Of a DNA stretch of 64,000 nt, positions 1 through 64,000 are shown piece after piece. The number at the start of each line of letters is the position of its first letter. The stretch's first letter is position 1. Location: contig NZ_CXSU01000012.1 in the NCBI RefSeq assembly GCF_001403795.1, positions 608,216 to 672,215 of the forward strand, given 5' to 3'. Both the position numbers and the translations under genes were made by a program. The notes under the pieces were generated by a model. It did not search any database. It saw nothing but the letters and a program-made list of their open reading frames with translations, and was not told the origin of the DNA. The DNA comes from Jannaschia donghaensis. GTDB taxonomy: Bacteria > Pseudomonadota > Alphaproteobacteria > Rhodobacterales > Rhodobacteraceae.

Positions 1-524
1 GCGCGGGTTTGTCTCGACAGCGTAAGATCGCCATCGGGCGAGACATTCGCACGGCCCACCTCGACCGGTTGCCCGAGCCTGTCGCGAAGAAAGTCGATAA
101 GATCGGACGGGCGGTCGTAGCGGAACAGATGGTCAACGCCGCCCTCTAGAAAGGCGGCCTGTGATCCGACCTTGGCGCAGGCCGGCGGATTGTCTTGCAG
201 ATAGGCCTGCACGAAGGCATCGAACGTCATCCCGGCGGTGGAATTTTCCTGGCCGGCAAGGGCATCGCGACCTCTGTAACGGTACCAGCTGCCCAGCCAG
301 TCGACTGGCTCCCGCATTACAGCAACAAGGGACAAAGGGCGTTTGCCTTTTTGTTCGAAAAAGCCGGATAAGTCCCTGCGGTACTTTCTGACGGTGCAAT
401 GCTTCAAACCAGGGGGGTTCACGATGGCCGCGTCGGCCGAGGAGGCAAGCGCGTTCTCAAGAGCTGTTGTTCCCGTTTTCGGCACGGCGAGAAGGGCAAG
501 ACGCGGCTTCCAGAATATCAACAT
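1..524 (-). CDS. sulfotransferase-like protein, C-terminus cut by window edge
   Basis: The minus-strand frame opens with ATG at 522-524 and stays open to base 1, so about 174 N-terminal residues are present and the C-terminus lies outside the window. Seen: PKTGTTALENAL near residues 15-26 has the form of the 5'-phosphosulfate-binding loop of PAPS sulfotransferases, and REPVDWLGSWYRYR near 71-84 fits the following region of that fold. The family is known to move sulfate from PAPS to an acceptor; roseobacter homologues are sometimes misnamed gamma-glutamyl kinase. The substrate cannot be told. It diverges from recA, and the 183-base gap holds two SOS boxes. Confidence 0.75.
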   Translation of the reverse strand, partial: MLIFWKPRLALLAVPKTGTTALENALASSADAAIVNPPGLKHCTVRKYRRDLSGFFEQKGKRPLSLVAVMREPVDWLGSWYRYRGRDALAGQENSTAGMTFDAFVQAYLQDNPPACAKVGSQAAFLEGGVDHLFRYDRPSDLIDFLRDRLGQPVEVGRANVSPDGDLTLSRQTR

Positions 525-613
525 CGCGGGCGCGCTCCCTGTTCGTGCGTTTCGTCAACGCTTTGGTAACCATCTCGCATCAAGATCGGTGCAAGTCCAA
601 GGGGCTTGCAAAT

Positions 614-628
614 GTTCTAACTTTGTTC
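614..628 (+). promoter_or_regulatory. LexA (SOS) box, GTTC-N7-GTTC, upstream of recA
   Basis: Two GTTC direct repeats at 614-617 and 625-628 are separated by exactly seven bases, which is the known alphaproteobacterial LexA operator. It lies 80 bp before the chosen recA start, in the gap shared with the divergent sulfotransferase-like gene. Confidence 0.85.
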
Positions 629-643
629 CAAATAAGTCATAAG

Positions 644-658
644 GAACAATACAAGAAC
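644..658 (-). promoter_or_regulatory. second SOS box in opposite orientation, GAAC-N7-GAAC
   Basis: GAAC at 644-647 and 655-658, seven bases apart, is the exact reverse complement of the GTTC-N7-GTTC operator. With the box at 614-628 it forms a fully symmetric arrangement centred near base 636. It lies 49 bp before the recA start, so it probably overlaps or sits next to the promoter. Confidence 0.75.
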
Positions 659-707
659 GATAACCCGATTGCCGCGCCGGCGGCAGCATGTAACAAGGTC
701 GAAAATC

Positions 708-1778
<1,071 letters not shown>

Positions 1779-1804
1779 TCGGCTGCGAAGAACAAGATGC
1801 AAGG

Positions 1805-1835
1805 AAAGGGGGCCGCGATCGCGTGCCCCCTTTTT
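1805..1835 (+). terminator. Rho-independent terminator after recA
   Basis: AAAGGGGGC at 1805-1813 pairs with GCCCCCTTT at 1825-1833, leaving an 11-base loop (itself CGCGATCGCG-like), and the stem runs into TTTTT at 1831-1835. It begins 27 bp past the recA stop and separates recA from alaS. Confidence 0.9.
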
Positions 1836-1914
1836 CATGGGCGGTCCGATCCCGCGCCTTGTCCCTTATCGGACGCGCGGCTAGGACGGGCGCACGCCGG
1901 CGAGGAGGATCACC

Positions 1915-4563
<2,649 letters not shown>

Positions 4564-4588
4564 CGGGCCATCGGGCGCGGGTGCGCGC

Positions 4589-4918
4589 CTAATGGCCTGC
4601 GGTGTTGGAGAAAACCTGCATCACGACGATGCCTGCGACGATCAGAGCCATGCCAAGGATTGCGGGCAAGTCCAGCTTCTGTCCAAAGGCCACCCATCCG
4701 ATGGCCGAGATCAATACGATGCCAAGGCCCGACCAGATGGCATATGTCACGCCCACCGGCACGGTTTTGAGAACCAACGACAGCAGGAAAAGCGCGGTGA
4801 AGAAACAGCCGAGTGTGATGACCGACGGCCAAAGCTTGGTAAACCCTTCGGAGGTCTTGAGGGCTGTCGTGCCGATCGTTTCGAATGCGATGGCGAGGAC
4901 AAGGTAAAACCAGTGCAT
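4589..4918 (-). CDS. SMR-family multidrug/quaternary amine transporter (EmrE type)
   Basis: This 109-residue inner-membrane protein has four predicted transmembrane helices and the family's essential membrane-embedded glutamate in the first helix (AIAFETIGTTALK, Glu14). SMR proteins are proton antiporters for small cations such as quaternary ammonium compounds, guanidinium or polyamines. GVTYAIWSGLGIV is the conserved helix 3 segment. Its ATG overlaps the upstream YitT stop by one base (TGATG), so the two are co-translated. Which SMR subtype (Qac or Gdx) it belongs to is not decided here. Confidence 0.9.
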   Translation of the reverse strand: MHWFYLVLAIAFETIGTTALKTSEGFTKLWPSVITLGCFFTALFLLSLVLKTVPVGVTYAIWSGLGIVLISAIGWVAFGQKLDLPAILGMALIVAGIVVMQVFSNTAGH

Positions 4919-5547
4919 CAGCGCCCCACATAGCGGTCGCGGCGATGGTTCGTTGCGATGATGAGGTTGACGACGACCGCGCCCAGCAGCGACGCGAGCA
5001 CGAGCCATGGGTCGAGGATCAGGCCCGCAACGGCAAAGAGCCCGGCGTCGAAGCCCAATTGGATCCAGCCGGCCTGAATGCCGAAGCGCTCCTGCATCCA
5101 CAGCGCCAGGATGCCGATGCCGCCAAGCGACGCGCCGTGGCGGAATATGACGATCAGGCCCATGCCGATCACCGCCCCCGAAAGTGCGGAGGCGACCCAA
5201 GGGTCGAGGGCTTCGAAGCTGACGTAGGCGGGCATGACGCGGGACATAAGCGATACCAGCGTCACCGCGATGATCGTCTTGACGACGAAACGCGGGCCCA
5301 TCCGCAACCATCCAAGGACATAGAATGGCAGGTTCAGGATGAAGAACCAGACGCCGAACGACCATTCGCTGACGTAAGACAGAAGAACGGCCGCGCCCGC
5401 TGTCTGTCCGGTGATCAGCCCGGCGGCGGTCAGGAACTGAACACCGAGCGCGCAAAGCGCGGTGCCGAGGATCAGCGCCTGAGTGTCTTCGATCGCGGTG
5501 TGACGCGTGGCAAGGGGTGTATCCGCGGGGTTAGAAACATTGGGCAT
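4918..5547 (-). CDS. YitT-family integral membrane protein
   Basis: The 209-residue product has about five or six hydrophobic segments and the YitT-type pattern GLITGQTAGAAVLLSY plus ASLGGIGILALWMQERFG. The transport or other role of this family is poorly known. It lies 9 bases after the acyltransferase gene and overlaps the SMR gene by one base, so the three are probably one minus-strand operon. The DUF161-type core is present, but the C-terminal DUF2179 domain of larger YitT proteins is absent. Confidence 0.8.
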   Translation of the reverse strand: MPNVSNPADTPLATRHTAIEDTQALILGTALCALGVQFLTAAGLITGQTAGAAVLLSYVSEWSFGVWFFILNLPFYVLGWLRMGPRFVVKTIIAVTLVSLMSRVMPAYVSFEALDPWVASALSGAVIGMGLIVIFRHGASLGGIGILALWMQERFGIQAGWIQLGFDAGLFAVAGLILDPWLVLASLLGAVVVNLIIATNHRRDRYVGR

Positions 5548-5556
5548 TCTTCGCCT

Positions 5557-6813
5557 TTATGAGACGCGGAAAGCCTTGTCGATGCCGGACGCATCGGCAT
5601 CGTCGTGCGGCTGCGGCACCGATTGGTGTGGCGGCCGGGTGATCGGCGTAGGAGACATTGTGCGACGATCTGTTTCACTGGTTCTGCCATGCGACGGAAC
5701 CAGCCAGGCAACAATTCTTACAAGAGCAGAGGCGTAGATCCGGTTCAGGGCGCTGAACAGGCCACCGAAAAATCCGTCGACGCGGGACTCGGTCCGAGCG
5801 ATGTCGAGCGTCAGTAGGATCACTCCGGCGATGAAGGCGATCGTCAGGGCCAGGCCGATTGCCAGCGGTGTGCCGGTTTGGTCTACAGGCAGCAAGTTCA
5901 GAACGATGTTGGCCATGCCGTAGAGATAGAGCGACCGCTTGCCCAGAGTGCCGAGCGTCTGGCGCACAGCCTGGACCCGATTGGCCCGTTCCAGGGTCCT
6001 GAACAGTAGGAGCCAAAGGCAGGTCATGAGGATGCCGTAAGCATAATACACAGGATGGTTCGCAGCCCGCAGGCGGTACGAGCCCACCTCTCGCGCGATA
6101 TCGACGATGCCGCCATATTGGTTGGCACCATACGCCATCAGGCCGACGGCGAGTGCGATGGGCAGGATCAGCCATGTGGGACGGCGAAGGCCCTGCATGA
6201 TCTCGCCGATGGCGAACCCGAAGGCGACGAAGGTAAAGCTGAGAAGGACCGAGGGCCCGAACCCCGTGCCGTGCCCGGTCATCACTTGCAGTCCATACAG
6301 GCCATCGGAGGCGACGTTGGACAAAACGGTCTTGATCAGCCAGGCGGACGCGGCCAATGCCATCAGAAACCGCAACCGATAGCGGGCGATGGGCGCGGCA
6401 AAGAAGATAAGGATGAAGAACAGACCGGCGTAGATCTTGAGAATTTCACCAAAGCGACCACCGGAGGTGAACGTGATAGAGTTCAGGAACGTTTCGGTCG
6501 ATATTTTTCCTGTTAACGCGGCCGCAGCGGAAATGCATACGTAGACGAGATAACAGGTGATGGCGCGCGAAAGAAAGCGGCGGCGTAGATCGTCTGATGT
6601 CCGAGCCTTCGATCCCGGCCTGAAATAAACAACGGCCAGCATCACGCCGAACAGCACCATAAACGCCGGCGTTGCCGACCGTGTCAGCAGAAACAGCGCC
6701 TCCATCGGCAGATCGTCCATGATCCCGTTCTGTGCGTTCGCCGCATGGGCGAAAATCGCAAGAAGACAGACGATGCCACGGGTCGCGTCAAGATAGTCAA
6801 TACGAGAGGACAC
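5557..6813 (-). CDS. OpgC-like / acyltransferase-3 type membrane protein
   Basis: This 418-residue polytopic membrane protein opens with RIDYLDATRGIVCLLAIFAHA, the signature start of acyltransferase-3/OpgC-family enzymes, in which the loop His lies in the first helix. About ten hydrophobic segments follow and the C-terminus is a soluble tail. OpgC proteins add succinyl groups to periplasmic glucans; other relatives acylate sugars or lipids, so the substrate is open. The start is GTG at 6813 with no strong ribosome site, so the true start is uncertain. It is the first gene of a probable operon with the YitT and SMR genes. Confidence 0.7.
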   Translation of the reverse strand: MSSRIDYLDATRGIVCLLAIFAHAANAQNGIMDDLPMEALFLLTRSATPAFMVLFGVMLAVVYFRPGSKARTSDDLRRRFLSRAITCYLVYVCISAAAALTGKISTETFLNSITFTSGGRFGEILKIYAGLFFILIFFAAPIARYRLRFLMALAASAWLIKTVLSNVASDGLYGLQVMTGHGTGFGPSVLLSFTFVAFGFAIGEIMQGLRRPTWLILPIALAVGLMAYGANQYGGIVDIAREVGSYRLRAANHPVYYAYGILMTCLWLLLFRTLERANRVQAVRQTLGTLGKRSLYLYGMANIVLNLLPVDQTGTPLAIGLALTIAFIAGVILLTLDIARTESRVDGFFGGLFSALNRIYASALVRIVAWLVPSHGRTSETDRRTMSPTPITRPPHQSVPQPHDDADASGIDKAFRVS

Positions 6814-6977
6814 GAAAAAGAACCGAACAAAATACTCGCATAAGTTCGCAATCTGCGTGACGTCATGTCAATTCGCGGGGCGGAATCTGTGGCAATAACT
6901 TGCGGCAACGCTGCCGACTTAAGCGCCATGCATGAAAATTATGCAATTCAAGCCGGAACTGACAAGTCTCGGCGGAC

Positions 6978-7001
6978 TGGCGCGGGCTGTCGCCCGCGCC
7001 A
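6978..7001 (-). terminator. hairpin just downstream of icd, no T tract
   Basis: TGGCGCGGGC (6978-6987) and GCCCGCGCCA (6992-7001) form a perfect 10-bp stem with a four-base loop, beginning 10 bases past the icd stop in the direction of icd transcription. There is no run of T after it, so it may be a Rho-linked 3' end or an mRNA-stabilising hairpin. Confidence 0.5.
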
Positions 7002-7011
7002 CCACAGGATG

Positions 7012-8220
7012 TTACAGCGCCGCGTCGAGGTTTTCGGCGATCTTTTCAAGGAAGCCCATGGTCGTCAGCCACTTCTGATCGGGGCCGACCAGCAGGGCCA
7101 GGTCCTTGGTCATGTGACCGGATTCGACGGTGTCGACGATTACCTTTTCCAGCGTTTCGGCAAACTTCATCAGTTCGGCGTTGTCATCCAGCTTGGCGCG
7201 GTGACGCAGGCCGCCGGTCCAGGCGAAGATCGACGCGATGGAATTGGTCGACGTCTCTTTGCCGGCTTGGTGCTGCCGGTAGTGGCGGGTGACGGTGCCA
7301 TGAGCAGCCTCGGCCTCGACGATCTTGCCGTCCGGCGTCATAAGCTGCGACGTCATCAAACCCAGCGAGCCGAAGCCCTGCGCCACGGTGTCGGACTGCA
7401 CGTCGCCGTCGTAGTTCTTGCACGCCCAGACATATCCGCCCGACCATTTCATCGCCGCGGCGACCATGTCGTCGATCAAGCGGTGCTCGTAGGTGATGCC
7501 GGCTTCCTTGAACTTGTCGGCGAATTCCTCATCGAAGACCTTCTGGAACAGGATCATGAACTGGCCGTCGTAGTTCTTGAGGATCGTGTTCTTGGTCGAA
7601 AGATAGACCGGATAGCCCCGCTTGAGGCCGTAGTTCATCGAGGCGCGGGCGAAATCCTTGATCGAGTCGTCGAGGTTGTACATCGCCATGTAGACACCGG
7701 ACGAGGGCGCGTCGAAGACCTCTTCCTCCATGACGGTGCCGTCCTCGCCGACGAATTTCATGGACAGCTTTCCCGGTCCGGGGAACTTCATGTCCGTCGC
7801 GCGGTACTGGTCGCCGTAAGCGTGGCGGCCAATGACGATCGGCTGGGTCCAGCCGGGTACCAGACGCGGCACGTTGGAGCAGATGATCGGTTCCCGGAAA
7901 ACGACGCCGCCAAGAATGTTGCGGATCGTTCCGTTGGGGGACCGCCACATTTTCTTCAGGCCGAATTCCTCGACCCGCGCCTCGTCGGGGGTGATCGTGG
8001 CGCACTTCACGCCAACGCCGATTTCCTTGATCTTCTCGGCGGCATCGATCGTGATCTGATCGTCCGTCGCATCGCGCGATTCCATGCCGAGGTCGTAGTA
8101 GAGCAGGTCCACATCGAGGTAGGGCAGGATCAACTTTTCCTTGATGAACTGCCAGATGATGCGGGTCATCTCGTCGCCGTCGAGCTCGACGATGGGATTG
8201 TCGACTTTGATCTTGGTCAT
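7012..8220 (-). CDS. icd: NADP-dependent isocitrate dehydrogenase
   Basis: This TCA-cycle enzyme oxidatively decarboxylates isocitrate to 2-oxoglutarate and makes NADPH. The 402-residue product is the homodimeric IDH type related to eukaryotic enzymes, not the E. coli type: [13 protein letters not shown] at the N-terminus, [17 protein letters not shown] in the substrate site, [20 protein letters not shown], and [17 protein letters not shown] near the NADP site. An in-frame upstream start exists at 8298, but 8220 has a GGAGG site 4-5 bases away and matches the family N-terminus MTKIKVDNP. Confidence 0.97.
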
Positions 8221-8320
8221 GGGGCCTCCGGGTGGGTCACTGCGTTCCGCGCGTCCTAGCAGGGTCCGGGACCGGGCGCTAGATGTATGCCGTGGCATAC
8301 CGCGTTAGGGAACGACGGGA

Positions 8321-8917
8321 TCAGCGTCCAAAGAATGCGGCGATCCGGGGAGAGAGCCAAGCCCAGAGCGTCGGCGCGCCCCGTTCGATCAACGGTCCGA
8401 CCCGACTGCGCACCCGGTCTTCGGTAACGGCATAATCCGTCCAGCTGCCGCCACCATTGGCAAGGTTGAGGGTCGGCGGCTGAAATCGATCGAGCGATTT
8501 GGCAAAGACGGCGTCCGGAGTTTCGGCAGCTTCGAATTCGTCCCAGAGCGCGCGAAACGCCACGGCCTGCGGTGCGGGCAACAGGCCGAAGATGCGGTCA
8601 GCGGCGACCCGTTCGTCGGCGTCCTGCGTATTGGGTTGCTGGGCGAAGATCGGGGTGTCGCCGGCGTCGATCTCTACCAGATCATGCAGGATCAGCATCC
8701 GGATTACCCGGTCGATCGATACATCTGGCCCAGCTTGATCGGCGAGGGTCAGGGCATAGAGCGTGAGGTGCCAGGAATGTTCGGCTGAGTTTTCGTGGCG
8801 GGACGCATCGGCCAGTTTGGTGGCGCGCACGACCGATTTCAGGCGGTCCGCCTCGACCAGGAAAGCCATCTGTCGGTCGAGGTCCAGGTCGGGCGCGGTC
8901 ACGTCAGGCGACGCCAT
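8321..8917 (-). CDS. HD-domain phosphohydrolase (YfbR/HDDC2-like)
   Basis: This 198-residue protein has the HD metal-binding set: ENSAEHSWHLTLYA carries the first His, LILHDLVEIDAGD carries the HD pair and the following acidic residues, and a downstream Asp lies in AKSLDRFQPP. Relatives are 5'-deoxynucleotidases acting on deoxynucleoside monophosphates. It overlaps the 3' end of the small gene upstream by 14 bases, so it is translated in the same minus-strand operon as the alpha/beta hydrolase. Function is assigned by family only. Confidence 0.75.
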   Translation of the reverse strand: MASPDVTAPDLDLDRQMAFLVEADRLKSVVRATKLADASRHENSAEHSWHLTLYALTLADQAGPDVSIDRVIRMLILHDLVEIDAGDTPIFAQQPNTQDADERVAADRIFGLLPAPQAVAFRALWDEFEAAETPDAVFAKSLDRFQPPTLNLANGGGSWTDYAVTEDRVRSRVGPLIERGAPTLWAWLSPRIAAFFGR

Positions 8918-9149
8918 CGGGGGGGCCGTCCGCCTTTTCCATCGCTGCGATCCGCGCCTTGAGCTGCCGGTCGGCCCGGATCGCGGCCCGCTGCACGCGA
9001 ACGGAGGTGATGAACGCTTCTTGCAACGTCTGGGAGCTGTCGCCCAAGGATTGCGACATGATCTTGATGATATCCTCGTCCCCCGTCTTCTCGACGTGAG
9101 CGATCACCTTGGCGGCCAGTTTGTTGGCGAGATCGTCGGCAAGGGCCAT
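8904..9149 (-). CDS. small conserved-looking cytoplasmic protein, unknown function
   Basis: This 81-residue protein is charged and probably mostly helical (ALADDLANKLAAKVIAHVEK at the start, then RADRQLKARIAAMEKAD). It has no signal peptide, membrane segment or cysteine. It sits one base after the alpha/beta hydrolase stop and overlaps the HD gene start by 14 bases. The tight packing supports real translation and a link to one of its neighbours. I do not recognise the family. Confidence 0.65.
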   Translation of the reverse strand: MALADDLANKLAAKVIAHVEKTGDEDIIKIMSQSLGDSSQTLQEAFITSVRVQRAAIRADRQLKARIAAMEKADGPPDGVA

Positions 9150-9150
9150 G

Positions 9151-9804
9151 TCAGCGTGTCGTCTCGGTCAGGCGTCGGGAGACGTAGCCTTTCACGTCGT
9201 CGATCATCGGGTCCATGTGCGGATCCTCGAAGAAATGACCGGCACCCTCCACTTCCTGATGGGTGATGGTGATGCCCTTCTGCTCGTGCAGTTTGCCGAC
9301 CAGGGTGCGGGTATCGGCGGGCGGGGCGACGCGGTCGTTGAGACCGTTGATGACCAGGCCAGACGACGGGCAGGGGGCAAGGAAGCTGAAGTCGTATCGG
9401 TCGGCGGGTGGTGAGACGGAGATGAAGCCAGTGATCTCGGGCCGGCGCATCAGCAACTGCATCCCGATCCAGGCTCCGAAAGAAAACCCGGCGACCCAGC
9501 AATGCTTGGCGTTGGGGTTCATCGCCTGGAGATAGTCGAGCGCGGAGGCAGCGTCCGACAGCTCCCCGATGCCCTGATCGTATTCGCCCTGCGACCGGCC
9601 GACGCCGCGGAAATTGAACCGAAGACAGGTGAAGCCCATCGAATGGAAGGCATAATGCAGGTTGTAGACGACCCTGTTGTTCATCGTGCCGCCGAATTGC
9701 GGATGCGGGTGCAGGATGATCGCGATCGGCGCATCCTTGAGCTTCTGCGGGTGGTAACGGCCTTCAAGACGCCCTTCGGGTCCGGGAAAGATCACTTCGG
9801 GCAT
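9151..9804 (-). CDS. alpha/beta hydrolase
   Basis: This 217-residue serine hydrolase has the oxyanion segment LHPHPQFGGTMNN, the GVGRSQG loop, the nucleophile elbow GFSFGAW (Ser), a late Asp in NGLNDRVAPP and the catalytic His in GAGHFFEDPH. It belongs to the family often labelled CocE/NonD or dienelactone-hydrolase-like; the substrate is unknown. An upstream in-frame start at 9867 exists, but MPEVIFPGPEGRLEGRY at 9804 fits the family start. It leads a three-gene minus-strand operon and diverges from iscR across a 148-bp gap. Confidence 0.8.
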   Translation of the reverse strand: MPEVIFPGPEGRLEGRYHPQKLKDAPIAIILHPHPQFGGTMNNRVVYNLHYAFHSMGFTCLRFNFRGVGRSQGEYDQGIGELSDAASALDYLQAMNPNAKHCWVAGFSFGAWIGMQLLMRRPEITGFISVSPPADRYDFSFLAPCPSSGLVINGLNDRVAPPADTRTLVGKLHEQKGITITHQEVEGAGHFFEDPHMDPMIDDVKGYVSRRLTETTR

Positions 9805-9952
9805 CGGTGTTCCTTTGTCGCGTCGGTTGACGGGGCGCGGCGGGCGCGGGTAAATCCGCCCATCCAAGCCCCTGTGCGGTGTTTATACGCAGGTAAGGGA
9901 CGGGACCTGCATCGTCAATCAGCCGTCGTGGGACGGCACCCGAGGGAACGCC

Positions 9953-10411
9953 ATGAAGCTGAGCACGAAAGGCCGCTATGCAATGGTCGCGCTCGTCGAT
10001 CTGGCGCAGCAGGCGGCGGGGGAGACGATCTCGCTCGCCGAGATTTCCCGACGGCAGAGCGTGTCGCTTCCGTATCTGGAGCAATTGTTCGTCAAACTGC
10101 GCCGCGCCGGCCTTGTGGACTCAGTGCGCGGACCGGGCGGGGGATACCGACTGGCGAAATCGCCATCGGACATTCGCGTATCCGACATTCTGGGTGCGGT
10201 GGATGAAACGGTCTCGGCGATGCATACCGGGGCCGGGGCATCGGGCGGGTCGTCGGGCAGCCGCGCGCAGTCGATGACCAACCGCCTGTGGGAATCGCTG
10301 TCGGCGCATGTCTATGTATTCCTGCACCAGACGCGCCTGTCGGATGTCGTGGAGAACGAATTGACGCCGTGTCCGGCGGTGCCATCGCTGCTGGATATCG
10401 TGGACGAATAG
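9953..10411 (+). CDS. iscR: Rrf2-family regulator of the SUF operon (IscR type, single Cys)
   Basis: This 152-residue winged-helix regulator starts MKLSTKGRYAMVALVDLA, the standard Rrf2/IscR opening, and keeps LPYLEQLFVKLRRAGLV and the wing VRGPGGGYRLA. Classical IscR binds [2Fe-2S] with three cysteines in the 92-106 region. Here that region (AMHTGAGASGGSSGSRAQ) has none, and the only Cys is in ELTPCPAVPSL near the C-terminus. A single-Cys IscR is known in Rhodobacter sphaeroides, where it represses iron-sulfur genes. It heads the suf gene run, so it likely controls that operon in response to iron or Fe-S status. Confidence 0.9.
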   Translation: MKLSTKGRYAMVALVDLAQQAAGETISLAEISRRQSVSLPYLEQLFVKLRRAGLVDSVRGPGGGYRLAKSPSDIRVSDILGAVDETVSAMHTGAGASGGSSGSRAQSMTNRLWESLSAHVYVFLHQTRLSDVVENELTPCPAVPSLLDIVDE

Positions 10412-10467
10412 GCGATCATCGGGGTGCTGCCCCGGACCCCAGGGACATTTTGACCAAAGGAAGCGAC

Positions 10468-11505
10468 ATGCGCGAGCGGGTCTATCTCGATTGGAACGCG
10501 ACCGCGCCGCTTCGGCCGGAGGCGCGGGCGGCGATGGTTGCGGCCATGGATGTCGCGGGCAATCCGTCTTCCGTGCACGGCGAGGGACGCGCCGCGAAAA
10601 GCCTGGTGGAGCGCGCCCGCGCGCAGGTGGCGGATGCGATGGGGGCCAGCGGGTCGGATGTCGTCTTCGTGTCGGGCGCGACCGAAGCGGCGGCGTTGGC
10701 GATGGCGGGCCGGGACCTGGCCTGCGCCCCCGTCGAACACGAAGCGGTGGCGGCCTGGGGCGACGGCACATTGTCGGTGGCTGCGGGCGGTGCCGTCGCG
10801 GTGGTCGACCCGGGATCGACCGCGCTGCAATTGGCCAATTCCGAAACCGGCATCCTGCAGGATCTGCCGCAGGGCCTTGCCGTCAGCGACATGACGCAGG
10901 CCTTCGGCAAATTGCCCGTCGCCTTCGACTGGTCCGGCGTCGACATGGCGCTGGTCTCCGCGCACAAGCTGGGCGGACCCAAGGGCATTGGCGCGCTGGT
11001 GATCCGGCGGGGGCTGGACGTGGCGGCGCAGATCCGTGGCGGCGGGCAGGAAATGGGCCGGCGGTCGGGGACCGAGAACATCATCGGCATTGCGGGATTC
11101 GGGGCGGCGGCGGCGGCGGCGGGCGCCGATATCGAAGCCGGCGCGTGGGACCGGGTTGCGCAACTTAGAACTTTTCTAGAAACAAGTCTTGAGGGGCCGG
11201 ACAATCCGACTATTTTAGTCGGGAAGGAATCGAAACGCCTGCCCAACACGGCTTGCTTGATCACGCCCGGATGGAAGGGCGAGACGCAGGTCATGGCGCT
11301 GGACCTGGCCGGGTTCGCGGTCAGCGCGGGATCGGCCTGTTCATCGGGCAAGGTGCGGACGAGCGCGGTTCTGACCGCGATGGGATACGGGCCGGGCGAG
11401 GCCGATTGCGCAATCCGCGTGAGCCTTGGCCCGACCACGACACAAGACGAGGTGGGGCGGTTCATCGAGAACTTCCGCCGCCTCCGGGATAGGAGACGGA
11501 CATGA
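10468..11505 (+). CDS. cysteine desulfurase (NifS/IscS type) of the SUF operon
   Basis: This PLP enzyme removes sulfur from cysteine as a persulfide for cluster assembly. The 345-residue product has the N-terminal [14 protein letters not shown], the PLP lysine in [12 protein letters not shown] (Lys167) and the catalytic Cys loop [14 protein letters not shown] (Cys291), typical of class I desulfurases. The chosen ATG at 10468 follows AAAGGAAG; the longer in-frame extension is antisense-like leader. It overlaps sufB by four bases (ATGA). The operon thus has both this class I enzyme and a class II SufS at its end. The product is somewhat short for the IscS family. Confidence 0.93.
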
Positions 11506-13013
11506 CAGCTTTGGATGACGTAGTGGTCAAGGACGGTGTCGATCAGGAAACCGTCGATGCGGTGAAGGGGCTTTCGGGCACCTACAAGCATGGCTGGAAC
11601 ACCGAGATCGAGATGGAGTACGCGCCCAAGGGGCTGTCGGAAGACATCGTGCGCCTGATCTCGGAGAAGAACGACGAGCCGGAGTGGATGTTAGACTGGC
11701 GGCTGGAGGCGTACCGCCGCTGGCTCAAGCTGGAGGAGCCGACCTGGGCGATGGTCGAGTACCCGCAGATCGACTTCCAGGATCAGTATTATTACGCCCG
11801 CCCCAAGAGCATGGCCGAAAAGCCCAAGTCGCTGGACGACGTGGACCCGAAGCTGCTGGAAACTTACAAGAAGTTGGGTATTCCGCTCAAGGAACAGGCG
11901 TTGCTGGCCGGTGTCGAACCCGCCCCCGAAGACCGCAAGGTCGCCGTGGACGCGGTGTTCGATTCCGTCTCCGTGGGTACGACCTTCCAGAAAGAGCTGG
12001 CCAAGGCCGGCGTGATCTTCTGTTCGATCTCCGAGGCGATCAAGGATCATCCGGAACTGGTGAAGAAGTACCTCGGCTCGGTCATCCCGCCGTCGGACAA
12101 TTACTACGCCACGCTGAATGCAGCCGTCTTCTCGGATGGGTCGTTCGTTTACATCCCCAAGGGCACCCGCTGCCCGATGGAGTTGTCGACGTATTTCCGC
12201 ATCAACGCCGAAAACACCGGCCAGTTCGAGCGGACGCTGATCATCGCGGACGAGGGGTCGTATGTCTCCTACCTCGAAGGCTGCACCGCGCCGCAGCGTG
12301 ACGTCGCGCAGCTGCACGCGGCCTGCGTGGAGCTGGTGCTGCTCGACGATGCGGAGATCAAATACTCGACGGTCCAGAACTGGTATCCGGGCGACGAGAA
12401 CGGCAAGGGCGGTATCTATAACTTCGTGACCAAGCGCGCCGATTGCCGGGGTCATCGCTCCAAGGTGATGTGGACGCAGGTGGAAACGGGCTCCGCGGTG
12501 ACGTGGAAATACCCGTCCTGCATCCTGCGCGGCGACGACAGCCAGGGCGAATTCTACTCCATCGCCATCGCCAACAACATGCAGCAGGCCGATACCGGCA
12601 CCAAGATGGTGCACCTTGGAAAGAACACCAAGTCGCGGATCGTGTCCAAGGGGATTTCGGCGGGCAAGGCGCAGAACACCTATCGTGGCCTCGTGTCGAT
12701 GCACCCCAAGGCCAAGAATTCGCGCAACTATACCCAGTGCGACAGCCTGCTGATCGGGTCGAAGTGCGGCGCGCACACCGTTCCGTACATCGAGGTGAAG
12801 AACAACTCCTCCCGCGTGGAGCACGAGGCGACGACGTCCAAGGTGGACGACGATCAACTGTTCTACTGCCGCTCCCGCGGGATGGATGAGGAAGAGGCCG
12901 TAGCGCTGGTCGTGAACGGCTTCTGCAAGGAAGTGCTGCAGGCCCTACCGATGGAGTTCGCCATGGAAGCGCAGGCGCTGGTCGCGATCTCGCTGGAGGG
13001 GTCGGTGGGGTGA
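11502..13013 (+). CDS. sufB: Fe-S cluster assembly scaffold SufB
   Basis: SufB is the scaffold subunit of the SufBC2D complex and receives sulfur for nascent cluster assembly. The 503-residue product has the conserved [44 protein letters not shown], and [20 protein letters not shown] segments, with the C-terminal beta-helix residues [15 protein letters not shown]. Start ATG overlaps the desulfurase stop by four bases, and its stop overlaps the next small gene (GTGA). Length is normal. Confidence 0.97.
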
Positions 13014-13336
13014 GCGGGTTCGGGAGCGACGTCGAAACCCATACTACGCTTGACGGGGGCCGATCACGAACGGCCTTGCACGGCGCGCCGGTTGTTCTCG
13101 GCGTGGGCGTCCCGGTCGCTTTGGGCTTTGGGATCTTCACGTCGTTCGGGTTGATTGGCGCGGTTCTGGCGGGTGCGGCGGCTGGCTGGGTTGCTTCGAC
13201 GCTGATTGCTGTGCGCTCTGCGCGAATAGCGCGATCTCGTGCCGATGCCGCACAGGCTGAGTGCAGCGAGGAACGGCGGAAACAACTGGCAGCGGCGAAG
13301 GTTTCGGGAGCTTTCGACCGCTTCGAGAAGGATTAA
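13010..13336 (+). CDS. small membrane protein between sufB and sufC
   Basis: The 108-residue product begins with GTG that overlaps the sufB stop by four bases, so it is very likely translated by coupling. It has a polar N-terminus, two hydrophobic segments near residues 27-65 ([20 protein letters not shown] and [20 protein letters not shown]) and a charged, probably coiled-coil C-terminal tail. No catalytic motif is seen. Its position in the operon suggests a role tied to SUF assembly, but that is inference; I do not recognise the family. Confidence 0.7.
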
Positions 13337-13371
13337 ACATCGCGCCGCAAGGCGCTGACGAGGAATAGAAA

Positions 13372-14127
13372 ATGCTGAACATCAAGAACCTGCACGTGAA
13401 GCTCGAAGACGAAGACAAGCAGATCCTCAAGGGCATCGACCTGCATGTCCCGGCGGGCGAGGTGCACGCAATCATGGGGCCGAACGGGTCGGGCAAATCC
13501 ACCCTGTCCTACGTTCTGTCGGGGCGCGGGGGCTACGAAGTCACCGATGGCACCGCCCATCTGGGTGATATCGACCTGCTCGATATCGAACCCGAGGAGC
13601 GTGCGGCCGCCGGTCTGTTCTTGGCGTTCCAGTATCCCGTCGAGATCCCCGGTGTTGGCAACATGACGTTCCTACGGACAGCCGTGAACGCGCAGCGCAA
13701 GGCGCGGGGCGAGGAGGAGTTGTCGGCGGGCGATTTCCTCAAGGTCGTGCGGGCCAAGGCGAAGGATCTCAAAATCGACGCCGACATGCTCAAGCGGCCC
13801 GTGAACGTCGGTTTTTCGGGCGGCGAAAAGAAGCGCAACGAGATCCTGCAGATGGCGATGCTGGAGCCGAAGATGTGCATCCTGGACGAGACGGACTCGG
13901 GCCTGGACGTCGATGCGATGAAGCTGGTGTCCGAGGGCGTGAACGCGCTTCGCAGCCCCGAGCGGGGTTTCCTCGTGATCACGCACTATCAACGCCTGCT
14001 CGACCACATCAAACCCGACGTGGTGCATATCATGGCGGACGGCCGCATCATCAAATCCGGCGGGCCCGAACTGGCGCTGGAAGTCGAGAACAACGGCTAC
14101 GCCGACCTGCTGGAAGGCGCGGCCTGA
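13372..14127 (+). CDS. sufC: Fe-S cluster assembly ATPase SufC
   Basis: SufC is the ABC-type ATPase that powers the SufBCD scaffold; it is soluble and does not transport. The 251-residue product has Walker A GPNGSGKS at residues 36-43, the Q-loop area LAFQYPVEIPGVGNMTF, the signature GFSGGEKKRNEI near 147-158, Walker B ILDETDSGLDVDA and the switch His in VITHYQRLL. Its stop overlaps the sufD start by one base (TGATG). Confidence 0.97.
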   Translation: MLNIKNLHVKLEDEDKQILKGIDLHVPAGEVHAIMGPNGSGKSTLSYVLSGRGGYEVTDGTAHLGDIDLLDIEPEERAAAGLFLAFQYPVEIPGVGNMTFLRTAVNAQRKARGEEELSAGDFLKVVRAKAKDLKIDADMLKRPVNVGFSGGEKKRNEILQMAMLEPKMCILDETDSGLDVDAMKLVSEGVNALRSPERGFLVITHYQRLLDHIKPDVVHIMADGRIIKSGGPELALEVENNGYADLLEGAA

Positions 14128-15377
14128 TGCCCGCTGAACGCAAGACCGCCGTGACGGACGAACGGCTTGCCGCACTGACGCTGCCTGCGGGCGACGGCTG
14201 GCTGCGCGCGGGGCGCGAAGATGCCCTGGGCCGCCTGCGGGCCGTGGGCCTGCCCGGGCGGCGCGACGAATACTGGCGCTACACCAATCCCGCGAAATTA
14301 GTGCAGGCAGACCCCGAACCGTCCCAGCCCGACGCGGGCGAAGACCCGTTCGCCGGGGTCGATGCCGACGTGATCACGATCGACGGCGACGGGATCACGA
14401 TGCCCGGCACGATCGAAGGTTTGGATGTCACGACGCTGTCCGATGCCGGCGGGGCAGACATCCACTGGGCAAAGGATCTCTACGGAACGCTTGAAGCGGC
14501 TGGCAGCCGCCCGGTGTCGCGCCCGTTGGCGATGCTGAATACGGCATTCGCCACCGACGGCCTTGTGATCCGCGTGACAGGCAAGGTGGCCCGACCGTTG
14601 CACATCCGTACGACCGGGGGGACCGATCCGATCTTGCACCACGTCGTCAAGGTCGAGGCCGGCGGCGCGCTGACGATTCTGGAATCGGGCAACGTCGGTG
14701 CGCGTTACAACACCGCGCTGGAGGTCGATGTGGCCGACGGTGCCGCGTTTCATCACCTGCGCGTGCAGGGGCCCGACGGGGGTATGCACGCGAACACCCA
14801 CATCTTCGCGCGGCTCGGGTCCGAAGCGACGTTCCGCAGCTTCACCCTGTCCGCCAACGGTCAATTGACCCGCAACGAAGCGACGATCGACCTGACCGGC
14901 GACGATGCCAGCGCGACCATCGGCGGCGCGGCCTTCGGGGACGGCGACGTGCATCACGACGACACGGTCTTTGTCACCCACGACGCCGTAAACTGCGAAA
15001 GCCGTCAGGTGTTCAAGAAGGTGCTGCGCAACGGCGCGACAGGCGTGTTCCAGGGCAAGATTCTGGTCAAGGAAGGCGCGCAGAAAACCGACGGATACCA
15101 GATTTCGCAGGCCTTGCTGTTGGACGACGATGCGCAGTTCCTGGCCAAGCCGGAACTGGAAATCTACGCCGACGATGTCGCCTGCTCGCACGGGTCGACA
15201 ACAGGCGCGATCGACGAGACGGCGTTGTTCTACCTCCGCTCGCGCGGGGTGCCCAAGCGGGTGGCGACCGACATGCTTGTCCTGTCGTTCCTGGCCGAGG
15301 CGGTGGAGGAGATCGAAAACGAAGACCTGCGGGCCCATGTCGGCGATCTTTTGACCGACTGGCAGGCGCGCGCCTGA
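14127..15377 (+). CDS. sufD: Fe-S cluster assembly protein SufD
   Basis: SufD pairs with SufB in the SufBC2D scaffold and is needed for iron acquisition. The 416-residue product has the family N-terminal GLPGRRDEYWRYTNPAKL, the beta-helix core, the conserved His region DGDVHHDDTVFVTHDAVNCE, QVFKKVLRNGATGVFQGKI, and the end motif VACSHGSTTGAIDETALFYL. The ATG at 14127 overlaps the sufC stop; the same frame is open further upstream, but that part lies inside sufC. Confidence 0.96.
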   Translation: MPAERKTAVTDERLAALTLPAGDGWLRAGREDALGRLRAVGLPGRRDEYWRYTNPAKLVQADPEPSQPDAGEDPFAGVDADVITIDGDGITMPGTIEGLDVTTLSDAGGADIHWAKDLYGTLEAAGSRPVSRPLAMLNTAFATDGLVIRVTGKVARPLHIRTTGGTDPILHHVVKVEAGGALTILESGNVGARYNTALEVDVADGAAFHHLRVQGPDGGMHANTHIFARLGSEATFRSFTLSANGQLTRNEATIDLTGDDASATIGGAAFGDGDVHHDDTVFVTHDAVNCESRQVFKKVLRNGATGVFQGKILVKEGAQKTDGYQISQALLLDDDAQFLAKPELEIYADDVACSHGSTTGAIDETALFYLRSRGVPKRVATDMLVLSFLAEAVEEIENEDLRAHVGDLLTDWQARA

Positions 15378-15378
15378 C

Positions 15379-15933
15379 GTGTCGGTCACGACGGATATCT
15401 TTCGGTCCTGGTTCCGGCCCCGTGCGGTGATGGAGCGACGCCTGGAACAGGAACCCGACGAGAAAATTGCCTTCGTCTATCTGGCGGTGTTTTCGGTCCT
15501 TGGTTTCGTCGCGGCCTTGCCAGGCCTCATCCGCCAATCGCGGGAGGTCGATCCGGAAACGCAGCGCCGCATGATGGAGGAAGCGGCGGAGCGCGGCCTT
15601 GCCATTCCGGCCGATCCGACGGCGGCGACGTTCGAAAGCCTGTTCTCCGGCGCGCTGATGGGCTGGATCTTCATCGTGCCGCTGTTCCTTTATGGCGTGG
15701 CGTTTCTGTCGCATCTTCTTGCGAAGGCCTTGGGCGGACGCGGGACGGGGCTGCGGGCGCGTGTCGCGCTGTTTTGGTCGGCGCTGGCGATCACACCTGT
15801 AATGCTTCTGCTGGGCCTCACCACCGGCTTCGTGGGGGCCGGGCCGGCCCAGCTTCTGGTGGCGACGATCCTGCTTTGCGGGTTCATCTGGATCTGGCTG
15901 AACTCCCTCTACATCGCCGAGACGCCGGCGTGA
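15379..15933 (+). CDS. YIP1-like integral membrane protein
   Basis: The 184-residue product starts at GTG one base after the sufD stop. It has about four or five hydrophobic segments (IAFVYLAVFSVLGFVAALPG, LMGWIFIVPLFLYGVAFLSH, and two C-terminal segments ending in LLCGFIWIWLNSLYIA) and resembles YIP1-domain membrane proteins found in roseobacter suf operons. No catalytic motif is seen. A role in membrane docking of Fe-S assembly would be speculation. Confidence 0.7.
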   Translation: MSVTTDIFRSWFRPRAVMERRLEQEPDEKIAFVYLAVFSVLGFVAALPGLIRQSREVDPETQRRMMEEAAERGLAIPADPTAATFESLFSGALMGWIFIVPLFLYGVAFLSHLLAKALGGRGTGLRARVALFWSALAITPVMLLLGLTTGFVGAGPAQLLVATILLCGFIWIWLNSLYIAETPA

Positions 15934-16117
15934 TCCACAGGCCGCACAGCCTGCCGATCGCGCGTGCATCGGCGACGGCGCACTTGGCGGTCGTTTCGGC
16001 CCGCGACCGGTTGTCCTGTTTGCCCTTCGGGTCCGGTGCCGTAGTGCCCTTGAGGACAATCTCGCTCAGCCTGTTCGTTCCAAGGGTGGCGGTCTTTCAC
16101 TTCACGAGGCGCACGAC
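15934..16117. other. 184-bp gap inside the suf operon
   Basis: This stretch lies between the YIP1-like gene and sufS on the same strand. Neither a clear promoter, hairpin terminator nor a recognisable protein was found. Short open frames exist on both strands but have no convincing ribosome site. It may be the promoter region for sufS. Confidence 0.4.
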
Positions 16118-17338
16118 ATGATCGATATCGAGGCCATCCGGACGCAGTTTCCCATCCTCTCGCGGGAGGTGAATGGCAAGCCGCTGTGCTATCTCGACAA
16201 TGGGGCTTCGGCGCAGAAACCTCAGGCCGTTCTCGATACGATTCAGCGGGCCTACGGGTACGAATACGCGAATGTGCATCGCGGATTGCATACGCTATCC
16301 ACCATTTCGACCGAGAATTACGAGGCGGTGCGCGGCACGGTCGCGCGCTTTCTGAACGCGCCATCCGAGGATCACATCATCTTCACCTCCGGCACGACCG
16401 AGGCGATGAACCTGATCAGCTACGGATGGGCCGCGCCCCGGATGCAGGCCGGCGACGAGATCGTGCTGTCGATCATGGAGCATCACGCCAATATCGTCCC
16501 TTGGCATTTCCTGCGCGAACGCTTGGGTGTCAAACTCGTTTGGGTCGAAACGGATCTAAATGGCGATCTGGACCCGCAAGCGGTACTGGACGCGGTAACG
16601 GACCGGACGAAACTGATTGCGATCACCCATGTTTCCAACGTCTTGGGAACCGTCGTTGATGTGAAAGCCATTTGCGACGGGGCGCGCGCCAGGGGCGTCG
16701 CCGTCTGCGTCGACGGAAGTCAGGCAGCGGTCCACATGCCGGTGGATGTGGCGGATATCGGTTGTGATTTCTATGCGGTCACGGGCCATAAACTTTATGG
16801 TCCCAGCGGGTCGGGTGCTGTGTTCATTCGGCCCGAACGGATGGCGGAGATGGTGCCGTTCATTGGCGGCGGCGACATGATCCGCGACGTTCACCGCGAC
16901 ACGGTCACCTGGAACGATCCGCCCCACAAATTCGAGGCGGGAACCCCCGGCATCGTGCAGACCATCGGTCTGGGCACTGCGCTGGAATGGATGATGGATG
17001 TCGGGATGGACGACATTCAGGCCCATGAAGCCGATCTGACAGCCTATTGCCGCGACCGGTTGGAGGGCCTCAACTGGCTGAACGTTCAGGGGAAGTCTGC
17101 GACCAAGGCGGCGATCTTCAGCTTCACGATCGACGGCGCGGCGCACGCGCATGATATTTCAACCGTCCTCGACAAGAAGGGTGTGGCGGTTCGCGCGGGG
17201 CAACACTGTGCCCAGCCGCTGATGGAGCATATGGGCCTCACCGCCACCTGCCGCGCCAGCTTCGGCGTCTATAATACGCGGGCTGAGGTCGACACGCTGG
17301 TCGACGCGCTGGAGCTGTGCCACGATCTGTTTGCCTGA
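16118..17338 (+). CDS. sufS: cysteine desulfurase SufS (class II)
   Basis: SufS mobilises cysteine sulfur for the SufBCD scaffold, normally stimulated by SufE. The 406-residue product has the N-terminal LCYLDNGASAQKPQAV, ANVHRGLHTLS, the PLP lysine in TGHKLYGPSGSG (Lys225) and the catalytic cysteine in RAGQHCAQPLM (Cys364), in the short-loop form of group II desulfurases. It is the last suf gene in the window: sufA, sufE and sufT, often found beside it, are not here. It converges on the YbaK gene with a 3-base gap. Confidence 0.95.
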   Translation: MIDIEAIRTQFPILSREVNGKPLCYLDNGASAQKPQAVLDTIQRAYGYEYANVHRGLHTLSTISTENYEAVRGTVARFLNAPSEDHIIFTSGTTEAMNLISYGWAAPRMQAGDEIVLSIMEHHANIVPWHFLRERLGVKLVWVETDLNGDLDPQAVLDAVTDRTKLIAITHVSNVLGTVVDVKAICDGARARGVAVCVDGSQAAVHMPVDVADIGCDFYAVTGHKLYGPSGSGAVFIRPERMAEMVPFIGGGDMIRDVHRDTVTWNDPPHKFEAGTPGIVQTIGLGTALEWMMDVGMDDIQAHEADLTAYCRDRLEGLNWLNVQGKSATKAAIFSFTIDGAAHAHDISTVLDKKGVAVRAGQHCAQPLMEHMGLTATCRASFGVYNTRAEVDTLVDALELCHDLFA

Positions 17339-17341
17339 GGG

Positions 17342-17800
17342 TCAGGTAAAATCGGCCACCGTCGCGCCGGCGATCGCGCGCAACGCCTGCGGATCGATCG
17401 CGAAGACATGCCGCGGCGTGCCGGCCGCGGCCCAGACGACGTCGAAATCCATCAGACGGGCATCCATCCATACCGGGGACGGCATCAAGTGCCCGATCGG
17501 GGCAACGCCGCCGATCGCAAACCCGGTAATCCGCCGCACCGCATTGGCATCCGCGCGGGTCAGGGGCGTTCCCGCAAGGGCCGAGGCTTTGAGCCCGTCG
17601 ACCTGATTTCCGCCCGCCGTCAGAAACAGGGCGCATCCGTCCCCGGTGCCGAAGATGATCGACTTGGCTATCTGATCCAAGTCGCACCCGACCGAAGCGG
17701 CGGCATCGGCGGCGGTGCGGCAATCCCCCAATTCGCGCGGCTCCGCGTCGAGGACCGCATCGCGCAGGGCGCGGACGACGCGCTTCAAACTCTTGCTCAT
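17342..17800 (-). CDS. YbaK/ProX-type aminoacyl-tRNA deacylase domain protein
   Basis: This 152-residue free-standing domain resembles the prolyl-tRNA synthetase editing domain. Seen: IAKSIIFGTGDGCALFLTAG carries the conserved catalytic-type Lys, and ITGFAIGGVAPIGH is the GGxxP-like substrate loop. Known relatives hydrolyse mischarged Ala-tRNA-Pro, Cys-tRNA-Pro or similar; the exact specificity is not decided. It is encoded between the sufS end and the divergent glnE gene. Confidence 0.85.
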   Translation of the reverse strand: MSKSLKRVVRALRDAVLDAEPRELGDCRTAADAAASVGCDLDQIAKSIIFGTGDGCALFLTAGGNQVDGLKASALAGTPLTRADANAVRRITGFAIGGVAPIGHLMPSPVWMDARLMDFDVVWAAAGTPRHVFAIDPQALRAIAGATVADFT

Positions 17801-17852
17801 GGACTAATTCCTGCCCGTTGACGGCGGGGGCGGTAAGGGGTCAGGTCGGCCC

Positions 17853-20582
17853 ATGTTCAGGTCCCGGATCACGCAAGCGCCCATTCCTTTCGACGCCGAG
17901 GCCGGACGGGCGAGCGTGTCCGACCTTGCCCCGCCGTCCGACGTGGCCGATTTGGTCGCGGGCACGGCGGGGTGCAGCCCGTTCCTGGCCGGTTTGATGC
18001 GGCGGGAAAGGGATTGGTTGCACGGTTTGTGGGACACCGACCCGGACGCCGCGTTGTCCGACCTGTTGGCAGACGTGGCCGCGCTCGACGGGGATCCGAC
18101 GGTCGGGCTGCGGCGCGCGAAGCGGCGGGCGTCGCTTCTGGTCGGGCTGGCCGATCTGGGCGGCATCTGGCCGGTCATGACGGCGACGGCGCGGTGGACC
18201 GACCTGGCGGATGCGACGTTGGCGCGCGCACTGGCGTGGGGGCTGGCCCGAGACGCCAAAGGTCCGGTCACGGGCGATGGCGGTCTGGTGGCCATCGCGA
18301 TGGGCAAGATGGGCGCGGGGGAGCTGAATTATTCCAGCGACATCGACCTTGTCTTGTTGTTCGACGAAAGCCGCTACGACCCGTCGGACTATGGCACGGC
18401 CCGTGCCATCCTGCTCAAGGCGGCGCGGAGGGCGATGGCGGCCATGTCCGACATCACGGCAGACGGCTACGTGTTTCGAACCGACCTGCGGTTGCGGCCC
18501 GATCCGTCTTCCACCCCGATCGTGCTGAGCATGGAAGCGGCGGAGCGGTATTACGAAGCGATGGGCCGGACGTGGGAACGCGTCGCTTGGATCAAGGCGC
18601 GCGCGGCCGCCGGGGCAACCGATGCGGGGGCCGGATTTATCGACCGGCTGGCCCCCTTCGTCTGGCGCCGCAACCTTGATTTCGCGGTGGTCGAGGAGGC
18701 ATTCGACATGCGCCGCCGCATCCGCGACCACAAGGGACTGACCGGAGACTGGGACATTCCCGGCCACGACGTGAAGCTGGGACAGGGCGGCATTCGAGAG
18801 ATCGAGTTCCTGACCCAGACCCAGCAGATCATCGCGGGCGGACGTGACGCGTCGCTGCGGGTGCGTGGCACGCTGGCGGGGCTGGACCGCCTGGTCGATG
18901 CGGGCTGGGTCAAGGGAGGCGACCGCGATGTCCTGGCGCGCGAATACGAATATCTGCGCCGTGTGGAGCATCGGATCCAGATGGTGCAGGACGCGCAGAC
19001 CCACCGCTTGCCCAAGGATGCCGAGGGTCTGCGCCGGATCGCCTGCTTCATGGGCGAAGCCGATGCGACCGTATTCGTCGATGATCTGCGCGCGCGGATG
19101 CAGGCCGTCGCGGCGATCACCGATCCGTCGTTCCGCGCACCCGAAGGCCACCTGCCGTCCGGCGACGTGATCGAAGGGGCCGATGCCGTGACGGACCGCT
19201 GGACGTCGTATCCCGCATTGCGGTCGGCGCGCGGTCGGGAAATCTTCGCGCGGTTGAAGCCGGGATTGCTGGCCGCCCTGGCCCGGTCCGCCCGTCCGGC
19301 CGAGGCGCTGGCGGCATTCGACGGGTTCCTGCGCGGTCTGCCGGCGGGCGTGCAGGTGTTTTCCCTGTTCGAGGCGAACCCGCGTCTGGTCGACCTTTTG
19401 GCGGATATCTGCGCCACCGCGCCCGATCTGGCGACATATCTGTCGCGCAACGCAGGGGTCTTCGACGCGGTGATCGGCGGCGGTTTCCTGGAGCCGCTGC
19501 CGCAGGTCTGGGATCTGCCGACCGTTCGTGGCGATTTCGAGGATCACCTGACCGTCCTGCGCCGCTGGCATCGGGAGGCGCATTTTCGGATCGGCGTCCA
19601 CCTGCTGCGCGGCCTGGTGGGGCCCGAAGGGGCAGGCGTGGCTTATGCCGCGCTGGCCCGCGCCGTCCTGACCGCGGCCTGGGTCGCGGCGGAGGTGGAG
19701 ACCACGCGCCGCTATGGCCGCGTGCCGGGCCTGCGGCTGGCGGGTCTGGGGATGGGATCGCTGGGCGCGGGGCGGCTGACGGCGCGGTCGGATCTTGATC
19801 TGGTCGTGCTGCATGACGGGGCCGCGCCCGGGGCCATGTCGGACGGGCGGCGCAGTCTGGGGGCGAGCCAATGGGCCGCCAAATTCACGCAGGTTCTGAT
19901 CACGGCGCTGTCCGTTCCGACGCGCGACGGCCGGCTGTACGAGGTGGACATGCGACTGCGACCGTCGGGTCGGCAGGGGCCTGTCGCGACGCCGCTTTCG
20001 GGCTTTCGCAGCTACCAGAAGACCGAGGCTTGGGTTTGGGAACATCTTGCGCTGACGCGGGCGCGGGCGGTGGTCGGCGATCCGACATTGCGGACATCGG
20101 TGGAGGCGGTGCGCGGCGAGGTCATCGCAAGCAGCCGTTTCGACAAAGCGGAGGTCCTGACCCAACTGGCCGAGATGCGCGCGCGGCTGATGGATGCGGG
20201 ACGCGCGGGGGCGGGCCTTTCCGTGAAATCGGGGCCGGGCCGATTGCAGGATATCGAACTGGCGGCGCAGGCCCACACGCTGATCGCAGGGTCGCATGCG
20301 CGCCGCGTCGCCGACCAACTGACCGTGACCGGATGGTTGGACGCGGAGGGTCGGGCGGTGCTGACGCAGGCCTATGACGTTCTGGCCAGTGTTCAGCAGG
20401 TGATCAAGCTGCTGACCGACGCCGAACCGCCCGGCGACATCGGCACGGGCGGTGCCGCGTTCGTTGCGCGAACGCTGGACCTGCCCGATCTGGCAGCAGT
20501 GGAAGCGGCGTGCGATGCGGCGGCGGGGCGCGCCGCGCAGGTGATCGATGCGGCGCTGGACGCTGGCGGAGCGGCGCGCTAG
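17853..20582 (+). CDS. glnE: bifunctional glutamine synthetase adenylyltransferase/deadenylylase
   Basis: GlnE adds AMP to and removes it from glutamine synthetase under control of PII and glutamine, thus tuning nitrogen assimilation. The 909-residue product has two nucleotidyltransferase domains: the deadenylylase domain with GKMGAGELNYSSDIDLV near 151-167 and the adenylylase domain with GMGSLGAGRLTARSDLDLVV near 633-652, each with the G-G/S...DxD metal site. The regulatory linker lies between. It is slightly shorter than the E. coli protein, mainly at the N-terminus. A small gene follows 28 bases downstream. Confidence 0.95.
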   Translation: MFRSRITQAPIPFDAEAGRASVSDLAPPSDVADLVAGTAGCSPFLAGLMRRERDWLHGLWDTDPDAALSDLLADVAALDGDPTVGLRRAKRRASLLVGLADLGGIWPVMTATARWTDLADATLARALAWGLARDAKGPVTGDGGLVAIAMGKMGAGELNYSSDIDLVLLFDESRYDPSDYGTARAILLKAARRAMAAMSDITADGYVFRTDLRLRPDPSSTPIVLSMEAAERYYEAMGRTWERVAWIKARAAAGATDAGAGFIDRLAPFVWRRNLDFAVVEEAFDMRRRIRDHKGLTGDWDIPGHDVKLGQGGIREIEFLTQTQQIIAGGRDASLRVRGTLAGLDRLVDAGWVKGGDRDVLAREYEYLRRVEHRIQMVQDAQTHRLPKDAEGLRRIACFMGEADATVFVDDLRARMQAVAAITDPSFRAPEGHLPSGDVIEGADAVTDRWTSYPALRSARGREIFARLKPGLLAALARSARPAEALAAFDGFLRGLPAGVQVFSLFEANPRLVDLLADICATAPDLATYLSRNAGVFDAVIGGGFLEPLPQVWDLPTVRGDFEDHLTVLRRWHREAHFRIGVHLLRGLVGPEGAGVAYAALARAVLTAAWVAAEVETTRRYGRVPGLRLAGLGMGSLGAGRLTARSDLDLVVLHDGAAPGAMSDGRRSLGASQWAAKFTQVLITALSVPTRDGRLYEVDMRLRPSGRQGPVATPLSGFRSYQKTEAWVWEHLALTRARAVVGDPTLRTSVEAVRGEVIASSRFDKAEVLTQLAEMRARLMDAGRAGAGLSVKSGPGRLQDIELAAQAHTLIAGSHARRVADQLTVTGWLDAEGRAVLTQAYDVLASVQQVIKLLTDAEPPGDIGTGGAAFVARTLDLPDLAAVEAACDAAAGRAAQVIDAALDAGGAAR

Positions 20583-20610
20583 CCAAGGAAAACCCAGTGG
20601 GAGATGCGAC

Positions 20611-20868
20611 ATGGCGAAGGACGGGCAGGGGGCGGACGACCCCAAGGGCTTGATCGCAGAAGCTTACCGGATCGATGGAATTACGGACGCCGAATGCCGG
20701 TCGATCTTCCTCGACTGGGCCATGGGTGCCCCCGATCAGCCGCACGCGGCGATCGAGCGTCTGCTGCGCGATCGGCCCGACCATCCGATGACGACGGTCC
20801 TGCGCGAAGGGCTTGCGATGCCCGCCCGGACCGGTCGCCGGGGCGGCCGCGCGGCGCGGGTGCCGTAA
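20611..20868 (+). CDS. small hypothetical protein downstream of glnE
   Basis: The 85-residue product starts MAKDGQGADDPKGLIAEAYR after a GGGAGATG site. It has a conserved-looking acidic middle (ITDAECRSIFLDWAMG) and a basic Arg/Gly-rich tail. Its position and codon use suggest a real gene co-transcribed with glnE. I do not recognise the family. Confidence 0.65.
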   Translation: MAKDGQGADDPKGLIAEAYRIDGITDAECRSIFLDWAMGAPDQPHAAIERLLRDRPDHPMTTVLREGLAMPARTGRRGGRAARVP

Positions 20869-20872
20869 CGCA

Positions 20873-21895
20873 TCAGGCCGTGGCGCCGCGCTCGCGGTAG
20901 GGCGTCGTGTTGTAATGCGCGCGGTAGCATTTCGAGAAATGCGAAGGTGAGGTGAATCCGCAGGCGAGAGCCACGTTGATGATCGACATGTCGGTCTGCA
21001 TCAGCAAGTTGCGCGCCCGCGACAGCCGCAATTCCATGTAGTACCGCTTGGGGCTGCGATCGAGATAGCGTCGGAACAGCCGCTCCAACTGCCGGGTCGA
21101 CATGCCGACATCGGCGGCAAGGGTGGCGGGGCTGACCGGCTCTTCTATGCTGGCTTCCATCTCGCGGATTACCTGACTCAGCCGCGGGTGGCGGACACCG
21201 ATGCGCGTGGGGATCGACAGGCGTTGCGTGTCCTGGCCGGTCCGGATCGACGAATAGACCATCTGATCGGCCACCAGCGCGGCCAGATCCTCTCCGAAAT
21301 CGCGCGCGATGAGGTGCAGCATCAGATCGATGGAGGCGGTGCCACCGGCGGCGGTGATCATCTTGCCGTCCAGCGTGAAGATCGACCGCGTCAGTTCTAC
21401 TTCCGGAAAATCCTCGGCGAATCCGTCCTGATTCTCCCAATGGATGGTCGCTCGCTTGCCGTCGAGAAGCCCGCAGGTCGCAAGCGTCCAGGCCGCGGTA
21501 TCCAAGGCGGCGATTTGCCCGCCGCGTCGCGCTTCGCGTTTGAGCCAGGACTTCAGTTTGGATGTCGTGGCGGCGGCGATATCGATGCCACCGACAAGGA
21601 CGATGGTGTCGTCCCGCCCTAGGACCGGCAAATCCTCGTCCAGAACGAACGTCGACCCGGCCGAGCAGCGCATCGTTTCCCCGCCTTCGCCGACCATCGC
21701 CCAATCGTAGAGCGCGGCCCCTGACATCCGATTGGCCAGACGCAGCGCGTCGAGTGCGCTGGCCAGGCACATCAGGGTAAAGCGGTCCAGAAGGACGAAA
21801 ACAAAACGTTGCGCGCGCGCGGGCGGCGGGACGGAGACCGAGGTGCCGGAGGCGCGCGCCGGCGCCGTGTTCTGACCCGCCATTGGGGGCTCCAT
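20873..21895 (-). CDS. GlxA-family transcriptional regulator (DJ-1/PfpI-like + AraC HTH)
   Basis: The 340-residue product has an N-terminal DJ-1/PfpI-like sensor domain (residues about 30-200) and a C-terminal AraC double helix-turn-helix (STRQLERLFRRYLDRSPKRY ... INVALACGFTSPSHFSKCYR). GbdR, ArgR and CdhR of pseudomonads have this layout and respond to betaine, arginine or carnitine. The usual Cys of the DJ-1 elbow is replaced by Asp (ALDTAAWTLA). A second ATG at 21883 is a possible start. No target operon is evident: it converges on the small gene after glnE and diverges from DAHP synthase. Confidence 0.85.
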   Translation of the reverse strand: MEPPMAGQNTAPARASGTSVSVPPPARAQRFVFVLLDRFTLMCLASALDALRLANRMSGAALYDWAMVGEGGETMRCSAGSTFVLDEDLPVLGRDDTIVLVGGIDIAAATTSKLKSWLKREARRGGQIAALDTAAWTLATCGLLDGKRATIHWENQDGFAEDFPEVELTRSIFTLDGKMITAAGGTASIDLMLHLIARDFGEDLAALVADQMVYSSIRTGQDTQRLSIPTRIGVRHPRLSQVIREMEASIEEPVSPATLAADVGMSTRQLERLFRRYLDRSPKRYYMELRLSRARNLLMQTDMSIINVALACGFTSPSHFSKCYRAHYNTTPYRERGATA

Positions 21896-22045
21896 CGTTC
21901 GAAGGTTGGGCGTACGTCGCGGCGGCGCCCCTGAATTCGACGCTTACGCGCAACATTTGGCCCGTAGCAAGACAATCCGGCATTTGCGGCCACGCGGCAG
22001 ATGGGCTAACCGACGGTCCTGATATCGGGCCAGAGGAGTGGACGG

Positions 22046-23437
22046 ATGGCACAGGACGGCGCACGGATGGGCGGATGGTCGAAATCCAGCTGGCGGGCGA
22101 AGGCCCGCGTGCAGATGCCGGACTATCCGGATCAGGCTGCGTTGAATGCCGTGGAAGCCAAGCTGTCGCGGCATCCCCTGCTTGTGTTCGCGGGCGAAGC
22201 GCGGACCCTGCGCGAGGAGTTGGCCGCGGCCGGACGTGGCGAGGCGTTCCTGCTGCAGGGCGGCGACTGCGCCGAGAGCTTTGCCGAATTTTCATCCAAC
22301 TCCATCCGTGACACCTTCAAGGTGATGTTGCAGATGGCGATGGTTTTGACATTCGGGGCCAAGGTTCCGGTGGTGAAGGTCGGTCGGATGGCCGGGCAAT
22401 TCGCCAAGCCCCGCTCCGCCCCGACCGAGACGATCGACGGTGTGGAATTGCCCAGCTACCGCGGCGACATCATCAACGAGTTGGCCTTCACGCCGGAGGC
22501 GCGGATCCCCGATCCCGCCAAGATGCTGGAAGCCTACACGCAGGCGGCGGCGACGCTGAACCTGTTGCGCGCGTTTTCCAAGGGTGGATTCGCGGACGTG
22601 CATCAGGTGCACCAGTGGACGCTCGATTTTGCGAGCGGAGAGCGCGCGGCGCAGTACCGCGACATGGCCGACCGCATTCAGGACACGCTTGATTTCTTGA
22701 CCGCCGCCGGCCTGACGTCGGACCAGAACGCCGAGCTTTCGACGGTCGATTTCTACACCTCGCACGAGGCGCTGCTGCTGGAATACGAGGAGGCACTCTG
22801 CCGCGAGGACAGCACCCATCCCGGTGAAATGCTGGCCGGATCGGGCCATATGATCTGGATCGGCGACCGTACGCGGCAGCCCGACGGGGCGCATGTCGAG
22901 TTCTGTCGTGGGGTGGTGAATCCGATCGGGTTGAAGTGCGGCCCGACGACCACCGCCGAGGACTTGAAAGAGCTGATCGAGAAACTGAACCCCAAGAACG
23001 AAATGGGTCGCCTGACCCTGATCGCGCGTTTTGGGGCCGGCAAGGTGCAGCAGCACTTGCCGCGTCTGATCAAGCAGGTGCAGGACATGGGTGCGAACGT
23101 CGTGTGGACCTGCGACGCGATGCACGGGAACACGATCAAGTCGCCCTCGGGCTACAAAACGCGCCCGTTCGAGAGCGTTCTGGCCGAGGTGCAGGAGTTC
23201 TTTGCGGTGCACCGCGAACATGGCACCATCCCCGGCGGCGTACATTTCGAAATGACGGGTCAAGACGTAACCGAATGCACCGGCGGCGTGCGCGCGGTGA
23301 CGGATGAGGATCTTTCGGATCGCTATCACACGGCCTGCGACCCGCGTCTGAACGCGTCGCAATCGCTGGAACTGGCGTTTCTGGTGGCGGAAGAGCTGTC
23401 GTCCCTGCGCCAGGAACGGATGCGCGCCGCGTCCTGA
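22046..23437 (+). CDS. class II 3-deoxy-7-phosphoheptulonate (DAHP) synthase
   Basis: This is the first enzyme of the shikimate pathway, joining phosphoenolpyruvate and erythrose 4-phosphate. The 463-residue product is the plant-like class II type: [59 protein letters not shown] and [15 protein letters not shown] hold metal and PEP ligands. Start ATG 22046 has GAGGAG seven bases upstream; an internal ATG at 22067 would also give a family-like N-terminus. A strong terminator follows. Confidence 0.95.
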
Positions 23438-23458
23438 CCGATCTGCGGGATCGAAACG

Positions 23459-23496
23459 AAAAAGGCGACGCTCCGAATCGGAGCGTCGCCTTTTTT
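23459..23496 (+). terminator. Rho-independent terminator after DAHP synthase
   Basis: AAAAAGGCGACGCTCCG pairs perfectly with CGGAGCGTCGCCTTTTTT around an AAT loop, 21 bases past the stop. The A and T tracts make it usable from both sides, so it probably also ends the convergent PAS-protein transcript. Confidence 0.95.
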
Positions 23497-23514
23497 ACGC
23501 AATATCGACTGCCA

Positions 23515-24216
23515 TCATTTTACGACGCGAAGCCACGGCACCGGGGACGGCGCGGCATCGAAGGGCACCGGGTCTTCGGCCATGCCGGCCTGGATTTCGA
23601 CGGGCAGGTGATGATCGGTCAACCGCCGCCGGGGTAGGCTATCGGGTGCGCGTGCGCCATCGACGGGCATGACCGTCGCGTTCGTCAGTTGGAATCGCCG
23701 GGGCGGATCAGTCACGATCCGGTCGGTCACAAGAACGGCCAGCGCCTTGGTCACCTCTCCGGCGGTGTCGAGCAGCGGAAGCACCAGCATCCGCGCTGTC
23801 ACGATGCCATCCGCCCCGTCCGATATGAGGTCGAATTCCAGCGTCGCGGGCGTGGTAAACGCCTGTTCGATCAGGTCCATCGCGCGGGTCCGGTCGGCGA
23901 TGTCGAAGAACGCGCGGATCGGCAGGCCGCGCACTTCCATCCCCATCAGTTGATGCAGGACGTGACCGCCCAGGCGCACGCGCACAGTGCCCGGACGCGT
24001 GCGGTCCAGCACCATCGAATGCCCCAGGATCGTACCCATCGCCTTGGGGTCCAGCGCGGCCCGCCGCGGCAGTTCCGCGCCGTTGCGCTGCGCCGTCCAA
24101 TACCGCCAGGCCTGCTCGAGCAGGGGAGATTTGCGCATGGTCCGGAGCCCCGCGATCCCATGAAATTGTGAAGTCGGGACCGTTTTCGGCCCCCATATGT
24201 CGTCTCTGCTTGCCAT
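23515..24216 (-). CDS. PAS-domain protein (PAS_5-like)
   Basis: The 233-residue product has one PAS-like domain (roughly residues 32-165; PLLEQAWRYWTAQRN at its front and LVLPLLDTAGEVTKALAVLV at its end) and a less ordered C-terminal tail, with no kinase or output domain. Such stand-alone PAS_5 proteins are common in Rhodobacterales and Caulobacterales. A longer in-frame start at 24279 is possible; 24216 was chosen because the extension is not protein-like. It diverges from gmk, and the 202-bp gap holds a perfect CtrA-type site. Confidence 0.7.
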   Translation of the reverse strand: MASRDDIWGPKTVPTSQFHGIAGLRTMRKSPLLEQAWRYWTAQRNGAELPRRAALDPKAMGTILGHSMVLDRTRPGTVRVRLGGHVLHQLMGMEVRGLPIRAFFDIADRTRAMDLIEQAFTTPATLEFDLISDGADGIVTARMLVLPLLDTAGEVTKALAVLVTDRIVTDPPRRFQLTNATVMPVDGARAPDSLPRRRLTDHHLPVEIQAGMAEDPVPFDAAPSPVPWLRVVK

Positions 24217-24325
24217 ATACCCATTCCCGTCATCGACCCCATTCCGAACTTGGCCCGAAATGCGACCCAAACCCGCCACCTAAAGGCAGAAATAAGGCAA
24301 GCTGCCTCAAAATGCCCGTATTTCC

Positions 24326-24341
24326 TTAAACCTTGGTTAAC
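24326..24341 (+). promoter_or_regulatory. CtrA-type binding site TTAA-N7-TTAAC
   Basis: TTAA at 24326-24329, seven bases, then TTAAC at 24337-24341 matches the full CtrA recognition motif known in alphaproteobacteria. It lies 110 bp upstream of the PAS-protein start and 78 bp upstream of gmk, so either could be the target. chpT, a gene of the CtrA phosphorelay, is 1.3 kb away. Confidence 0.6.
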
Positions 24342-24418
24342 GTATCCGGGCAGACGTTCCCTTGCCCGGTGACGGGGCAGGCGGTAGGTCGATCGCGGAA
24401 AAGACCGCTGGAGGATCG

Positions 24419-25087
24419 ATGGAACGGCGCAATATGGATCAGGGGGCGCGGCGGGGCCTGGGCATCATCCTGTCGAGCCCGTCCGGGGCCGGCAAGTCGA
24501 CGATGGCGCAACGTCTGATGGCCTGGGATCCGACGCTGTCGTTCTCGGTCTCCGCGACCACGCGTGCCCCGCGCGCCGGTGAGGTCGAGGGGATGCACTA
24601 TTTCTTCACCGACCGCGACGCCTTCGGCCAGATGGTGCTCGATGGTGAAATGCTCGAGCATGCGGAGGTGTTCGACAATCATTACGGAAGCCCGCGCGCG
24701 CCCGTGGAAGCGGCGCTGGCGGCCGGTCGCGATGTCATTTTCGACATCGACTGGCAGGGCGGTCAGCAGATCCGAAACTCGTCGCTGGGCCGGGACATCG
24801 TGTCGATCTTCATCCTGCCGCCGTCGATCGCCGAGTTGGAGCGGCGGCTGCGGGGCCGGGGGCAGGACAGCGACGCGGTCATCGAAGGCCGGATGGAAAA
24901 ATCCGAGTCCGAGATCAGCCACTGGGCGGAATACGATTACGTCTTGGTAAATGACGAGCCCGATGCCTGCGAGGCGCGGTTGCGCACCATTCTGGCCGCC
25001 GAGCGCCTGCGCCGCGACCGTCAGCCGTGGCTGAGCGACTTCACGCGGGGCTTGAACGATGAATTCAGGAGGAGACAGGGCCGATGA
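24419..25087 (+). CDS. gmk: guanylate kinase
   Basis: Guanylate kinase phosphorylates GMP to GDP with ATP. The 222-residue product has the P-loop PSGAGKST at residues 21-28, [21 protein letters not shown] in the GMP-binding domain, [18 protein letters not shown], and [11 protein letters not shown]. The ATG at 24419 has GGAGG just upstream; an in-frame start at 24362 is less likely. It overlaps the carbonic-anhydrase-like gene by four bases. Confidence 0.96.
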
Positions 25088-25602
25088 TCTATGGGTTGGA
25101 CGGAACGGAACCGACGGTCGATGCCGACGCCTGGGTGGCCCCCGATGCGAACGTCATCGGCAATGTGACGCTGGCCGCTGGGTCAAGCGTCTGGTTCGGA
25201 ACGACGATCCGGGGCGATAACGAGCCGATTGCGCTCGGTGCCAGCAGCAACGTGCAGGAAAACTGTGTGCTGCACACCGATGTGGGGTTTCCGCTGACGG
25301 TCGGGGCGAACGTTACAGTCGGCCACAAGGCGATGCTTCATGGATGCACGATTGGGGACGGTGCCTTGATCGGGATGGGCGCGACCGTCTTGAACGGTGC
25401 CGTCATCGGGGAGGGATGCCTGATCGGGGCCGGGGCGCTTATCACCGAAGGCAAGGTTATTCCGCCCGGCAGCCTGGTGATGGGGGCCCCGGGCAAGGTC
25501 GTGCGGCAGCTGGACGCGGCAGCGTTGGCCGCGCTTCTGGCGTCGGCCGAACACTACCGCCAGAATGCCGCGCGCTTTGCCAAGGGGCTGCGCGCGGTCT
25601 GA
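25084..25602 (+). CDS. gamma-carbonic anhydrase-like hexapeptide-repeat protein
   Basis: The 172-residue product is a left-handed beta-helix of hexapeptide repeats ([30 protein letters not shown]). Metal-ligand-type histidines are in [16 protein letters not shown], as in gamma-class carbonic anhydrases and YrdA/PaaY proteins. Whether it hydrates CO2 or has another role is unknown. It overlaps gmk by four bases (ATGA), so the two are co-translated. It converges on chpT with a 2-base gap. Confidence 0.85.
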
Positions 25603-25604
25603 GG

Positions 25605-26234
25605 TCAGACGATCAGGCTCAGGTGCGTTTCGTCCGCGCTGACCGATACGGGGCGTCGCAACTGCCGCGTCAGCCGGGCCAGGATGCCGAACTGCACTTC
25701 CGATCCCTTCAGATCGGCCGGCAGCTTGGCACTGCCCAACGTCTGCCAAAGCGGCTCGTCTATGCGCAGGCGCTTGGCGTCGACGTGAATGACCCAAGCG
25801 GCCTCGTTGCGCACGACCTCCACTTCGGCGCCCCACGGCGTCGCGACCTCGACGCAGGTCAGGGCAAGACAGGCCAGCCGCATCTCGGCGCGGCTGCGCT
25901 CCGCCTCGTCGCGCCAGATGACGCGGGTGCGCGTCTGGCCGTACATCTCGTCCAATGTGGTGCGCATTTCGCGGGCGGTGACCAGGGCGGCGGTGCCGGG
26001 TCCGAAGGCCAGGCGGAAAAACTTGATGCGCGCCATGGCCGCGTCGAGCGATTCCCGGATCAGCGACATCTCGGCCTTGCCGTCGCCCGGCGACATTTCC
26101 AGCAGTTCCAAACCGTTGCCGACCGCACCTATGGGGTTGACGAGGTCGTGGCAAAGCCGCGATCCAAGTAGGGCGATCAGATCGGGTTCAGACTTGGGCC
26201 CATCGGCTTCCGCTTCGTCACGTCCGTCGCTCAT
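25605..26234 (-). CDS. chpT: histidine phosphotransferase ChpT
   Basis: ChpT relays phosphate from the hybrid kinase CckA to CtrA (and CpdR) in alphaproteobacteria. The 209-residue product has the phospho-acceptor helix LLGSRLCHDLVNPIGAVGNG with its His, followed by a degenerate HATPase-like C-terminal domain that lacks ATP-binding motifs, as expected. The frame continues upstream, but MSDGRDEAEADGPKS at 26234 has AAGGAG-type context and leaves only a 15-bp gap to the divergent DUF3553 gene. Confidence 0.85.
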   Translation of the reverse strand: MSDGRDEAEADGPKSEPDLIALLGSRLCHDLVNPIGAVGNGLELLEMSPGDGKAEMSLIRESLDAAMARIKFFRLAFGPGTAALVTAREMRTTLDEMYGQTRTRVIWRDEAERSRAEMRLACLALTCVEVATPWGAEVEVVRNEAAWVIHVDAKRLRIDEPLWQTLGSAKLPADLKGSEVQFGILARLTRQLRRPVSVSADETHLSLIV

Positions 26235-26249
26235 CAAGGAGCCTTTCGC

Positions 26250-26429
26250 ATGAATGATCTCAACGCTTTCCTCGAGCCCGGTATGTTGGTGCGTCATCCA
26301 ACGTCGCCCGATTGGGGCATAGGGCAGGTGCAATCGGTGATTGACGGTCGGATCACCGTCAATTTTCGGGAGGTCGGCAAACAGGTTCTGGATGGCAGTC
26401 GCGTCATGTTGGTGCCCGTATACGAGTAA
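26250..26429 (+). CDS. DUF3553-like small protein
   Basis: This 59-residue protein starts at ATG after AAGGAG. It reads MNDLNAFLEPGMLVRHPTSP, then DWGIGQVQSVIDGRITVNFR, and ends in MLVPVYE. The pattern VRHP..PDWGIGQVQS..G.ITVNF is that of the DUF3553 family of small SH3-like/CarD-like beta proteins, whose function is unknown. It diverges from chpT with only 15 bp between start codons. Confidence 0.75.
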   Translation: MNDLNAFLEPGMLVRHPTSPDWGIGQVQSVIDGRITVNFREVGKQVLDGSRVMLVPVYE

Positions 26430-26526
26430 GGTAAATGCAGTTTAACGGAGTGTTGGGCGAAAATAGTTACCAGAAGGTTGATTTCTCACAACCTAAAGAC
26501 GCAATTGATATTTTCCGCGCCTTGCG

Positions 26527-27252
26527 GTGGCAACAGACAGGTTCTATCTGCCCGAAATGCAAACCGGCCTGACCCTTTCGGTGACGCGGGACGCCGATGC
26601 AATCCGCGCGGCGCAGCGTCTGCGCCATCGTGTCTTCGTCGAGGAGATGGGGGCCGATCCCGGCGACCGGGCCGGGTTGGAGACCGACCCGCATGACGGG
26701 CAGAGCGATCATCTGATCCTGCGCGACGCGGCCCGCCCCGATCTCGGTGTCGTGGCCACGGTGCGCGTGCGCGGCGGGACGCATTACACCGAGCGGGAGT
26801 TCGACCTGTCCGTGCTGACCGCCTCGGGCCGCACCATCGCCGAGGCCGGGCGGGCCTGTCTGCACGCCGAGTATCGCGGGGGGCTGGCGGCCATGGTCCT
26901 GTTCAAAGGTCTGGGGGTGCATCTGCAGCAGCGGGGCGTGGACATCGCGGTGGGCACGGCATCCTTTCCGGGCGCGCGGATCGACGCGCATCTGCCCGCC
27001 CTGCGCCGCTTGCAGGCCGAGGCGCTGGCCCCCGCCGATCTGCGCCCCGTGGCCCGTGGTTCGGGGGCCGTCGCCATATCCGGGTCGGCCCCGAAATCCG
27101 CGATGATCGGCGTTCCGGCCTTGATCAAGACGTATCTGCGCGCCGGTGCCTTCGTCGGCGCGGGGGCTTATGTGGATCGGGCGTTCAACACGGTCGACGT
27201 CTGCATGGTGCTTGACATGGAGCGCTTGCGCCTGCCGGAGCGGGCAGGATGA
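26527..27252 (+). CDS. olsB: L-ornithine N(alpha)-acyltransferase
   Basis: OlsB transfers a 3-hydroxyacyl group from ACP to ornithine to make lyso-ornithine lipid, a phosphate-free membrane lipid. The 241-residue product has a GNAT-like N-acyltransferase fold: AIRAAQRLRHRVFVEEMGAD, GVVATVRVRGGTHYTE, FDLSVLTASGRTIAEAGRAC. The next gene encodes the second step, which supports the call. The start is GTG at 26527 with weak context; ATG at 26557 is an alternative. It overlaps olsA by four bases. Confidence 0.88.
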   Translation: MATDRFYLPEMQTGLTLSVTRDADAIRAAQRLRHRVFVEEMGADPGDRAGLETDPHDGQSDHLILRDAARPDLGVVATVRVRGGTHYTEREFDLSVLTASGRTIAEAGRACLHAEYRGGLAAMVLFKGLGVHLQQRGVDIAVGTASFPGARIDAHLPALRRLQAEALAPADLRPVARGSGAVAISGSAPKSAMIGVPALIKTYLRAGAFVGAGAYVDRAFNTVDVCMVLDMERLRLPERAG

Positions 27253-28082
27253 TCTGGGACGATGCCGCGCCGCCACCCCAGACGCGTCCCGGCCCCATGG
27301 GATGGCTGCGCGCGGTCCTGCGCGGTGCGGCGCTGATCGTGGTGGTCTTCGGGTGCCTTCTGGTTCTGATGGTCGTGCGTCTGGTGGAGCGACCCCTGCA
27401 CGGCGTGAACCGGCCCTGGACCCCTTGGATCACGCAAGGCGTTTGCATCACGGGCCTGGCGATCCTGGGCCTGCGCCGCGACGTGCGGGGCGCGGTGATG
27501 ACGGGGACGGGGGCCGTGGTCGCGAACCATGCGTCCTGGCTGGATATCTTCGTGCTCAATGCGTCCAAGCGGATCTATTTCGTCGCGAAATCCGAGGTGG
27601 CGGGCTGGCCCGGCATCGGTTGGCTGGCGCGGGCGACGGGCACGGTGTTCATCCGCCGCGATCCGCGCGAGGCGAAGGCCCAGCAGGCCGTGTTCGAGGA
27701 GCGGTTGGGCGCGGGCCATCGTCTGTTGTTCTTCCCCGAAGGCACCAGCACCGACGGTCGCCGGGTCATTGCGTTCAAGACGACCCTGTTCGCGGCCTTC
27801 CGGTCGGGTGGACTGCCCGACGACATGCAGGTGCAGCCCGTGACGTTGGCTTACCATGCCCCTGCCGGCGAACACCCTGCATTCTATGGCTGGTGGGGGG
27901 ATCAGAGCTTCGGCGCCCATATGCTGGCGATGCTGGTCGCGCCGCGCCATGGCTGCGTCGACGTGATCTATCACGAACCGCTGGTCGTGTCGGATTATGC
28001 CGACCGCAAGGCTTTGGCGCGGGCGGCGGAGGCGGCGGTGAGGCGCGGGTTCGAGGCGGCGCTGCCCGACCTGACCGACTGA
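27249..28082 (+). CDS. olsA: lyso-ornithine lipid O-acyltransferase (PlsC family)
   Basis: OlsA acylates the hydroxyl of lyso-ornithine lipid; the family also makes phosphatidic acid from lysophosphatidic acid. The 277-residue product has one or two N-terminal membrane segments (ALIVVVFGCLLVLMVVRLVE), the PlsC active site NHASWLDI (NHxxxxD) and the FFPEGTSTDG motif. It overlaps olsB by four bases, the usual olsBA order in Rhodobacterales, so ornithine-lipid synthesis is favoured over a general PlsC role. It converges on the ThiE-like gene. Confidence 0.88.
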   Translation: MIWDDAAPPPQTRPGPMGWLRAVLRGAALIVVVFGCLLVLMVVRLVERPLHGVNRPWTPWITQGVCITGLAILGLRRDVRGAVMTGTGAVVANHASWLDIFVLNASKRIYFVAKSEVAGWPGIGWLARATGTVFIRRDPREAKAQQAVFEERLGAGHRLLFFPEGTSTDGRRVIAFKTTLFAAFRSGGLPDDMQVQPVTLAYHAPAGEHPAFYGWWGDQSFGAHMLAMLVAPRHGCVDVIYHEPLVVSDYADRKALARAAEAAVRRGFEAALPDLTD

Positions 28083-28118
28083 GCCGACCGGATCGCGCGC
28101 CGTGCACCGCTCAGACGG

Positions 28119-28721
28119 TTACGTCCGAAACGGGGCCGTCAGGGCGGCCAACGCGATCGCCGGTTCGTCGTGGGACCAGATCTCTTCGCCCAGGGCGATG
28201 AAATCGGTTGCGGCCTTCAGGCTTTCGATGGTGGCCAGATCCAGCGCGCCTTCGGCCACGCAGGGCAATTCGATCATCTGGGACCACCATTGGAACAGCT
28301 CCGCCTCGGCTTGTTCACCACTGGTGGGACCGGCGGGCCCGAAGGCGACGTAATCGGCCCCCGCGTCTCCGGCGGTCATGCCATCGTGGCGCGACGTGCC
28401 GCAGAATGCCCCGATGATCGGCTCGGGTCCCCAATCGGCGCGCAGTTTGCGCAAGGGGCGCGGGTCGGTCAGGTGAACCCCGTCGAGGCCCAGCTTCTCG
28501 ACCAGGGCCGGGTGGTCGGAGATGACGATCGGCACATCGAAGCGGTGCGCCACCTCGCGTGTTGCGTCGGCGGCGCGGGTGATCCGATCCTCGTCATGGG
28601 TGGCAAGGTGCAGGCGCAGGCAGGCGACGTCGTGGACATCGAGGACCGAGGCAAGGCGGTCGGCGAAACCCGAGTCGATCTCGGGCGGCGTGACGAGGTA
28701 GATCTGCGGCATGTCGGTCAT
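28119..28721 (-). CDS. ThiE-like TIM-barrel protein, altered active site
   Basis: The 200-residue product resembles thiamine-phosphate synthase in length and in order of segments: YLVTPPEID, DGVHLTDPRPLRKLR, AFCGTSRHDGM, GADYVAFGPAGPTSG, and CVAEGALDLATIES. In true ThiE the end of the pyrophosphate site reads PTxTK and the next strand AIGGI; here they are PTSGE and AEGAL, and the usual DR(V/I)DLAxxxxADGVH box is changed. It may be a ThiE paralogue with another substrate. It diverges from trmJ by 75 bp and has no thi genes nearby. Confidence 0.7.
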   Translation of the reverse strand: MTDMPQIYLVTPPEIDSGFADRLASVLDVHDVACLRLHLATHDEDRITRAADATREVAHRFDVPIVISDHPALVEKLGLDGVHLTDPRPLRKLRADWGPEPIIGAFCGTSRHDGMTAGDAGADYVAFGPAGPTSGEQAEAELFQWWSQMIELPCVAEGALDLATIESLKAATDFIALGEEIWSHDEPAIALAALTAPFRT

Positions 28722-28796
28722 CGTGGGTCCCCCGTTTCGCCCCGGAATATCTGGGGTGCGATTGCGCCGCAAGGCGCGCCGCGCTAGGCCGCCTGC

Positions 28797-29567
28797 ATGA
28801 CCGATACCGCCCCCGAAACGCCCGCCGTCGACGGCGATCCCCGCCCGGCCTTCGTCCTTGTCCGTCCGCAGATGGGCGAGAACATCGGCGCGGCCGCGCG
28901 GTCGATGCTGAATTTCGGGCTGGAGCACATGCGCGTAACCGCGCCCCGCGACGGCTGGCCCAACGAACGGGCCGTGGCGCTGGCGTCCGGTGCGGGGCGA
29001 ATCCTGGACGATGCGATGATCTGCGACACCACGCAGGCGGCCATTGCCGATTGCAATTTCGTCTTCGCGACCACGGCACGCGACCGGGATCTGACGAAAC
29101 CGGTCTTCACGCCCGAGGCCGCGATGGCTGAAGCGGCCAGACGGGGGGCCGCGGGCCAGAAGGTCGCCGTTTTGTTCGGGCCGGAACGGACGGGGCTGGA
29201 AAATGACGACATCGTAATCGCGAACGCCATCGTTTCGGTGCCCACGAACCCGGATTTTCCGTCACTGAACCTGGCGCAATGCGTTCTGCTGATGGGGTAC
29301 GAGTGGCGGCGGACGGCGGAGATGCCCACCGCGATGGAAGTCGAACTTGCCGGCACGCAATGGGCCAGCCACGCCGAGATGGAAGCCCTGATCGCGCATT
29401 ACGAGGCGCGTCTGGATGGGGCCGGCTTCTTCTGGCCGGAGGGCAAGGCGGCCGCGATGAAGCTGACCCTGCGCAACCTTTGGAGCCGGCTGCCGCTGAC
29501 GCGCGCCGACGTTCAGGTGTTCCACGGCATGATGCGACAGATGGTGCGCTGGAAGGAACGCGGCTGA
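28797..29567 (+). CDS. trmJ: tRNA/rRNA 2'-O-methyltransferase TrmJ
   Basis: TrmJ is a SPOUT-class SAM-dependent methyltransferase that modifies position 32 of tRNAs. The 256-residue product has motif 1 VRPQMGENIGAAARSMLNFG, motif 2 VLFGPERTGLENDD and motif 3 SLNLAQCVLLMGYEW, forming the trefoil knot SAM site, and a C-terminal helical extension. The start MTDTAPETP has an extended N-terminus relative to the E. coli protein. ctaA follows on the same strand after 34 bases. Confidence 0.93.
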   Translation: MTDTAPETPAVDGDPRPAFVLVRPQMGENIGAAARSMLNFGLEHMRVTAPRDGWPNERAVALASGAGRILDDAMICDTTQAAIADCNFVFATTARDRDLTKPVFTPEAAMAEAARRGAAGQKVAVLFGPERTGLENDDIVIANAIVSVPTNPDFPSLNLAQCVLLMGYEWRRTAEMPTAMEVELAGTQWASHAEMEALIAHYEARLDGAGFFWPEGKAAAMKLTLRNLWSRLPLTRADVQVFHGMMRQMVRWKERG

Positions 29568-29601
29568 GGCACTACCTCGGGTCTGCATGAAGGGGACGAC
29601 C

Positions 29602-30732
29602 ATGGCCAAACGCGCGATATTCGAAGACGTGGCGACGACGGAACGCGCCGCCCCCACGGGCGGTGTCATCGACGGGGCGCGGCGCGGGTCGCGGGGGGCA
29701 GTGAAACGGTGGCTGATGCTGCTGTTCGCGCTGATCCTGCTGATCATTCCGGTGGGCGGCATGACGCGCCTGACGGATTCGGGCCTGTCGATCACCGAAT
29801 GGAACCTGGTCACCGGAACCGTGCCGCCCCTGTCGGAGGCCGCATGGGAATCGGAGTTCGAGAAATACCGCGCCATCCCTGAATATCAGCTGCAGAACCG
29901 CGGCATGGAGATGTCGGAGTTTAAGTTCATCTATTGGTGGGAATGGGGTCACCGGCAGTTGGGCCGCGTTATCGGTCTGGTCTTCATCGTCGGGTTTCTG
30001 GGCCTGCTGGCGATGCGAAAAATCCCGCCGGGTTGGACGCCGCGTGTCCTGATCGTGGGCGTCGGCATCGGGGCGCAGGGGGCGATCGGCTGGTGGATGG
30101 TGTCCAGCGGTCTGACCGGATCCATGCTCGACGTCGCATCGTACCGGCTGGCGACGCATCTGGGTGGGGCCTTCGCGCTGCTGTCGCTGATCGCGTGGTA
30201 CCTGCTGTCGCTGTCACGCACCTCCGGCGAGTTGATTTCGGCGCGTCGTCTGGCGGAGCCGCGTTTGATGACCATCGCCACGGTCCTGATCGGCCTGACC
30301 TTTGCGCAGATCCTGATGGGCGCGCTGGTCGCGGGGATCGACGCGGGGCGCAATTACATCGACTGGCCGTTGATGGCGGGGGGCTTTACCCCGCCGGGGA
30401 TGTGGGAGTTGGAGCCGGTCTGGCGCAACCTGTTCGAAAACGACGGGACCGTGCAATTCTTCCACCGGATGCTGGGCTATGTCCTGTTTGCCGCGATTGT
30501 CTGGGCGTTCTTCGTCGGCAAGCGGTCGGCCAATCGCAAGACGGCCGTCGTGTTTCACGGCATTCTTGCGATGGCGGTGGTCCAGATGGTGCTGGGCATC
30601 GTAACAGTCATGAATTCCAGCCCCTGGCATCTGGCTATCCTGCACCAATTCGGAGCGATCGTTCTAATTGCCCTGACGGTTCGGGCGCGGCACCGGGCCA
30701 AGTATCCGCTGCCCCAATCGGTAAGGACCTGA
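29602..30732 (+). CDS. ctaA: heme A synthase (COX15/CtaA type 2)
   Basis: CtaA oxidises the C8 methyl of heme O to the formyl group of heme A for aa3 oxidase. The 376-residue integral membrane protein has eight predicted helices and conserved His-containing helices: GGMTRLTDSGLSITEW, WWEWGHRQLGRVIG, RLATHLGGAF, FFHRMLGYVLF and AILHQFGAIVL. The ATG at 29602 has AAGGGGA upstream and was preferred over ATG at 29587. The M32 peptidase follows with one base between. Confidence 0.94.
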   Translation: MAKRAIFEDVATTERAAPTGGVIDGARRGSRGAVKRWLMLLFALILLIIPVGGMTRLTDSGLSITEWNLVTGTVPPLSEAAWESEFEKYRAIPEYQLQNRGMEMSEFKFIYWWEWGHRQLGRVIGLVFIVGFLGLLAMRKIPPGWTPRVLIVGVGIGAQGAIGWWMVSSGLTGSMLDVASYRLATHLGGAFALLSLIAWYLLSLSRTSGELISARRLAEPRLMTIATVLIGLTFAQILMGALVAGIDAGRNYIDWPLMAGGFTPPGMWELEPVWRNLFENDGTVQFFHRMLGYVLFAAIVWAFFVGKRSANRKTAVVFHGILAMAVVQMVLGIVTVMNSSPWHLAILHQFGAIVLIALTVRARHRAKYPLPQSVRT

Positions 30733-30733
30733 C

Positions 30734-32206
30734 ATGCCGGCCTACGACGATCTGATGGCGTTCCAGCGCACCACCGAAGCTTTGGCACAAGTGGCCGGGC
30801 GCACCGGATGGGACCAGGAAACGATGATGCCCGTCGGCGCGGCCCCCCAGCGGGCCGAGGAAATGGCCGCGCTGGAAGAGGTGCTGCACGCCCGCCGCAC
30901 CGATCCGCGCATCGGCGACTGGCTGGAGGAGGCCCATGCCCCCGACGCGGCGGCCGATGCGAACCTGCGCGATATCCGCCGCAGCTATGACCGTAATCAC
31001 AAGGTTCCCGCGCGCTTGGCGTCCGAACTGGCGCGGGTGACGTCGCTGGCGCAGGGCCAGTGGGCCACGGCGCGGGCGTCCGAGGACGCGGCGTCCTTTG
31101 CCCCCGTGCTGGCCGAGGTCGTGCGCCTGCGGCAGGAGGAGGGCGCAGCCCTGGCGGCGGGGACGAACCGCGACGCCTACGACGCGCTGATGCAGGATTA
31201 TGAGCCGGGCGGGAACGCCGCTGACATGGCCGCGATGTTCGACAAGATGCGCCCCCGCCTGCGCGCCCTGCGAGAACGGGCCCTGGGCGCGACGCCCGCG
31301 CCGACGGTGGCGGGGCGCTTTTCCGCAGTCCAGCAGATCGCCTTGTCCGAAGAAGTGGCGGCCGCCTATGGATACGACATGATGCGGGGCCGGCTGGACA
31401 CGGCGGTGCACCCTTTTTCGTCCGGGTCGGGCACGGATGTGCGGATCACGACCCGCGTGGATGAGAATGATCCGTTCAATTGCCTGTTTTCCACCGTGCA
31501 CGAAGTTGGTCACGCCAGCTATGAACAGGGAGTGGATGCCGCGTATTTGCTGACGCCGATCGGGCGCGGTGTTTCGATGGGGGTGCATGAAAGCCAATCG
31601 CGCAGTTATGAAAATCAGATGGCCCGGTCGGAGGCGTATTGCGGATGGCTGTTCGGTCGGATGCGCGATGTCTTCGGCGACATCGGCGTGACGTCGGAGC
31701 GGGATTTCTACCGCGCGGTCAACAGCGTCGGATCAGGATACATCCGGACCGAAGCCGACGAGGTGAACTATAACCTGCATGTCATGCTTCGCTTCGATCT
31801 GGAGCGCGGGCTGATCTTAGGGGACCTCGACGTTGCCGATCTGGAGGGGGCGTGGAACGACCGGTTCGCGTCGGACTTCGGCTTTGCCGTGGACAAGCCG
31901 TCGAACGGGTTCATGCAGGACGTGCATTGGTCGGTCGGCTTGATGGGATATTTCCCGACCTATTCATTGGGCAATCTGTTCGCCGGTTGCCTGATGGCGG
32001 CCGCGCGGCGGGATGTGCCGGGCATCGACGACGCCTTGGCCCAAGGCGATCCATCGCCGGCGACCGGCTGGATGCGGGCCAACCTGCAACGGTACGGGGC
32101 CCTGCGCGAACCGACCGAGACGATCCGGCATGCCACGGGCGAAGACCCTTCGGCGGAACCGCTTTTGGCCTATCTCGAAGCGAAGTTCGGGGACCTGTAC
32201 CCCTGA
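30734..32206 (+). CDS. M32-family metallocarboxypeptidase (Taq carboxypeptidase type)
   Basis: The 490-residue soluble enzyme cleaves C-terminal residues from peptides and uses a metal held by HEVGH (residues about 256-260, in FSTVHEVGHASYEQG) with a downstream Glu in MGVHESQSRSYENQM. DPFNCLFSTVHE and the C-terminal SYTYALGN-like segment FPTYSLGNLFAGCLM fit the family. There is no signal peptide. It starts one base after ctaA and converges on soeC with a 4-base gap. Confidence 0.94.
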   Translation: MPAYDDLMAFQRTTEALAQVAGRTGWDQETMMPVGAAPQRAEEMAALEEVLHARRTDPRIGDWLEEAHAPDAAADANLRDIRRSYDRNHKVPARLASELARVTSLAQGQWATARASEDAASFAPVLAEVVRLRQEEGAALAAGTNRDAYDALMQDYEPGGNAADMAAMFDKMRPRLRALRERALGATPAPTVAGRFSAVQQIALSEEVAAAYGYDMMRGRLDTAVHPFSSGSGTDVRITTRVDENDPFNCLFSTVHEVGHASYEQGVDAAYLLTPIGRGVSMGVHESQSRSYENQMARSEAYCGWLFGRMRDVFGDIGVTSERDFYRAVNSVGSGYIRTEADEVNYNLHVMLRFDLERGLILGDLDVADLEGAWNDRFASDFGFAVDKPSNGFMQDVHWSVGLMGYFPTYSLGNLFAGCLMAAARRDVPGIDDALAQGDPSPATGWMRANLQRYGALREPTETIRHATGEDPSAEPLLAYLEAKFGDLYP

Positions 32207-32210
32207 ACGA

Positions 32211-33098
32211 TCAGGTCGCCTGCTTGGCGGTATGCGCGCCGTAATACAGTCCGACGACATGCTCGGCCTCTGCAAAGAAAAGCCAGCGTTGCGCGAACAG
32301 GCCGATCAGATGCGAGACGACCGCCAGCAGGACCGGCAGGTGATGCGCGCCGAAGATCAGCACCAGCAGAACCGGCACAACCGTCATCAAAACGATCGCG
32401 ATGATGCGCAGTTTGACGGCGTGCTTGCGGGCCACCTGATAAACCATTTCATGCGTTAGATAATTTTCGCCCGTGTGCGGCTTTTCCCACAGGGAAACCT
32501 TGCCCGAAAGCTGCGTCGCCGTCCCGATCGTCGATCCGGCTTCGGCGAAGCGGCTGTCACCCTTCCACCAGTGGAATCCGACGACAATTCCCAATAATAT
32601 CAACAGGATGTTCGCCAGCGTCGGATTGTTCGACAACAGCGCGCCCCCGGCCAGCGATGCGGTCACGAAGAAGGCGGGCGTGGCCGGCTGGTTCCAGCGT
32701 GGAATCGTCTTGAGCTGGGCATAGATCATGCCCGTCGAGAACACGGTGCAAAGCGAGAGCGCCGCGCCGAGAAAACCGATCGTCGCCACGGTCGTGTCGA
32801 GGAACACCTGAAGCCCAGCGTAGATCGCCATCAAAAGCAGGGCCGACACGGCGAACCACCCTTCGCGAGACAGCCACGACGTCCGCCACTGACTGTAGGA
32901 TTTCCAGGCGTTCTTCTTGTTCTTGAGGTGGAACACCGACGCAAGCAAGCCCCCGACCGCCAGAAGATAGGCGATCAGGTAAAATCCGAAGGCGATGAAA
33001 CCCGTGACGGTGGGTAAGCCCAGCCCCAGAAAGAACAAAAGCCCGAAGCCCGCGCCTGACAGGGTGGAGAAGATGATGACGGACGGTGCGGGGTTCAT
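32211..33098 (-). CDS. soeC: membrane anchor subunit of sulfite dehydrogenase (DmsC/NrfD-like)
   Basis: This 295-residue protein has about eight transmembrane helices and the DmsC pattern. It anchors the catalytic pair to the membrane and passes electrons to the quinone pool. Its ATG overlaps the soeB stop by one base (TGATG). The context soeB-soeA-pta-xsc argues for sulfite oxidation and against a DMSO reductase; by sequence alone the two are hard to separate. It is the last gene of the minus-strand operon and converges on the M32 gene. Confidence 0.85.
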   Translation of the reverse strand: MNPAPSVIIFSTLSGAGFGLLFFLGLGLPTVTGFIAFGFYLIAYLLAVGGLLASVFHLKNKKNAWKSYSQWRTSWLSREGWFAVSALLLMAIYAGLQVFLDTTVATIGFLGAALSLCTVFSTGMIYAQLKTIPRWNQPATPAFFVTASLAGGALLSNNPTLANILLILLGIVVGFHWWKGDSRFAEAGSTIGTATQLSGKVSLWEKPHTGENYLTHEMVYQVARKHAVKLRIIAIVLMTVVPVLLVLIFGAHHLPVLLAVVSHLIGLFAQRWLFFAEAEHVVGLYYGAHTAKQAT

Positions 33099-33871
33099 CA
33101 GAGCTTCTCCAGCGCGCGGTCGAGCCAGCCCATGAAGCCTGCGGGTTCTTCCGCGACGGGGGCGAGGAAGGGGGCGAGAATGTCTTCCTCGCCCGCCATT
33201 GGGGCCTGGATCGTGTCGCGGGGACGTGGCGGAAGGTATTGATTTACCGGCTTAGTTCCTTGTTCGGGCATCAGATCCATACCACCGCGTTCGGCGACCA
33301 ACCGGCTCACGTCGCTGTCGGGGTCGGCCAGGTCACCGAAGTGGCGGGCACCGGCGGGGCAGGTGCGCACGCAGGCCGGAACACGTTCCTCCTCCTCGAT
33401 ATTCTCGTTGTAGATACGGTCGACGCAGAGGGTGCACTTCTTCATCACGCCCGCCACCTGATCGACTTCGCGCGCGCCGTAGGGGCAGGCCCAGGCACAC
33501 AACCCGCAGCCCATGCAGGCGTCTTCGTTGACCAGAACGATGCCGTCCTCGGCCCGTTTGTAGCTGGCCCCTGTGGGGCAGACGGTGACGCAGGGCGCGT
33601 CTTCGCAGTGCAGGCAGGATTTGGGAAAATGTGTCGTTTGAGCGAGTTGCGGGACGTCGTTCACAGGCTCCGGCTGGCTCTGGAAGCTGTGGATGCGGTT
33701 GAGGAACGTGCCGGACGCCGCGCCGTAGGGATCCTGATCCGAAAGGGGCGCGCCGTAGTTTTGTGTGTTCCAGCCTTTGCACGCTGTCACGCAGGCGTGG
33801 CAGCCGACGCAGGTGTCCAGGTCGATGACGAGGCCGAGTTTCTTCTGCGTCGTGGTGGGAAGGGCGGTCAT
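33098..33871 (-). CDS. soeB: four-cluster iron-sulfur subunit of sulfite dehydrogenase
   Basis: The 257-residue DmsB-type protein has four cysteine groups for [4Fe-4S] clusters: CVGCHACVTAC near the start, CLHCEDAPCVTVCPTG, CMGCGLCAWACPYGA, and CTLCVDRI with CVRTCPAGA. It carries electrons from the molybdenum subunit to SoeC. No Tat or Sec signal is seen, so it should be cytoplasmic. A GGAGG site lies upstream of its ATG. It is separated from soeA by 127 bases that contain tandem repeats. Confidence 0.9.
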   Translation of the reverse strand: MTALPTTTQKKLGLVIDLDTCVGCHACVTACKGWNTQNYGAPLSDQDPYGAASGTFLNRIHSFQSQPEPVNDVPQLAQTTHFPKSCLHCEDAPCVTVCPTGASYKRAEDGIVLVNEDACMGCGLCAWACPYGAREVDQVAGVMKKCTLCVDRIYNENIEEEERVPACVRTCPAGARHFGDLADPDSDVSRLVAERGGMDLMPEQGTKPVNQYLPPRPRDTIQAPMAGEEDILAPFLAPVAEEPAGFMGWLDRALEKL

Positions 33872-33912
33872 CGAAGGGCCTCCGTCGGTCGAAAAAGGGC
33901 GGCGGATTTCAG

Positions 33913-33952
33913 GGGTGATCCACGGGTGATCTGTGGGTGATCTGCGTCACCC
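33913..33952. repeat. three tandem 11-bp repeats plus hairpin between soeA and soeB
   Basis: GGGTGATC begins at 33913, 33924 and 33935, an exact period of 11. The last unit joins a short dyad, GGGTGA (33935-33940) with TCACCC (33947-33952). It lies in the 127-bp soeA-soeB gap, 42 bp before the soeB start. Confidence 0.7.
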
Positions 33953-33998
33953 GTATCGGATCGCACCGTGGGCGGGTAATATTGCAAGTTCTGTGCGG

Positions 33999-36818
33999 TC
34001 ATTTGATCTGCCATGCCAGAGCGTCGGGCCCGGTGCCGACGGGGCTGGTTTGTTTCCCGGTCTCCGGCTTCGATGTGAGGTCGGCGGGCGCGGCGACTTT
34101 CTCGACTTTGACCTTGAGGTCGAACCACGCCGCCTGACCGGTGATCGGATCGGAATTGGACCAGCGCATCCCGTCCTTCTTGGGCGGCATCAACTCGTGG
34201 ATCAGATGGTTGAGGAGGAACCCCTCCTTCGTTTCGGGCGCGTTATCGTGGAGCGCCCAGGCCCCCTTGCGCTTGCCGATCGCGTTCCACGTCCAGATCG
34301 TGTTGTGGTTGAGCGCGGGCATATGGGCCACCGGCACCGTGATCTCGCCGTGGGGGGAGGAGACCCTGGCCCAGTCGTCATCGGCGAAGCCGTGCTTTTC
34401 CCAGATTTCGGTCGGCAGATACATCGGGTTGCGGCCATGGATCTGTCGCAGCCAGGCGTTCTGGCTGCCCCAGGAGTGATACATCGCCATGGGGCGCTGG
34501 GTGAGCGCGTTCACGGTGAAGCCGTCGTCCGCGCCGCCGTGATCCGCGGTGGCGTCCCACCAGATTGGCAGGGGGTCCATGGTCGCGTTGATGCGGTCGC
34601 GCAAGTGGTCGGGCGGCTGGCGGTCGCCGTGCCCCTCGGCGGCCAGTTGGAACCGGCGCAGCGGCTCGCACCAGAGCGTGAAGAGGTAAGGAGCGGCCTT
34701 GTCGAAGAGGCCGATCTCGACGGCCCAGTCCTGATAGGCCTTGTTCCACGGTTTGTAGAACTGCGCCTCTTCGGGGATGTGCGCGATCGCATAGCCGCCG
34801 TTGTCGATATAGGCCTGCATCTGGTTGGGGTTGGGCGCGCCGCGTCCCATCTCGTCGCCGTTGCCGCGAAAGCCCATGAGCGGGCCGATGCCGGGCCGGC
34901 GTTCGTGGCTGACTATATAGTCGGCGTAATCCTTGAACTTTTGGCTGCCGTCGTCCTTGACGAAGCCCGGCAGGCCAAGTTTAGCGCCCAGATCGATGAG
35001 CGCGGACTGGAAGCCCTTCACGTCGCGGTCAGGCTCGACCACGGGCCAGCGGATCGCATCGGCGGCGGCCTCGGCTTCGCAGATGGGACGGTCGAGGAGC
35101 GAGATGCAGTCGTGGCGTTCCAGGTAGGTCGTGTCGGGCAGGATCAGGTCGGCGAAGGCCACCATTTCCGATGAATAGGCGTCGGAATAGATGATGTGCG
35201 GGATGACGTAGTCGCCGTTGTCGTCCTTGTCGGCCAGCATCTTCATGGTGCCCGACGTGTTCATCGAGGAATTCCAGGCCATGTTCGCCATGTACATGAA
35301 CAGGGTGTCGATCTTGTAGGGATCGCCCGCATGGGCGTTGGAGATGACCATGTGCATCATGCCATGCGCCGACATGGGGTTTTCCCAGGTGAAGGCCTTG
35401 TCGATGCGGGCGGGGGTGCCGTCGTCCTTGAGCGCGAGGTCGGCGGGGCCGTGCACGAAGCCCAGGTGTGGGCCGTCGAGGGGGGCACCGGGCGTCACCT
35501 TGGAGTGGGGCTTGGGGTGCGCGGTGGCCGCCTTAGGGTAGGGCGGCTTGAAGCGGAAGCCGCCGGGGGTTTCGACGCTGCCGATGAGGATCTGGAGCAT
35601 GTGAAGTGCGCGGCAGGTCTGAAACCCGTTGGCATGGGCGCTGATACCGCGCATGGCGTGCATCGAGACGGGGCGGCCCGTCATTTTGCTGTGCCTGCGG
35701 CCCCGAAAGTCGGTCCAGGGGATGTCCAGTTCGATCGCCTCGTCGAAGGCGACGCGGGCGATTTCGGCGGCCAGGGCGCGGATGCGGGGGGCGGGGATGC
35801 CGGTGCGCTCGGCGACGGCTTCGGGCGCGTACTGGGGGTCGAGATACTTGTCGACCATGTGCTGGAACACGGTGCGGTGGCGGATGCCGTCCACCTCCCA
35901 CACGCCGGCGAGGTCAGGGTTCACGTCATGGGCGTCGTAGCAGCGGGCGCGTTTTTCGGTGCGGTCCCAGACCAGTTTGTGGCCATCGTCGTCCAGAAGG
36001 GCGAGGCCGTGGGTCTGGGATTTCGGGTCGGCGTCGATCAGGACCGGGGCGTCGGTGAAATCGCGCAGATATTCCAGGTCGATCTTGCCGGCCTTGAGCA
36101 GGCAATGGACGAGGGACAGGATCAGCAGGCCATCGGTGCCCGGCGTGATGCCGAACCAGTCGTCGGCGATGGCGTTGTAGCCCGAGCGGACGGGATTGAC
36201 GCCCACGACCTTGGCCCCGTTCTTCTTGATCTTGCCGAGGCCCATCTTGATCGGGTTGCTGTCGTGATCTTCGGCCACGCCGAAGAGGATGAAGAGCTTC
36301 GTGCGGTCCCAGTCGGGTTGCCCGAATTCCCAGAAGGCGCCGCCCATGGTGTAGATGCCGCCCGCGGCCATGTTGACCGAGCAGAAGCCGCCGTGGGCCG
36401 CGTAGTTGGGGGTGCCGAACGCCTGCGCCCACCAGCTTGTGAAGCTTTGCGACTGGTCGCGGCCGGTGAAGAAGGCGAGTTTGCTGGGGTCGGTTTCGCG
36501 GATCGGTTTCAGCCACTTGGCGGCGATGTCGTAGGCTTCGTCCCAGGTGATATCCTCGAACTTGCCTTCGCCGCGTTCGCCCACGCGCTTCATCGGGTTG
36601 CGCAGGCGCGACGGCGCGTTGTGCTGCATGATGCCCGCGCTGCCCTTGGCGCAGAGGACGCCGCGATTGACGGGGTGATCGCGGTTGCCTTCGATATAGG
36701 CGACCTTGCCCTTGACCATGTGCACGTCGATGCCGCAGCGGCAGGCGCACATGTAGCAGGTGGTCTTGCGCACCTCGTCCGAGACTTTGGGCGACAGGTT
36801 CAGCTTGGGCTGGTTCAT
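33999..36818 (-). CDS. soeA: molybdopterin catalytic subunit of sulfite dehydrogenase
   Basis: The 939-residue product is a molybdopterin oxidoreductase of the DMSO-reductase superfamily. The N-terminal cluster cysteines are Cys21, Cys24, Cys28 and Cys56 (CYMCACRCG ... GVLCAKG). There is no Tat signal before them, which points to the cytoplasmic SoeABC type and not to a periplasmic DMSO reductase. Later segments include FFTGRDQSQSF and the C-terminal pterin-binding domain (PMYLPTEIWEKHG, HNTIWTWNAIGKRKGAW). It overlaps pta by four bases. Inferred job: oxidise the sulfite released by Xsc to sulfate. Confidence 0.88.
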   Translation of the reverse strand: MNQPKLNLSPKVSDEVRKTTCYMCACRCGIDVHMVKGKVAYIEGNRDHPVNRGVLCAKGSAGIMQHNAPSRLRNPMKRVGERGEGKFEDITWDEAYDIAAKWLKPIRETDPSKLAFFTGRDQSQSFTSWWAQAFGTPNYAAHGGFCSVNMAAGGIYTMGGAFWEFGQPDWDRTKLFILFGVAEDHDSNPIKMGLGKIKKNGAKVVGVNPVRSGYNAIADDWFGITPGTDGLLILSLVHCLLKAGKIDLEYLRDFTDAPVLIDADPKSQTHGLALLDDDGHKLVWDRTEKRARCYDAHDVNPDLAGVWEVDGIRHRTVFQHMVDKYLDPQYAPEAVAERTGIPAPRIRALAAEIARVAFDEAIELDIPWTDFRGRRHSKMTGRPVSMHAMRGISAHANGFQTCRALHMLQILIGSVETPGGFRFKPPYPKAATAHPKPHSKVTPGAPLDGPHLGFVHGPADLALKDDGTPARIDKAFTWENPMSAHGMMHMVISNAHAGDPYKIDTLFMYMANMAWNSSMNTSGTMKMLADKDDNGDYVIPHIIYSDAYSSEMVAFADLILPDTTYLERHDCISLLDRPICEAEAAADAIRWPVVEPDRDVKGFQSALIDLGAKLGLPGFVKDDGSQKFKDYADYIVSHERRPGIGPLMGFRGNGDEMGRGAPNPNQMQAYIDNGGYAIAHIPEEAQFYKPWNKAYQDWAVEIGLFDKAAPYLFTLWCEPLRRFQLAAEGHGDRQPPDHLRDRINATMDPLPIWWDATADHGGADDGFTVNALTQRPMAMYHSWGSQNAWLRQIHGRNPMYLPTEIWEKHGFADDDWARVSSPHGEITVPVAHMPALNHNTIWTWNAIGKRKGAWALHDNAPETKEGFLLNHLIHELMPPKKDGMRWSNSDPITGQAAWFDLKVKVEKVAAPADLTSKPETGKQTSPVGTGPDALAWQIK

Positions 36819-37801
36819 GGGGTCTTTCCCTTGCTGGCATCGATCTGGGCGGAGGTGACGGCGATCATGTCCAGAATGTCGTCGGAGGTACAGCCGCGCG
36901 ACAGGTCATTCGCCGGTTTTGCGAGGCCCTGCAGGACGGGACCGATGGCGGTGCACCCCCCGATCCGCTGGGCGATCTTGTAGCCGATGTTGCCGGCGTC
37001 CAGATTTGGGAAAATCAGCACATTGGCCTGACCCGCGACATCGCTGCCGGGGGCCTTGGACGCGCCGACGTCCGCGTCGAAGGCGGCGTCGAATTGCAGT
37101 TCGCCGTCGATCGCGAAGTCGGCGGTGGCGCGCGCGATTTCGAGGGCGTCGATGACCTTGTTGACCGCCATGTGATGGGCGCTGCCCCGGGTGGAGAAGG
37201 ACAGCATGGCGACCTTCGGCTGGGTGCCCAGAAGCGCGCGGGCGGAGGCGGCGGCCTGATGGGCGATGGCGGCGAGTTGGCCCGCATCGGGGTCGATGAC
37301 GAGGCCGCAGTCGGAGAAGATCATGGCACCACCCGGACGCGTGGGGTACGTGTCGGGCAGGACCATCAGGAAGAAACTGCTGACCAGCGGGGCACCCGGC
37401 GCGGTGCCGATCATCTGAAGGGCGGCACGCACGATGTCGGAGGTGGTGGAAACGGCCCCGCCGATCGTGCCGTCGGCCAGGCCCCGGCGCACCATCAGCG
37501 CGGCGTGGGTCAGCGGGTCGGCAACGGCGGCGGCGGCGTCATCGCGGGTGGGATGACGTTTGGCGCGGGCCTCCAGATAGGCGTCGATCATGGTGTCCGG
37601 ATCGGCACGGCCCGGGTCGCGCAGAGCGACGCCGTCGGGCAGGGCGGTGCCTTCGGGGGCCAGCAGGGTGACCCGCGCCATGCCATCCGCCACGGCGCGT
37701 CCCGCGGCGTCCTGCACACGCGGGTCGGTGCCTTCGGGCAGGACGACATGGTGACGGGACCGTTTGGCACGGTCCCGCAGGGTCCGGAGCGGCGACGTCA
37801 T
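36815..37801 (-). CDS. pta: phosphate acetyltransferase
   Basis: Pta swaps the phosphate of acetyl phosphate for CoA. The 328-residue short-form enzyme has only the catalytic domain (HHVVLPEGTDPRVQDAAGRA, TLLAPEG, GLADGTIGGAVSTTSDIVRA, VAMLSFSTRGSA, NVLIFPNLDAGNIGYKIAQR). It lies between xsc and soeA in the same direction, as in known taurine/sulfoacetaldehyde operons, so its substrate is the acetyl phosphate made by Xsc. The ribosome site is weak (GGGCGGCGG). It overlaps soeA by four bases. Confidence 0.94.
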   Translation of the reverse strand: MTSPLRTLRDRAKRSRHHVVLPEGTDPRVQDAAGRAVADGMARVTLLAPEGTALPDGVALRDPGRADPDTMIDAYLEARAKRHPTRDDAAAAVADPLTHAALMVRRGLADGTIGGAVSTTSDIVRAALQMIGTAPGAPLVSSFFLMVLPDTYPTRPGGAMIFSDCGLVIDPDAGQLAAIAHQAAASARALLGTQPKVAMLSFSTRGSAHHMAVNKVIDALEIARATADFAIDGELQFDAAFDADVGASKAPGSDVAGQANVLIFPNLDAGNIGYKIAQRIGGCTAIGPVLQGLAKPANDLSRGCTSDDILDMIAVTSAQIDASKGKTP

Positions 37802-37832
37802 GCCGCCGCCCGGATTATCGTTTGGAAACAGA

Positions 37833-39611
37833 TCACTCCGCAGCGACGTTCATGTCGTCCTTGGACACGCCGGCGACCTTGACGGGCTTCTTCATGGCGT
37901 CGCGGCGGAACGGCTCCCCCAGTTCCTGGTTCAGGATGACCTCGATCAAGGTGGTGGTGTCGTTTTCCATCTGATCCTTGATTGCGGTGTCCAGCGCGGC
38001 CGTCAGCTCGTCCATCGTCTTGACCTGCACGCCCTTGAGACCGCAGGCCTGTGCGATGCCGGCATAGCTGACTTTCATGTCCAGTTCGGTGCCGACGAAA
38101 TTGTCATCGAACCAGAGCGTGGAGTTCCGCTTTTCGGCACCCCACTGGTAGTTGCGGAACACGATTTGCGTGATGGCGGGCCATTCGTCGCGACCGATGG
38201 CCGTCAGTTCGTTGACGGAGATGCCGAAGGCACCGTCGCCCGCAAAGCCCACGACGGGGGTGTCGGGCTGACCGATCTTGGCCCCGATGATCGACGGCAG
38301 GCCGTAGCCGCAGGGGCCGAAGAGGCCGGGGGCCAGGTATTTGCGGCCCTTGTCGAAGTCCGGGTACGCGTTGCCGATGGCGCAGTTGTTGCCGATGTCC
38401 GACGAGATGATCGCGTCGCGCGGCAGGGCCTGCTGGATGGCGCGCCAGGCCTGGCGCGGGGACATCCAGTCGGGGCGCGCTTCGCGGGCCCGCTCGTTCC
38501 AGGTGGTGCCGGGATCGTCCAACTCGTGGTCGAGGGACGACAGCTCTTGCTTCCAGGCGGATTTGGTCTGCGCGATGCGGGCCTTGCGATCCGCGCGGCC
38601 CGCGTCGCCGGCATCGTCGGACAGTTGGTTCAGGATGCCGGTAGCGACCTTGGCTGCGTCGCCCACGATGCCCACCGTGACCTTCTTGGTCAGGCCGATC
38701 CGGTCGGGGTTGATGTCGACCTGGATAATCTTCGCGTCCTTGGGCCAGTATTCCATGCCGTAGCCGGGCAGGGTCGAGAACGGGTTGAGACGGGTCCCGA
38801 GCGCCAGAACGACATCGGCCTCCTTGATGAGTTCCATCCCCGCCTTGGAGCCGTTGTAGCCTAGCGGGCCCGCAAAGAGGGGGTGCGAGCCGGGGAAGGC
38901 GTCGTTGTGCTGATAGCCCACGCAGACGGGGGCATCCAGACGCTCGGCCAACTCCATCGAGGCGGCGATGCCACCCTCGGAGAGGACGACGCCGGCGCCG
39001 TTGAGGATGACGGGGTTCTTGGCCCCAGAAAGGAGGGCCGCGGCCTTGGCGACGGAATTCTCGCCGCCGGGCGAGACTTCGAATTCGATCGGCTCGGGGA
39101 TTTCGATGTCGACGACCTGGGTCCAGAAATCGCGCGGGATATTGATCTGCGCGGGGCCGGAGAGACGCTTGGCCTTGGCGATCACACGGGCGAGGGTTTC
39201 GGCGATGCGGGAGGGGTCGCGGACCTCTTCCTGGTAGGCGACGCAATCCTTGAAGAGGTTCATCTGTTCCATTTCCTGGAACCCGCCCTGGCCGATGGTC
39301 TTGTTGGCGGCCTGCGGCGTGACCAGAAGACAGGGGGTGTGGTTCCAGTAGGCGGTCTTGACGGAGGTGACGAAGTTGGTGATGCCCGGACCGTTCTGGG
39401 CGATCATCATCGACATCTCGCCGGTGGCGCGGGTGTAGCCGTCGGCCATCATCCCGGCGGTCATTTCATGGGCGCAATCCCAAAACGTGATGCCAGCCGA
39501 GGGGAAGATGTCGGAGATCGGCATCATGGCCGACCCGATGATCCCGAAGGCGTGGCGAATGCCGTGGGCCTGCAGGGTTTTGACGAAGGCTTCTTCGGTC
39601 GTCATCTTCAT
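37833..39611 (-). CDS. xsc: sulfoacetaldehyde acetyltransferase
   Basis: Xsc is a thiamine-diphosphate enzyme that splits sulfoacetaldehyde with phosphate into acetyl phosphate and sulfite. The 592-residue product has the acetolactate-synthase layout: N-terminal PYR domain (MTTEEAFVKTLQAHGIRHAF, AHEMTAGMMADGYTRATG), central domain with KNPVILNGAGVVLSE, and C-terminal PP domain with SDIGNNCAIGNAYPDF and GFAGDGAFGISVNE holding the GDG metal motif. GGAGG precedes its ATG. A TauR-type repeat lies about 100 bp upstream. The neighbours pta, soeABC and tauR make the call firm. Confidence 0.95.
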   Translation of the reverse strand: MKMTTEEAFVKTLQAHGIRHAFGIIGSAMMPISDIFPSAGITFWDCAHEMTAGMMADGYTRATGEMSMMIAQNGPGITNFVTSVKTAYWNHTPCLLVTPQAANKTIGQGGFQEMEQMNLFKDCVAYQEEVRDPSRIAETLARVIAKAKRLSGPAQINIPRDFWTQVVDIEIPEPIEFEVSPGGENSVAKAAALLSGAKNPVILNGAGVVLSEGGIAASMELAERLDAPVCVGYQHNDAFPGSHPLFAGPLGYNGSKAGMELIKEADVVLALGTRLNPFSTLPGYGMEYWPKDAKIIQVDINPDRIGLTKKVTVGIVGDAAKVATGILNQLSDDAGDAGRADRKARIAQTKSAWKQELSSLDHELDDPGTTWNERAREARPDWMSPRQAWRAIQQALPRDAIISSDIGNNCAIGNAYPDFDKGRKYLAPGLFGPCGYGLPSIIGAKIGQPDTPVVGFAGDGAFGISVNELTAIGRDEWPAITQIVFRNYQWGAEKRNSTLWFDDNFVGTELDMKVSYAGIAQACGLKGVQVKTMDELTAALDTAIKDQMENDTTTLIEVILNQELGEPFRRDAMKKPVKVAGVSKDDMNVAAE

Positions 39612-39704
39612 GGGTCTATCCTCCGGGTGATGTTCGAAAATGAGACTTCAGGTCTCGATTTGTCTCTGGCTTGCCGCAAACATACGGCGGGGGTCAAGGG
39701 TTCG

Positions 39705-39737
39705 TTAGGTCCAACGGATGTCGCGGCCTAGGGCCAG
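39705..39737 (-). promoter_or_regulatory. probable TauR-binding direct repeats upstream of xsc
   Basis: Read on the minus strand, CTGGCCCTAG (39737-39728) and TTGGACCTAA (39714-39705) are imperfect copies of the CTGGACYTAA repeat recalled as the TauR site in Rhodobacter capsulatus, 23 bp apart start to start. They lie 94-126 bp upstream of the xsc ATG, a fit for an activator site. Confidence 0.55.
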
Positions 39738-39760
39738 ACGGAGGGACCTCGGTCGGGCAA

Positions 39761-41236
39761 TCACGCGGCGGTGTGGCCCAGGGCCCGACCCTCCTCGGCG
39801 ATGCGGCGGATGCCTTCGGGAATGTCGGTGACAGTGATCGAAGAATAGGCGAGGCGGTAGTGCGTTTCGGGGTCGCGGCCTGTTCCGAAAAAGGCCCCGG
39901 CGGGTTCGATCAGAACCTGACGCGCCCGCAAGCGATCGGCCAGCGTCGCGGCCTGCACACCGTCCGGTGCCTGCATCCAGAACGAGGAGCCGCCGAACCC
40001 ACTGGCACCCGCAAGGGTCAACCCATTGGTCTGAATGGCGATTTCGGTCACGGCGCGACGTTCGCGGTAGGCGCGCGCCATCTTGTGAACCTGCGCGTCG
40101 TAATGGCCCTGCGCCAGGAAATAGGCCGTCGCCCGCTGAATGTGACCAGGAATGTGGCGCAGCGTCAGGGACCGCAGGGCGCGCAATTCCCGGATCAGCG
40201 GCTCGGGTGCGACGACATAGCCCAGCCGCAGCCCCGGAAACAGCGACTTGGCGAAGCTGCCGAGATAGGCGACACGGCCCGCGCGATCGAGGGATTTCAG
40301 CGCAGGCGAGGGGGCGTTGGTGAAGGCCAGTTCGAATTCGTAATCGTCTTCCACGATCAGGAAATCATGCGCCTCCGCCCGCTCCAACAGGGCGCGACGA
40401 CGGGCCACGGGCATGGTCGCGGACGTGGGGCAATGGTGCGACGGGGTGACGAAGACGACGTCGGCATCGGGCGGCACGTCTTCGGGGGGCAGGCCCTGGC
40501 CGTCGACCGCGACGTCGAGCGTGTTGCACCGCGATTGTTCCAGGATCTCTCGCAGCGCCGGATAGCAGGGAAATTCCATCACGGCGGTGCGTCGCTGCGT
40601 CAGCAAAACCTGCGCCAGCATCCACAGCGCATTCTGCGCACCCATGGTCACCAGCACTTCGGACGGGTCGGCGACGATGCCGCGGCGTGGCAGGATGTGG
40701 CGGATGATCTGATCCACCAACTGCGGGTCGTCGCGGCCGTAGCTGTCTTCGGTCAGGGCCGCGAAATCGCGGGTGCCCAACGCCTGCAGCGCGCATTTTC
40801 GCCAGTTCTGGTGATCGAACAGCCGGGCGTCGGTCTGACCGTAGATGAACGGATAGCGGTAGCCGCGCCAATCTTCGGGGCGGTTGAGGATCTTGGGTTC
40901 GGGCATCCGCTGCCCGATGGCGCGGGTCCAGTCGACGGTCGACGCGGTGCGGACGGGAATGGGAAAGCTGGGCGGGCGCGGCGCGCTGTCGGAGACGAAA
41001 TAGCCCGAGCGGCCGCGCGACGACAGATAGTCGTTGGCGACGAGATCGGTATAGGCCAGCGTTACCGTGATCCGGCTGATGCCCAGGTGACGGGCCAGCC
41101 CGCGCGACGACGGCAACCGTTCACCCGGCCGGAACCGTCCGGCGAGTATGGCGTCCGTCACGCGTTCCTGCAGCTGCCGCTGGAGGGTGCCGCGGTAGGA
41201 CGGGTCGAGGAAGAATTGTTCGACGGCGATGGCCAT
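39761..41236 (-). CDS. tauR: MocR/GntR-type taurine regulator TauR
   Basis: TauR has an N-terminal GntR winged helix (RLPSSRGLARHLGISRITVT) fused to a fold-type I aminotransferase-like domain that binds PLP but usually lacks enzyme activity. In the 491-residue product the second domain includes VLVTMGAQNALWMLAQVLL, VFVTPSHHCPT and the PLP-lysine-type segment LGSFAKSLFPGLRLGY. In Rhodobacter capsulatus TauR activates taurine genes. Here it lies just upstream of xsc on the same strand with 149 bp between, and CTGGAC repeats start three bases before its own ATG. Confidence 0.88.
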   Translation of the reverse strand: MAIAVEQFFLDPSYRGTLQRQLQERVTDAILAGRFRPGERLPSSRGLARHLGISRITVTLAYTDLVANDYLSSRGRSGYFVSDSAPRPPSFPIPVRTASTVDWTRAIGQRMPEPKILNRPEDWRGYRYPFIYGQTDARLFDHQNWRKCALQALGTRDFAALTEDSYGRDDPQLVDQIIRHILPRRGIVADPSEVLVTMGAQNALWMLAQVLLTQRRTAVMEFPCYPALREILEQSRCNTLDVAVDGQGLPPEDVPPDADVVFVTPSHHCPTSATMPVARRRALLERAEAHDFLIVEDDYEFELAFTNAPSPALKSLDRAGRVAYLGSFAKSLFPGLRLGYVVAPEPLIRELRALRSLTLRHIPGHIQRATAYFLAQGHYDAQVHKMARAYRERRAVTEIAIQTNGLTLAGASGFGGSSFWMQAPDGVQAATLADRLRARQVLIEPAGAFFGTGRDPETHYRLAYSSITVTDIPEGIRRIAEEGRALGHTAA

Positions 41237-41238
41237 GT

Positions 41239-41270
41239 CTGGACCTATAGCGAGCGTCGCCTGGACTTAG
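41239..41270. promoter_or_regulatory. TauR-type direct repeats between tauR and the divergent oxidoreductase
   Basis: CTGGACCTAT at 41239-41248 and CTGGACTTAG at 41261-41270 are two close copies of CTGGACYTAA, 22 bp apart (two helical turns). The first is only three bases from the tauR start codon, so the pair could block or control tauR itself; the oxidoreductase gene starts 89 bp to the right. Confidence 0.65.
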
Positions 41271-41358
41271 AAGAGCGGGTGTTTGCCACGGCACCTTTGA
41301 CGCGGGGCGGCTGGGGTGATCTTTGGACATCTTTCCCACACCGCAGCCGGAGGACCCC

Positions 41359-42390
41359 ATGGGCCAATCGAATGACGTCAACCGCCGCATCGTCCTGGCC
41401 GAACGGCCCAAGGGTGCGCCGAATGCCGACACCCTGCGTCAGGAGACTGCCCCGGTGCCCGAGGCGGGTGCGGGCGAAATTTTGCTGCGCACGGTCTGGC
41501 TGTCGCTGGACCCTTATATGCGCGGCCGGATGAGCGATGCGAAATCCTACGCCGAGCCGGTCGTGATCGACGGCGTGATGACCGGGCAGGTGGTGGCCCA
41601 GGTCGTGACGTCGGACGTGGACGGCTTCGCGCCGGGCGACCACGTGCTCGCCGGCAGCGGCTGGCAGGATTGGGCGGTGTCGGACGGCACGCAGGTCGTA
41701 AACCTTGGCAAGGATCCGGCGCATCCGTCGTGGCATCTGGGCATCCTTGGCATGCCGGGGTTCACGGCGCACGCGGGGCTTTTGAACATCGGGGAGCCGA
41801 AGGCGGGCGAGACGGTGGTGGTGGCCGCCGCAACGGGCCCGGTGGGCGCGACTGTCGGGCAGATCGCCAGGATCAAGGGCTGCCGCGCCGTCGGCGTCGC
41901 GGGCGGGCCCGAGAAATGCGCGCATGCCGTCGACGTCCTGGGGTTCGACGCCTGCATTGACCACAAGGCCGAGGATTTCGAGGCCCAGCTCAAGGATGCC
42001 TGCCCGGATGGCATCGACGTCTATTTCGAGAACGTGGGCGGGCGCGTGCTCTTCGGTGTGTTGCCGCTCCTGAATCCGTTCGCGCGGGTTCCCGTTTGTG
42101 GGATGGTGGCGTGGTACAACCTGACGGGTCTGCCCGAGGGGCCGGACCGCAGCCCGCAGATCCTGAGCACGGTACTGCGCCAGAAGGTGAAGATGCAGGG
42201 GTTCATCATCTTCGACACGTTCGGGGCCACCGAGCACGCGGCCTTCGTGAAGGACATGACCGGATGGCTGGAGGACGGATCCGTCCACTACCGCGAACAG
42301 GTGGTCGAGGGGCTGGAAGCGGCGCCCGAGGCGTTCGGGGATCTGCTGGAGGGGCGGAACTTCGGCAAGATGGTGGTGAAGGTTGGGTGA
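41359..42390 (+). CDS. MDR-family NADP-dependent oxidoreductase (CurA/YncB-like)
   Basis: The 343-residue zinc-free medium-chain reductase has WLSLDPYMRGRMSD near the N-terminus, GMPGFTAHAGLLNIG, the NADP loop AAATGPVGATVGQIARIKG, GGPEKCAHA and a C-terminal FGKMVVKVG ending. Relatives reduce double bonds of enones and aldehydes, such as prostaglandin reductases and curcumin reductase. The ATG at 41359 has GGAGGA upstream; an in-frame upstream start exists at 41323. It diverges from tauR across CTGGAC repeats, so TauR may influence it. The physiological substrate is unknown. Confidence 0.88.
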   Translation: MGQSNDVNRRIVLAERPKGAPNADTLRQETAPVPEAGAGEILLRTVWLSLDPYMRGRMSDAKSYAEPVVIDGVMTGQVVAQVVTSDVDGFAPGDHVLAGSGWQDWAVSDGTQVVNLGKDPAHPSWHLGILGMPGFTAHAGLLNIGEPKAGETVVVAAATGPVGATVGQIARIKGCRAVGVAGGPEKCAHAVDVLGFDACIDHKAEDFEAQLKDACPDGIDVYFENVGGRVLFGVLPLLNPFARVPVCGMVAWYNLTGLPEGPDRSPQILSTVLRQKVKMQGFIIFDTFGATEHAAFVKDMTGWLEDGSVHYREQVVEGLEAAPEAFGDLLEGRNFGKMVVKVG

Positions 42391-42587
42391 GGGGCCGAAT
42401 GTCTGGTTCGAGCCCAAAGTGACCGATGCTGCGAGGTTCATTAACGACTGCTTTTATTTTGCAGCGACACAAGACCCCTTCCGACATCACCTGGACCCTC
42501 GTCCGGGATCGTTTCAAAGGCCTTGCGCTCTCTGTCCGCATCACCACCCTTTACTCTAGAGGGTGCGAGGATCGATGTGGAGCTTTC

Positions 42588-43574
42588 ATGAAGAAATTGG
42601 GACGAAGCCTGCGGGCCAAGGGCGGGATGCTCGCGGCGACAGTGGTGGCGATCGCAACGGGTGCGACCGCGCAGACCTATACTCTTTCGGACGGGGAAGT
42701 TGTTGCTCGGCTGGAGACGTTTCGCGAATGCGACGTCTGCCCCGAGATGATTGCCCTGCCTCAGGAACCATTCACCATGGGCGCGGAGCCGTGGGAGTCC
42801 GTCCTCGTTTCCGGGCGGCGTATGCCGTCGGGGGAACGGCGGGGCAACGACTTCGAGGGCCCTGTCCACCGCGTCGAAATGGATCTTCCCCTTGCCATGG
42901 GTCGGAACGAAGTCACCTACGACGAATGGATGGCCTGCGTGGAGGCGGATGGCTGCGATCATATCCCGCCAACTGAGATCGGCTACGCTGGAAGTCCGGT
43001 AGACGTTTCCGGGCGGCATCCGGTCCTGAACATCTCCTATTTCGATATCCTTCAGTACGCCGAATGGCTCAACGCGCGCGTCGGCGCGCAGGTCTATCGG
43101 CTACCCACCGAAGCCGAATGGGAATTTGCCGCCCGAGCCGGTACAACGACCCCCTTTGCCCAGGGCGACCGCTTGACGCCTGCGCAGGCGGCTTACTCGG
43201 AGGCGGCCACGGCCCGGTCCGAGGACCGCCCCGAGCCGCCCCGGCCTGCACCGGGCCCTCGTGAGCGCCCGGTGCCAGTCGATGCGCTCGACGCGGCAAA
43301 TGGCTGGGGCTTGCGGCACATGTCCGGCAACGCCACTGAACAGACCATGTCCTGCTATTCGGATCGCCATCTGGGGCTGCAGACGGCGTCGGCCTATCTC
43401 GCCGACGCGCGTGCCGCACAGTCTTGCCGCCGAGTGATCAAGGGGAGTGCATTTCTGGCCAACATGTATCTTACCCGTCCTGGCGCGCGGGGGTCTATTC
43501 CTGAAGAAAACCGGTCAGAACTCCGGGGATTCAGGCTTGTCCGGGAAATGGAAGAAGGGAACGATGATGAGTAG
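42588..43574 (+). CDS. secreted SUMF1/FGE-fold protein lacking the catalytic cysteines
   Basis: The 328-residue product opens with a basic stretch and hydrophobic helix ending in ATAQ (about residue 29), a likely Sec signal. The mature part follows the SUMF1 pattern: MIALPQEPFTMGAEPW, NEVTYDEWMACVEADGCD, HPVLNISYFDILQYAEWLN, YRLPTEAEWEFAARAG, HMSGNATEQTMSC, and a closing RGFRLVREM. Formylglycine-generating enzymes need two cysteines in the region before GFR; here that region (KGSAFLANMYLTRPGARGS) has none. A Pro-rich insert (PEPPRPAPGPRERPVPV) interrupts the domain. A binding or scaffold role is likely; the partner is unknown. The 197-bp gap upstream holds no clear gene. Confidence 0.8.
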   Translation: MKKLGRSLRAKGGMLAATVVAIATGATAQTYTLSDGEVVARLETFRECDVCPEMIALPQEPFTMGAEPWESVLVSGRRMPSGERRGNDFEGPVHRVEMDLPLAMGRNEVTYDEWMACVEADGCDHIPPTEIGYAGSPVDVSGRHPVLNISYFDILQYAEWLNARVGAQVYRLPTEAEWEFAARAGTTTPFAQGDRLTPAQAAYSEAATARSEDRPEPPRPAPGPRERPVPVDALDAANGWGLRHMSGNATEQTMSCYSDRHLGLQTASAYLADARAAQSCRRVIKGSAFLANMYLTRPGARGSIPEENRSELRGFRLVREMEEGNDDE

Positions 43575-43776
43575 TTTTGTGGATCTCGGCGACGGCGCGC
43601 GAACGCACGCGCTGCTCCCGGTCGTTACTGCGTAGCTGAAACGGACGCTTCTTCCGATGCCGGCGATCCAGTGGCCGTAACGGTTCGCGCGGTTTAGCAA
43701 TTCTGAAAAGCGGACCTTCGACAAGTGTCGGTCAGCGGCTGCTTCGGAGTCCGCTCAGCGGACATTACCCCGGCCA
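43575..43776. other. non-coding stretch before aminotransferase remnant
   Basis: No gene with good start context or family pattern was found on either strand. A small palindrome GTCCGCTCAGCGGAC is present near 43751-43765. The stretch probably belongs to the same recombination-scarred interval as the hairpin and gene remnant to its right. Confidence 0.4.
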
Positions 43777-43802
43777 TGCCTCACCCCAGCGAGGGTGAGG
43801 CA
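43777..43802. repeat. perfect 10-bp inverted repeat (terminator-like hairpin)
   Basis: TGCCTCACCC (43777-43786) and GGGTGAGGCA (43793-43802) enclose a six-base loop. There is no T run. It lies eight bases past the stop of the aminotransferase remnant on the minus strand, where the 3'-end hairpin of the lost gene would have been. Confidence 0.6.
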
Positions 43803-43810
43803 CCTGTTCC

Positions 43811-43945
43811 TTAACCGAACACCCGCCCCAGTGCCCCATCCACCGAGGCCACGATCTGGTCAAGGTCGTTCTTTGTCGCAATCAGCGCGGGCGAGAAGCA
43901 TAGGGTCTTGTCGCATCCGGGCAGATGCCGTGTCGTAAACACCTT
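43811..43945 (-). pseudogene. C-terminal remnant of a class III aminotransferase
   Basis: Read on the minus strand, about 44 residues from KVFTTRHLPGCDKTLCFSPA through LIATKNDLDQIVASVDGALG to VFG-stop have the typical C-terminus of a class III PLP aminotransferase (TLCFSPPLI-type strand, then a helix with DxIV). Upstream of this the frame has no family likeness, so the body of the gene is missing. The break falls near 43945-43955, just before the leader of the MmgE/PrpD gene. Confidence 0.75.
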
Positions 43946-44030
43946 CGACAGACCAGATAGCGAATGCCAATATCGAGCCAGGCTTGAATGACGTGCCGAC
44001 CGGTTTCCATGCGAGAAAGGGCCAAGGCAG

Positions 44031-45368
44031 ATGCCGCGCCACTTCATCGATTTTCTGCATTCCACCGACATCGCTGGCATTCCGGACGACGTTCTTGAAA
44101 CGGGACGAAAGTGGCTTCTCGATCTGATCGGCGTGGCTGTCGCAGGAAGCCAGACAAGGCTGTCGAGGATCATAAAGGATCATTCATACGAACATTTCGC
44201 CCCGGGCCACCGAAAGGCAAGGATGCTTTTCGACGGTCGCGCCACCAGTCCGGTGGGCGCAGCACTTGCCGGGGGGATGACGATCGACGCGATGGATGGC
44301 CACGATGGACATAAGCTCACCAAAGGCCACGTCGGATGCGGCGTACTTCCGGCACTCCATGCGTTCGCCCAAGCCGAAGCCATGGACGACGATCGGGCGT
44401 TCCTCGCGTCGCTGGTCGTCGGCTACGAAATCGGCACGCGCACCGGCATCGCGTTGCACCGCACGGCCAGCGACTATCATACCTCCGGGGCCTGGGTCGC
44501 GGTCGCGGCAGCGGCCCTTGGGGCGCGTACACTGGGACTCGGGGTGGCGCAAACGCGGGAGGCGCTCGGCATTGCGGAATACCACGGGCCGCGCAGCCAG
44601 ATGATGCGCGCCATAGACCACCCCACCATGGTCAAGGACGGATCGGGATGGGGCGCGATGGCGGGTGTCTCGGCCGCCTACCTCGCGCAGGATGGCTTTA
44701 CAGGTGCCCCCGCGCTCACCGTCGAGGGTGCCGACGTCGCAGACCTTTGGGGTGACCTGGGGCGGCTCTGGCGGATCGAGGAGCAGTATTTCAAGCATTT
44801 TCCCGTCTGCCGGTGGGCCCAGCCGGCGATCCAGGGGATCCTGGATCTGCGGATCAGCCACGGCCTGACGTCCGAGGATGTGGAGCGCATAGAGATCGTG
44901 ACCTTCCACGAGGCCGTGCGCCTTGCGACACGAGCGCCGCGCACGACCGAGGAGGCGCAGTATTCCACGTGTTACCCGAGTGCCGTCGCCATGGTGCACG
45001 GCCGCGTCGGCCCAGGCGATATCATGATAGAGGGTCGGACGGCCCCGGAGGTCCGGCGTCTTTCCGACGGAATGATCGTGCGCGAAAGCGACACCTTCAA
45101 TGCGGCCTTTCCCGCCCGCCGCTTCGCCGAAGTCACGCTGATCCTGCGGAGCGGGCAACGGCTGGTCTCGGGCCGGATGGAGGCGAAGGGCGATCCCGAG
45201 GATCCGGCATCGATTGCGGACGTGCGGGCCAAGTTCCAAGCCAATGCGGAGCCGGTGCTGGGACCAAAGCGGGCGATGGCGATCGAGCGGGCCATCGACG
45301 GGCTGGGTCGTGGGGATGGACTAGCAACGTTCCAGGACCTGATCTGTGCCCCCTGCGGTCGCAGTTAG
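44031..45368 (+). CDS. MmgE/PrpD-family protein
   Basis: The 445-residue product has the MmgE/PrpD two-domain layout: helical domain with LLDLIGVAVAGSQTR, AGGMTIDAMDGHDGH, GHVGCGVLPALHAFAQ and AFLASLVVGYEIGTRTGIALH, then EEQYFKHFPVCRWAQPAIQG and the C-terminal alpha/beta lid. Known relatives include 2-methylcitrate dehydratase, cis-aconitate decarboxylase and iminodisuccinate epimerase, so the reaction is open. It begins next to an aminotransferase scar and precedes the ABC binding-protein gene by 178 bp. A role in breakdown of an amine-derived acid is only inferred from position. Confidence 0.85.
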   Translation: MPRHFIDFLHSTDIAGIPDDVLETGRKWLLDLIGVAVAGSQTRLSRIIKDHSYEHFAPGHRKARMLFDGRATSPVGAALAGGMTIDAMDGHDGHKLTKGHVGCGVLPALHAFAQAEAMDDDRAFLASLVVGYEIGTRTGIALHRTASDYHTSGAWVAVAAAALGARTLGLGVAQTREALGIAEYHGPRSQMMRAIDHPTMVKDGSGWGAMAGVSAAYLAQDGFTGAPALTVEGADVADLWGDLGRLWRIEEQYFKHFPVCRWAQPAIQGILDLRISHGLTSEDVERIEIVTFHEAVRLATRAPRTTEEAQYSTCYPSAVAMVHGRVGPGDIMIEGRTAPEVRRLSDGMIVRESDTFNAAFPARRFAEVTLILRSGQRLVSGRMEAKGDPEDPASIADVRAKFQANAEPVLGPKRAMAIERAIDGLGRGDGLATFQDLICAPCGRS

Positions 45369-45546
45369 GTCGGGATCATCGCGAAGCGCCTCTCCGGGCA
45401 AATGGCGAAATCTAACGTCTTTTGGTCGATATCCGTACAAGCGGTGCGTCCGATGCCGCTAGCCTAATTAAGGATGCCGCGCCGCGCCCCGCACCGGCCT
45501 CCCAACCATATACAACCAACAGGATCGCTTGATCCGGGAGAGAATG

Positions 45547-46431
45547 ATGAACACCAAACTGAACCTGGCCGCAGCGCTTCTGGCGTCCACTTTGGTCGCC
45601 GCGCCGGTCGTAGCCCAAGAGATCGTCGTTGGTGGCAAGAATTTCACCGAACAGCTTCTGCTGGCCGAAATGACCGCGCAACTGCTGGAAGCGAACGGCT
45701 TCGAGGCCGAAAAGAGCGACGGGCTGGGGTCCACGGTCCTGCGTCAGGCGCAGGAGAACGGGCAGGTCGACGTCTATTGGGAATATACCGGTACGTCGCT
45801 CATCACCTACAACGAGGTGACCGAGAAGCTGGACCGGGATGCCACGATCGCCCGCGTGACCGAGCTCGATGCCGAGAAGGGCCTGACCTGGCTGGCGTGT
45901 TCGAGCGCAAACAACACCTACGCCTTCGCCGTGCAGGGGGAGGACGAGGCGACCGACGGCATCGTCACGCTGTCCGACATGGCCGCTTCGTTCAACGATG
46001 GCAATCCGCTCGACGTTGCCGTGAACGCCGAGTTCCCCCGCCGGCCCGATGGCCTGCCGGGCGTCGAGGAGACGTACGAATTCGAAGTCGGCCGCGCCAA
46101 CCTGAAATCGATGGATTCGGGCCTGACTTACCAGGCGCTCAACGAGGATCAGGTCGATGTCGCGCTCGTCTTTGCCACCGACGGGCGCATCGCCGGCTTT
46201 GGTTTCCGCGTGCTGGAGGACGACAAGGGCTTCTTCCCGGCCTATTCGATCTGCCCAGTCGTACGCACCGAGACGCTGGAGGCGAACCCTGGCCTGCGCG
46301 AGCCGCTAGAGGCGATGTCGGGCCTGCTAACCGACGACACGATGCAGGCGCTCAACGCGCAAGTCGACGTCGAGAAGATGTCGATCGAGGACGTCTCGAC
46401 GGCCTTCCTGACCGAGCAGGGCCTTCTCTGA
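45547..46431 (+). CDS. quaternary-amine ABC transporter substrate-binding protein (OpuC/OsmF type)
   Basis: The 294-residue product has a Sec signal peptide ending at VVAQ (about residue 24) and no lipobox, so it is free in the periplasm. The mature part starts IVVGGKNFTEQLLLAEM and keeps the family segments DVYWEYTGTSLITYNE and MDSGLTYQALNEDQVDVALV, which line the betaine/choline pocket. Start 45547 has GGGAG six bases upstream; 45529 and 45544 are alternatives. A short GGATC-GCTT-GATCC dyad lies in the leader. Its probable permease and ATPase partners are 7 kb away, beyond the sox genes. Confidence 0.9.
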   Translation: MNTKLNLAAALLASTLVAAPVVAQEIVVGGKNFTEQLLLAEMTAQLLEANGFEAEKSDGLGSTVLRQAQENGQVDVYWEYTGTSLITYNEVTEKLDRDATIARVTELDAEKGLTWLACSSANNTYAFAVQGEDEATDGIVTLSDMAASFNDGNPLDVAVNAEFPRRPDGLPGVEETYEFEVGRANLKSMDSGLTYQALNEDQVDVALVFATDGRIAGFGFRVLEDDKGFFPAYSICPVVRTETLEANPGLREPLEAMSGLLTDDTMQALNAQVDVEKMSIEDVSTAFLTEQGLL

Positions 46432-46460
46432 TCGCGGCCTGACCGTTAGGAACAGGCGTT

Positions 46461-46490
46461 GGGCCGTCGCATTCCGCGGCGGCCCGTTTT
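46461..46490 (+). terminator. Rho-independent terminator after the binding-protein gene
   Basis: GGGCCGTCGC (46461-46470) pairs with GCGGCGGCCC (46476-46485) with one wobble and an ATTCC loop, followed by GTTTT. It lies 30 bases past the stop and explains separate, high-level expression of the binding protein. Confidence 0.85.
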
Positions 46491-46511
46491 CGTGGACGTG
46501 GAGTGTGCCGG

Positions 46512-47387
46512 ATGGAGAATGGCAAGGTGAAGGTGGCGGTCGCGCAGGTCGATTCGCATCTGGGGAAGCTGGAGCGCAACGTCGAGGACCACCTTGAGGT
46601 CATCGCCGAAGCGCGATCCGACGGGGTCGATTGCCTGCTCTTTCCCGAGATGAGCCTGACCGGTCACAGCGCCGGGCATCTGGCGCTGGAGATGGCGATC
46701 GCGCGCGATCATGACTTCGTCACCCGGCTGGCGCAGGCGGCGGGGCCGATGTGCACGACCTTCGGCCTGATCGAGGAGGGGCCGGCGGCGCAGTTCTACA
46801 ACGCCGCGATCACGGTGCGCGACGGACGGGTCATCCATCTGCACCGCAAAATCAACCTCGCCACCTATGGCCAGCTCGACGATGGCAAGCATTTCGCGCC
46901 CGGCCGCTATATCGAGACCTTCGATCTGGGCGGAGGCTGGCGCGCAGCGACGCTCATCTGCAACGATCTGTGGAACCCCGCGCTCATCAGCCTGGCCGCG
47001 CTGCACGGCGCGACGCTGTTGCTGGCACCCGTGTCCTCGGCGCGCGAGGCGGTGGGGGCGACGTTCGACAACCCCGGCAGCTGGGATATCGCCTGTCGGT
47101 ATTCGAGCATGGTCTACGGGATGCCGATGCTCTTCGCCAACCGCGTGGGGCAGGAGGGCGAGATGTCGTTCTGGGGCGGCAGCCGGATCGTCGACGCCTT
47201 TGGAACGACGATGGCCTGCGCGGACGAAGCCGTGGGCCTGACGACCGCGACGCTCGATTTCGAGCAGGTCCGTCAGGCCCGCGCACGCCTGCCCACGGTG
47301 CGCGATTCCAACCTCGATCTGCTGGTGCGCGAGACGACGCGGCTGCAGCACGACCTTGGCGTGCCCGAAACCGTGCGCCGACGCTGA
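46512..47387 (+). CDS. nitrilase-superfamily carbon-nitrogen hydrolase
   Basis: The 291-residue product has the nitrilase Glu-Lys-Cys triad: Glu in CLLFPEMSLTG, Lys in HLHRKINLATYG and Cys in ATLICNDLWNP. Family members hydrolyse amides, carbamoyl groups or nitriles; LATYGQLDDGKHFAPG is like the glutaminase domain of NAD synthases, so an amidase role is likelier than a nitrilase. GTG at 46503 could also start it. It converges on a LysR gene with 4 bases between and lies within the betaine gene set, but its substrate is unknown. Confidence 0.8.
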   Translation: MENGKVKVAVAQVDSHLGKLERNVEDHLEVIAEARSDGVDCLLFPEMSLTGHSAGHLALEMAIARDHDFVTRLAQAAGPMCTTFGLIEEGPAAQFYNAAITVRDGRVIHLHRKINLATYGQLDDGKHFAPGRYIETFDLGGGWRAATLICNDLWNPALISLAALHGATLLLAPVSSAREAVGATFDNPGSWDIACRYSSMVYGMPMLFANRVGQEGEMSFWGGSRIVDAFGTTMACADEAVGLTTATLDFEQVRQARARLPTVRDSNLDLLVRETTRLQHDLGVPETVRRR

Positions 47388-47391
47388 GGTT

Positions 47392-48351
47392 TCAACTGGG
47401 CCAGGTGAGGTCGTCCGCGACCCAGGGCATGGCCTCGTCCAGACGGGGCATGACTTCGACGGCGAGGATCGCGCGACAGACGGTGGCGACGCGCGCGGGC
47501 AGATCCCCCATCTCGCCGCGCCGCGCCGCGAGGCGAATGCTGCGGGTGAAGCGCCCGCGCGGCATCGGATCGACGGTCAGACGGGGCAGCTGCGCCCATT
47601 CCTGCGCCAGACACAGCGGCGTCGTCATCGACCAGCCCATTCCGGCGGCAACCGCCGCAAGCTGACCGGTGGCCGTGTCGAACTCAACGCCGAACGGTAT
47701 ATCGAGGTCGAGGCGGCGGAGTTGTCGCTCGATCTGTCGTCCGATGGAGGAGCGCAGGGAATAGCGCACGAAGGGCCGCGTCGCGAGCTGCGCAAGATCG
47801 GGTCGCGCGCCCGTCTTGGCGATGGCCTGCACCAGGACGAAGGGTTCGATCAGGATCGGGTGCAGTTCGACGCCGTCGATATCGTCGAGGTCGGTGCCCG
47901 TAGTCACGATCATGTCGACCGTATGATCGAGCAGCGCCTCGTGCTGATCAGGAGAGATGCCGGACCAGATGCGCCAGTGCTCTGCCGCGTCGGCCATGCG
48001 CGAGACGAGGATGGGGCCAACGGTGTTGGCCACGCTTTCCGCCATGCCTATGGTCAGGCTGGCCCGCCGGATCTCGCCCGTGTCGCGCAGGCGGTGGAAC
48101 GTCTGGGTCGCGTCCGCCAGCAGCATGCGGGCCTGCCGGTGCAGGACCGAGCCGGGTCCGGTCAGCGCGATGGGCCGGATCGCGCGGTCGAAGAGCACGA
48201 TCTCCAACGCCTCCTCCAGGGTGGAGACCGCTTGGCTGACGCTGGACTGCGTCATGCCAAGGTGCCGCGCGGCCGCCGACATGCCACCCGTCTCGACGAC
48301 GGCGACGAAGATGCGCAGCGCGCGAAGATCGAACCCGGGGGGCAATGTCAT
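47392..48351 (-). CDS. LysR-family transcriptional regulator
   Basis: The 319-residue product has the N-terminal winged helix (LRALRIFVAVVETGGMSAAA, RHLGMTQSSVSQAVSTLEEA) and a C-terminal periplasmic-binding-like effector domain. It lies 41 bases after soxG on the same strand, so it may be the last gene of the sox operon or have its own promoter. The likely targets are the sox genes or the nearby hydrolase; the effector is not known. Confidence 0.85.
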   Translation of the reverse strand: MTLPPGFDLRALRIFVAVVETGGMSAAARHLGMTQSSVSQAVSTLEEALEIVLFDRAIRPIALTGPGSVLHRQARMLLADATQTFHRLRDTGEIRRASLTIGMAESVANTVGPILVSRMADAAEHWRIWSGISPDQHEALLDHTVDMIVTTGTDLDDIDGVELHPILIEPFVLVQAIAKTGARPDLAQLATRPFVRYSLRSSIGRQIERQLRRLDLDIPFGVEFDTATGQLAAVAAGMGWSMTTPLCLAQEWAQLPRLTVDPMPRGRFTRSIRLAARRGEMGDLPARVATVCRAILAVEVMPRLDEAMPWVADDLTWPS

Positions 48352-48392
48352 GGCGCGACGCTAGCGGTGCGGATCGGGGAGGGCCAGCGCCC

Positions 48393-48953
48393 TTAGCCGG
48401 GTGTATCCATCCCGCCCGCAGTCTCCAGCCGCTCCACCAGGTCGCGCGCAAAACCCCGGTAGGCCAGCAGCCGCCATTCGTCTTCGGCCCGGCGGTGCAG
48501 CGTGACGCCGATGCCATCGAACGTCGTTTGCGCGCAGGCCCCGATGGGAAAGGCCGTGTCGTGCAGGTCGATCGCGATGCCCTTCGACAGGATCCAGCGC
48601 GCGCGCGGGCCTTCGAGGTCGAGCGCGACGCGGGCGTGAGACAGGTCGGTGACGACGCCCGTCTCGGGCGGGATCCGTGACAGACGGTCGAAGAGGTCGG
48701 GGGTGTCGGAGGATAGCAGCGCCGTGTTCGGCCCGATGTCGAGCGCCGCCACGCCGTCTTTCGTCTTACTGCCGCAAGGCGCGGGCATGGGCGGCAGGCT
48801 TGCAGCGTCCAGTGCCGTCGCCAGCGCGTCCGATCCGCCGGGCCAACCCGCAACTTGGCAGAGTGACCCAAGGTGCACTTCGGTTAGCGTCGCGTGGTGC
48901 AGGGGGGCGAAGGCATGGTCCGCAATGGGCGAGAGGGCTTCGATGTCAGGCAC
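48393..48953 (-). CDS. soxG: sarcosine oxidase gamma subunit
   Basis: SoxG is the small structural subunit of heterotetrameric sarcosine oxidase. The 186-residue product matches by size, by position after soxA and by the GcvT-like pattern ARWILSKGIAIDLHDTAFP and the TTFDGIGVTLHRRAEDEWRL end region. It overlaps the 3' end of soxA by eight bases. Sequence conservation in this subunit is low, so position is the main support. Confidence 0.88.
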   Translation of the reverse strand: MPDIEALSPIADHAFAPLHHATLTEVHLGSLCQVAGWPGGSDALATALDAASLPPMPAPCGSKTKDGVAALDIGPNTALLSSDTPDLFDRLSRIPPETGVVTDLSHARVALDLEGPRARWILSKGIAIDLHDTAFPIGACAQTTFDGIGVTLHRRAEDEWRLLAYRGFARDLVERLETAGGMDTPG

Positions 48954-51885
48954 GCAGGCGATCTCCCTCGGGGTCGACGAAATGGGGCGAGACGACTTCG
49001 ACAGGCACGCTCTCGTCCTTCAGGGGATAGGCCGCGTCGAGATGCTCGCCCATTCGGTCGGGCCCGTTGCGGAGCAGCGCCAGCGCGATCTCCGCGTCCA
49101 GTTCGGGGCTGAAGGTCGTGGAAGTGACGTGGCCCTGCGGCCGTCCGTCGGACCCGACCAAATGCGCGCCGGGCCGGATCGGTGCGCCCGAGCGCGACCG
49201 CAATCCAACCAGCCGGGGTCGAGCCCCATCGGTCAGCGCGGGGCGATGCATCATCGCCGAGCCGACATAGGCCTTCTTGGTGGAGGCGAAGCCGGCGAAT
49301 CCAAGGTCGTGTACCGTCGTGCGCCCGTCGAGCTCCGCGCCCGAGATGTGGCCCTTCTCGATCCTCAGCGCGCCGAGCGCCTCGGTGCCGTAAGGCACGA
49401 TCCCGTGCGCCTCGCCCGCCGCCATGATCGCCGCCCAGACACCGGCCCCGTGATGCGCGCCGCAGAACACCTCGTAGGCCAGCTCGCCCGAGAACGACAG
49501 CCGCGCGACGGTCACCGGAACGCCGCCCAACGTGCCCCGCGCGATCCCCATGAAGGGCAGCGTGTGCGTGGCGAAGTCGACGTCCGCGATCAGCCCTGCC
49601 AGCACATCGCGCGACTTCGGCCCGGCGACGGCCATGCCGGCCCATTGTTCGGTCACGGATGTGAGGCGCACGCGCAGGTCGGGCCAGGCGGTGGCGAGCA
49701 GAACCTCAAGATGCGTGAGGACGCGACCGGCATTCGCGGTGGTCGTCGTCATCAGGAAGCGATGCTCCTCCAGCCGCCAGGTCGTGCCGTCGTCCAGCAC
49801 GATGCCGTCCTCGCGCAGCATGATGCCGTAACGCGCCCGTCCCACCGGCAGCCTGGCGAAGCCGTTGACGTAGACGCGGTTCAGGAATTCCGCCGCATCC
49901 GGCCCCGCGACTTCGATCTTTCCCAGGGGGGAGACATCGACGATGCCGACACCCGCGCGTACGGCCCGCGCCTCCCGGATATAGGCGTCGCGGATCGTCT
50001 CGCCGTCCCGCAAATAGGCACGGGGCCGCATCCATTGGCCGGCCGCGACCCAGAGCGCGCCATGGGCCGCGTGCCAGTCGTGCATCGGCGTGCGACGGAC
50101 GGGGGCCAGATGCGCGCCGGTCTCTGCCCCGGCGAGCGCGCCGAGGGCCACGGGCGTGTAGGGCGGACGGTAGCGGGTGGTGCCGGCCTGCGGCACCGGG
50201 ATGCCCCGCGCCTCGGCCATGAGCGCGAGGCCGTTGAGGTTCGATGTCTTGCCCTGATCGGCCGCCATGCCCAGCGTGGTGTAGCGCTTGAGGTGTTCGA
50301 CCGCCTCAAACCCCTCGCGCTGCGCCAGCATCACGTCGTCGGCGGTCACATCGTGCTGCAGGTCGACGAAGGCCTTGCCCTTGCCCGGCACCCGCCAGAG
50401 CGGCAGGGGATCGGTCGGCACGAGGTCGTCGCGGGCCAAGGTCGGTTCGGCCGGTGCGGCATCGAAGTCGCAGGCCGCGGCGGCGCGGATGCCGGCCTCG
50501 GCGCCCTGCGCGAAGGTCTCGGTCAGGGCGCCGAGGCCGCCGACGCTGCCCGCGATCTGCCAGCGGTCGGGCAGGGTACCGGGCAGGAAGCTCGCCTGGT
50601 CCTCCGACCAGACGGGTTTGCCGCCGCCCTGGCTGGTCAGGTGGAGGTTCGGCATCCACCCGCCCGAGACGGCCAGCGTGTCGCAGTCGATCCGGAGGCC
50701 GCCGGTCAGCGTTATGCCGGTCAGGCGCGACCTACCCCGTGTGGCGCAGACGGTCGCGCCGGTCTTGTGGCGCGCGCCGGTGGCGGCGACGACGGCACAG
50801 GCCTCGGCCGACACCTGCGGTCGCGCGTCGATCACGGCGGCGATCCCGACACCGGCGGCATGCAGATCCCGCACGGTGCGGTACGCGCCATCATGCGTGG
50901 TGAAGACGACGACGCGGCGGCCCGGCGCCACGCCCCAGCGGGTGGCGTAGGTGCGCGCCGCTTCGGCCAGCATGACGCCCGGACGGTCGTTTCCGGGAAA
51001 GACGATGGGCCGTTCGGTGGCGCCCGCCGCCAGCACGATCTGCAGTGGCCGGATCAGCCAGTGGCGCTGCCGGGGTGCGCGGCCCGGCGCGGCGACGTGA
51101 TCGGCGACGCGCTCCACCGCGGCGAATTGCCCGTCGTAGTGGCCATAAACGGTCGTGCGTGGCAGGGCGGTCACCCAGGGTAGCGCGGCGAGGTCGGCTT
51201 GCGCGGCCGCGGCGAAGGCGGCGGAGGGCTGGCCTTCGATCTCGCCCGCGTCTGAGAGCAGATGGCCGCCGAAGCGCTCGCCTTCGTCCGCGATGACGAC
51301 GCGAGCCCCCGTCCCGGCGGCCGCGCGGGCCGCCGCGAGGCCCGCCGGCCCCGCCCCGATCACCAGCACGTCGCAGTGAAGATGCGCGGTCTCGTAGCGG
51401 TCCGGGTCGGGTGCCAGGCTGGCCTTCCCCATTCCGGCGGCGCGTCGGATGATCGGCTCGAAAAACTTGGTCCATGTGCCGCGCGGCCCGCCCATGAAGG
51501 TCTTGTAATAGAAGCCCGCCCCGAAGAGCGGCCCGGCCAGGCCGTTGACCGCCATCGCGTCGAACCGCAGCGAGGGCCATGCGTTCTGCCCCGATGCCAC
51601 CAGCCCGTCCCAGAGCGGGATCATCGGGGCCTTTGCGTTGGGCTCGGACCGGGCACCATCGCGCAGGGTGACGAGCGCTGATGGCTCCTCGGACCCGGCC
51701 GAGACGATGCCGCGGGGGCGGTGGTACTTGAACGAGCGGGCCAGGACGTCGACGCCCTCGGCCATGAGCGCCGAGGCCAACGTATCGCCCTCGTACCCGT
51801 CGAAGCGGCGACCATCGAAGGTGAAGCGCAGCGGGCGGCTTCGGTCGATGCCGGTGCCGCCCTGGTCGAGACGATAGCCGCTCAT
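48946..51885 (-). CDS. soxA: sarcosine oxidase alpha subunit
   Basis: SoxA takes electrons from SoxB, binds NAD and folate, and passes the methyl carbon to tetrahydrofolate. The 979-residue product has an N-terminal ferredoxin-like domain (TFDGRRFDGYEGDTLASAL), an NAD/FAD Rossmann motif VLVIGAGPAGLAAARAAAG, and a C-terminal GcvT/aminomethyltransferase domain (RAGVGIVDVSPLGKIEVAGP, GTEALGALRIEKG). The start at 51885 overlaps soxD by four bases; the longer open frame upstream lies inside soxD. Length is normal. Confidence 0.95.
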   Translation of the reverse strand: MSGYRLDQGGTGIDRSRPLRFTFDGRRFDGYEGDTLASALMAEGVDVLARSFKYHRPRGIVSAGSEEPSALVTLRDGARSEPNAKAPMIPLWDGLVASGQNAWPSLRFDAMAVNGLAGPLFGAGFYYKTFMGGPRGTWTKFFEPIIRRAAGMGKASLAPDPDRYETAHLHCDVLVIGAGPAGLAAARAAAGTGARVVIADEGERFGGHLLSDAGEIEGQPSAAFAAAAQADLAALPWVTALPRTTVYGHYDGQFAAVERVADHVAAPGRAPRQRHWLIRPLQIVLAAGATERPIVFPGNDRPGVMLAEAARTYATRWGVAPGRRVVVFTTHDGAYRTVRDLHAAGVGIAAVIDARPQVSAEACAVVAATGARHKTGATVCATRGRSRLTGITLTGGLRIDCDTLAVSGGWMPNLHLTSQGGGKPVWSEDQASFLPGTLPDRWQIAGSVGGLGALTETFAQGAEAGIRAAAACDFDAAPAEPTLARDDLVPTDPLPLWRVPGKGKAFVDLQHDVTADDVMLAQREGFEAVEHLKRYTTLGMAADQGKTSNLNGLALMAEARGIPVPQAGTTRYRPPYTPVALGALAGAETGAHLAPVRRTPMHDWHAAHGALWVAAGQWMRPRAYLRDGETIRDAYIREARAVRAGVGIVDVSPLGKIEVAGPDAAEFLNRVYVNGFARLPVGRARYGIMLREDGIVLDDGTTWRLEEHRFLMTTTTANAGRVLTHLEVLLATAWPDLRVRLTSVTEQWAGMAVAGPKSRDVLAGLIADVDFATHTLPFMGIARGTLGGVPVTVARLSFSGELAYEVFCGAHHGAGVWAAIMAAGEAHGIVPYGTEALGALRIEKGHISGAELDGRTTVHDLGFAGFASTKKAYVGSAMMHRPALTDGARPRLVGLRSRSGAPIRPGAHLVGSDGRPQGHVTSTTFSPELDAEIALALLRNGPDRMGEHLDAAYPLKDESVPVEVVSPHFVDPEGDRLRA

Positions 51886-52139
51886 GCCTGCGTCCCCGCC
51901 ATGGTCGCGCCGAAAATCTCGTGCGTCACGGTATCGCGCCGCACGGTCAGGACCGAGCGGCAGCCGGCGGTGTGCTGCCAATGTTCCGCGTGCCGGCCCA
52001 TGGGGTTGGTGCGCAGGTAGAGGTAGTCGGCCCAATCGCCCTCCGGTGCGTCGAGTATCGGGCGGTTGCGCGTGGCGTCGCCCACATAGGTGAATTCGGC
52101 GAGGTCGCGGAGGCCGCAGTGGGGGCAGGGGATCAGCAT
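51882..52139 (-). CDS. soxD: sarcosine oxidase delta subunit
   Basis: SoxD is the small zinc-binding subunit. The 85-residue product has CPHCG at residues 5-9, conserved DWADYLYLRTNPMGRHAEHW and a later Cys in HTAGCRSVL, matching the Cys/His zinc set of the family. It lies 10 bases after soxB and overlaps soxA by four bases. Confidence 0.94.
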   Translation of the reverse strand: MLIPCPHCGLRDLAEFTYVGDATRNRPILDAPEGDWADYLYLRTNPMGRHAEHWQHTAGCRSVLTVRRDTVTHEIFGATMAGTQA

Positions 52140-52149
52140 CGCGGGGCCT

Positions 52150-53406
52150 TCAATGAAGCTGAGGAGAGGGGCCTATGCCCTTCTCGTCGAGGGTTCGGCC
52201 GGCGGCGAAGCGGTCGAGGCGGAAGGCGGCATTGAGCGCGTGGGGTTCGTCGCGGGCGATGGTGTGGGCGAAGCAGAAGCCCGAGGCGGGCGTTGCCTTG
52301 AAGCCGCCATAGCACCAGCCCGCATTGAGATAGAGGCCCGGCACCGGCCCGACGTCGATGATGGGCGAGCCGTCCATCGACATGTCCATCACGCCGCCCC
52401 AATGCCGCAGCAGCCGCAGGCGGGCGAGGTTGGGGAACATCGACACCGCCTCGGCGGCGACATGGCGGATGACGGGCATGTTGCCGCGCTGCGCGTAGGA
52501 ATTGTAGCCGTCGATGTCGCCCCCGAACACCAGCCCGCCCTTATCGGACTGGCTGATGTAGAGGTGGCCCGCGCCGAAGGTGACGACCGTGTCGATCAGC
52601 GGCTTGAGTGGTTCGGAGACGAAGGCCTGCAGCACGTGGCTTTCGATCGGCAGGCGATCGAGGCCGGCGAGGCGCATCAACTCGGACGTGTGCCCCGCCA
52701 CGGCGACGCCCACCTTCGGAGCGCGGATCGCGCCACGCGTCGTTTCGACCCCGACAATCCGGTCGCCGTCGCGGATGAAGCCCGTCACGCCGCAATTCTC
52801 CAGAATGTCGACGCCGAGCTTGTCCGCCGCCCGCGCATAGCCCCAGGCGACGGCATCGTGGCGCGCGGTGCCAGCGCGCGGCTGGATCATGCCGCCGACG
52901 ATGGGAAAGCGCGCGCGGTCCGAGACATCGAGACCGGGTAGGCGGGCGGCGACCTCCTCGCGGGTCATCAGCTCCGCGTCGATCCCCTCGAGCCGCATGG
53001 CGTTGCCGCGCCGCGCGAAGGCGTCCATCTGCGCGGACGTATGGGCGAGGTTTATGACGCCGCGCTGCGAGAACATCACGTTATAGTTGAGCTCCTGGCT
53101 CATCTCCTCCCAGAGCTTCATCCCGAGCTCGTAGAAGCGCGAATTCTCGGGCAGCATGTAATTGGAGCGGATGATCGTGGTATTGCGCCCGACATTGCCG
53201 CCGCCGATCCAGCCCTTTTCGACCACGGCGATATTGGTCAGCCCGTGTTCCTTGGCGAGGTAGTAGGCCGTGGTCAGGCCATGTCCGCCGCCGCCCACGA
53301 CGATCGCGTCATAGGCGGGCTTGGGCGTCGCGGCGCGCCACTGGCGGGGCCAGCGCGCGTTGCCGGTCAGGGCATTCGCGACGAGCGAGAAAACGGAATG
53401 GCGCAT
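52150..53406 (-). CDS. soxB: sarcosine oxidase beta subunit
   Basis: SoxB oxidises sarcosine to glycine at FAD and passes electrons to a covalent FMN. The 418-residue product has the dinucleotide motif IVVGGGGHGLTTAYYLA near residues 35-51 and the ARHDAVAWGYARAAD segment, whose His (about 183) corresponds to the FMN-bearing His of known sarcosine oxidases. The start at 53406 has GGAGG about ten bases upstream; the open frame continues further but into the promoter region. It is first in soxBDAG. Confidence 0.95.
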   Translation of the reverse strand: MRHSVFSLVANALTGNARWPRQWRAATPKPAYDAIVVGGGGHGLTTAYYLAKEHGLTNIAVVEKGWIGGGNVGRNTTIIRSNYMLPENSRFYELGMKLWEEMSQELNYNVMFSQRGVINLAHTSAQMDAFARRGNAMRLEGIDAELMTREEVAARLPGLDVSDRARFPIVGGMIQPRAGTARHDAVAWGYARAADKLGVDILENCGVTGFIRDGDRIVGVETTRGAIRAPKVGVAVAGHTSELMRLAGLDRLPIESHVLQAFVSEPLKPLIDTVVTFGAGHLYISQSDKGGLVFGGDIDGYNSYAQRGNMPVIRHVAAEAVSMFPNLARLRLLRHWGGVMDMSMDGSPIIDVGPVPGLYLNAGWCYGGFKATPASGFCFAHTIARDEPHALNAAFRLDRFAAGRTLDEKGIGPSPQLH

Positions 53407-53648
53407 CCGGGTCGGACCTCCTCGCGTATAGTTTAGAGGCATCCTGGCGGAAGGGGAGTAGTATCGCAGAACCCGGTCGATGATATCGGCAGGGCCGATG
53501 ATCCCGGTCGCGCGCCGGGCGATATGGTCGGAATCTGCCGGGGGGCCGTCGGGTCCTGCGCCGTGCCGGGCCGCCGGGGCGGAAAACACTAGGGTGGGAC
53601 ACCTCGTCGCGGTACGTTGCTGGCGATCCTGCGGAACCCGGGGGCCGA
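53407..53648. promoter_or_regulatory. divergent promoter region between soxB and the ABC permease
   Basis: The 242-bp gap between two divergent operons must hold both promoters. A relatively AT-rich spot (CGCGTATAGTTTAGAGG, 53424-53440) lies just upstream of soxB. No operator of a known factor was identified with confidence. A GbdR-like or LysR-type factor from this cluster is the natural candidate. Confidence 0.5.
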
Positions 53649-54305
53649 ATGGAAATCCTGAGCTATATCTTCGACAACCTCGGCCTGATCGGCGAGCGGA
53701 CGCTGGAGCATATCGCGATCGTGGTTGTCGCCGTGGGCCTCGCCATTCTGACGGGCGTCCCGCTGGGCATCGCCATCACCCAGAACCAGCGCGCCGCCGA
53801 CATCGTGCTTTACGTCGCGGCGATCATCATCACGGTGCCGTCGATCGCGCTCTTCGGTGTGATGATCCCGATCCTGTCGGTGATCGGGCAGGGCATTGGC
53901 TACCTGCCGGCCGTGATCGCGGTGCTCCTCTATTCGCAGTTGCCGATCATCCGGAACACCTACACCGCTATCTCCAACGTCGATCCCGCCCTGCGCGAGG
54001 CGGCCAAGGGCGTGGGCATGACCCCGTTCCAGCGGCTGCGCCAGGTGGAGATTCCACTGGCCGTGCCGGTCATCATGGCGGGCGTGCGGACCGCCGTCGT
54101 GATGAACATCGGTGTCGCGGCCATCGCCGCCTACATCGGTGCAGGTGGCCTTGGCACCTTCATCAGCCGCGGCATCAGCCAGACAGATCCGCGGCAGTTG
54201 ATCACCGGGGCACTGGCCGTCTCGGTGCTGGCCGTTGCCGCTGATTTCGGCCTGCTCTGGCTGCAGAAGAAACTGACGCCCCGGGGCATCCAGATCCCCC
54301 GCTGA
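53649..54305 (+). CDS. quaternary-amine ABC transporter permease (OpuBB/ProW type)
   Basis: This 218-residue inner-membrane protein has about six helices and the permease EAA loop LREAAKGVGMTPFQRLRQVE, which contacts the ATPase. GAGGLGTFISRGI is the typical C-terminal segment. It is the first gene of the permease-ATPase-permease operon. The binding protein is the gene at 45547-46431, most likely. Confidence 0.92.
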   Translation: MEILSYIFDNLGLIGERTLEHIAIVVVAVGLAILTGVPLGIAITQNQRAADIVLYVAAIIITVPSIALFGVMIPILSVIGQGIGYLPAVIAVLLYSQLPIIRNTYTAISNVDPALREAAKGVGMTPFQRLRQVEIPLAVPVIMAGVRTAVVMNIGVAAIAAYIGAGGLGTFISRGISQTDPRQLITGALAVSVLAVAADFGLLWLQKKLTPRGIQIPR

Positions 54306-54315
54306 AGGACATGTC

Positions 54316-55434
54316 ATGATCCGTTTGGAAGACCTTACCAAGATATTCGAGACGCCCGCCGGCGAGGTCGTGGCCTCGGACCGGGTGAACATGGAAGTGC
54401 CAGAGGGCGAGATCTGCGTGTTGCTGGGCCCCTCGGGCTGCGGCAAGACGACGACGATGAAGATGGTCAACCGGCTGGTGTCGCCCACCTCGGGCAAGAT
54501 CTACATCAACGACAAGGACACCGACGCCTACGATCCGATCAAGCTGCGCCGCACGATCGGCTACGTGATCCAGCAGATCGGTCTGTTCCCCAACAAGACC
54601 ATCGAGGATAATATCTGTGCCGTGCCCGACCTTCTGGGGTGGGACCGCAAGAAGTCGCGCAAGCGGGCGTCGGAGCTTCTGGAGATGGTGGCGCTCGATC
54701 CCGGCACCTTCCTCAAGCGCTATCCCAAAGAGCTTTCGGGCGGGCAGCAGCAGCGCGTCGGCGTGATCCGGGCGTTGGCCGCAGACCCGCCAGTGATGCT
54801 GATGGACGAGCCGTTCGGGGCCATCGACCCGATCAATCGCGAGGTGATCCAGGACGAGTTCCTTCGGATGCAGGGTGAATTCAAGAAGACGATCATGTTT
54901 GTGAGCCACGACATCGACGAGGCGGTCAAGATGGCCGACAAGATCGCCATCTTCGACGCCGGCAAGCTGATCCAGTATGACGCGCCCGATGACCTTTTGG
55001 CGCATCCGAAGAATGCTTTCATCGCCGATTTCGTGGGCGGCGACCGGACGCTGAAACGCCTGCGCCTGATCACGGTGGGCGAGGCGATGATGGCCGATCC
55101 GCCCAAAGTCACCGCCGAGGAAACGCTGGACAAGGCGACCAAGCTGATGGAGGAGCACGGCCATATATCGGTTGTGATGACGGGGCCGAAGGGCCGCGCG
55201 CGGGGCATCGTCTATCTGGCGGATGCGCGGGGGGCCAAGGGAAAGGTGGGCGAGCATCACCACAAACTGCCCGCGACGATCCACATGCGAGAAGACCTGC
55301 GCACCGCCGTGTCGATGATGTTCACCCACGACGAAACCTCGCTGGCCGTGGTCGACGACGACGGGTTCTACAAGGGATACGTTACGCAGCGGGGCATCAC
55401 GCACCTGCTGGGTGCCACGTATCGTGACACCTGA
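54316..55434 (+). CDS. quaternary-amine ABC transporter ATP-binding protein with CBS domains
   Basis: The 372-residue product has Walker A GPSGCGKT at residues 38-45, the signature LSGGQQQRVGVIRAL near 140-154, Walker B VMLMDEPFGAIDP and the switch His in FVSHDIDEAV. After residue about 250 there are two CBS-type repeats (RLITVGEAMMADPPKVTAEE and the ISVVMTGPKGRARGIVYLAD region), the osmosensing module seen in OpuA/OpuC ATPases. It follows the first permease by 10 bases and overlaps the second by one. Confidence 0.95.
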   Translation: MIRLEDLTKIFETPAGEVVASDRVNMEVPEGEICVLLGPSGCGKTTTMKMVNRLVSPTSGKIYINDKDTDAYDPIKLRRTIGYVIQQIGLFPNKTIEDNICAVPDLLGWDRKKSRKRASELLEMVALDPGTFLKRYPKELSGGQQQRVGVIRALAADPPVMLMDEPFGAIDPINREVIQDEFLRMQGEFKKTIMFVSHDIDEAVKMADKIAIFDAGKLIQYDAPDDLLAHPKNAFIADFVGGDRTLKRLRLITVGEAMMADPPKVTAEETLDKATKLMEEHGHISVVMTGPKGRARGIVYLADARGAKGKVGEHHHKLPATIHMREDLRTAVSMMFTHDETSLAVVDDDGFYKGYVTQRGITHLLGATYRDT

Positions 55435-56291
55435 TGGCCCGCACCACCAGACCGGCCACGCTGGACGCGATGGAGACGGAGACGCCGGGGCGTTCGGGCG
55501 TGCTGGGCGTGCTACGCTCGGGCATCGACCGGATGGCCGGCTCGACACTGCTGGCGGCGGCGATCGAGGGCGATCAGGTCGGCCGCGCCTGGCGCTGGAT
55601 GGTGCTTGCGGCGATCTTCGCCTCCGGGGCCTGGGCCTGGGCGTCCGGGCTTCTGCCCGACATCCTCGCGCTGCAGGAAGATATTCTTTACCTCCTGAAT
55701 CAGCACATCGGCATGGTCGTGATCTCGGGCGGGCTGGCCATCGCGATCGGCATCCCTTTGGGCATCTGGCTGTCGCGTCCGTACATGCGCAGATACGCCG
55801 AAAGCCTGATGCAGATCCTCAATATCGGCACCACGATTCCAACGCTGGCGATCCTGGCGCTGTCGATGAGCGTGCTGGGCATCGGCACGACGCCCGCGAT
55901 CTTCGGGCTGTTCGTCGCGACGCTCTTGCCGATCGTGCGTAACGCCTATGCCGGGTGCCAATCGGTGCCGCCGCATCTGATCGAGAGTGCGACGGGCATG
56001 GGCATGACGCCGCTGCAGATCCTGCGGCGAGTCGAAGTGCCGAACGCCCTCTTCGTGATCTTCGCGGGCGTGCGCACGGCGCTGGCGATCAATGTCGGTA
56101 CCGTGCCGCTTGCCTTCCTGATCGGCGGCGGCGGCCTGGGGGAGCTGATCTTCCAGGGCATCGCGCTCAACGATTTCGGCATGATGCTGGCGGGCGCGAT
56201 CCCGACGGCGCTGCTGGCGATCCTCGTCGATTTCCTCCTGGCGCAATGCCAGTACTGGCTGATCCCGCGGGGTGTGAACCCGCTCCGTTGA
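55434..56291 (+). CDS. quaternary-amine ABC transporter permease (second subunit)
   Basis: The 285-residue product has a longer N-terminal part with an extra helix (WMVLAAIFASGAWAWASG) and then the same five- to six-helix core as the first permease. The EAA-like loop is LIESATGMGMTPLQILRRVE; GGGGLGELIFQGIALNDFG follows. It begins at the last base of the ATPase stop (TGATG). Two different permeases indicate a heterodimeric importer. Confidence 0.93.
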   Translation: MARTTRPATLDAMETETPGRSGVLGVLRSGIDRMAGSTLLAAAIEGDQVGRAWRWMVLAAIFASGAWAWASGLLPDILALQEDILYLLNQHIGMVVISGGLAIAIGIPLGIWLSRPYMRRYAESLMQILNIGTTIPTLAILALSMSVLGIGTTPAIFGLFVATLLPIVRNAYAGCQSVPPHLIESATGMGMTPLQILRRVEVPNALFVIFAGVRTALAINVGTVPLAFLIGGGGLGELIFQGIALNDFGMMLAGAIPTALLAILVDFLLAQCQYWLIPRGVNPLR

Positions 56292-56394
56292 CCGATCGAG
56301 ACCCTGATCCATCCGGGTCATCGGCCTCGAATGTGTCGCGGGAAACGGCGTCATCCCCATCCTATGCTCGGGCAAACGCTGCGGAGATCCGACC

Positions 56395-58812
56395 ATGAAG
56401 ACCCATGCCCAAGCCGTCGTCATCGGAGGCGGCCTCGTCGGCTGCTCGATCCTCTATCACCTGGCCAAGCTGGGCTGGTCCGATGTTGTCCTGCTGGAAC
56501 GGGACGAACTGACCTCTGGCAGCACCTGGCACGCGGCGGCGAATATCCACGGCCTGCATGACAGCACCAACATCAGCCGCATCCAGCATTACACGATGAA
56601 CCTCTACAAGGAGTTGGAGGCCGAGACGGGTCAGGGCTGCGGCGTGTTTCAGCCCGGCTCGCTCTACCTCGCCCAGACCGAAGAGCGCGAGCACCAATTG
56701 CGACTGCAGGAGGCGAAGGCGCAGCTCTACGGCCTCAACTTCCGCGAGGCGAGCCGCGACGAGGCGCAGGAACTGCACCCTTTGGCCAATTACGATGGCA
56801 TCCGCTGCATCATGTACGAGCCCGATGGCGGCAACGTCGACCCCTCGGGCGTGACCCAAGCCTATGCCGCTGGCGCCCGGAAGCTCGGCGCGCAGATCGA
56901 GCGGTTCTGCCCGGTGACGGCGACCGAACAGCAGCCCGATGGCACTTGGATCGTGCGCACGCCCAAGGGCGATATCAACACGCAATGGGTGGTCAATGCG
57001 GCCGGTCTCTGGGGTCGGGAAGTGGCGGCGATGGCGGGCATCACCCTGCCGCTGCAACCGACCGAGCATCAGTATTTCGTCACCGAGACCATGCCTGAGA
57101 TCGCGGCGATGGGCCGCCGCCTGCCGTCCATCGCCGACCGCGATGGAGAGTATTACCTGCGCCAGGAGGGCCAGGGCCTGCTGATCGGTGCCTATGAGAA
57201 GGATGTGCGCTTCTGGGCCGAGGAGGGCACGCCGCAGGGGTTCGGGCACGAGCTTTTCGCCGACGACCTGGAGCGGATCATGGAGAACGTGTTGCGCGCG
57301 ATGGACCGGGTGCCGGCCGCCGCCGTGGCGGGGGTCAAGCGCGTCATCAACGGGCCTATGATCTGGTCGCCCGACTCCAACGCGCTCTATGGGCCGGTGC
57401 CGGAACTCAGGAACTACTTCTGCTGTACCGGCATCATCCCCGGCTTCTCGCAATCGGGCGGGCTGGGTCTGATGAGCGCGCAGTGGATCATCGATGGCGA
57501 GCCGCAGTACGACATGTTCGCCTGGGATCTGGCGCGGTTCGGCGATTGGGCCGACAAGCGGTTCACCAAGGCGCGGGTCGCCGACCAATACGCGCACCGC
57601 TTCTCGATCCATTTCCCCAACGAGGAACGCAGCGCCGGACGCCCCGCCCGCGTCCGTGGCACCTACGACGATATGAAGGCGCGGGGCGCCGTCTTCGGGA
57701 TGAACTGCGGGTGGGAGCATCCGCTGTGGTACGCCAATACGCCTGGGGTCGAGGAGACCATCGGCTTCACGCGCCAGAACTGGTTCGAACCGGTCAGCGC
57801 CGAGGCGCGGATGCTGCGCGAGCATGTCGGCGTTATCGACATCTCGAACTTCGCCAACTACGTCGTGCGCGGCCCGGGGGCGCGCGACTGGCTCGACGCG
57901 CTTTTCGCCAATCGGATGCCGCGCGAGGTGGGGCGGTCCTGCCTGACGCCGCTGATCGGGGTGCGGGGCGGCATCGCGGGCGATTTCACGGTCACGATGG
58001 TGGCCGAGGACGAATTCATGGTCATCGGCTCGGGCATGGCCGAACGTTACCACCAGCGGTTCTTCAACGCGCTGCCCCTGCCCGAGGGGACGACGTTCGA
58101 GAACCGGACGGACACGACCTGCGGCTACAATATCGCAGGGCCGAAAGCGCGCGACCTGCTGCAACGGCTGACCAATGCGGATCTGTCGAACGAGGGGTTC
58201 CGCTTCATGCGCTCGCGCACGATCGAGGTGGGCGGCACCCGCTGCCTTGCCCTTCGGGTCAGCTTCACCGGCGATCTGGGGTGGGAGCTGCATTGCGACG
58301 CTGCCGACCAGGCCGTTTTGGCGAAGACGCTGCTCGACGCGGCGGTCGATCTGGGGGGCGGGCCGGTGGGCAGCCGCGCGCTCGGTGTGCTGCGCATCGA
58401 AAAGGGCTACGGCAGTTGGGGTCGGGAATATTCGCCGGAATACTGGCCTCAGGAGGTGGGCCTGGATTTTTTGGTGAAGCCCGAGAAGGAATTTCTCAAC
58501 AAGGCCGCCTGGATGAAGGTAAAGGACAAGATCCCTCGTGAACGCCTCGTGGCCTTCGAGCTGGACGTGACCGAGGGCGCGGATGCCAGCGGCGGCGAGC
58601 CGGTGTTCCTGCCCGATGGCACGCCCGCGGGCCGCGTCACCTCGGGGGCCTATGGCGCGTCGGTGGGCAAGTCGCTGGCGCTGGGATTCATCAAGGACGG
58701 TACCGCGCAGCCCGGCGACGACGTGCACGTCTATGTGTTGGGCAAGCCTCATACAGGCCGCGTGCTGACGCAGCCGGCCTTCGACCCGGAGGGACTACGG
58801 CTCCGCGCCTGA
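56395..58812 (+). CDS. FAD/GcvT-domain amine dehydrogenase (dimethylglycine dehydrogenase-like)
   Basis: The 805-residue product has an N-terminal DAO-type FAD domain (AVVIGGGLVGCSILYHLAKL; TSGSTWHAAANIHG, the segment with the conserved His) and a C-terminal GcvT tetrahydrofolate-binding domain (about residue 430 to the end: HVGVIDISNFANYVVRGPGA, SRALGVLRIEKGYGSWGREY). DMGDH removes a methyl from dimethylglycine to give sarcosine and methylene-THF. Here it lies beside the importer and 3 kb from sarcosine oxidase, so dimethylglycine is the simplest substrate; other N-methyl amino acids are possible. It starts 104 bp after the permease. Confidence 0.88.
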   Translation: MKTHAQAVVIGGGLVGCSILYHLAKLGWSDVVLLERDELTSGSTWHAAANIHGLHDSTNISRIQHYTMNLYKELEAETGQGCGVFQPGSLYLAQTEEREHQLRLQEAKAQLYGLNFREASRDEAQELHPLANYDGIRCIMYEPDGGNVDPSGVTQAYAAGARKLGAQIERFCPVTATEQQPDGTWIVRTPKGDINTQWVVNAAGLWGREVAAMAGITLPLQPTEHQYFVTETMPEIAAMGRRLPSIADRDGEYYLRQEGQGLLIGAYEKDVRFWAEEGTPQGFGHELFADDLERIMENVLRAMDRVPAAAVAGVKRVINGPMIWSPDSNALYGPVPELRNYFCCTGIIPGFSQSGGLGLMSAQWIIDGEPQYDMFAWDLARFGDWADKRFTKARVADQYAHRFSIHFPNEERSAGRPARVRGTYDDMKARGAVFGMNCGWEHPLWYANTPGVEETIGFTRQNWFEPVSAEARMLREHVGVIDISNFANYVVRGPGARDWLDALFANRMPREVGRSCLTPLIGVRGGIAGDFTVTMVAEDEFMVIGSGMAERYHQRFFNALPLPEGTTFENRTDTTCGYNIAGPKARDLLQRLTNADLSNEGFRFMRSRTIEVGGTRCLALRVSFTGDLGWELHCDAADQAVLAKTLLDAAVDLGGGPVGSRALGVLRIEKGYGSWGREYSPEYWPQEVGLDFLVKPEKEFLNKAAWMKVKDKIPRERLVAFELDVTEGADASGGEPVFLPDGTPAGRVTSGAYGASVGKSLALGFIKDGTAQPGDDVHVYVLGKPHTGRVLTQPAFDPEGLRLRA

Positions 58813-59670
58813 CGCCAGGAACGCGTGAAGCAAGCGCGCTTCGCGGGTCGCGAGCAGGCTCTCGTCCGACAGGGCTGTGACCCAGGGGCTCTCCACATCA
58901 TCGAGCGGCGCGATCAGCAGGCCGCGCGCGATGAAAGGCGCGGCGGCGGCGGCGGGCACGACGGCGAGGCGATTGCCGCGCGCCGCCATCTCCATCGCGA
59001 CGTTGAGCGAGTTGGTCCGTGTGCCGCCGCGCGGATCGAGGGTGTCGAGCTGGAAGTGACGCCCGACCGCCGCCCAGTAATCGGGCCGACCGAGGTTGTG
59101 GATCAGACCCGCCTTCGCGATCTGCGCGGGCGCGGCGAAGGGCCCCCCGTCGATCACTGCATCGGGTGCCGCCAGCACGCGCAGCCGGTCGGTCCAGAGC
59201 ACGGTTGCCGATTTCGGCAGGTCGTTTGCGAGTGCCGAGACGATACGAATGTCGGCTACCTCCGGATCCTCGTCCTTCCAGACGCGCCCGTGCACGGTGA
59301 CGGCGATGTCGGGATGCACCTCCGCGAAGGCGGTGAGGCGATCAGTCAGCCAGTTCGAGGCGAGGCTGATCGGGCAGGAGATGACAACGCGGCGGTCGTG
59401 GCGCGGCGACATGATCGCCTCGGTCGCCGCATCGACCTGCGCCAGTGCGTAGCGCACCGTAGGCAGATAGGCCTCGCCCAAAGAGGTCAGCGCCAGGCTG
59501 CGCGCGAAGCGCACGAAGAGCGGCCGACCGATGAATTCCTCGAGCGATCGGATGTGACTGCTGACCGCCGATTGCGTGTAGTTCAGCTCGTCGGCGGCCG
59601 TCGTGAAGCTGAGGCTGCGGGCGGCAGCTTCGAAGGAGCGCAGGTGATTGAGGTGGGGCAGATGGTTCAT
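58795..59670 (-). CDS. LysR-family regulator (GcvA-like)
   Basis: The 291-residue product has the winged helix LRSFEAAARSLSFTTAADEL and NYTQSAVSSHIRSLEEFIGR followed by an effector domain with a GcvA-like start (RRVVISCPISLASNWLTDRL). It is divergent from the MttB-family gene with 133 bp between and convergent on the DMGDH-like gene with 18 bp overlap. It is the natural candidate to control mttB. Confidence 0.88.
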   Translation of the reverse strand: MNHLPHLNHLRSFEAAARSLSFTTAADELNYTQSAVSSHIRSLEEFIGRPLFVRFARSLALTSLGEAYLPTVRYALAQVDAATEAIMSPRHDRRVVISCPISLASNWLTDRLTAFAEVHPDIAVTVHGRVWKDEDPEVADIRIVSALANDLPKSATVLWTDRLRVLAAPDAVIDGGPFAAPAQIAKAGLIHNLGRPDYWAAVGRHFQLDTLDPRGGTRTNSLNVAMEMAARGNRLAVVPAAAAAPFIARGLLIAPLDDVESPWVTALSDESLLATREARLLHAFLASGAEP

Positions 59671-59803
59671 GGGATCGATCCTTACATGTCATCCTGCGCC
59701 CATGGTATCGTTTCATCGACCCCACTGGGCGTCTTTTCATCGCGTGTCAGGCGCGGGCTCCGTCCCTAGACTTCACGCGATCCATATTTCGAGAGGGGCA
59801 GAG

Positions 59804-61342
59804 ATGGCACGCGAAGGACGCAAGGGCGGGCGCAGAGGCAATGCCGATCGTGCCGGGACGGGCATACAGCAACTGCCGTGGCGGCAGGCCCACAACACCT
59901 ACCGCCCGATGGAAGTTGTCACCTCCGAACAGCTCGAGATGATCCACGACACTTCGCTGCGGGTTCTGTCCGAGGCCGGGATCCGCGTGATGAGTCCCAC
60001 GGTCATGGACCTGTTCGAAGGCGCGGGGGCTATCGTCGACCGCGACACGATGACGATCCGCATCGATGCCGAAATCGTGGACCAGGCGCTTAAGACCGTG
60101 CCCGAAAGCTTCGACATGGTTGCCCGCAATCCGGACAAGCGCATCACGATGGGCGGCACCGCGATGAACTTCGGCCTGGTTGCCGGGCCGCCCAACGTAC
60201 ACGACATGATCGGCGGCCGGCGGCAGGGCAACCACGCCGATTACGTCAACTTCATCAAGCTCGCGCATCACTTCAACGCGGTCACCATGATCGGCAATCA
60301 GGTCTGCGCGCCTATGGAAATGCCCGCGAACCAGCGGCATCTGGACACCTACCTGGCCAACATCACCTATTCCGACCTCACCTTCCACTGCACCGCCATC
60401 GGGCGGGGCCGGGCGATGGACGGCATCAACATGATGGCGATCAGCCGGGGCATCACGCCGGAGCAGATGGCCGAAACGCCGGGTGTCATCACCATCATCT
60501 CGGTCAATTCCCCGCGCCTTCTGGACGAGGCGATGACCGACGGTCTAACGGCAATGGCCGAGCACATGCAGCCCGTGACCATCACGCCCTTCACCCTGAT
60601 GGGCGCGATGACGCCCGTGACGCTGCCGGCGGCGATGGCGCAGCAGAACGCCGAGGCGCTTTTCGGCGTGGTGCTGACGCAGCTGGTGAAGCCGGGCGCG
60701 CCGGTGATGTACGGGGCCTTTACGTCGAACGTCGACATGAAATCCGGCGCGCCTGCCTTCGGGACCCCCGAGAACACCAAGGCGAACATCATCGCCGGGC
60801 AACTGGCCCGCCGCTACGGCATCCCGTACCGGACATCGAACGCAAACGCGTCGAATACCGTGGACTTGCAGGCGACCTACGAGACGATGATGTCGACCTG
60901 GGGCGCGGTGCTGGGCGGCGCGAACCTCATCTACCACGCGGCGGGCTGGATGGAGGGGGGGCTGACGGCGAGCTACGAGAAGTTCATCCTCGACGTCGAG
61001 ATCATCCAGAACATGACCGAGTTCCTGCGCCCCATCGACTTTTCCGAGGCCGAATTGGGCCTCGACGCGATCAAGGACGTGCCGACCGGGGGCCACTTCT
61101 TCGGCAGCCCGCATACGATGGAGCGCTACGAGACGGCCTTCTACAAGCCGCTTCTATCGGATTGGACGAACTACGAGAATTGGTTGGCGAACGGCGGGCA
61201 CGACGCGCTGCACCGCGCGACGGCCCTGTGGCAAAGGGCGCTTGAGGAGTATCAGGCCCCGCCAATGGACCTCGCGGTGGTCGAGGCTCTGGACGCCTAT
61301 GTCGCCCGTCGTCGCGAAGAGATCGGAACCGGAGAACCCTGA
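59804..61342 (+). CDS. MttB-superfamily methyltransferase without pyrrolysine
   Basis: The 512-residue product belongs to the trimethylamine methyltransferase superfamily: LRVLSEAGIRVMSPTVMDLF, RNPDKRITMGGTAMNFGLVA, TYLANITYSDLTFHCTAIGR, PVMYGAFTSNVDMKSGAPAF. There is no in-frame TAG, so it is a non-Pyl member. Characterised members demethylate quaternary amines such as glycine betaine, proline betaine and carnitine onto a corrinoid protein. A corrinoid protein gene is not seen in this window. The ATG at 59804 has GAGAGG upstream; earlier ATGs in frame fall in the divergent promoter. A GlxA-type regulator follows two bases later. Confidence 0.88.
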   Translation: MAREGRKGGRRGNADRAGTGIQQLPWRQAHNTYRPMEVVTSEQLEMIHDTSLRVLSEAGIRVMSPTVMDLFEGAGAIVDRDTMTIRIDAEIVDQALKTVPESFDMVARNPDKRITMGGTAMNFGLVAGPPNVHDMIGGRRQGNHADYVNFIKLAHHFNAVTMIGNQVCAPMEMPANQRHLDTYLANITYSDLTFHCTAIGRGRAMDGINMMAISRGITPEQMAETPGVITIISVNSPRLLDEAMTDGLTAMAEHMQPVTITPFTLMGAMTPVTLPAAMAQQNAEALFGVVLTQLVKPGAPVMYGAFTSNVDMKSGAPAFGTPENTKANIIAGQLARRYGIPYRTSNANASNTVDLQATYETMMSTWGAVLGGANLIYHAAGWMEGGLTASYEKFILDVEIIQNMTEFLRPIDFSEAELGLDAIKDVPTGGHFFGSPHTMERYETAFYKPLLSDWTNYENWLANGGHDALHRATALWQRALEEYQAPPMDLAVVEALDAYVARRREEIGTGEP

Positions 61343-61344
61343 TT

Positions 61345-62325
61345 ATGGCGAAGCCTCCTTCGTCTTTGCCCTTTAGGTTGGCCCCGGATCACCCGATCGA
61401 TGTAGCTATGCTCCTCGTGCCCGGCTTCTCGATGCTGTCCACGATCACGGTTCTCGAAACTATGCGCATCGCCAACCGTCTTGCCGAACGGGATGTCTTC
61501 GCTTGGTCGACCGCTTCCGAAGACGGCGCGCCGGTCCGATCGTCGCTCGACATGGCCTTTCCCGTCGATGGTCCGCTGGGTAATCCCCGATCTGGATCCA
61601 TAATTCTGGTATGCGGCGGCACGGACGTGCAGGCGACGGCGTCACGCCAAACGATGGCCTGGTTGCGCAAATGTATTTCTCATGGAGTCTTCGTCGGCGG
61701 GTTGTGTACCGGCAGCTACGTTCTGGCCAAGGCGGGCCTTCTGCAGGGGCGGCGCGTCACGATCCACTGGGAACAGAGCGACAGCTTCGCGGAGAATTTC
61801 CCGGACGTCGATCTGAGCACTGCGCCCTACGAGATAGATGGTGGCACGCTCTCGACCGCCGGTGGGACGGCAGGCATCGATCTCTTCCTTGAGGTGCTGC
61901 GCCAATCAGGTCAGTCGACCCTGGCCCATGAGGTTGCGGCACAATTGATGTACGTCAACATTCACGACCTGCAAGCCCGTTCCGACATCAGGCGCCCGTC
62001 GCGAATGAAGGTGCGAAATTCCAAGGTCGTGGCCGCTGTGACGCGAATGGAGGCGAGTGTAGAGAACGTCGTGCCGATCGCAGATTTCGCGGATCATGTG
62101 GGGGTCTCGGTCCGACAACTCGAGCGCCTGTTCAAGACCTACATGGGGGGTACGCCGACGCATTACTATATGCGCCTGCGGTTGGATCGAGCGCTGCGTT
62201 TGCTGTTGCAGACAGATATGACATTGACGGACGTAGCATTTGCGACGGGCTTCCAAACATCGAGCGGATTCGCTCGCAAGTTCCGCGAGCGGTTCGGGCA
62301 TCCTCCATCAAAACTGAGGCGCTGA
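61345..62325 (+). CDS. GlxA-family regulator (GbdR-like)
   Basis: The 326-residue product has a DJ-1/PfpI-like domain (VAMLLVPGFSMLSTITVLET, GGLCTGSYVLAKAGLLQG with the elbow Cys retained, VTIHWEQSDSFAENFPDVDL) and a C-terminal AraC double HTH (VGVSVRQLERLFKTYMGGTP, DVAFATGFQTSSGFARKFRE). GbdR in pseudomonads has this form and activates betaine, dimethylglycine and sarcosine catabolism. It starts two bases after the mttB-family gene, so it is in that operon and probably controls it and other genes of this cluster. Confidence 0.87.
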   Translation: MAKPPSSLPFRLAPDHPIDVAMLLVPGFSMLSTITVLETMRIANRLAERDVFAWSTASEDGAPVRSSLDMAFPVDGPLGNPRSGSIILVCGGTDVQATASRQTMAWLRKCISHGVFVGGLCTGSYVLAKAGLLQGRRVTIHWEQSDSFAENFPDVDLSTAPYEIDGGTLSTAGGTAGIDLFLEVLRQSGQSTLAHEVAAQLMYVNIHDLQARSDIRRPSRMKVRNSKVVAAVTRMEASVENVVPIADFADHVGVSVRQLERLFKTYMGGTPTHYYMRLRLDRALRLLLQTDMTLTDVAFATGFQTSSGFARKFRERFGHPPSKLRR

Positions 62326-62485
62326 TATGCATACTGTGATGTTGCGGCATGTGGGATGGAGACGTCTTTAGGAGAGCTGCCAATTTGTCCTTCGAGGCAA
62401 CGAGGTCGTAAGAAATAGGTTTGATATGTAAACGAAAAGCTCCTTGGTTCGTCGACGCCTTCGCCTCAAGTTTCAGGGTCACGCC

Positions 62486-62690
62486 ATGAGCGACTTCTGC
62501 TGGCCGAGCCACGCTCAATTGGAACGACTTCGCCTATTCTTTCTCAAAAGTCATGGGGTTCCATGGATGAACGACCAGCGCGTCCTTAATGGAATTGTCT
62601 TCATCTACCAAAAGGGCTTGCGATGACGCGATACGTCGGAGGGTACGGCTGACATAAATTCCATTCCCCGATTACGGTGGTAGGGCGACA
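62486..62690 (+). pseudogene. N-terminal fragment of an IS5-family transposase
   Basis: The frame from ATG 62486 reads MSDFCWPSHAQLERLRLFFL and then KSHGVPWMNDQRVLNGIVF, the usual first part of IS5/IS427-group transposases. A stop interrupts it after QKGLR at 62623-62625, where intact copies continue RWCDAP. A shifted, stop-bearing YG.HKF remainder can be read just beyond. The rest of the element is missing. Confidence 0.75.
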
Positions 62691-63119
62691 TAGGGGCGTT
62701 TACTTGGATGATGGTCGGTCTTGCGGCAAGATTCCTGACGACAATACGGTCTCCATCTCCTCTCAGGTCATCACGGTTTGATGCCGTATCACGCAGTGGG
62801 CGTCATATATCCGAAGGCGCACCGCAAGGCTTCAAGTCTACGGTCGAAAACGGCGGGCGTGGTTGTCTGATCACTGGCCGGGAGGGTACTTGCGCAGCAA
62901 GTATCCCGAGAGAAAGGGCGGAGGAAGGGAGCTATAGACCTGCTCCGCCTTTGGGTCAGCGTTAAAGAGGAGCCTCTGTTCAGAGTTGGTCCTCTTCTGA
63001 CCAATTGTCATACTCCAGCGGGGTGAACCCATCGTGATCCGTGTGCCGGTTTGAAATGTCCCGCGGAACCTACTTCGTTCTGACGTAGAATTTGCGCAAC
63101 TTTTCGAAGGAGCAAACGG
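62691..63119. other. degraded intergenic DNA with one hairpin
   Basis: Across 429 bases no intact gene is recognised on either strand. GGGTACTTGC (62884-62893) pairs with GCAAGTATCC (62897-62906) with one wobble and a GCA loop. The base composition is less GC-biased than the genes to the left. This is probably remnant DNA between two insertion sequences. Confidence 0.45.
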
Positions 63120-63571
63120 ATGCGACAGACCCGTTTTGCCGAGGCGCAGATCATCGGGATGATCAAGGAACAGGAAGCTGGAATGCCGACGGCGGAAGTG
63201 TGCCGCAAGCAGAGCCTTTCTACAAGTTCGATCCGAGTATAGCGGCATCAAGGTGTCTGATGCTGCCAAGCTCAAGGCGCTGTCATACGAGGACACCACG
63301 CTCAAGCGCCTGCTGGCGGATACGATGCCCAACAACTTGGTTTTAGAGGACCTGCTGGGAAAGAACCGACGACGCTTTTTGAGCGGTGAGTGGCAGCGCA
63401 GTGGGCGACGCGGGATCACGACATTTTGCAGCGCCGGGCAATGGACAATGGCACCGAGTTTGCCAGTTTGGCGATCCTCAATTGAGCCGATAAGAAAAGG
63501 GCCGATGGCAATATATCGACCCGAGCAAGCGCCAGCAGAATGCCTTCATCGAGCCATTCAACGGCACGCGA
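63120..63571 (+). mobile_element. decayed IS3-family element: OrfA with frameshifts and OrfB C-terminal scraps
   Basis: OrfA starts at ATG 63120 after GGAGC and reads MRQTRFAEAQIIGMIKEQEA, then GMPTAEVCRKQSLS, the IS3 OrfA helix-turn-helix. The frame then breaks twice: FYKF appears in another frame, and VSDAAKLKALSYEDTTLKRL with ADTMPNNLVLEDLLGKN follows in a third. Most of OrfB is deleted, but MDNGTEFAS (63441-63467) and QQNAFIEPFNGTR (63533-63571), the second Asp and final Glu regions of the DDE core, survive in different frames. The element cannot be active by itself. Confidence 0.8.
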
Positions 63572-63793
63572 TGATCGTTGCCGGTCTTCATCCGCACGGC
63601 CGGACAAATCCAGATCCGCGCGTCGAGGTCGACTTCTTCCCAGCGCATGTTGAGGGCTTCGCCCGCCCGCGCACTCGTCAGGCAGGTAAACATCACCGCT
63701 TTCGCCGCCATCGCGTTTCGCGACTGAAGGCGCGCATGGAATGCCGGGATGTCCCGCCAAGGTATCGTCCCACGTCTTTCCCATCGCGCTCGT
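63559..63793 (-). pseudogene. central fragment of a phage-type tyrosine recombinase
   Basis: On the minus strand the frame reads PWRDIPAFHARLQSRNAMAA, then KAVMFTCLTSARAGEALNMR, WEEVDLDARIWICPAVRMKT and GNDHRVPL. This is the core of P4-type integrases, with the catalytic Arg in TSARAGE and the Lys of the KTGxxHRVPL box. A stop cuts it off upstream near 63793, and likeness ends at 63559, where IS3 OrfB likeness on the other strand begins. Both ends are lost. Confidence 0.78.
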
Positions 63794-64000
63794 CATTGCT
63801 TTCGGGGGGCTTCGGGCTGCACTAGCGCCTCCGTGCGGTAGGGGCGACCGGCACGCATCTGGTTCTTGCCGTCCCGACATGGGCGTGATGATGAGGATCA
63901 TCTTGGCTCTTGGGAATATGTCAAACCTAACGTCCTGCAGAGGTATAGTCCTGTGAATGGCGGACCTTCGACCCGTGCTGGTAAACGGCAAAAACGTCCC
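63794..64000. other. window-end sequence without recognised gene
   Basis: About 207 bases follow the integrase scrap. No family was recognised on either strand, and the region may be more remnant DNA of the same island. Confidence 0.35.

Follow-up and report, generated by a model that had tools for sequence, protein, structure and literature searches.

Cobalamin- and tetrahydrofolate (THF)-linked demethylation of betaine in aerobes, with components in common with a split methionine synthase, is already known from Ruegeria pomeroyi, in which MtgC/MtgD-dependent betaine use was shown (Mausz et al. 2025, PMC12478193). The MtgBCD(E) system described there for strain DSS-3 has the same make-up as the genome studied here: an aerobic alphaproteobacterium carrying a PF06253 protein, MtgC, MtgD, a RamA-like protein and a DUF1638 protein, with parts common to the split methionine synthase and with demethylation of dimethylglycine and sarcosine downstream. 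In that paper, the MtgB candidates SPO2108 and SPO2134 are supported by proteomics and homology, the levels of two PF06253 proteins increase on N-osmolytes, and added methionine does not enable an mtgC mutant to use betaine. Phaeobacter inhibens splits its methionine synthase over individual genes for the Bmt, corrinoid, pterin, RamA-like and DUF1638 proteins (PMC5764234), and our genome has a homologue of each; the study deals with methionine synthesis, and its text does not mention 'betaine'. In vitro, the Bmt of P. inhibens produces methionine from betaine as well as from DMSP (PMC12366255). Our genome also resembles, by description only, the anaerobic acetogen Eubacterium limosum, in which a corrinoid partner serves several MttB paralogues (MtpB, MtcB, MtyB and MthB), each with its own quaternary amine (PMC8604678, PMC12155760, PMC12478193).

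The first-pass annotation of the window, by which we mean the whole 64,000-nucleotide stretch of Jannaschia donghaensis DNA analysed here, had proposed that an MttB homologue could convert betaine to dimethylglycine, as the best candidate for an under-described system. Because of the result of Mausz et al. 2025 this general hypothesis is already in print, and the description as under-described has to be given up.

The mttB gene and its cluster

We observed a complete frame of 512 amino acids at 59804-61342 on the forward strand, whose ATG start at 59804 is preceded by the purine-rich GAGAGGGGCAG. It has no internal stop and therefore no pyrrolysine TAG. The protein matched PF06253 (MttB superfamily, PF06253/COG5598) with 654 bits against a cut-off of 25, over positions 3-500 of the 500 of the profile. 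Assignment to the pyrrolysine MttB, a trimethylamine methyltransferase, was rejected, as TIGR02369 scored 296.9, below its cut-off of 525, and no in-frame TAG is present. The AlphaFold model (mean pLDDT 77.2) matched 4yyc, 2qne and 9yce, with Foldseek E values of 3.3e-38 to 4yyc and 1.4e-37 to 2qne and a TM of about 0.7, although the details of this fold match are unsure because of the rmsd of about 15 and the mean pLDDT of 77. The non-pyrrolysine MttB homologue named by the first-pass annotation is thus confirmed as a real MttB-superfamily gene, in a 3.48 Mb assembly of 13 contigs that is rated 99.99% complete.

A betaine-type importer, a dimethylglycine dehydrogenase (DMGDH)-like enzyme and sarcosine oxidase, all reported near mttB beforehand, were found as well. 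The quaternary-amine importer comprises an OpuAC/ProX/OsmF-type substrate-binding protein (45544-46431, +; PF04069 206 bits, ProX 1sw2 148.5 bits), a first permease (53649-54305, +; PF00528), an OpuCA/ProV-type ATPase with a CBS domain (54316-55434, +; PF00005, PF00571) and a second permease (55434-56291, +; PF00528). The flavoenzyme at 56395-58812 (+) has the DMGDH architecture (DAO, FAO_M, GCV_T, GCV_T_C) and scored 619 bits to the DMGDH structure 4p9s. Sarcosine oxidase is encoded on the reverse strand by SoxB (beta, 52150-53418; TIGR01373 702.9 over 529.45), SoxD (delta, 51882-52139; PF04267 103.4 over 27), SoxA (alpha, 48946-51888; TIGR01372 1304.6 over 1164) and a more weakly matched SoxG-like gamma subunit (48393-48953; PF04268 25.9 over 21, TIGR01375 102 under 143.95), the starts of SoxB and SoxA having been chosen by us. 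Divergent from mttB lies a LysR regulator (58795-59670, -; PF00126/PF03466), a homologue of which accompanies mttB in 56 of the 63 long orthologue loci. Downstream, separated by 2 bp, a GbdR-like AraC/GATase1 regulator (61345-62325, +; DJ-1_PfpI and HTH_18, with the GbdR model at 249 bits below its cut-off of 480) is probably co-transcribed with mttB. The remaining genes encode a second LysR regulator (47392-48351, -; LysR-type models, all below their cut-offs), a carbon-nitrogen hydrolase of the nitrilase superfamily (46512-47387, +; PF00795 102.9 bits) and an MmgE/PrpD-family protein (44031-45368, +; PF03972 140 bits, PF19305 109 bits), a recurrent kind of partner in the clade of the window MttB, whose nearest solved kin are weak (IRG1-like 73 bits, iminodisuccinate (IDS) epimerase 61 bits).

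Elsewhere in the window, at 32211-39611 (-), lies what we take from its translations to be a sulfonate cluster, with an Xsc-like TPP enzyme (37833) and Pta (36815). Its genes at 33999, 33098 and 32211 (-) presumably form a molybdoenzyme/FeS/NrfD-type set, which could be a SoeABC-type sulfite dehydrogenase.

Corrinoid, folate and flavoenzyme partners in the genome

The first-pass annotation had placed the corrinoid acceptor outside the window and suggested a genome search for the DxHxxG motif and for a corrinoid-THF methyltransferase; each search turned up a candidate. One MtgC-type corrinoid protein of 232 amino acids is encoded at C12:1269925-1270620, with PF02607, PF02310 and the motif GDIHDIGKNLV, though the MtgC-named NCBIfam models scored below their cut-offs (180 against 370, 174.7 against 310). 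Its neighbourhood, with Bmt/MtgE, a radical-SAM gene and DUF1638, is of the split-methionine-synthase type and resembles the split methionine synthase genes described for Phaeobacter (PMC5764234). The gene for the pterin-binding MtgD (NF005719 402.8 over 259) adjoins that for a RACo/RamA-like activator (PF14574 285 bits) at about 0.99 Mb on C12, and next to mtgD, in the MetF2 position, an open reading frame (L013:5323-6540) had no Pfam match and scored no higher than about 21 bits with MTHFR models. The MtgC, MtgD, RamA-like and DUF1638 genes are all outside the window, and thus candidates exist for the acceptor and the THF methyltransferase that had been missing. Classical MetH was rejected as the corrinoid partner, since the four genomic B12-binding matches lie in frames of 250, 733, 678 and 268 amino acids, all too short for full MetH. 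On contig C1, a small B12-binding-domain protein stands beside a PAS/HTH regulator, a pair that we take to resemble PpaA/PpsR of photosynthesis control and that suggests an aerobic phototroph. The GbcAB betaine monooxygenase route was rejected on its alpha subunit: GbcA is, as we assume, a member of PF00848, which had no match in this one genome, so that the absence of GbcAB noted for the window extends genome-wide for that family.

We surveyed 120 family genomes, one per genus and each at least 90% complete. An MttB-superfamily match was found in 113 of them, with up to 12 matches per genome. Any such match occurred together with an MtgC orthologue in 112 genomes, without it in one, MtgC alone occurred in three and neither in four (Fisher P 2.1e-5, relatedness not corrected; a partial MtgC match in G106 was scored as present), which agrees with the published R. 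pomeroyi system. The exception, G081, carries a core-type MttB (73%) and, with no MtgC orthologue, only a MetH-like match.

The genome encodes five FAO_M proteins (in the window, on C5, on C11 and two in tandem at L112) and two full SoxA proteins including the window copy; the second SoxA and the four other FAO_M proteins make two parallel demethylation routes possible. To mammalian DMGDH the cluster copy scored 619 bits and two other paralogues 482 and 454, three of the five being compared. The tandem pair, of DMGDH architecture, lies at 6207-11086 (-) of L112 (C12:1358000-1374000), beside what we take to be glnB/glnA-like genes. Window-type DMGDH (at least 62% identity) occurs in at least 48 of the 120 family genomes, a lower bound with up to eight candidates scored per genome, and is thus much more widespread than the window-type MttB; it is present in all seven genomes that carry the latter (Fisher P 0.0012), in each of which the only DMGDH copy at or above 62% among the matches listed sits within about 12 kb of mttB. 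In a DMGDH tree of 50 rows (near-copies dropped from 63; several long branches), six DMGDHs from loci lacking window-type MttB formed one clade (98/97), and the MttB-linked DMGDHs fell into two other clades together with those of three loci that also lack it: L180 of G031, next to LysR2 and HacidDH, L181 of G038, next to HyuA and Amdase, and L188 of G023, next to LysR2. These three genomes may either enter the pathway with a dimethylated substrate or rely on a different MttB.

Two MttB paralogues and the window-type clade

Besides the window copy, the genome carries a second MttB at C12:749628-751190, among genes that from their translations we take to be gltA/gltX/comEC/lexA-like. The putative trimethylamine methyltransferase of Sinorhizobium meliloti (4yyc) is the best PDB match of the window MttB in sequence (345 bits) and fold, yet it is closer kin of the other paralogue (669 bits); to MtgB of Desulfitobacterium hafniense (DhMtgB; 2qne, 9yce) the window copy scored 290 bits and the other 378. 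Of the 120 family genomes, 112 have the other type (identity at least 59%) and 7 have the window type (at least 72%). In a 49-row tree the two types formed separate, fully supported groups (100/100 for the window clade), and 4yyc and DhMtgB went with the other type, so that the window MttB does not group with the characterised MtgB; the tree is midpoint-rooted, with DhMtgB, the one characterised MtgB in it, on a long branch, and leaves out L129, L141, L143 and L144 (filter) and L115 (same as the window).

For DhMtgB, the betaine contacts Y94, N199, R309 and H345 were proposed from docking rather than from a ligand-bound structure (PMC6855144). At these positions the other paralogue has Y, N, R and H, whereas the window MttB has A, S, R and H, keeping two of the four predicted contacts. 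Thus the window protein, at 34.4% identity, shares with the enzyme of the anaerobic D. hafniense its fold and R309/H345, and differs from it in the Ala and Ser that replace Tyr94 and Asn199 and in its separate clade. Both replacements mark the window clade, Ala being found in 65 and Ser in 65 of 66 aligned rows (proteins of 450-560 amino acids, the window included, other cluster members being left out for length); elsewhere in the 49-row tree, the first position is G, S, C or A and the second is N. Retention of Arg and His would argue for a carboxylated substrate, and the loss of Tyr94 would give the pocket room. Judged by the tree and the contact residues, the window MttB is not a member of the MtgB group, and the other paralogue, with its closer relationship to MtgB, its matching pocket residues and its presence in nearly all family genomes, appears the better candidate for a glycine betaine methyltransferase.

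The neighbourhoods of the two types differ too. We kept 80 named orthologue loci of the window type, strains of Ruegeria, Leisingera, Tritonibacter and Mesorhizobium among them, from 97 pattern-scan matches and based the main count on the 63 of at least 18 kb, in which we observed a folate-linked demethylase (DMGDH-like, SoxA or SoxB) in 57, MmgE/PrpD in 53 and LysR2 in 56. None of these was found in 14 control loci of the other MttB type, which were hand-picked, not random, and of which L171, L172 and L175 are shorter (13.4, 12.5 and 17.5 kb); the gltA/gltX/comEC/lexA-like neighbours presumed for our own second mttB were not found in these 14 either. Over all 80 loci, any demethylase was near mttB in 68, PrpD in 61, a hydroxyacid dehydrogenase in 45, SoxA in 32, and hydantoinase A and a racemase/decarboxylase-type protein in 18 each; with SoxA in 32 and PrpD in 61, the partner set is not constant. 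Because 29 of the 80 loci are from Mesorhizobium, we also counted groups at 80% identity: among 10 groups, formed by the 57 of the 63 loci whose MttB was kept by ORF calling, a demethylase occurred in 9 and PrpD in 6, and one group (L018/L020/L094) had neither nearby. The six window-type loci of family genomes had a demethylase in every case and PrpD in four.

The importer binding protein lies near mttB in only four of the 80 loci (L020, L035, L077 and L083), and MtgC in one. The closest by synteny, L035 of Jannaschia sp. LMIT008, has binding protein, carbon-nitrogen hydrolase, permease, ATPase, permease, DMGDH, LysR, MttB and GbdR-like gene in window order, lacking the LysR-SoxGADB block. L083 carries importer, carbon-nitrogen hydrolase, PrpD, MttB, DMGDH, SoxB and SoxA on one strand, and this gene set ties the distant cluster end (44031-47387) to the window MttB. 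Further partners in relatives are a 2-hydroxyacid dehydrogenase, hydantoinase A/B, an arylmalonate-decarboxylase-type protein and an aminotransferase, to which Mesorhizobium/Hyphomicrobiales loci add two amidohydrolases and isochorismatase-type and DHDPS-type proteins. No single pathway deduced from these partner gene names fitted all relatives, and a limited literature search found no specific link of MttB to PrpD, hydantoinase, homarine, trigonelline or proline betaine. Outside Alphaproteobacteria, a direct MttB-MtgC linkage was seen in a Woeseiaceae MAG (L095), where a 55% relative of the window MttB and a 73% MtgC lie opposite each other, separated by a GbdR-like gene.

Proposed pathway and alternative readings

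On balance, we favour the reading that the window MttB is a corrinoid-dependent demethylase that uses the shared MtgC and MtgD and whose substrate is a carboxylated betaine, possibly one larger than glycine betaine. It would be a cobalamin-dependent quaternary-amine demethylase that, in an aerobe, borrows the corrinoid protein and THF methyltransferase of the split methionine synthase, and it most likely works within the published MtgCD system, of which it would represent, relative to R. pomeroyi MtgBCD(E), a rarer, non-core clade in an ABC-importer/PrpD cluster. The gene, its family and fold, its partner genes, its clade, the pocket residues and the neighbourhood were observed; we infer the individual reactions, taken from the named families, as well as the contacts between partners and the substrate class. 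A betaine would be brought in by the ProX/OsmF-type importer, and MttB would transfer a single N-methyl group to MtgC-bound cob(I)alamin. MtgD would then move the methyl to THF, with inactive cobalt re-reduced by the RamA-like protein with DUF1638, and the DMGDH-type and SoxBDAG flavoenzymes would take the remaining methyls to THF. MmgE/PrpD might act on the carbon skeleton of the betaine, and some of the methyl groups may be diverted by Bmt into methionine, in keeping with the in vitro activity of the P. inhibens enzyme (PMC12366255). The predicted carboxylate-side Arg and His, being kept, are the reason for proposing a carboxylated betaine; from the changes of Tyr94 to Ala and Asn199 to Ser, its body may differ from, and may exceed, that of glycine betaine. 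Tentatively, and with the real prospect of being wrong, we extend this to the whole clade: a distinct aerobic MttB lineage of Rhodobacteraceae and Mesorhizobium, linked to MmgE/PrpD and dedicated DMGDH/Sox-type demethylases, would open the complete N-demethylation of an alpha-substituted amino-acid betaine via the corrinoid protein of methionine synthase. An amino-acid betaine or a betaine-lipid headgroup would be a guess at examples.

Several observations count against the favoured reading. The contact residues come from docking, MtgC lies outside the window and is rarely near mttB in relatives, the partner set varies up to the group that has neither PrpD nor demethylase, and G031, G038 and G023 hold a DMGDH of the linked clades with no window-type MttB. 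Others fit glycine betaine itself: the cluster DMGDH is the closest of the three compared to the mammalian enzyme, each window-type genome keeps that mttB-linked copy, and the importer and GbdR-like regulator look typical of betaine. Because these four features fit, we retain as unlikely, yet deserving real weight, the reading that the window MttB is a glycine betaine methyltransferase, perhaps an inducible one beside the core paralogue, supplying dimethylglycine to the adjacent DMGDH and a true SoxBDAG; the rise of two PF06253 proteins on N-osmolytes in R. pomeroyi (PMC12478193) and the kept R309 and H345 are consistent with it. The separate clade, the loss of Tyr94 and Asn199 and the presence of a better MtgB candidate both in this genome and in 112 of the 120 family genomes argue against it, and the PrpD, hydroxyacid dehydrogenase, hydantoinase A and racemase/decarboxylase-type partners of relatives would be superfluous for glycine betaine. 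The betaine-to-dimethylglycine step assigned to this MttB by the first-pass annotation therefore stands as to its corrinoid and THF partners, which exist, and is weakened as to the enzyme, by the better paralogue, the two differing contacts and the MmgE/PrpD-type partners; overall that interpretation is partly supported.

It is improbable that betaine use bypasses the window MttB altogether, with the first betaine methyl going straight to homocysteine. The absence of BHMT had been correctly stated for the window, but the genome has a Bmt-like gene (Bmt/MtgE, L012:4645-5778, at about 1.27 Mb on C12; NF005718 558.1 over 338) and a second PF02574 protein at C11:261295, either of which might catalyse this transfer, as the Phaeobacter Bmt does with betaine in vitro. 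Among solved structures, however, the Bmt-like protein is nearest to methionine synthase modules (best 124 bits), with BHMT at only 29-40 bits, one methionine per betaine would presumably not carry bulk catabolism, and the R. pomeroyi mtgC mutant fails on betaine despite added methionine (PMC12478193); the earlier concern that a bhmt gene might fully account for betaine use is therefore only half borne out, by the existence of a Bmt homologue here and by the in vitro activity of the Phaeobacter enzyme. Least probable is that the window MttB has kept its fold and moved to another methyl donor or to a reaction without a quaternary amine, since N-demethylating flavoenzymes are linked in 57 of 63 loci and an OsmF-type importer in the window and four named loci, even though the pocket is changed and PMC12155760 regards what non-pyrrolysine members do as an open question.

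The window copy belongs to a separate branch and may have a substrate other than glycine betaine. With aerobic B12-dependent betaine demethylation established in print since 2025, the question becomes which quaternary amine each MttB paralogue accepts, and a clade marked by two diagnostic pocket residues and by partner genes that recur across loci offers a testable entry point. Since MttB matches occur in 113 of the 120 family genomes and reach 12 in a single genome, many MttB substrates in aerobes are likely still to be assigned.
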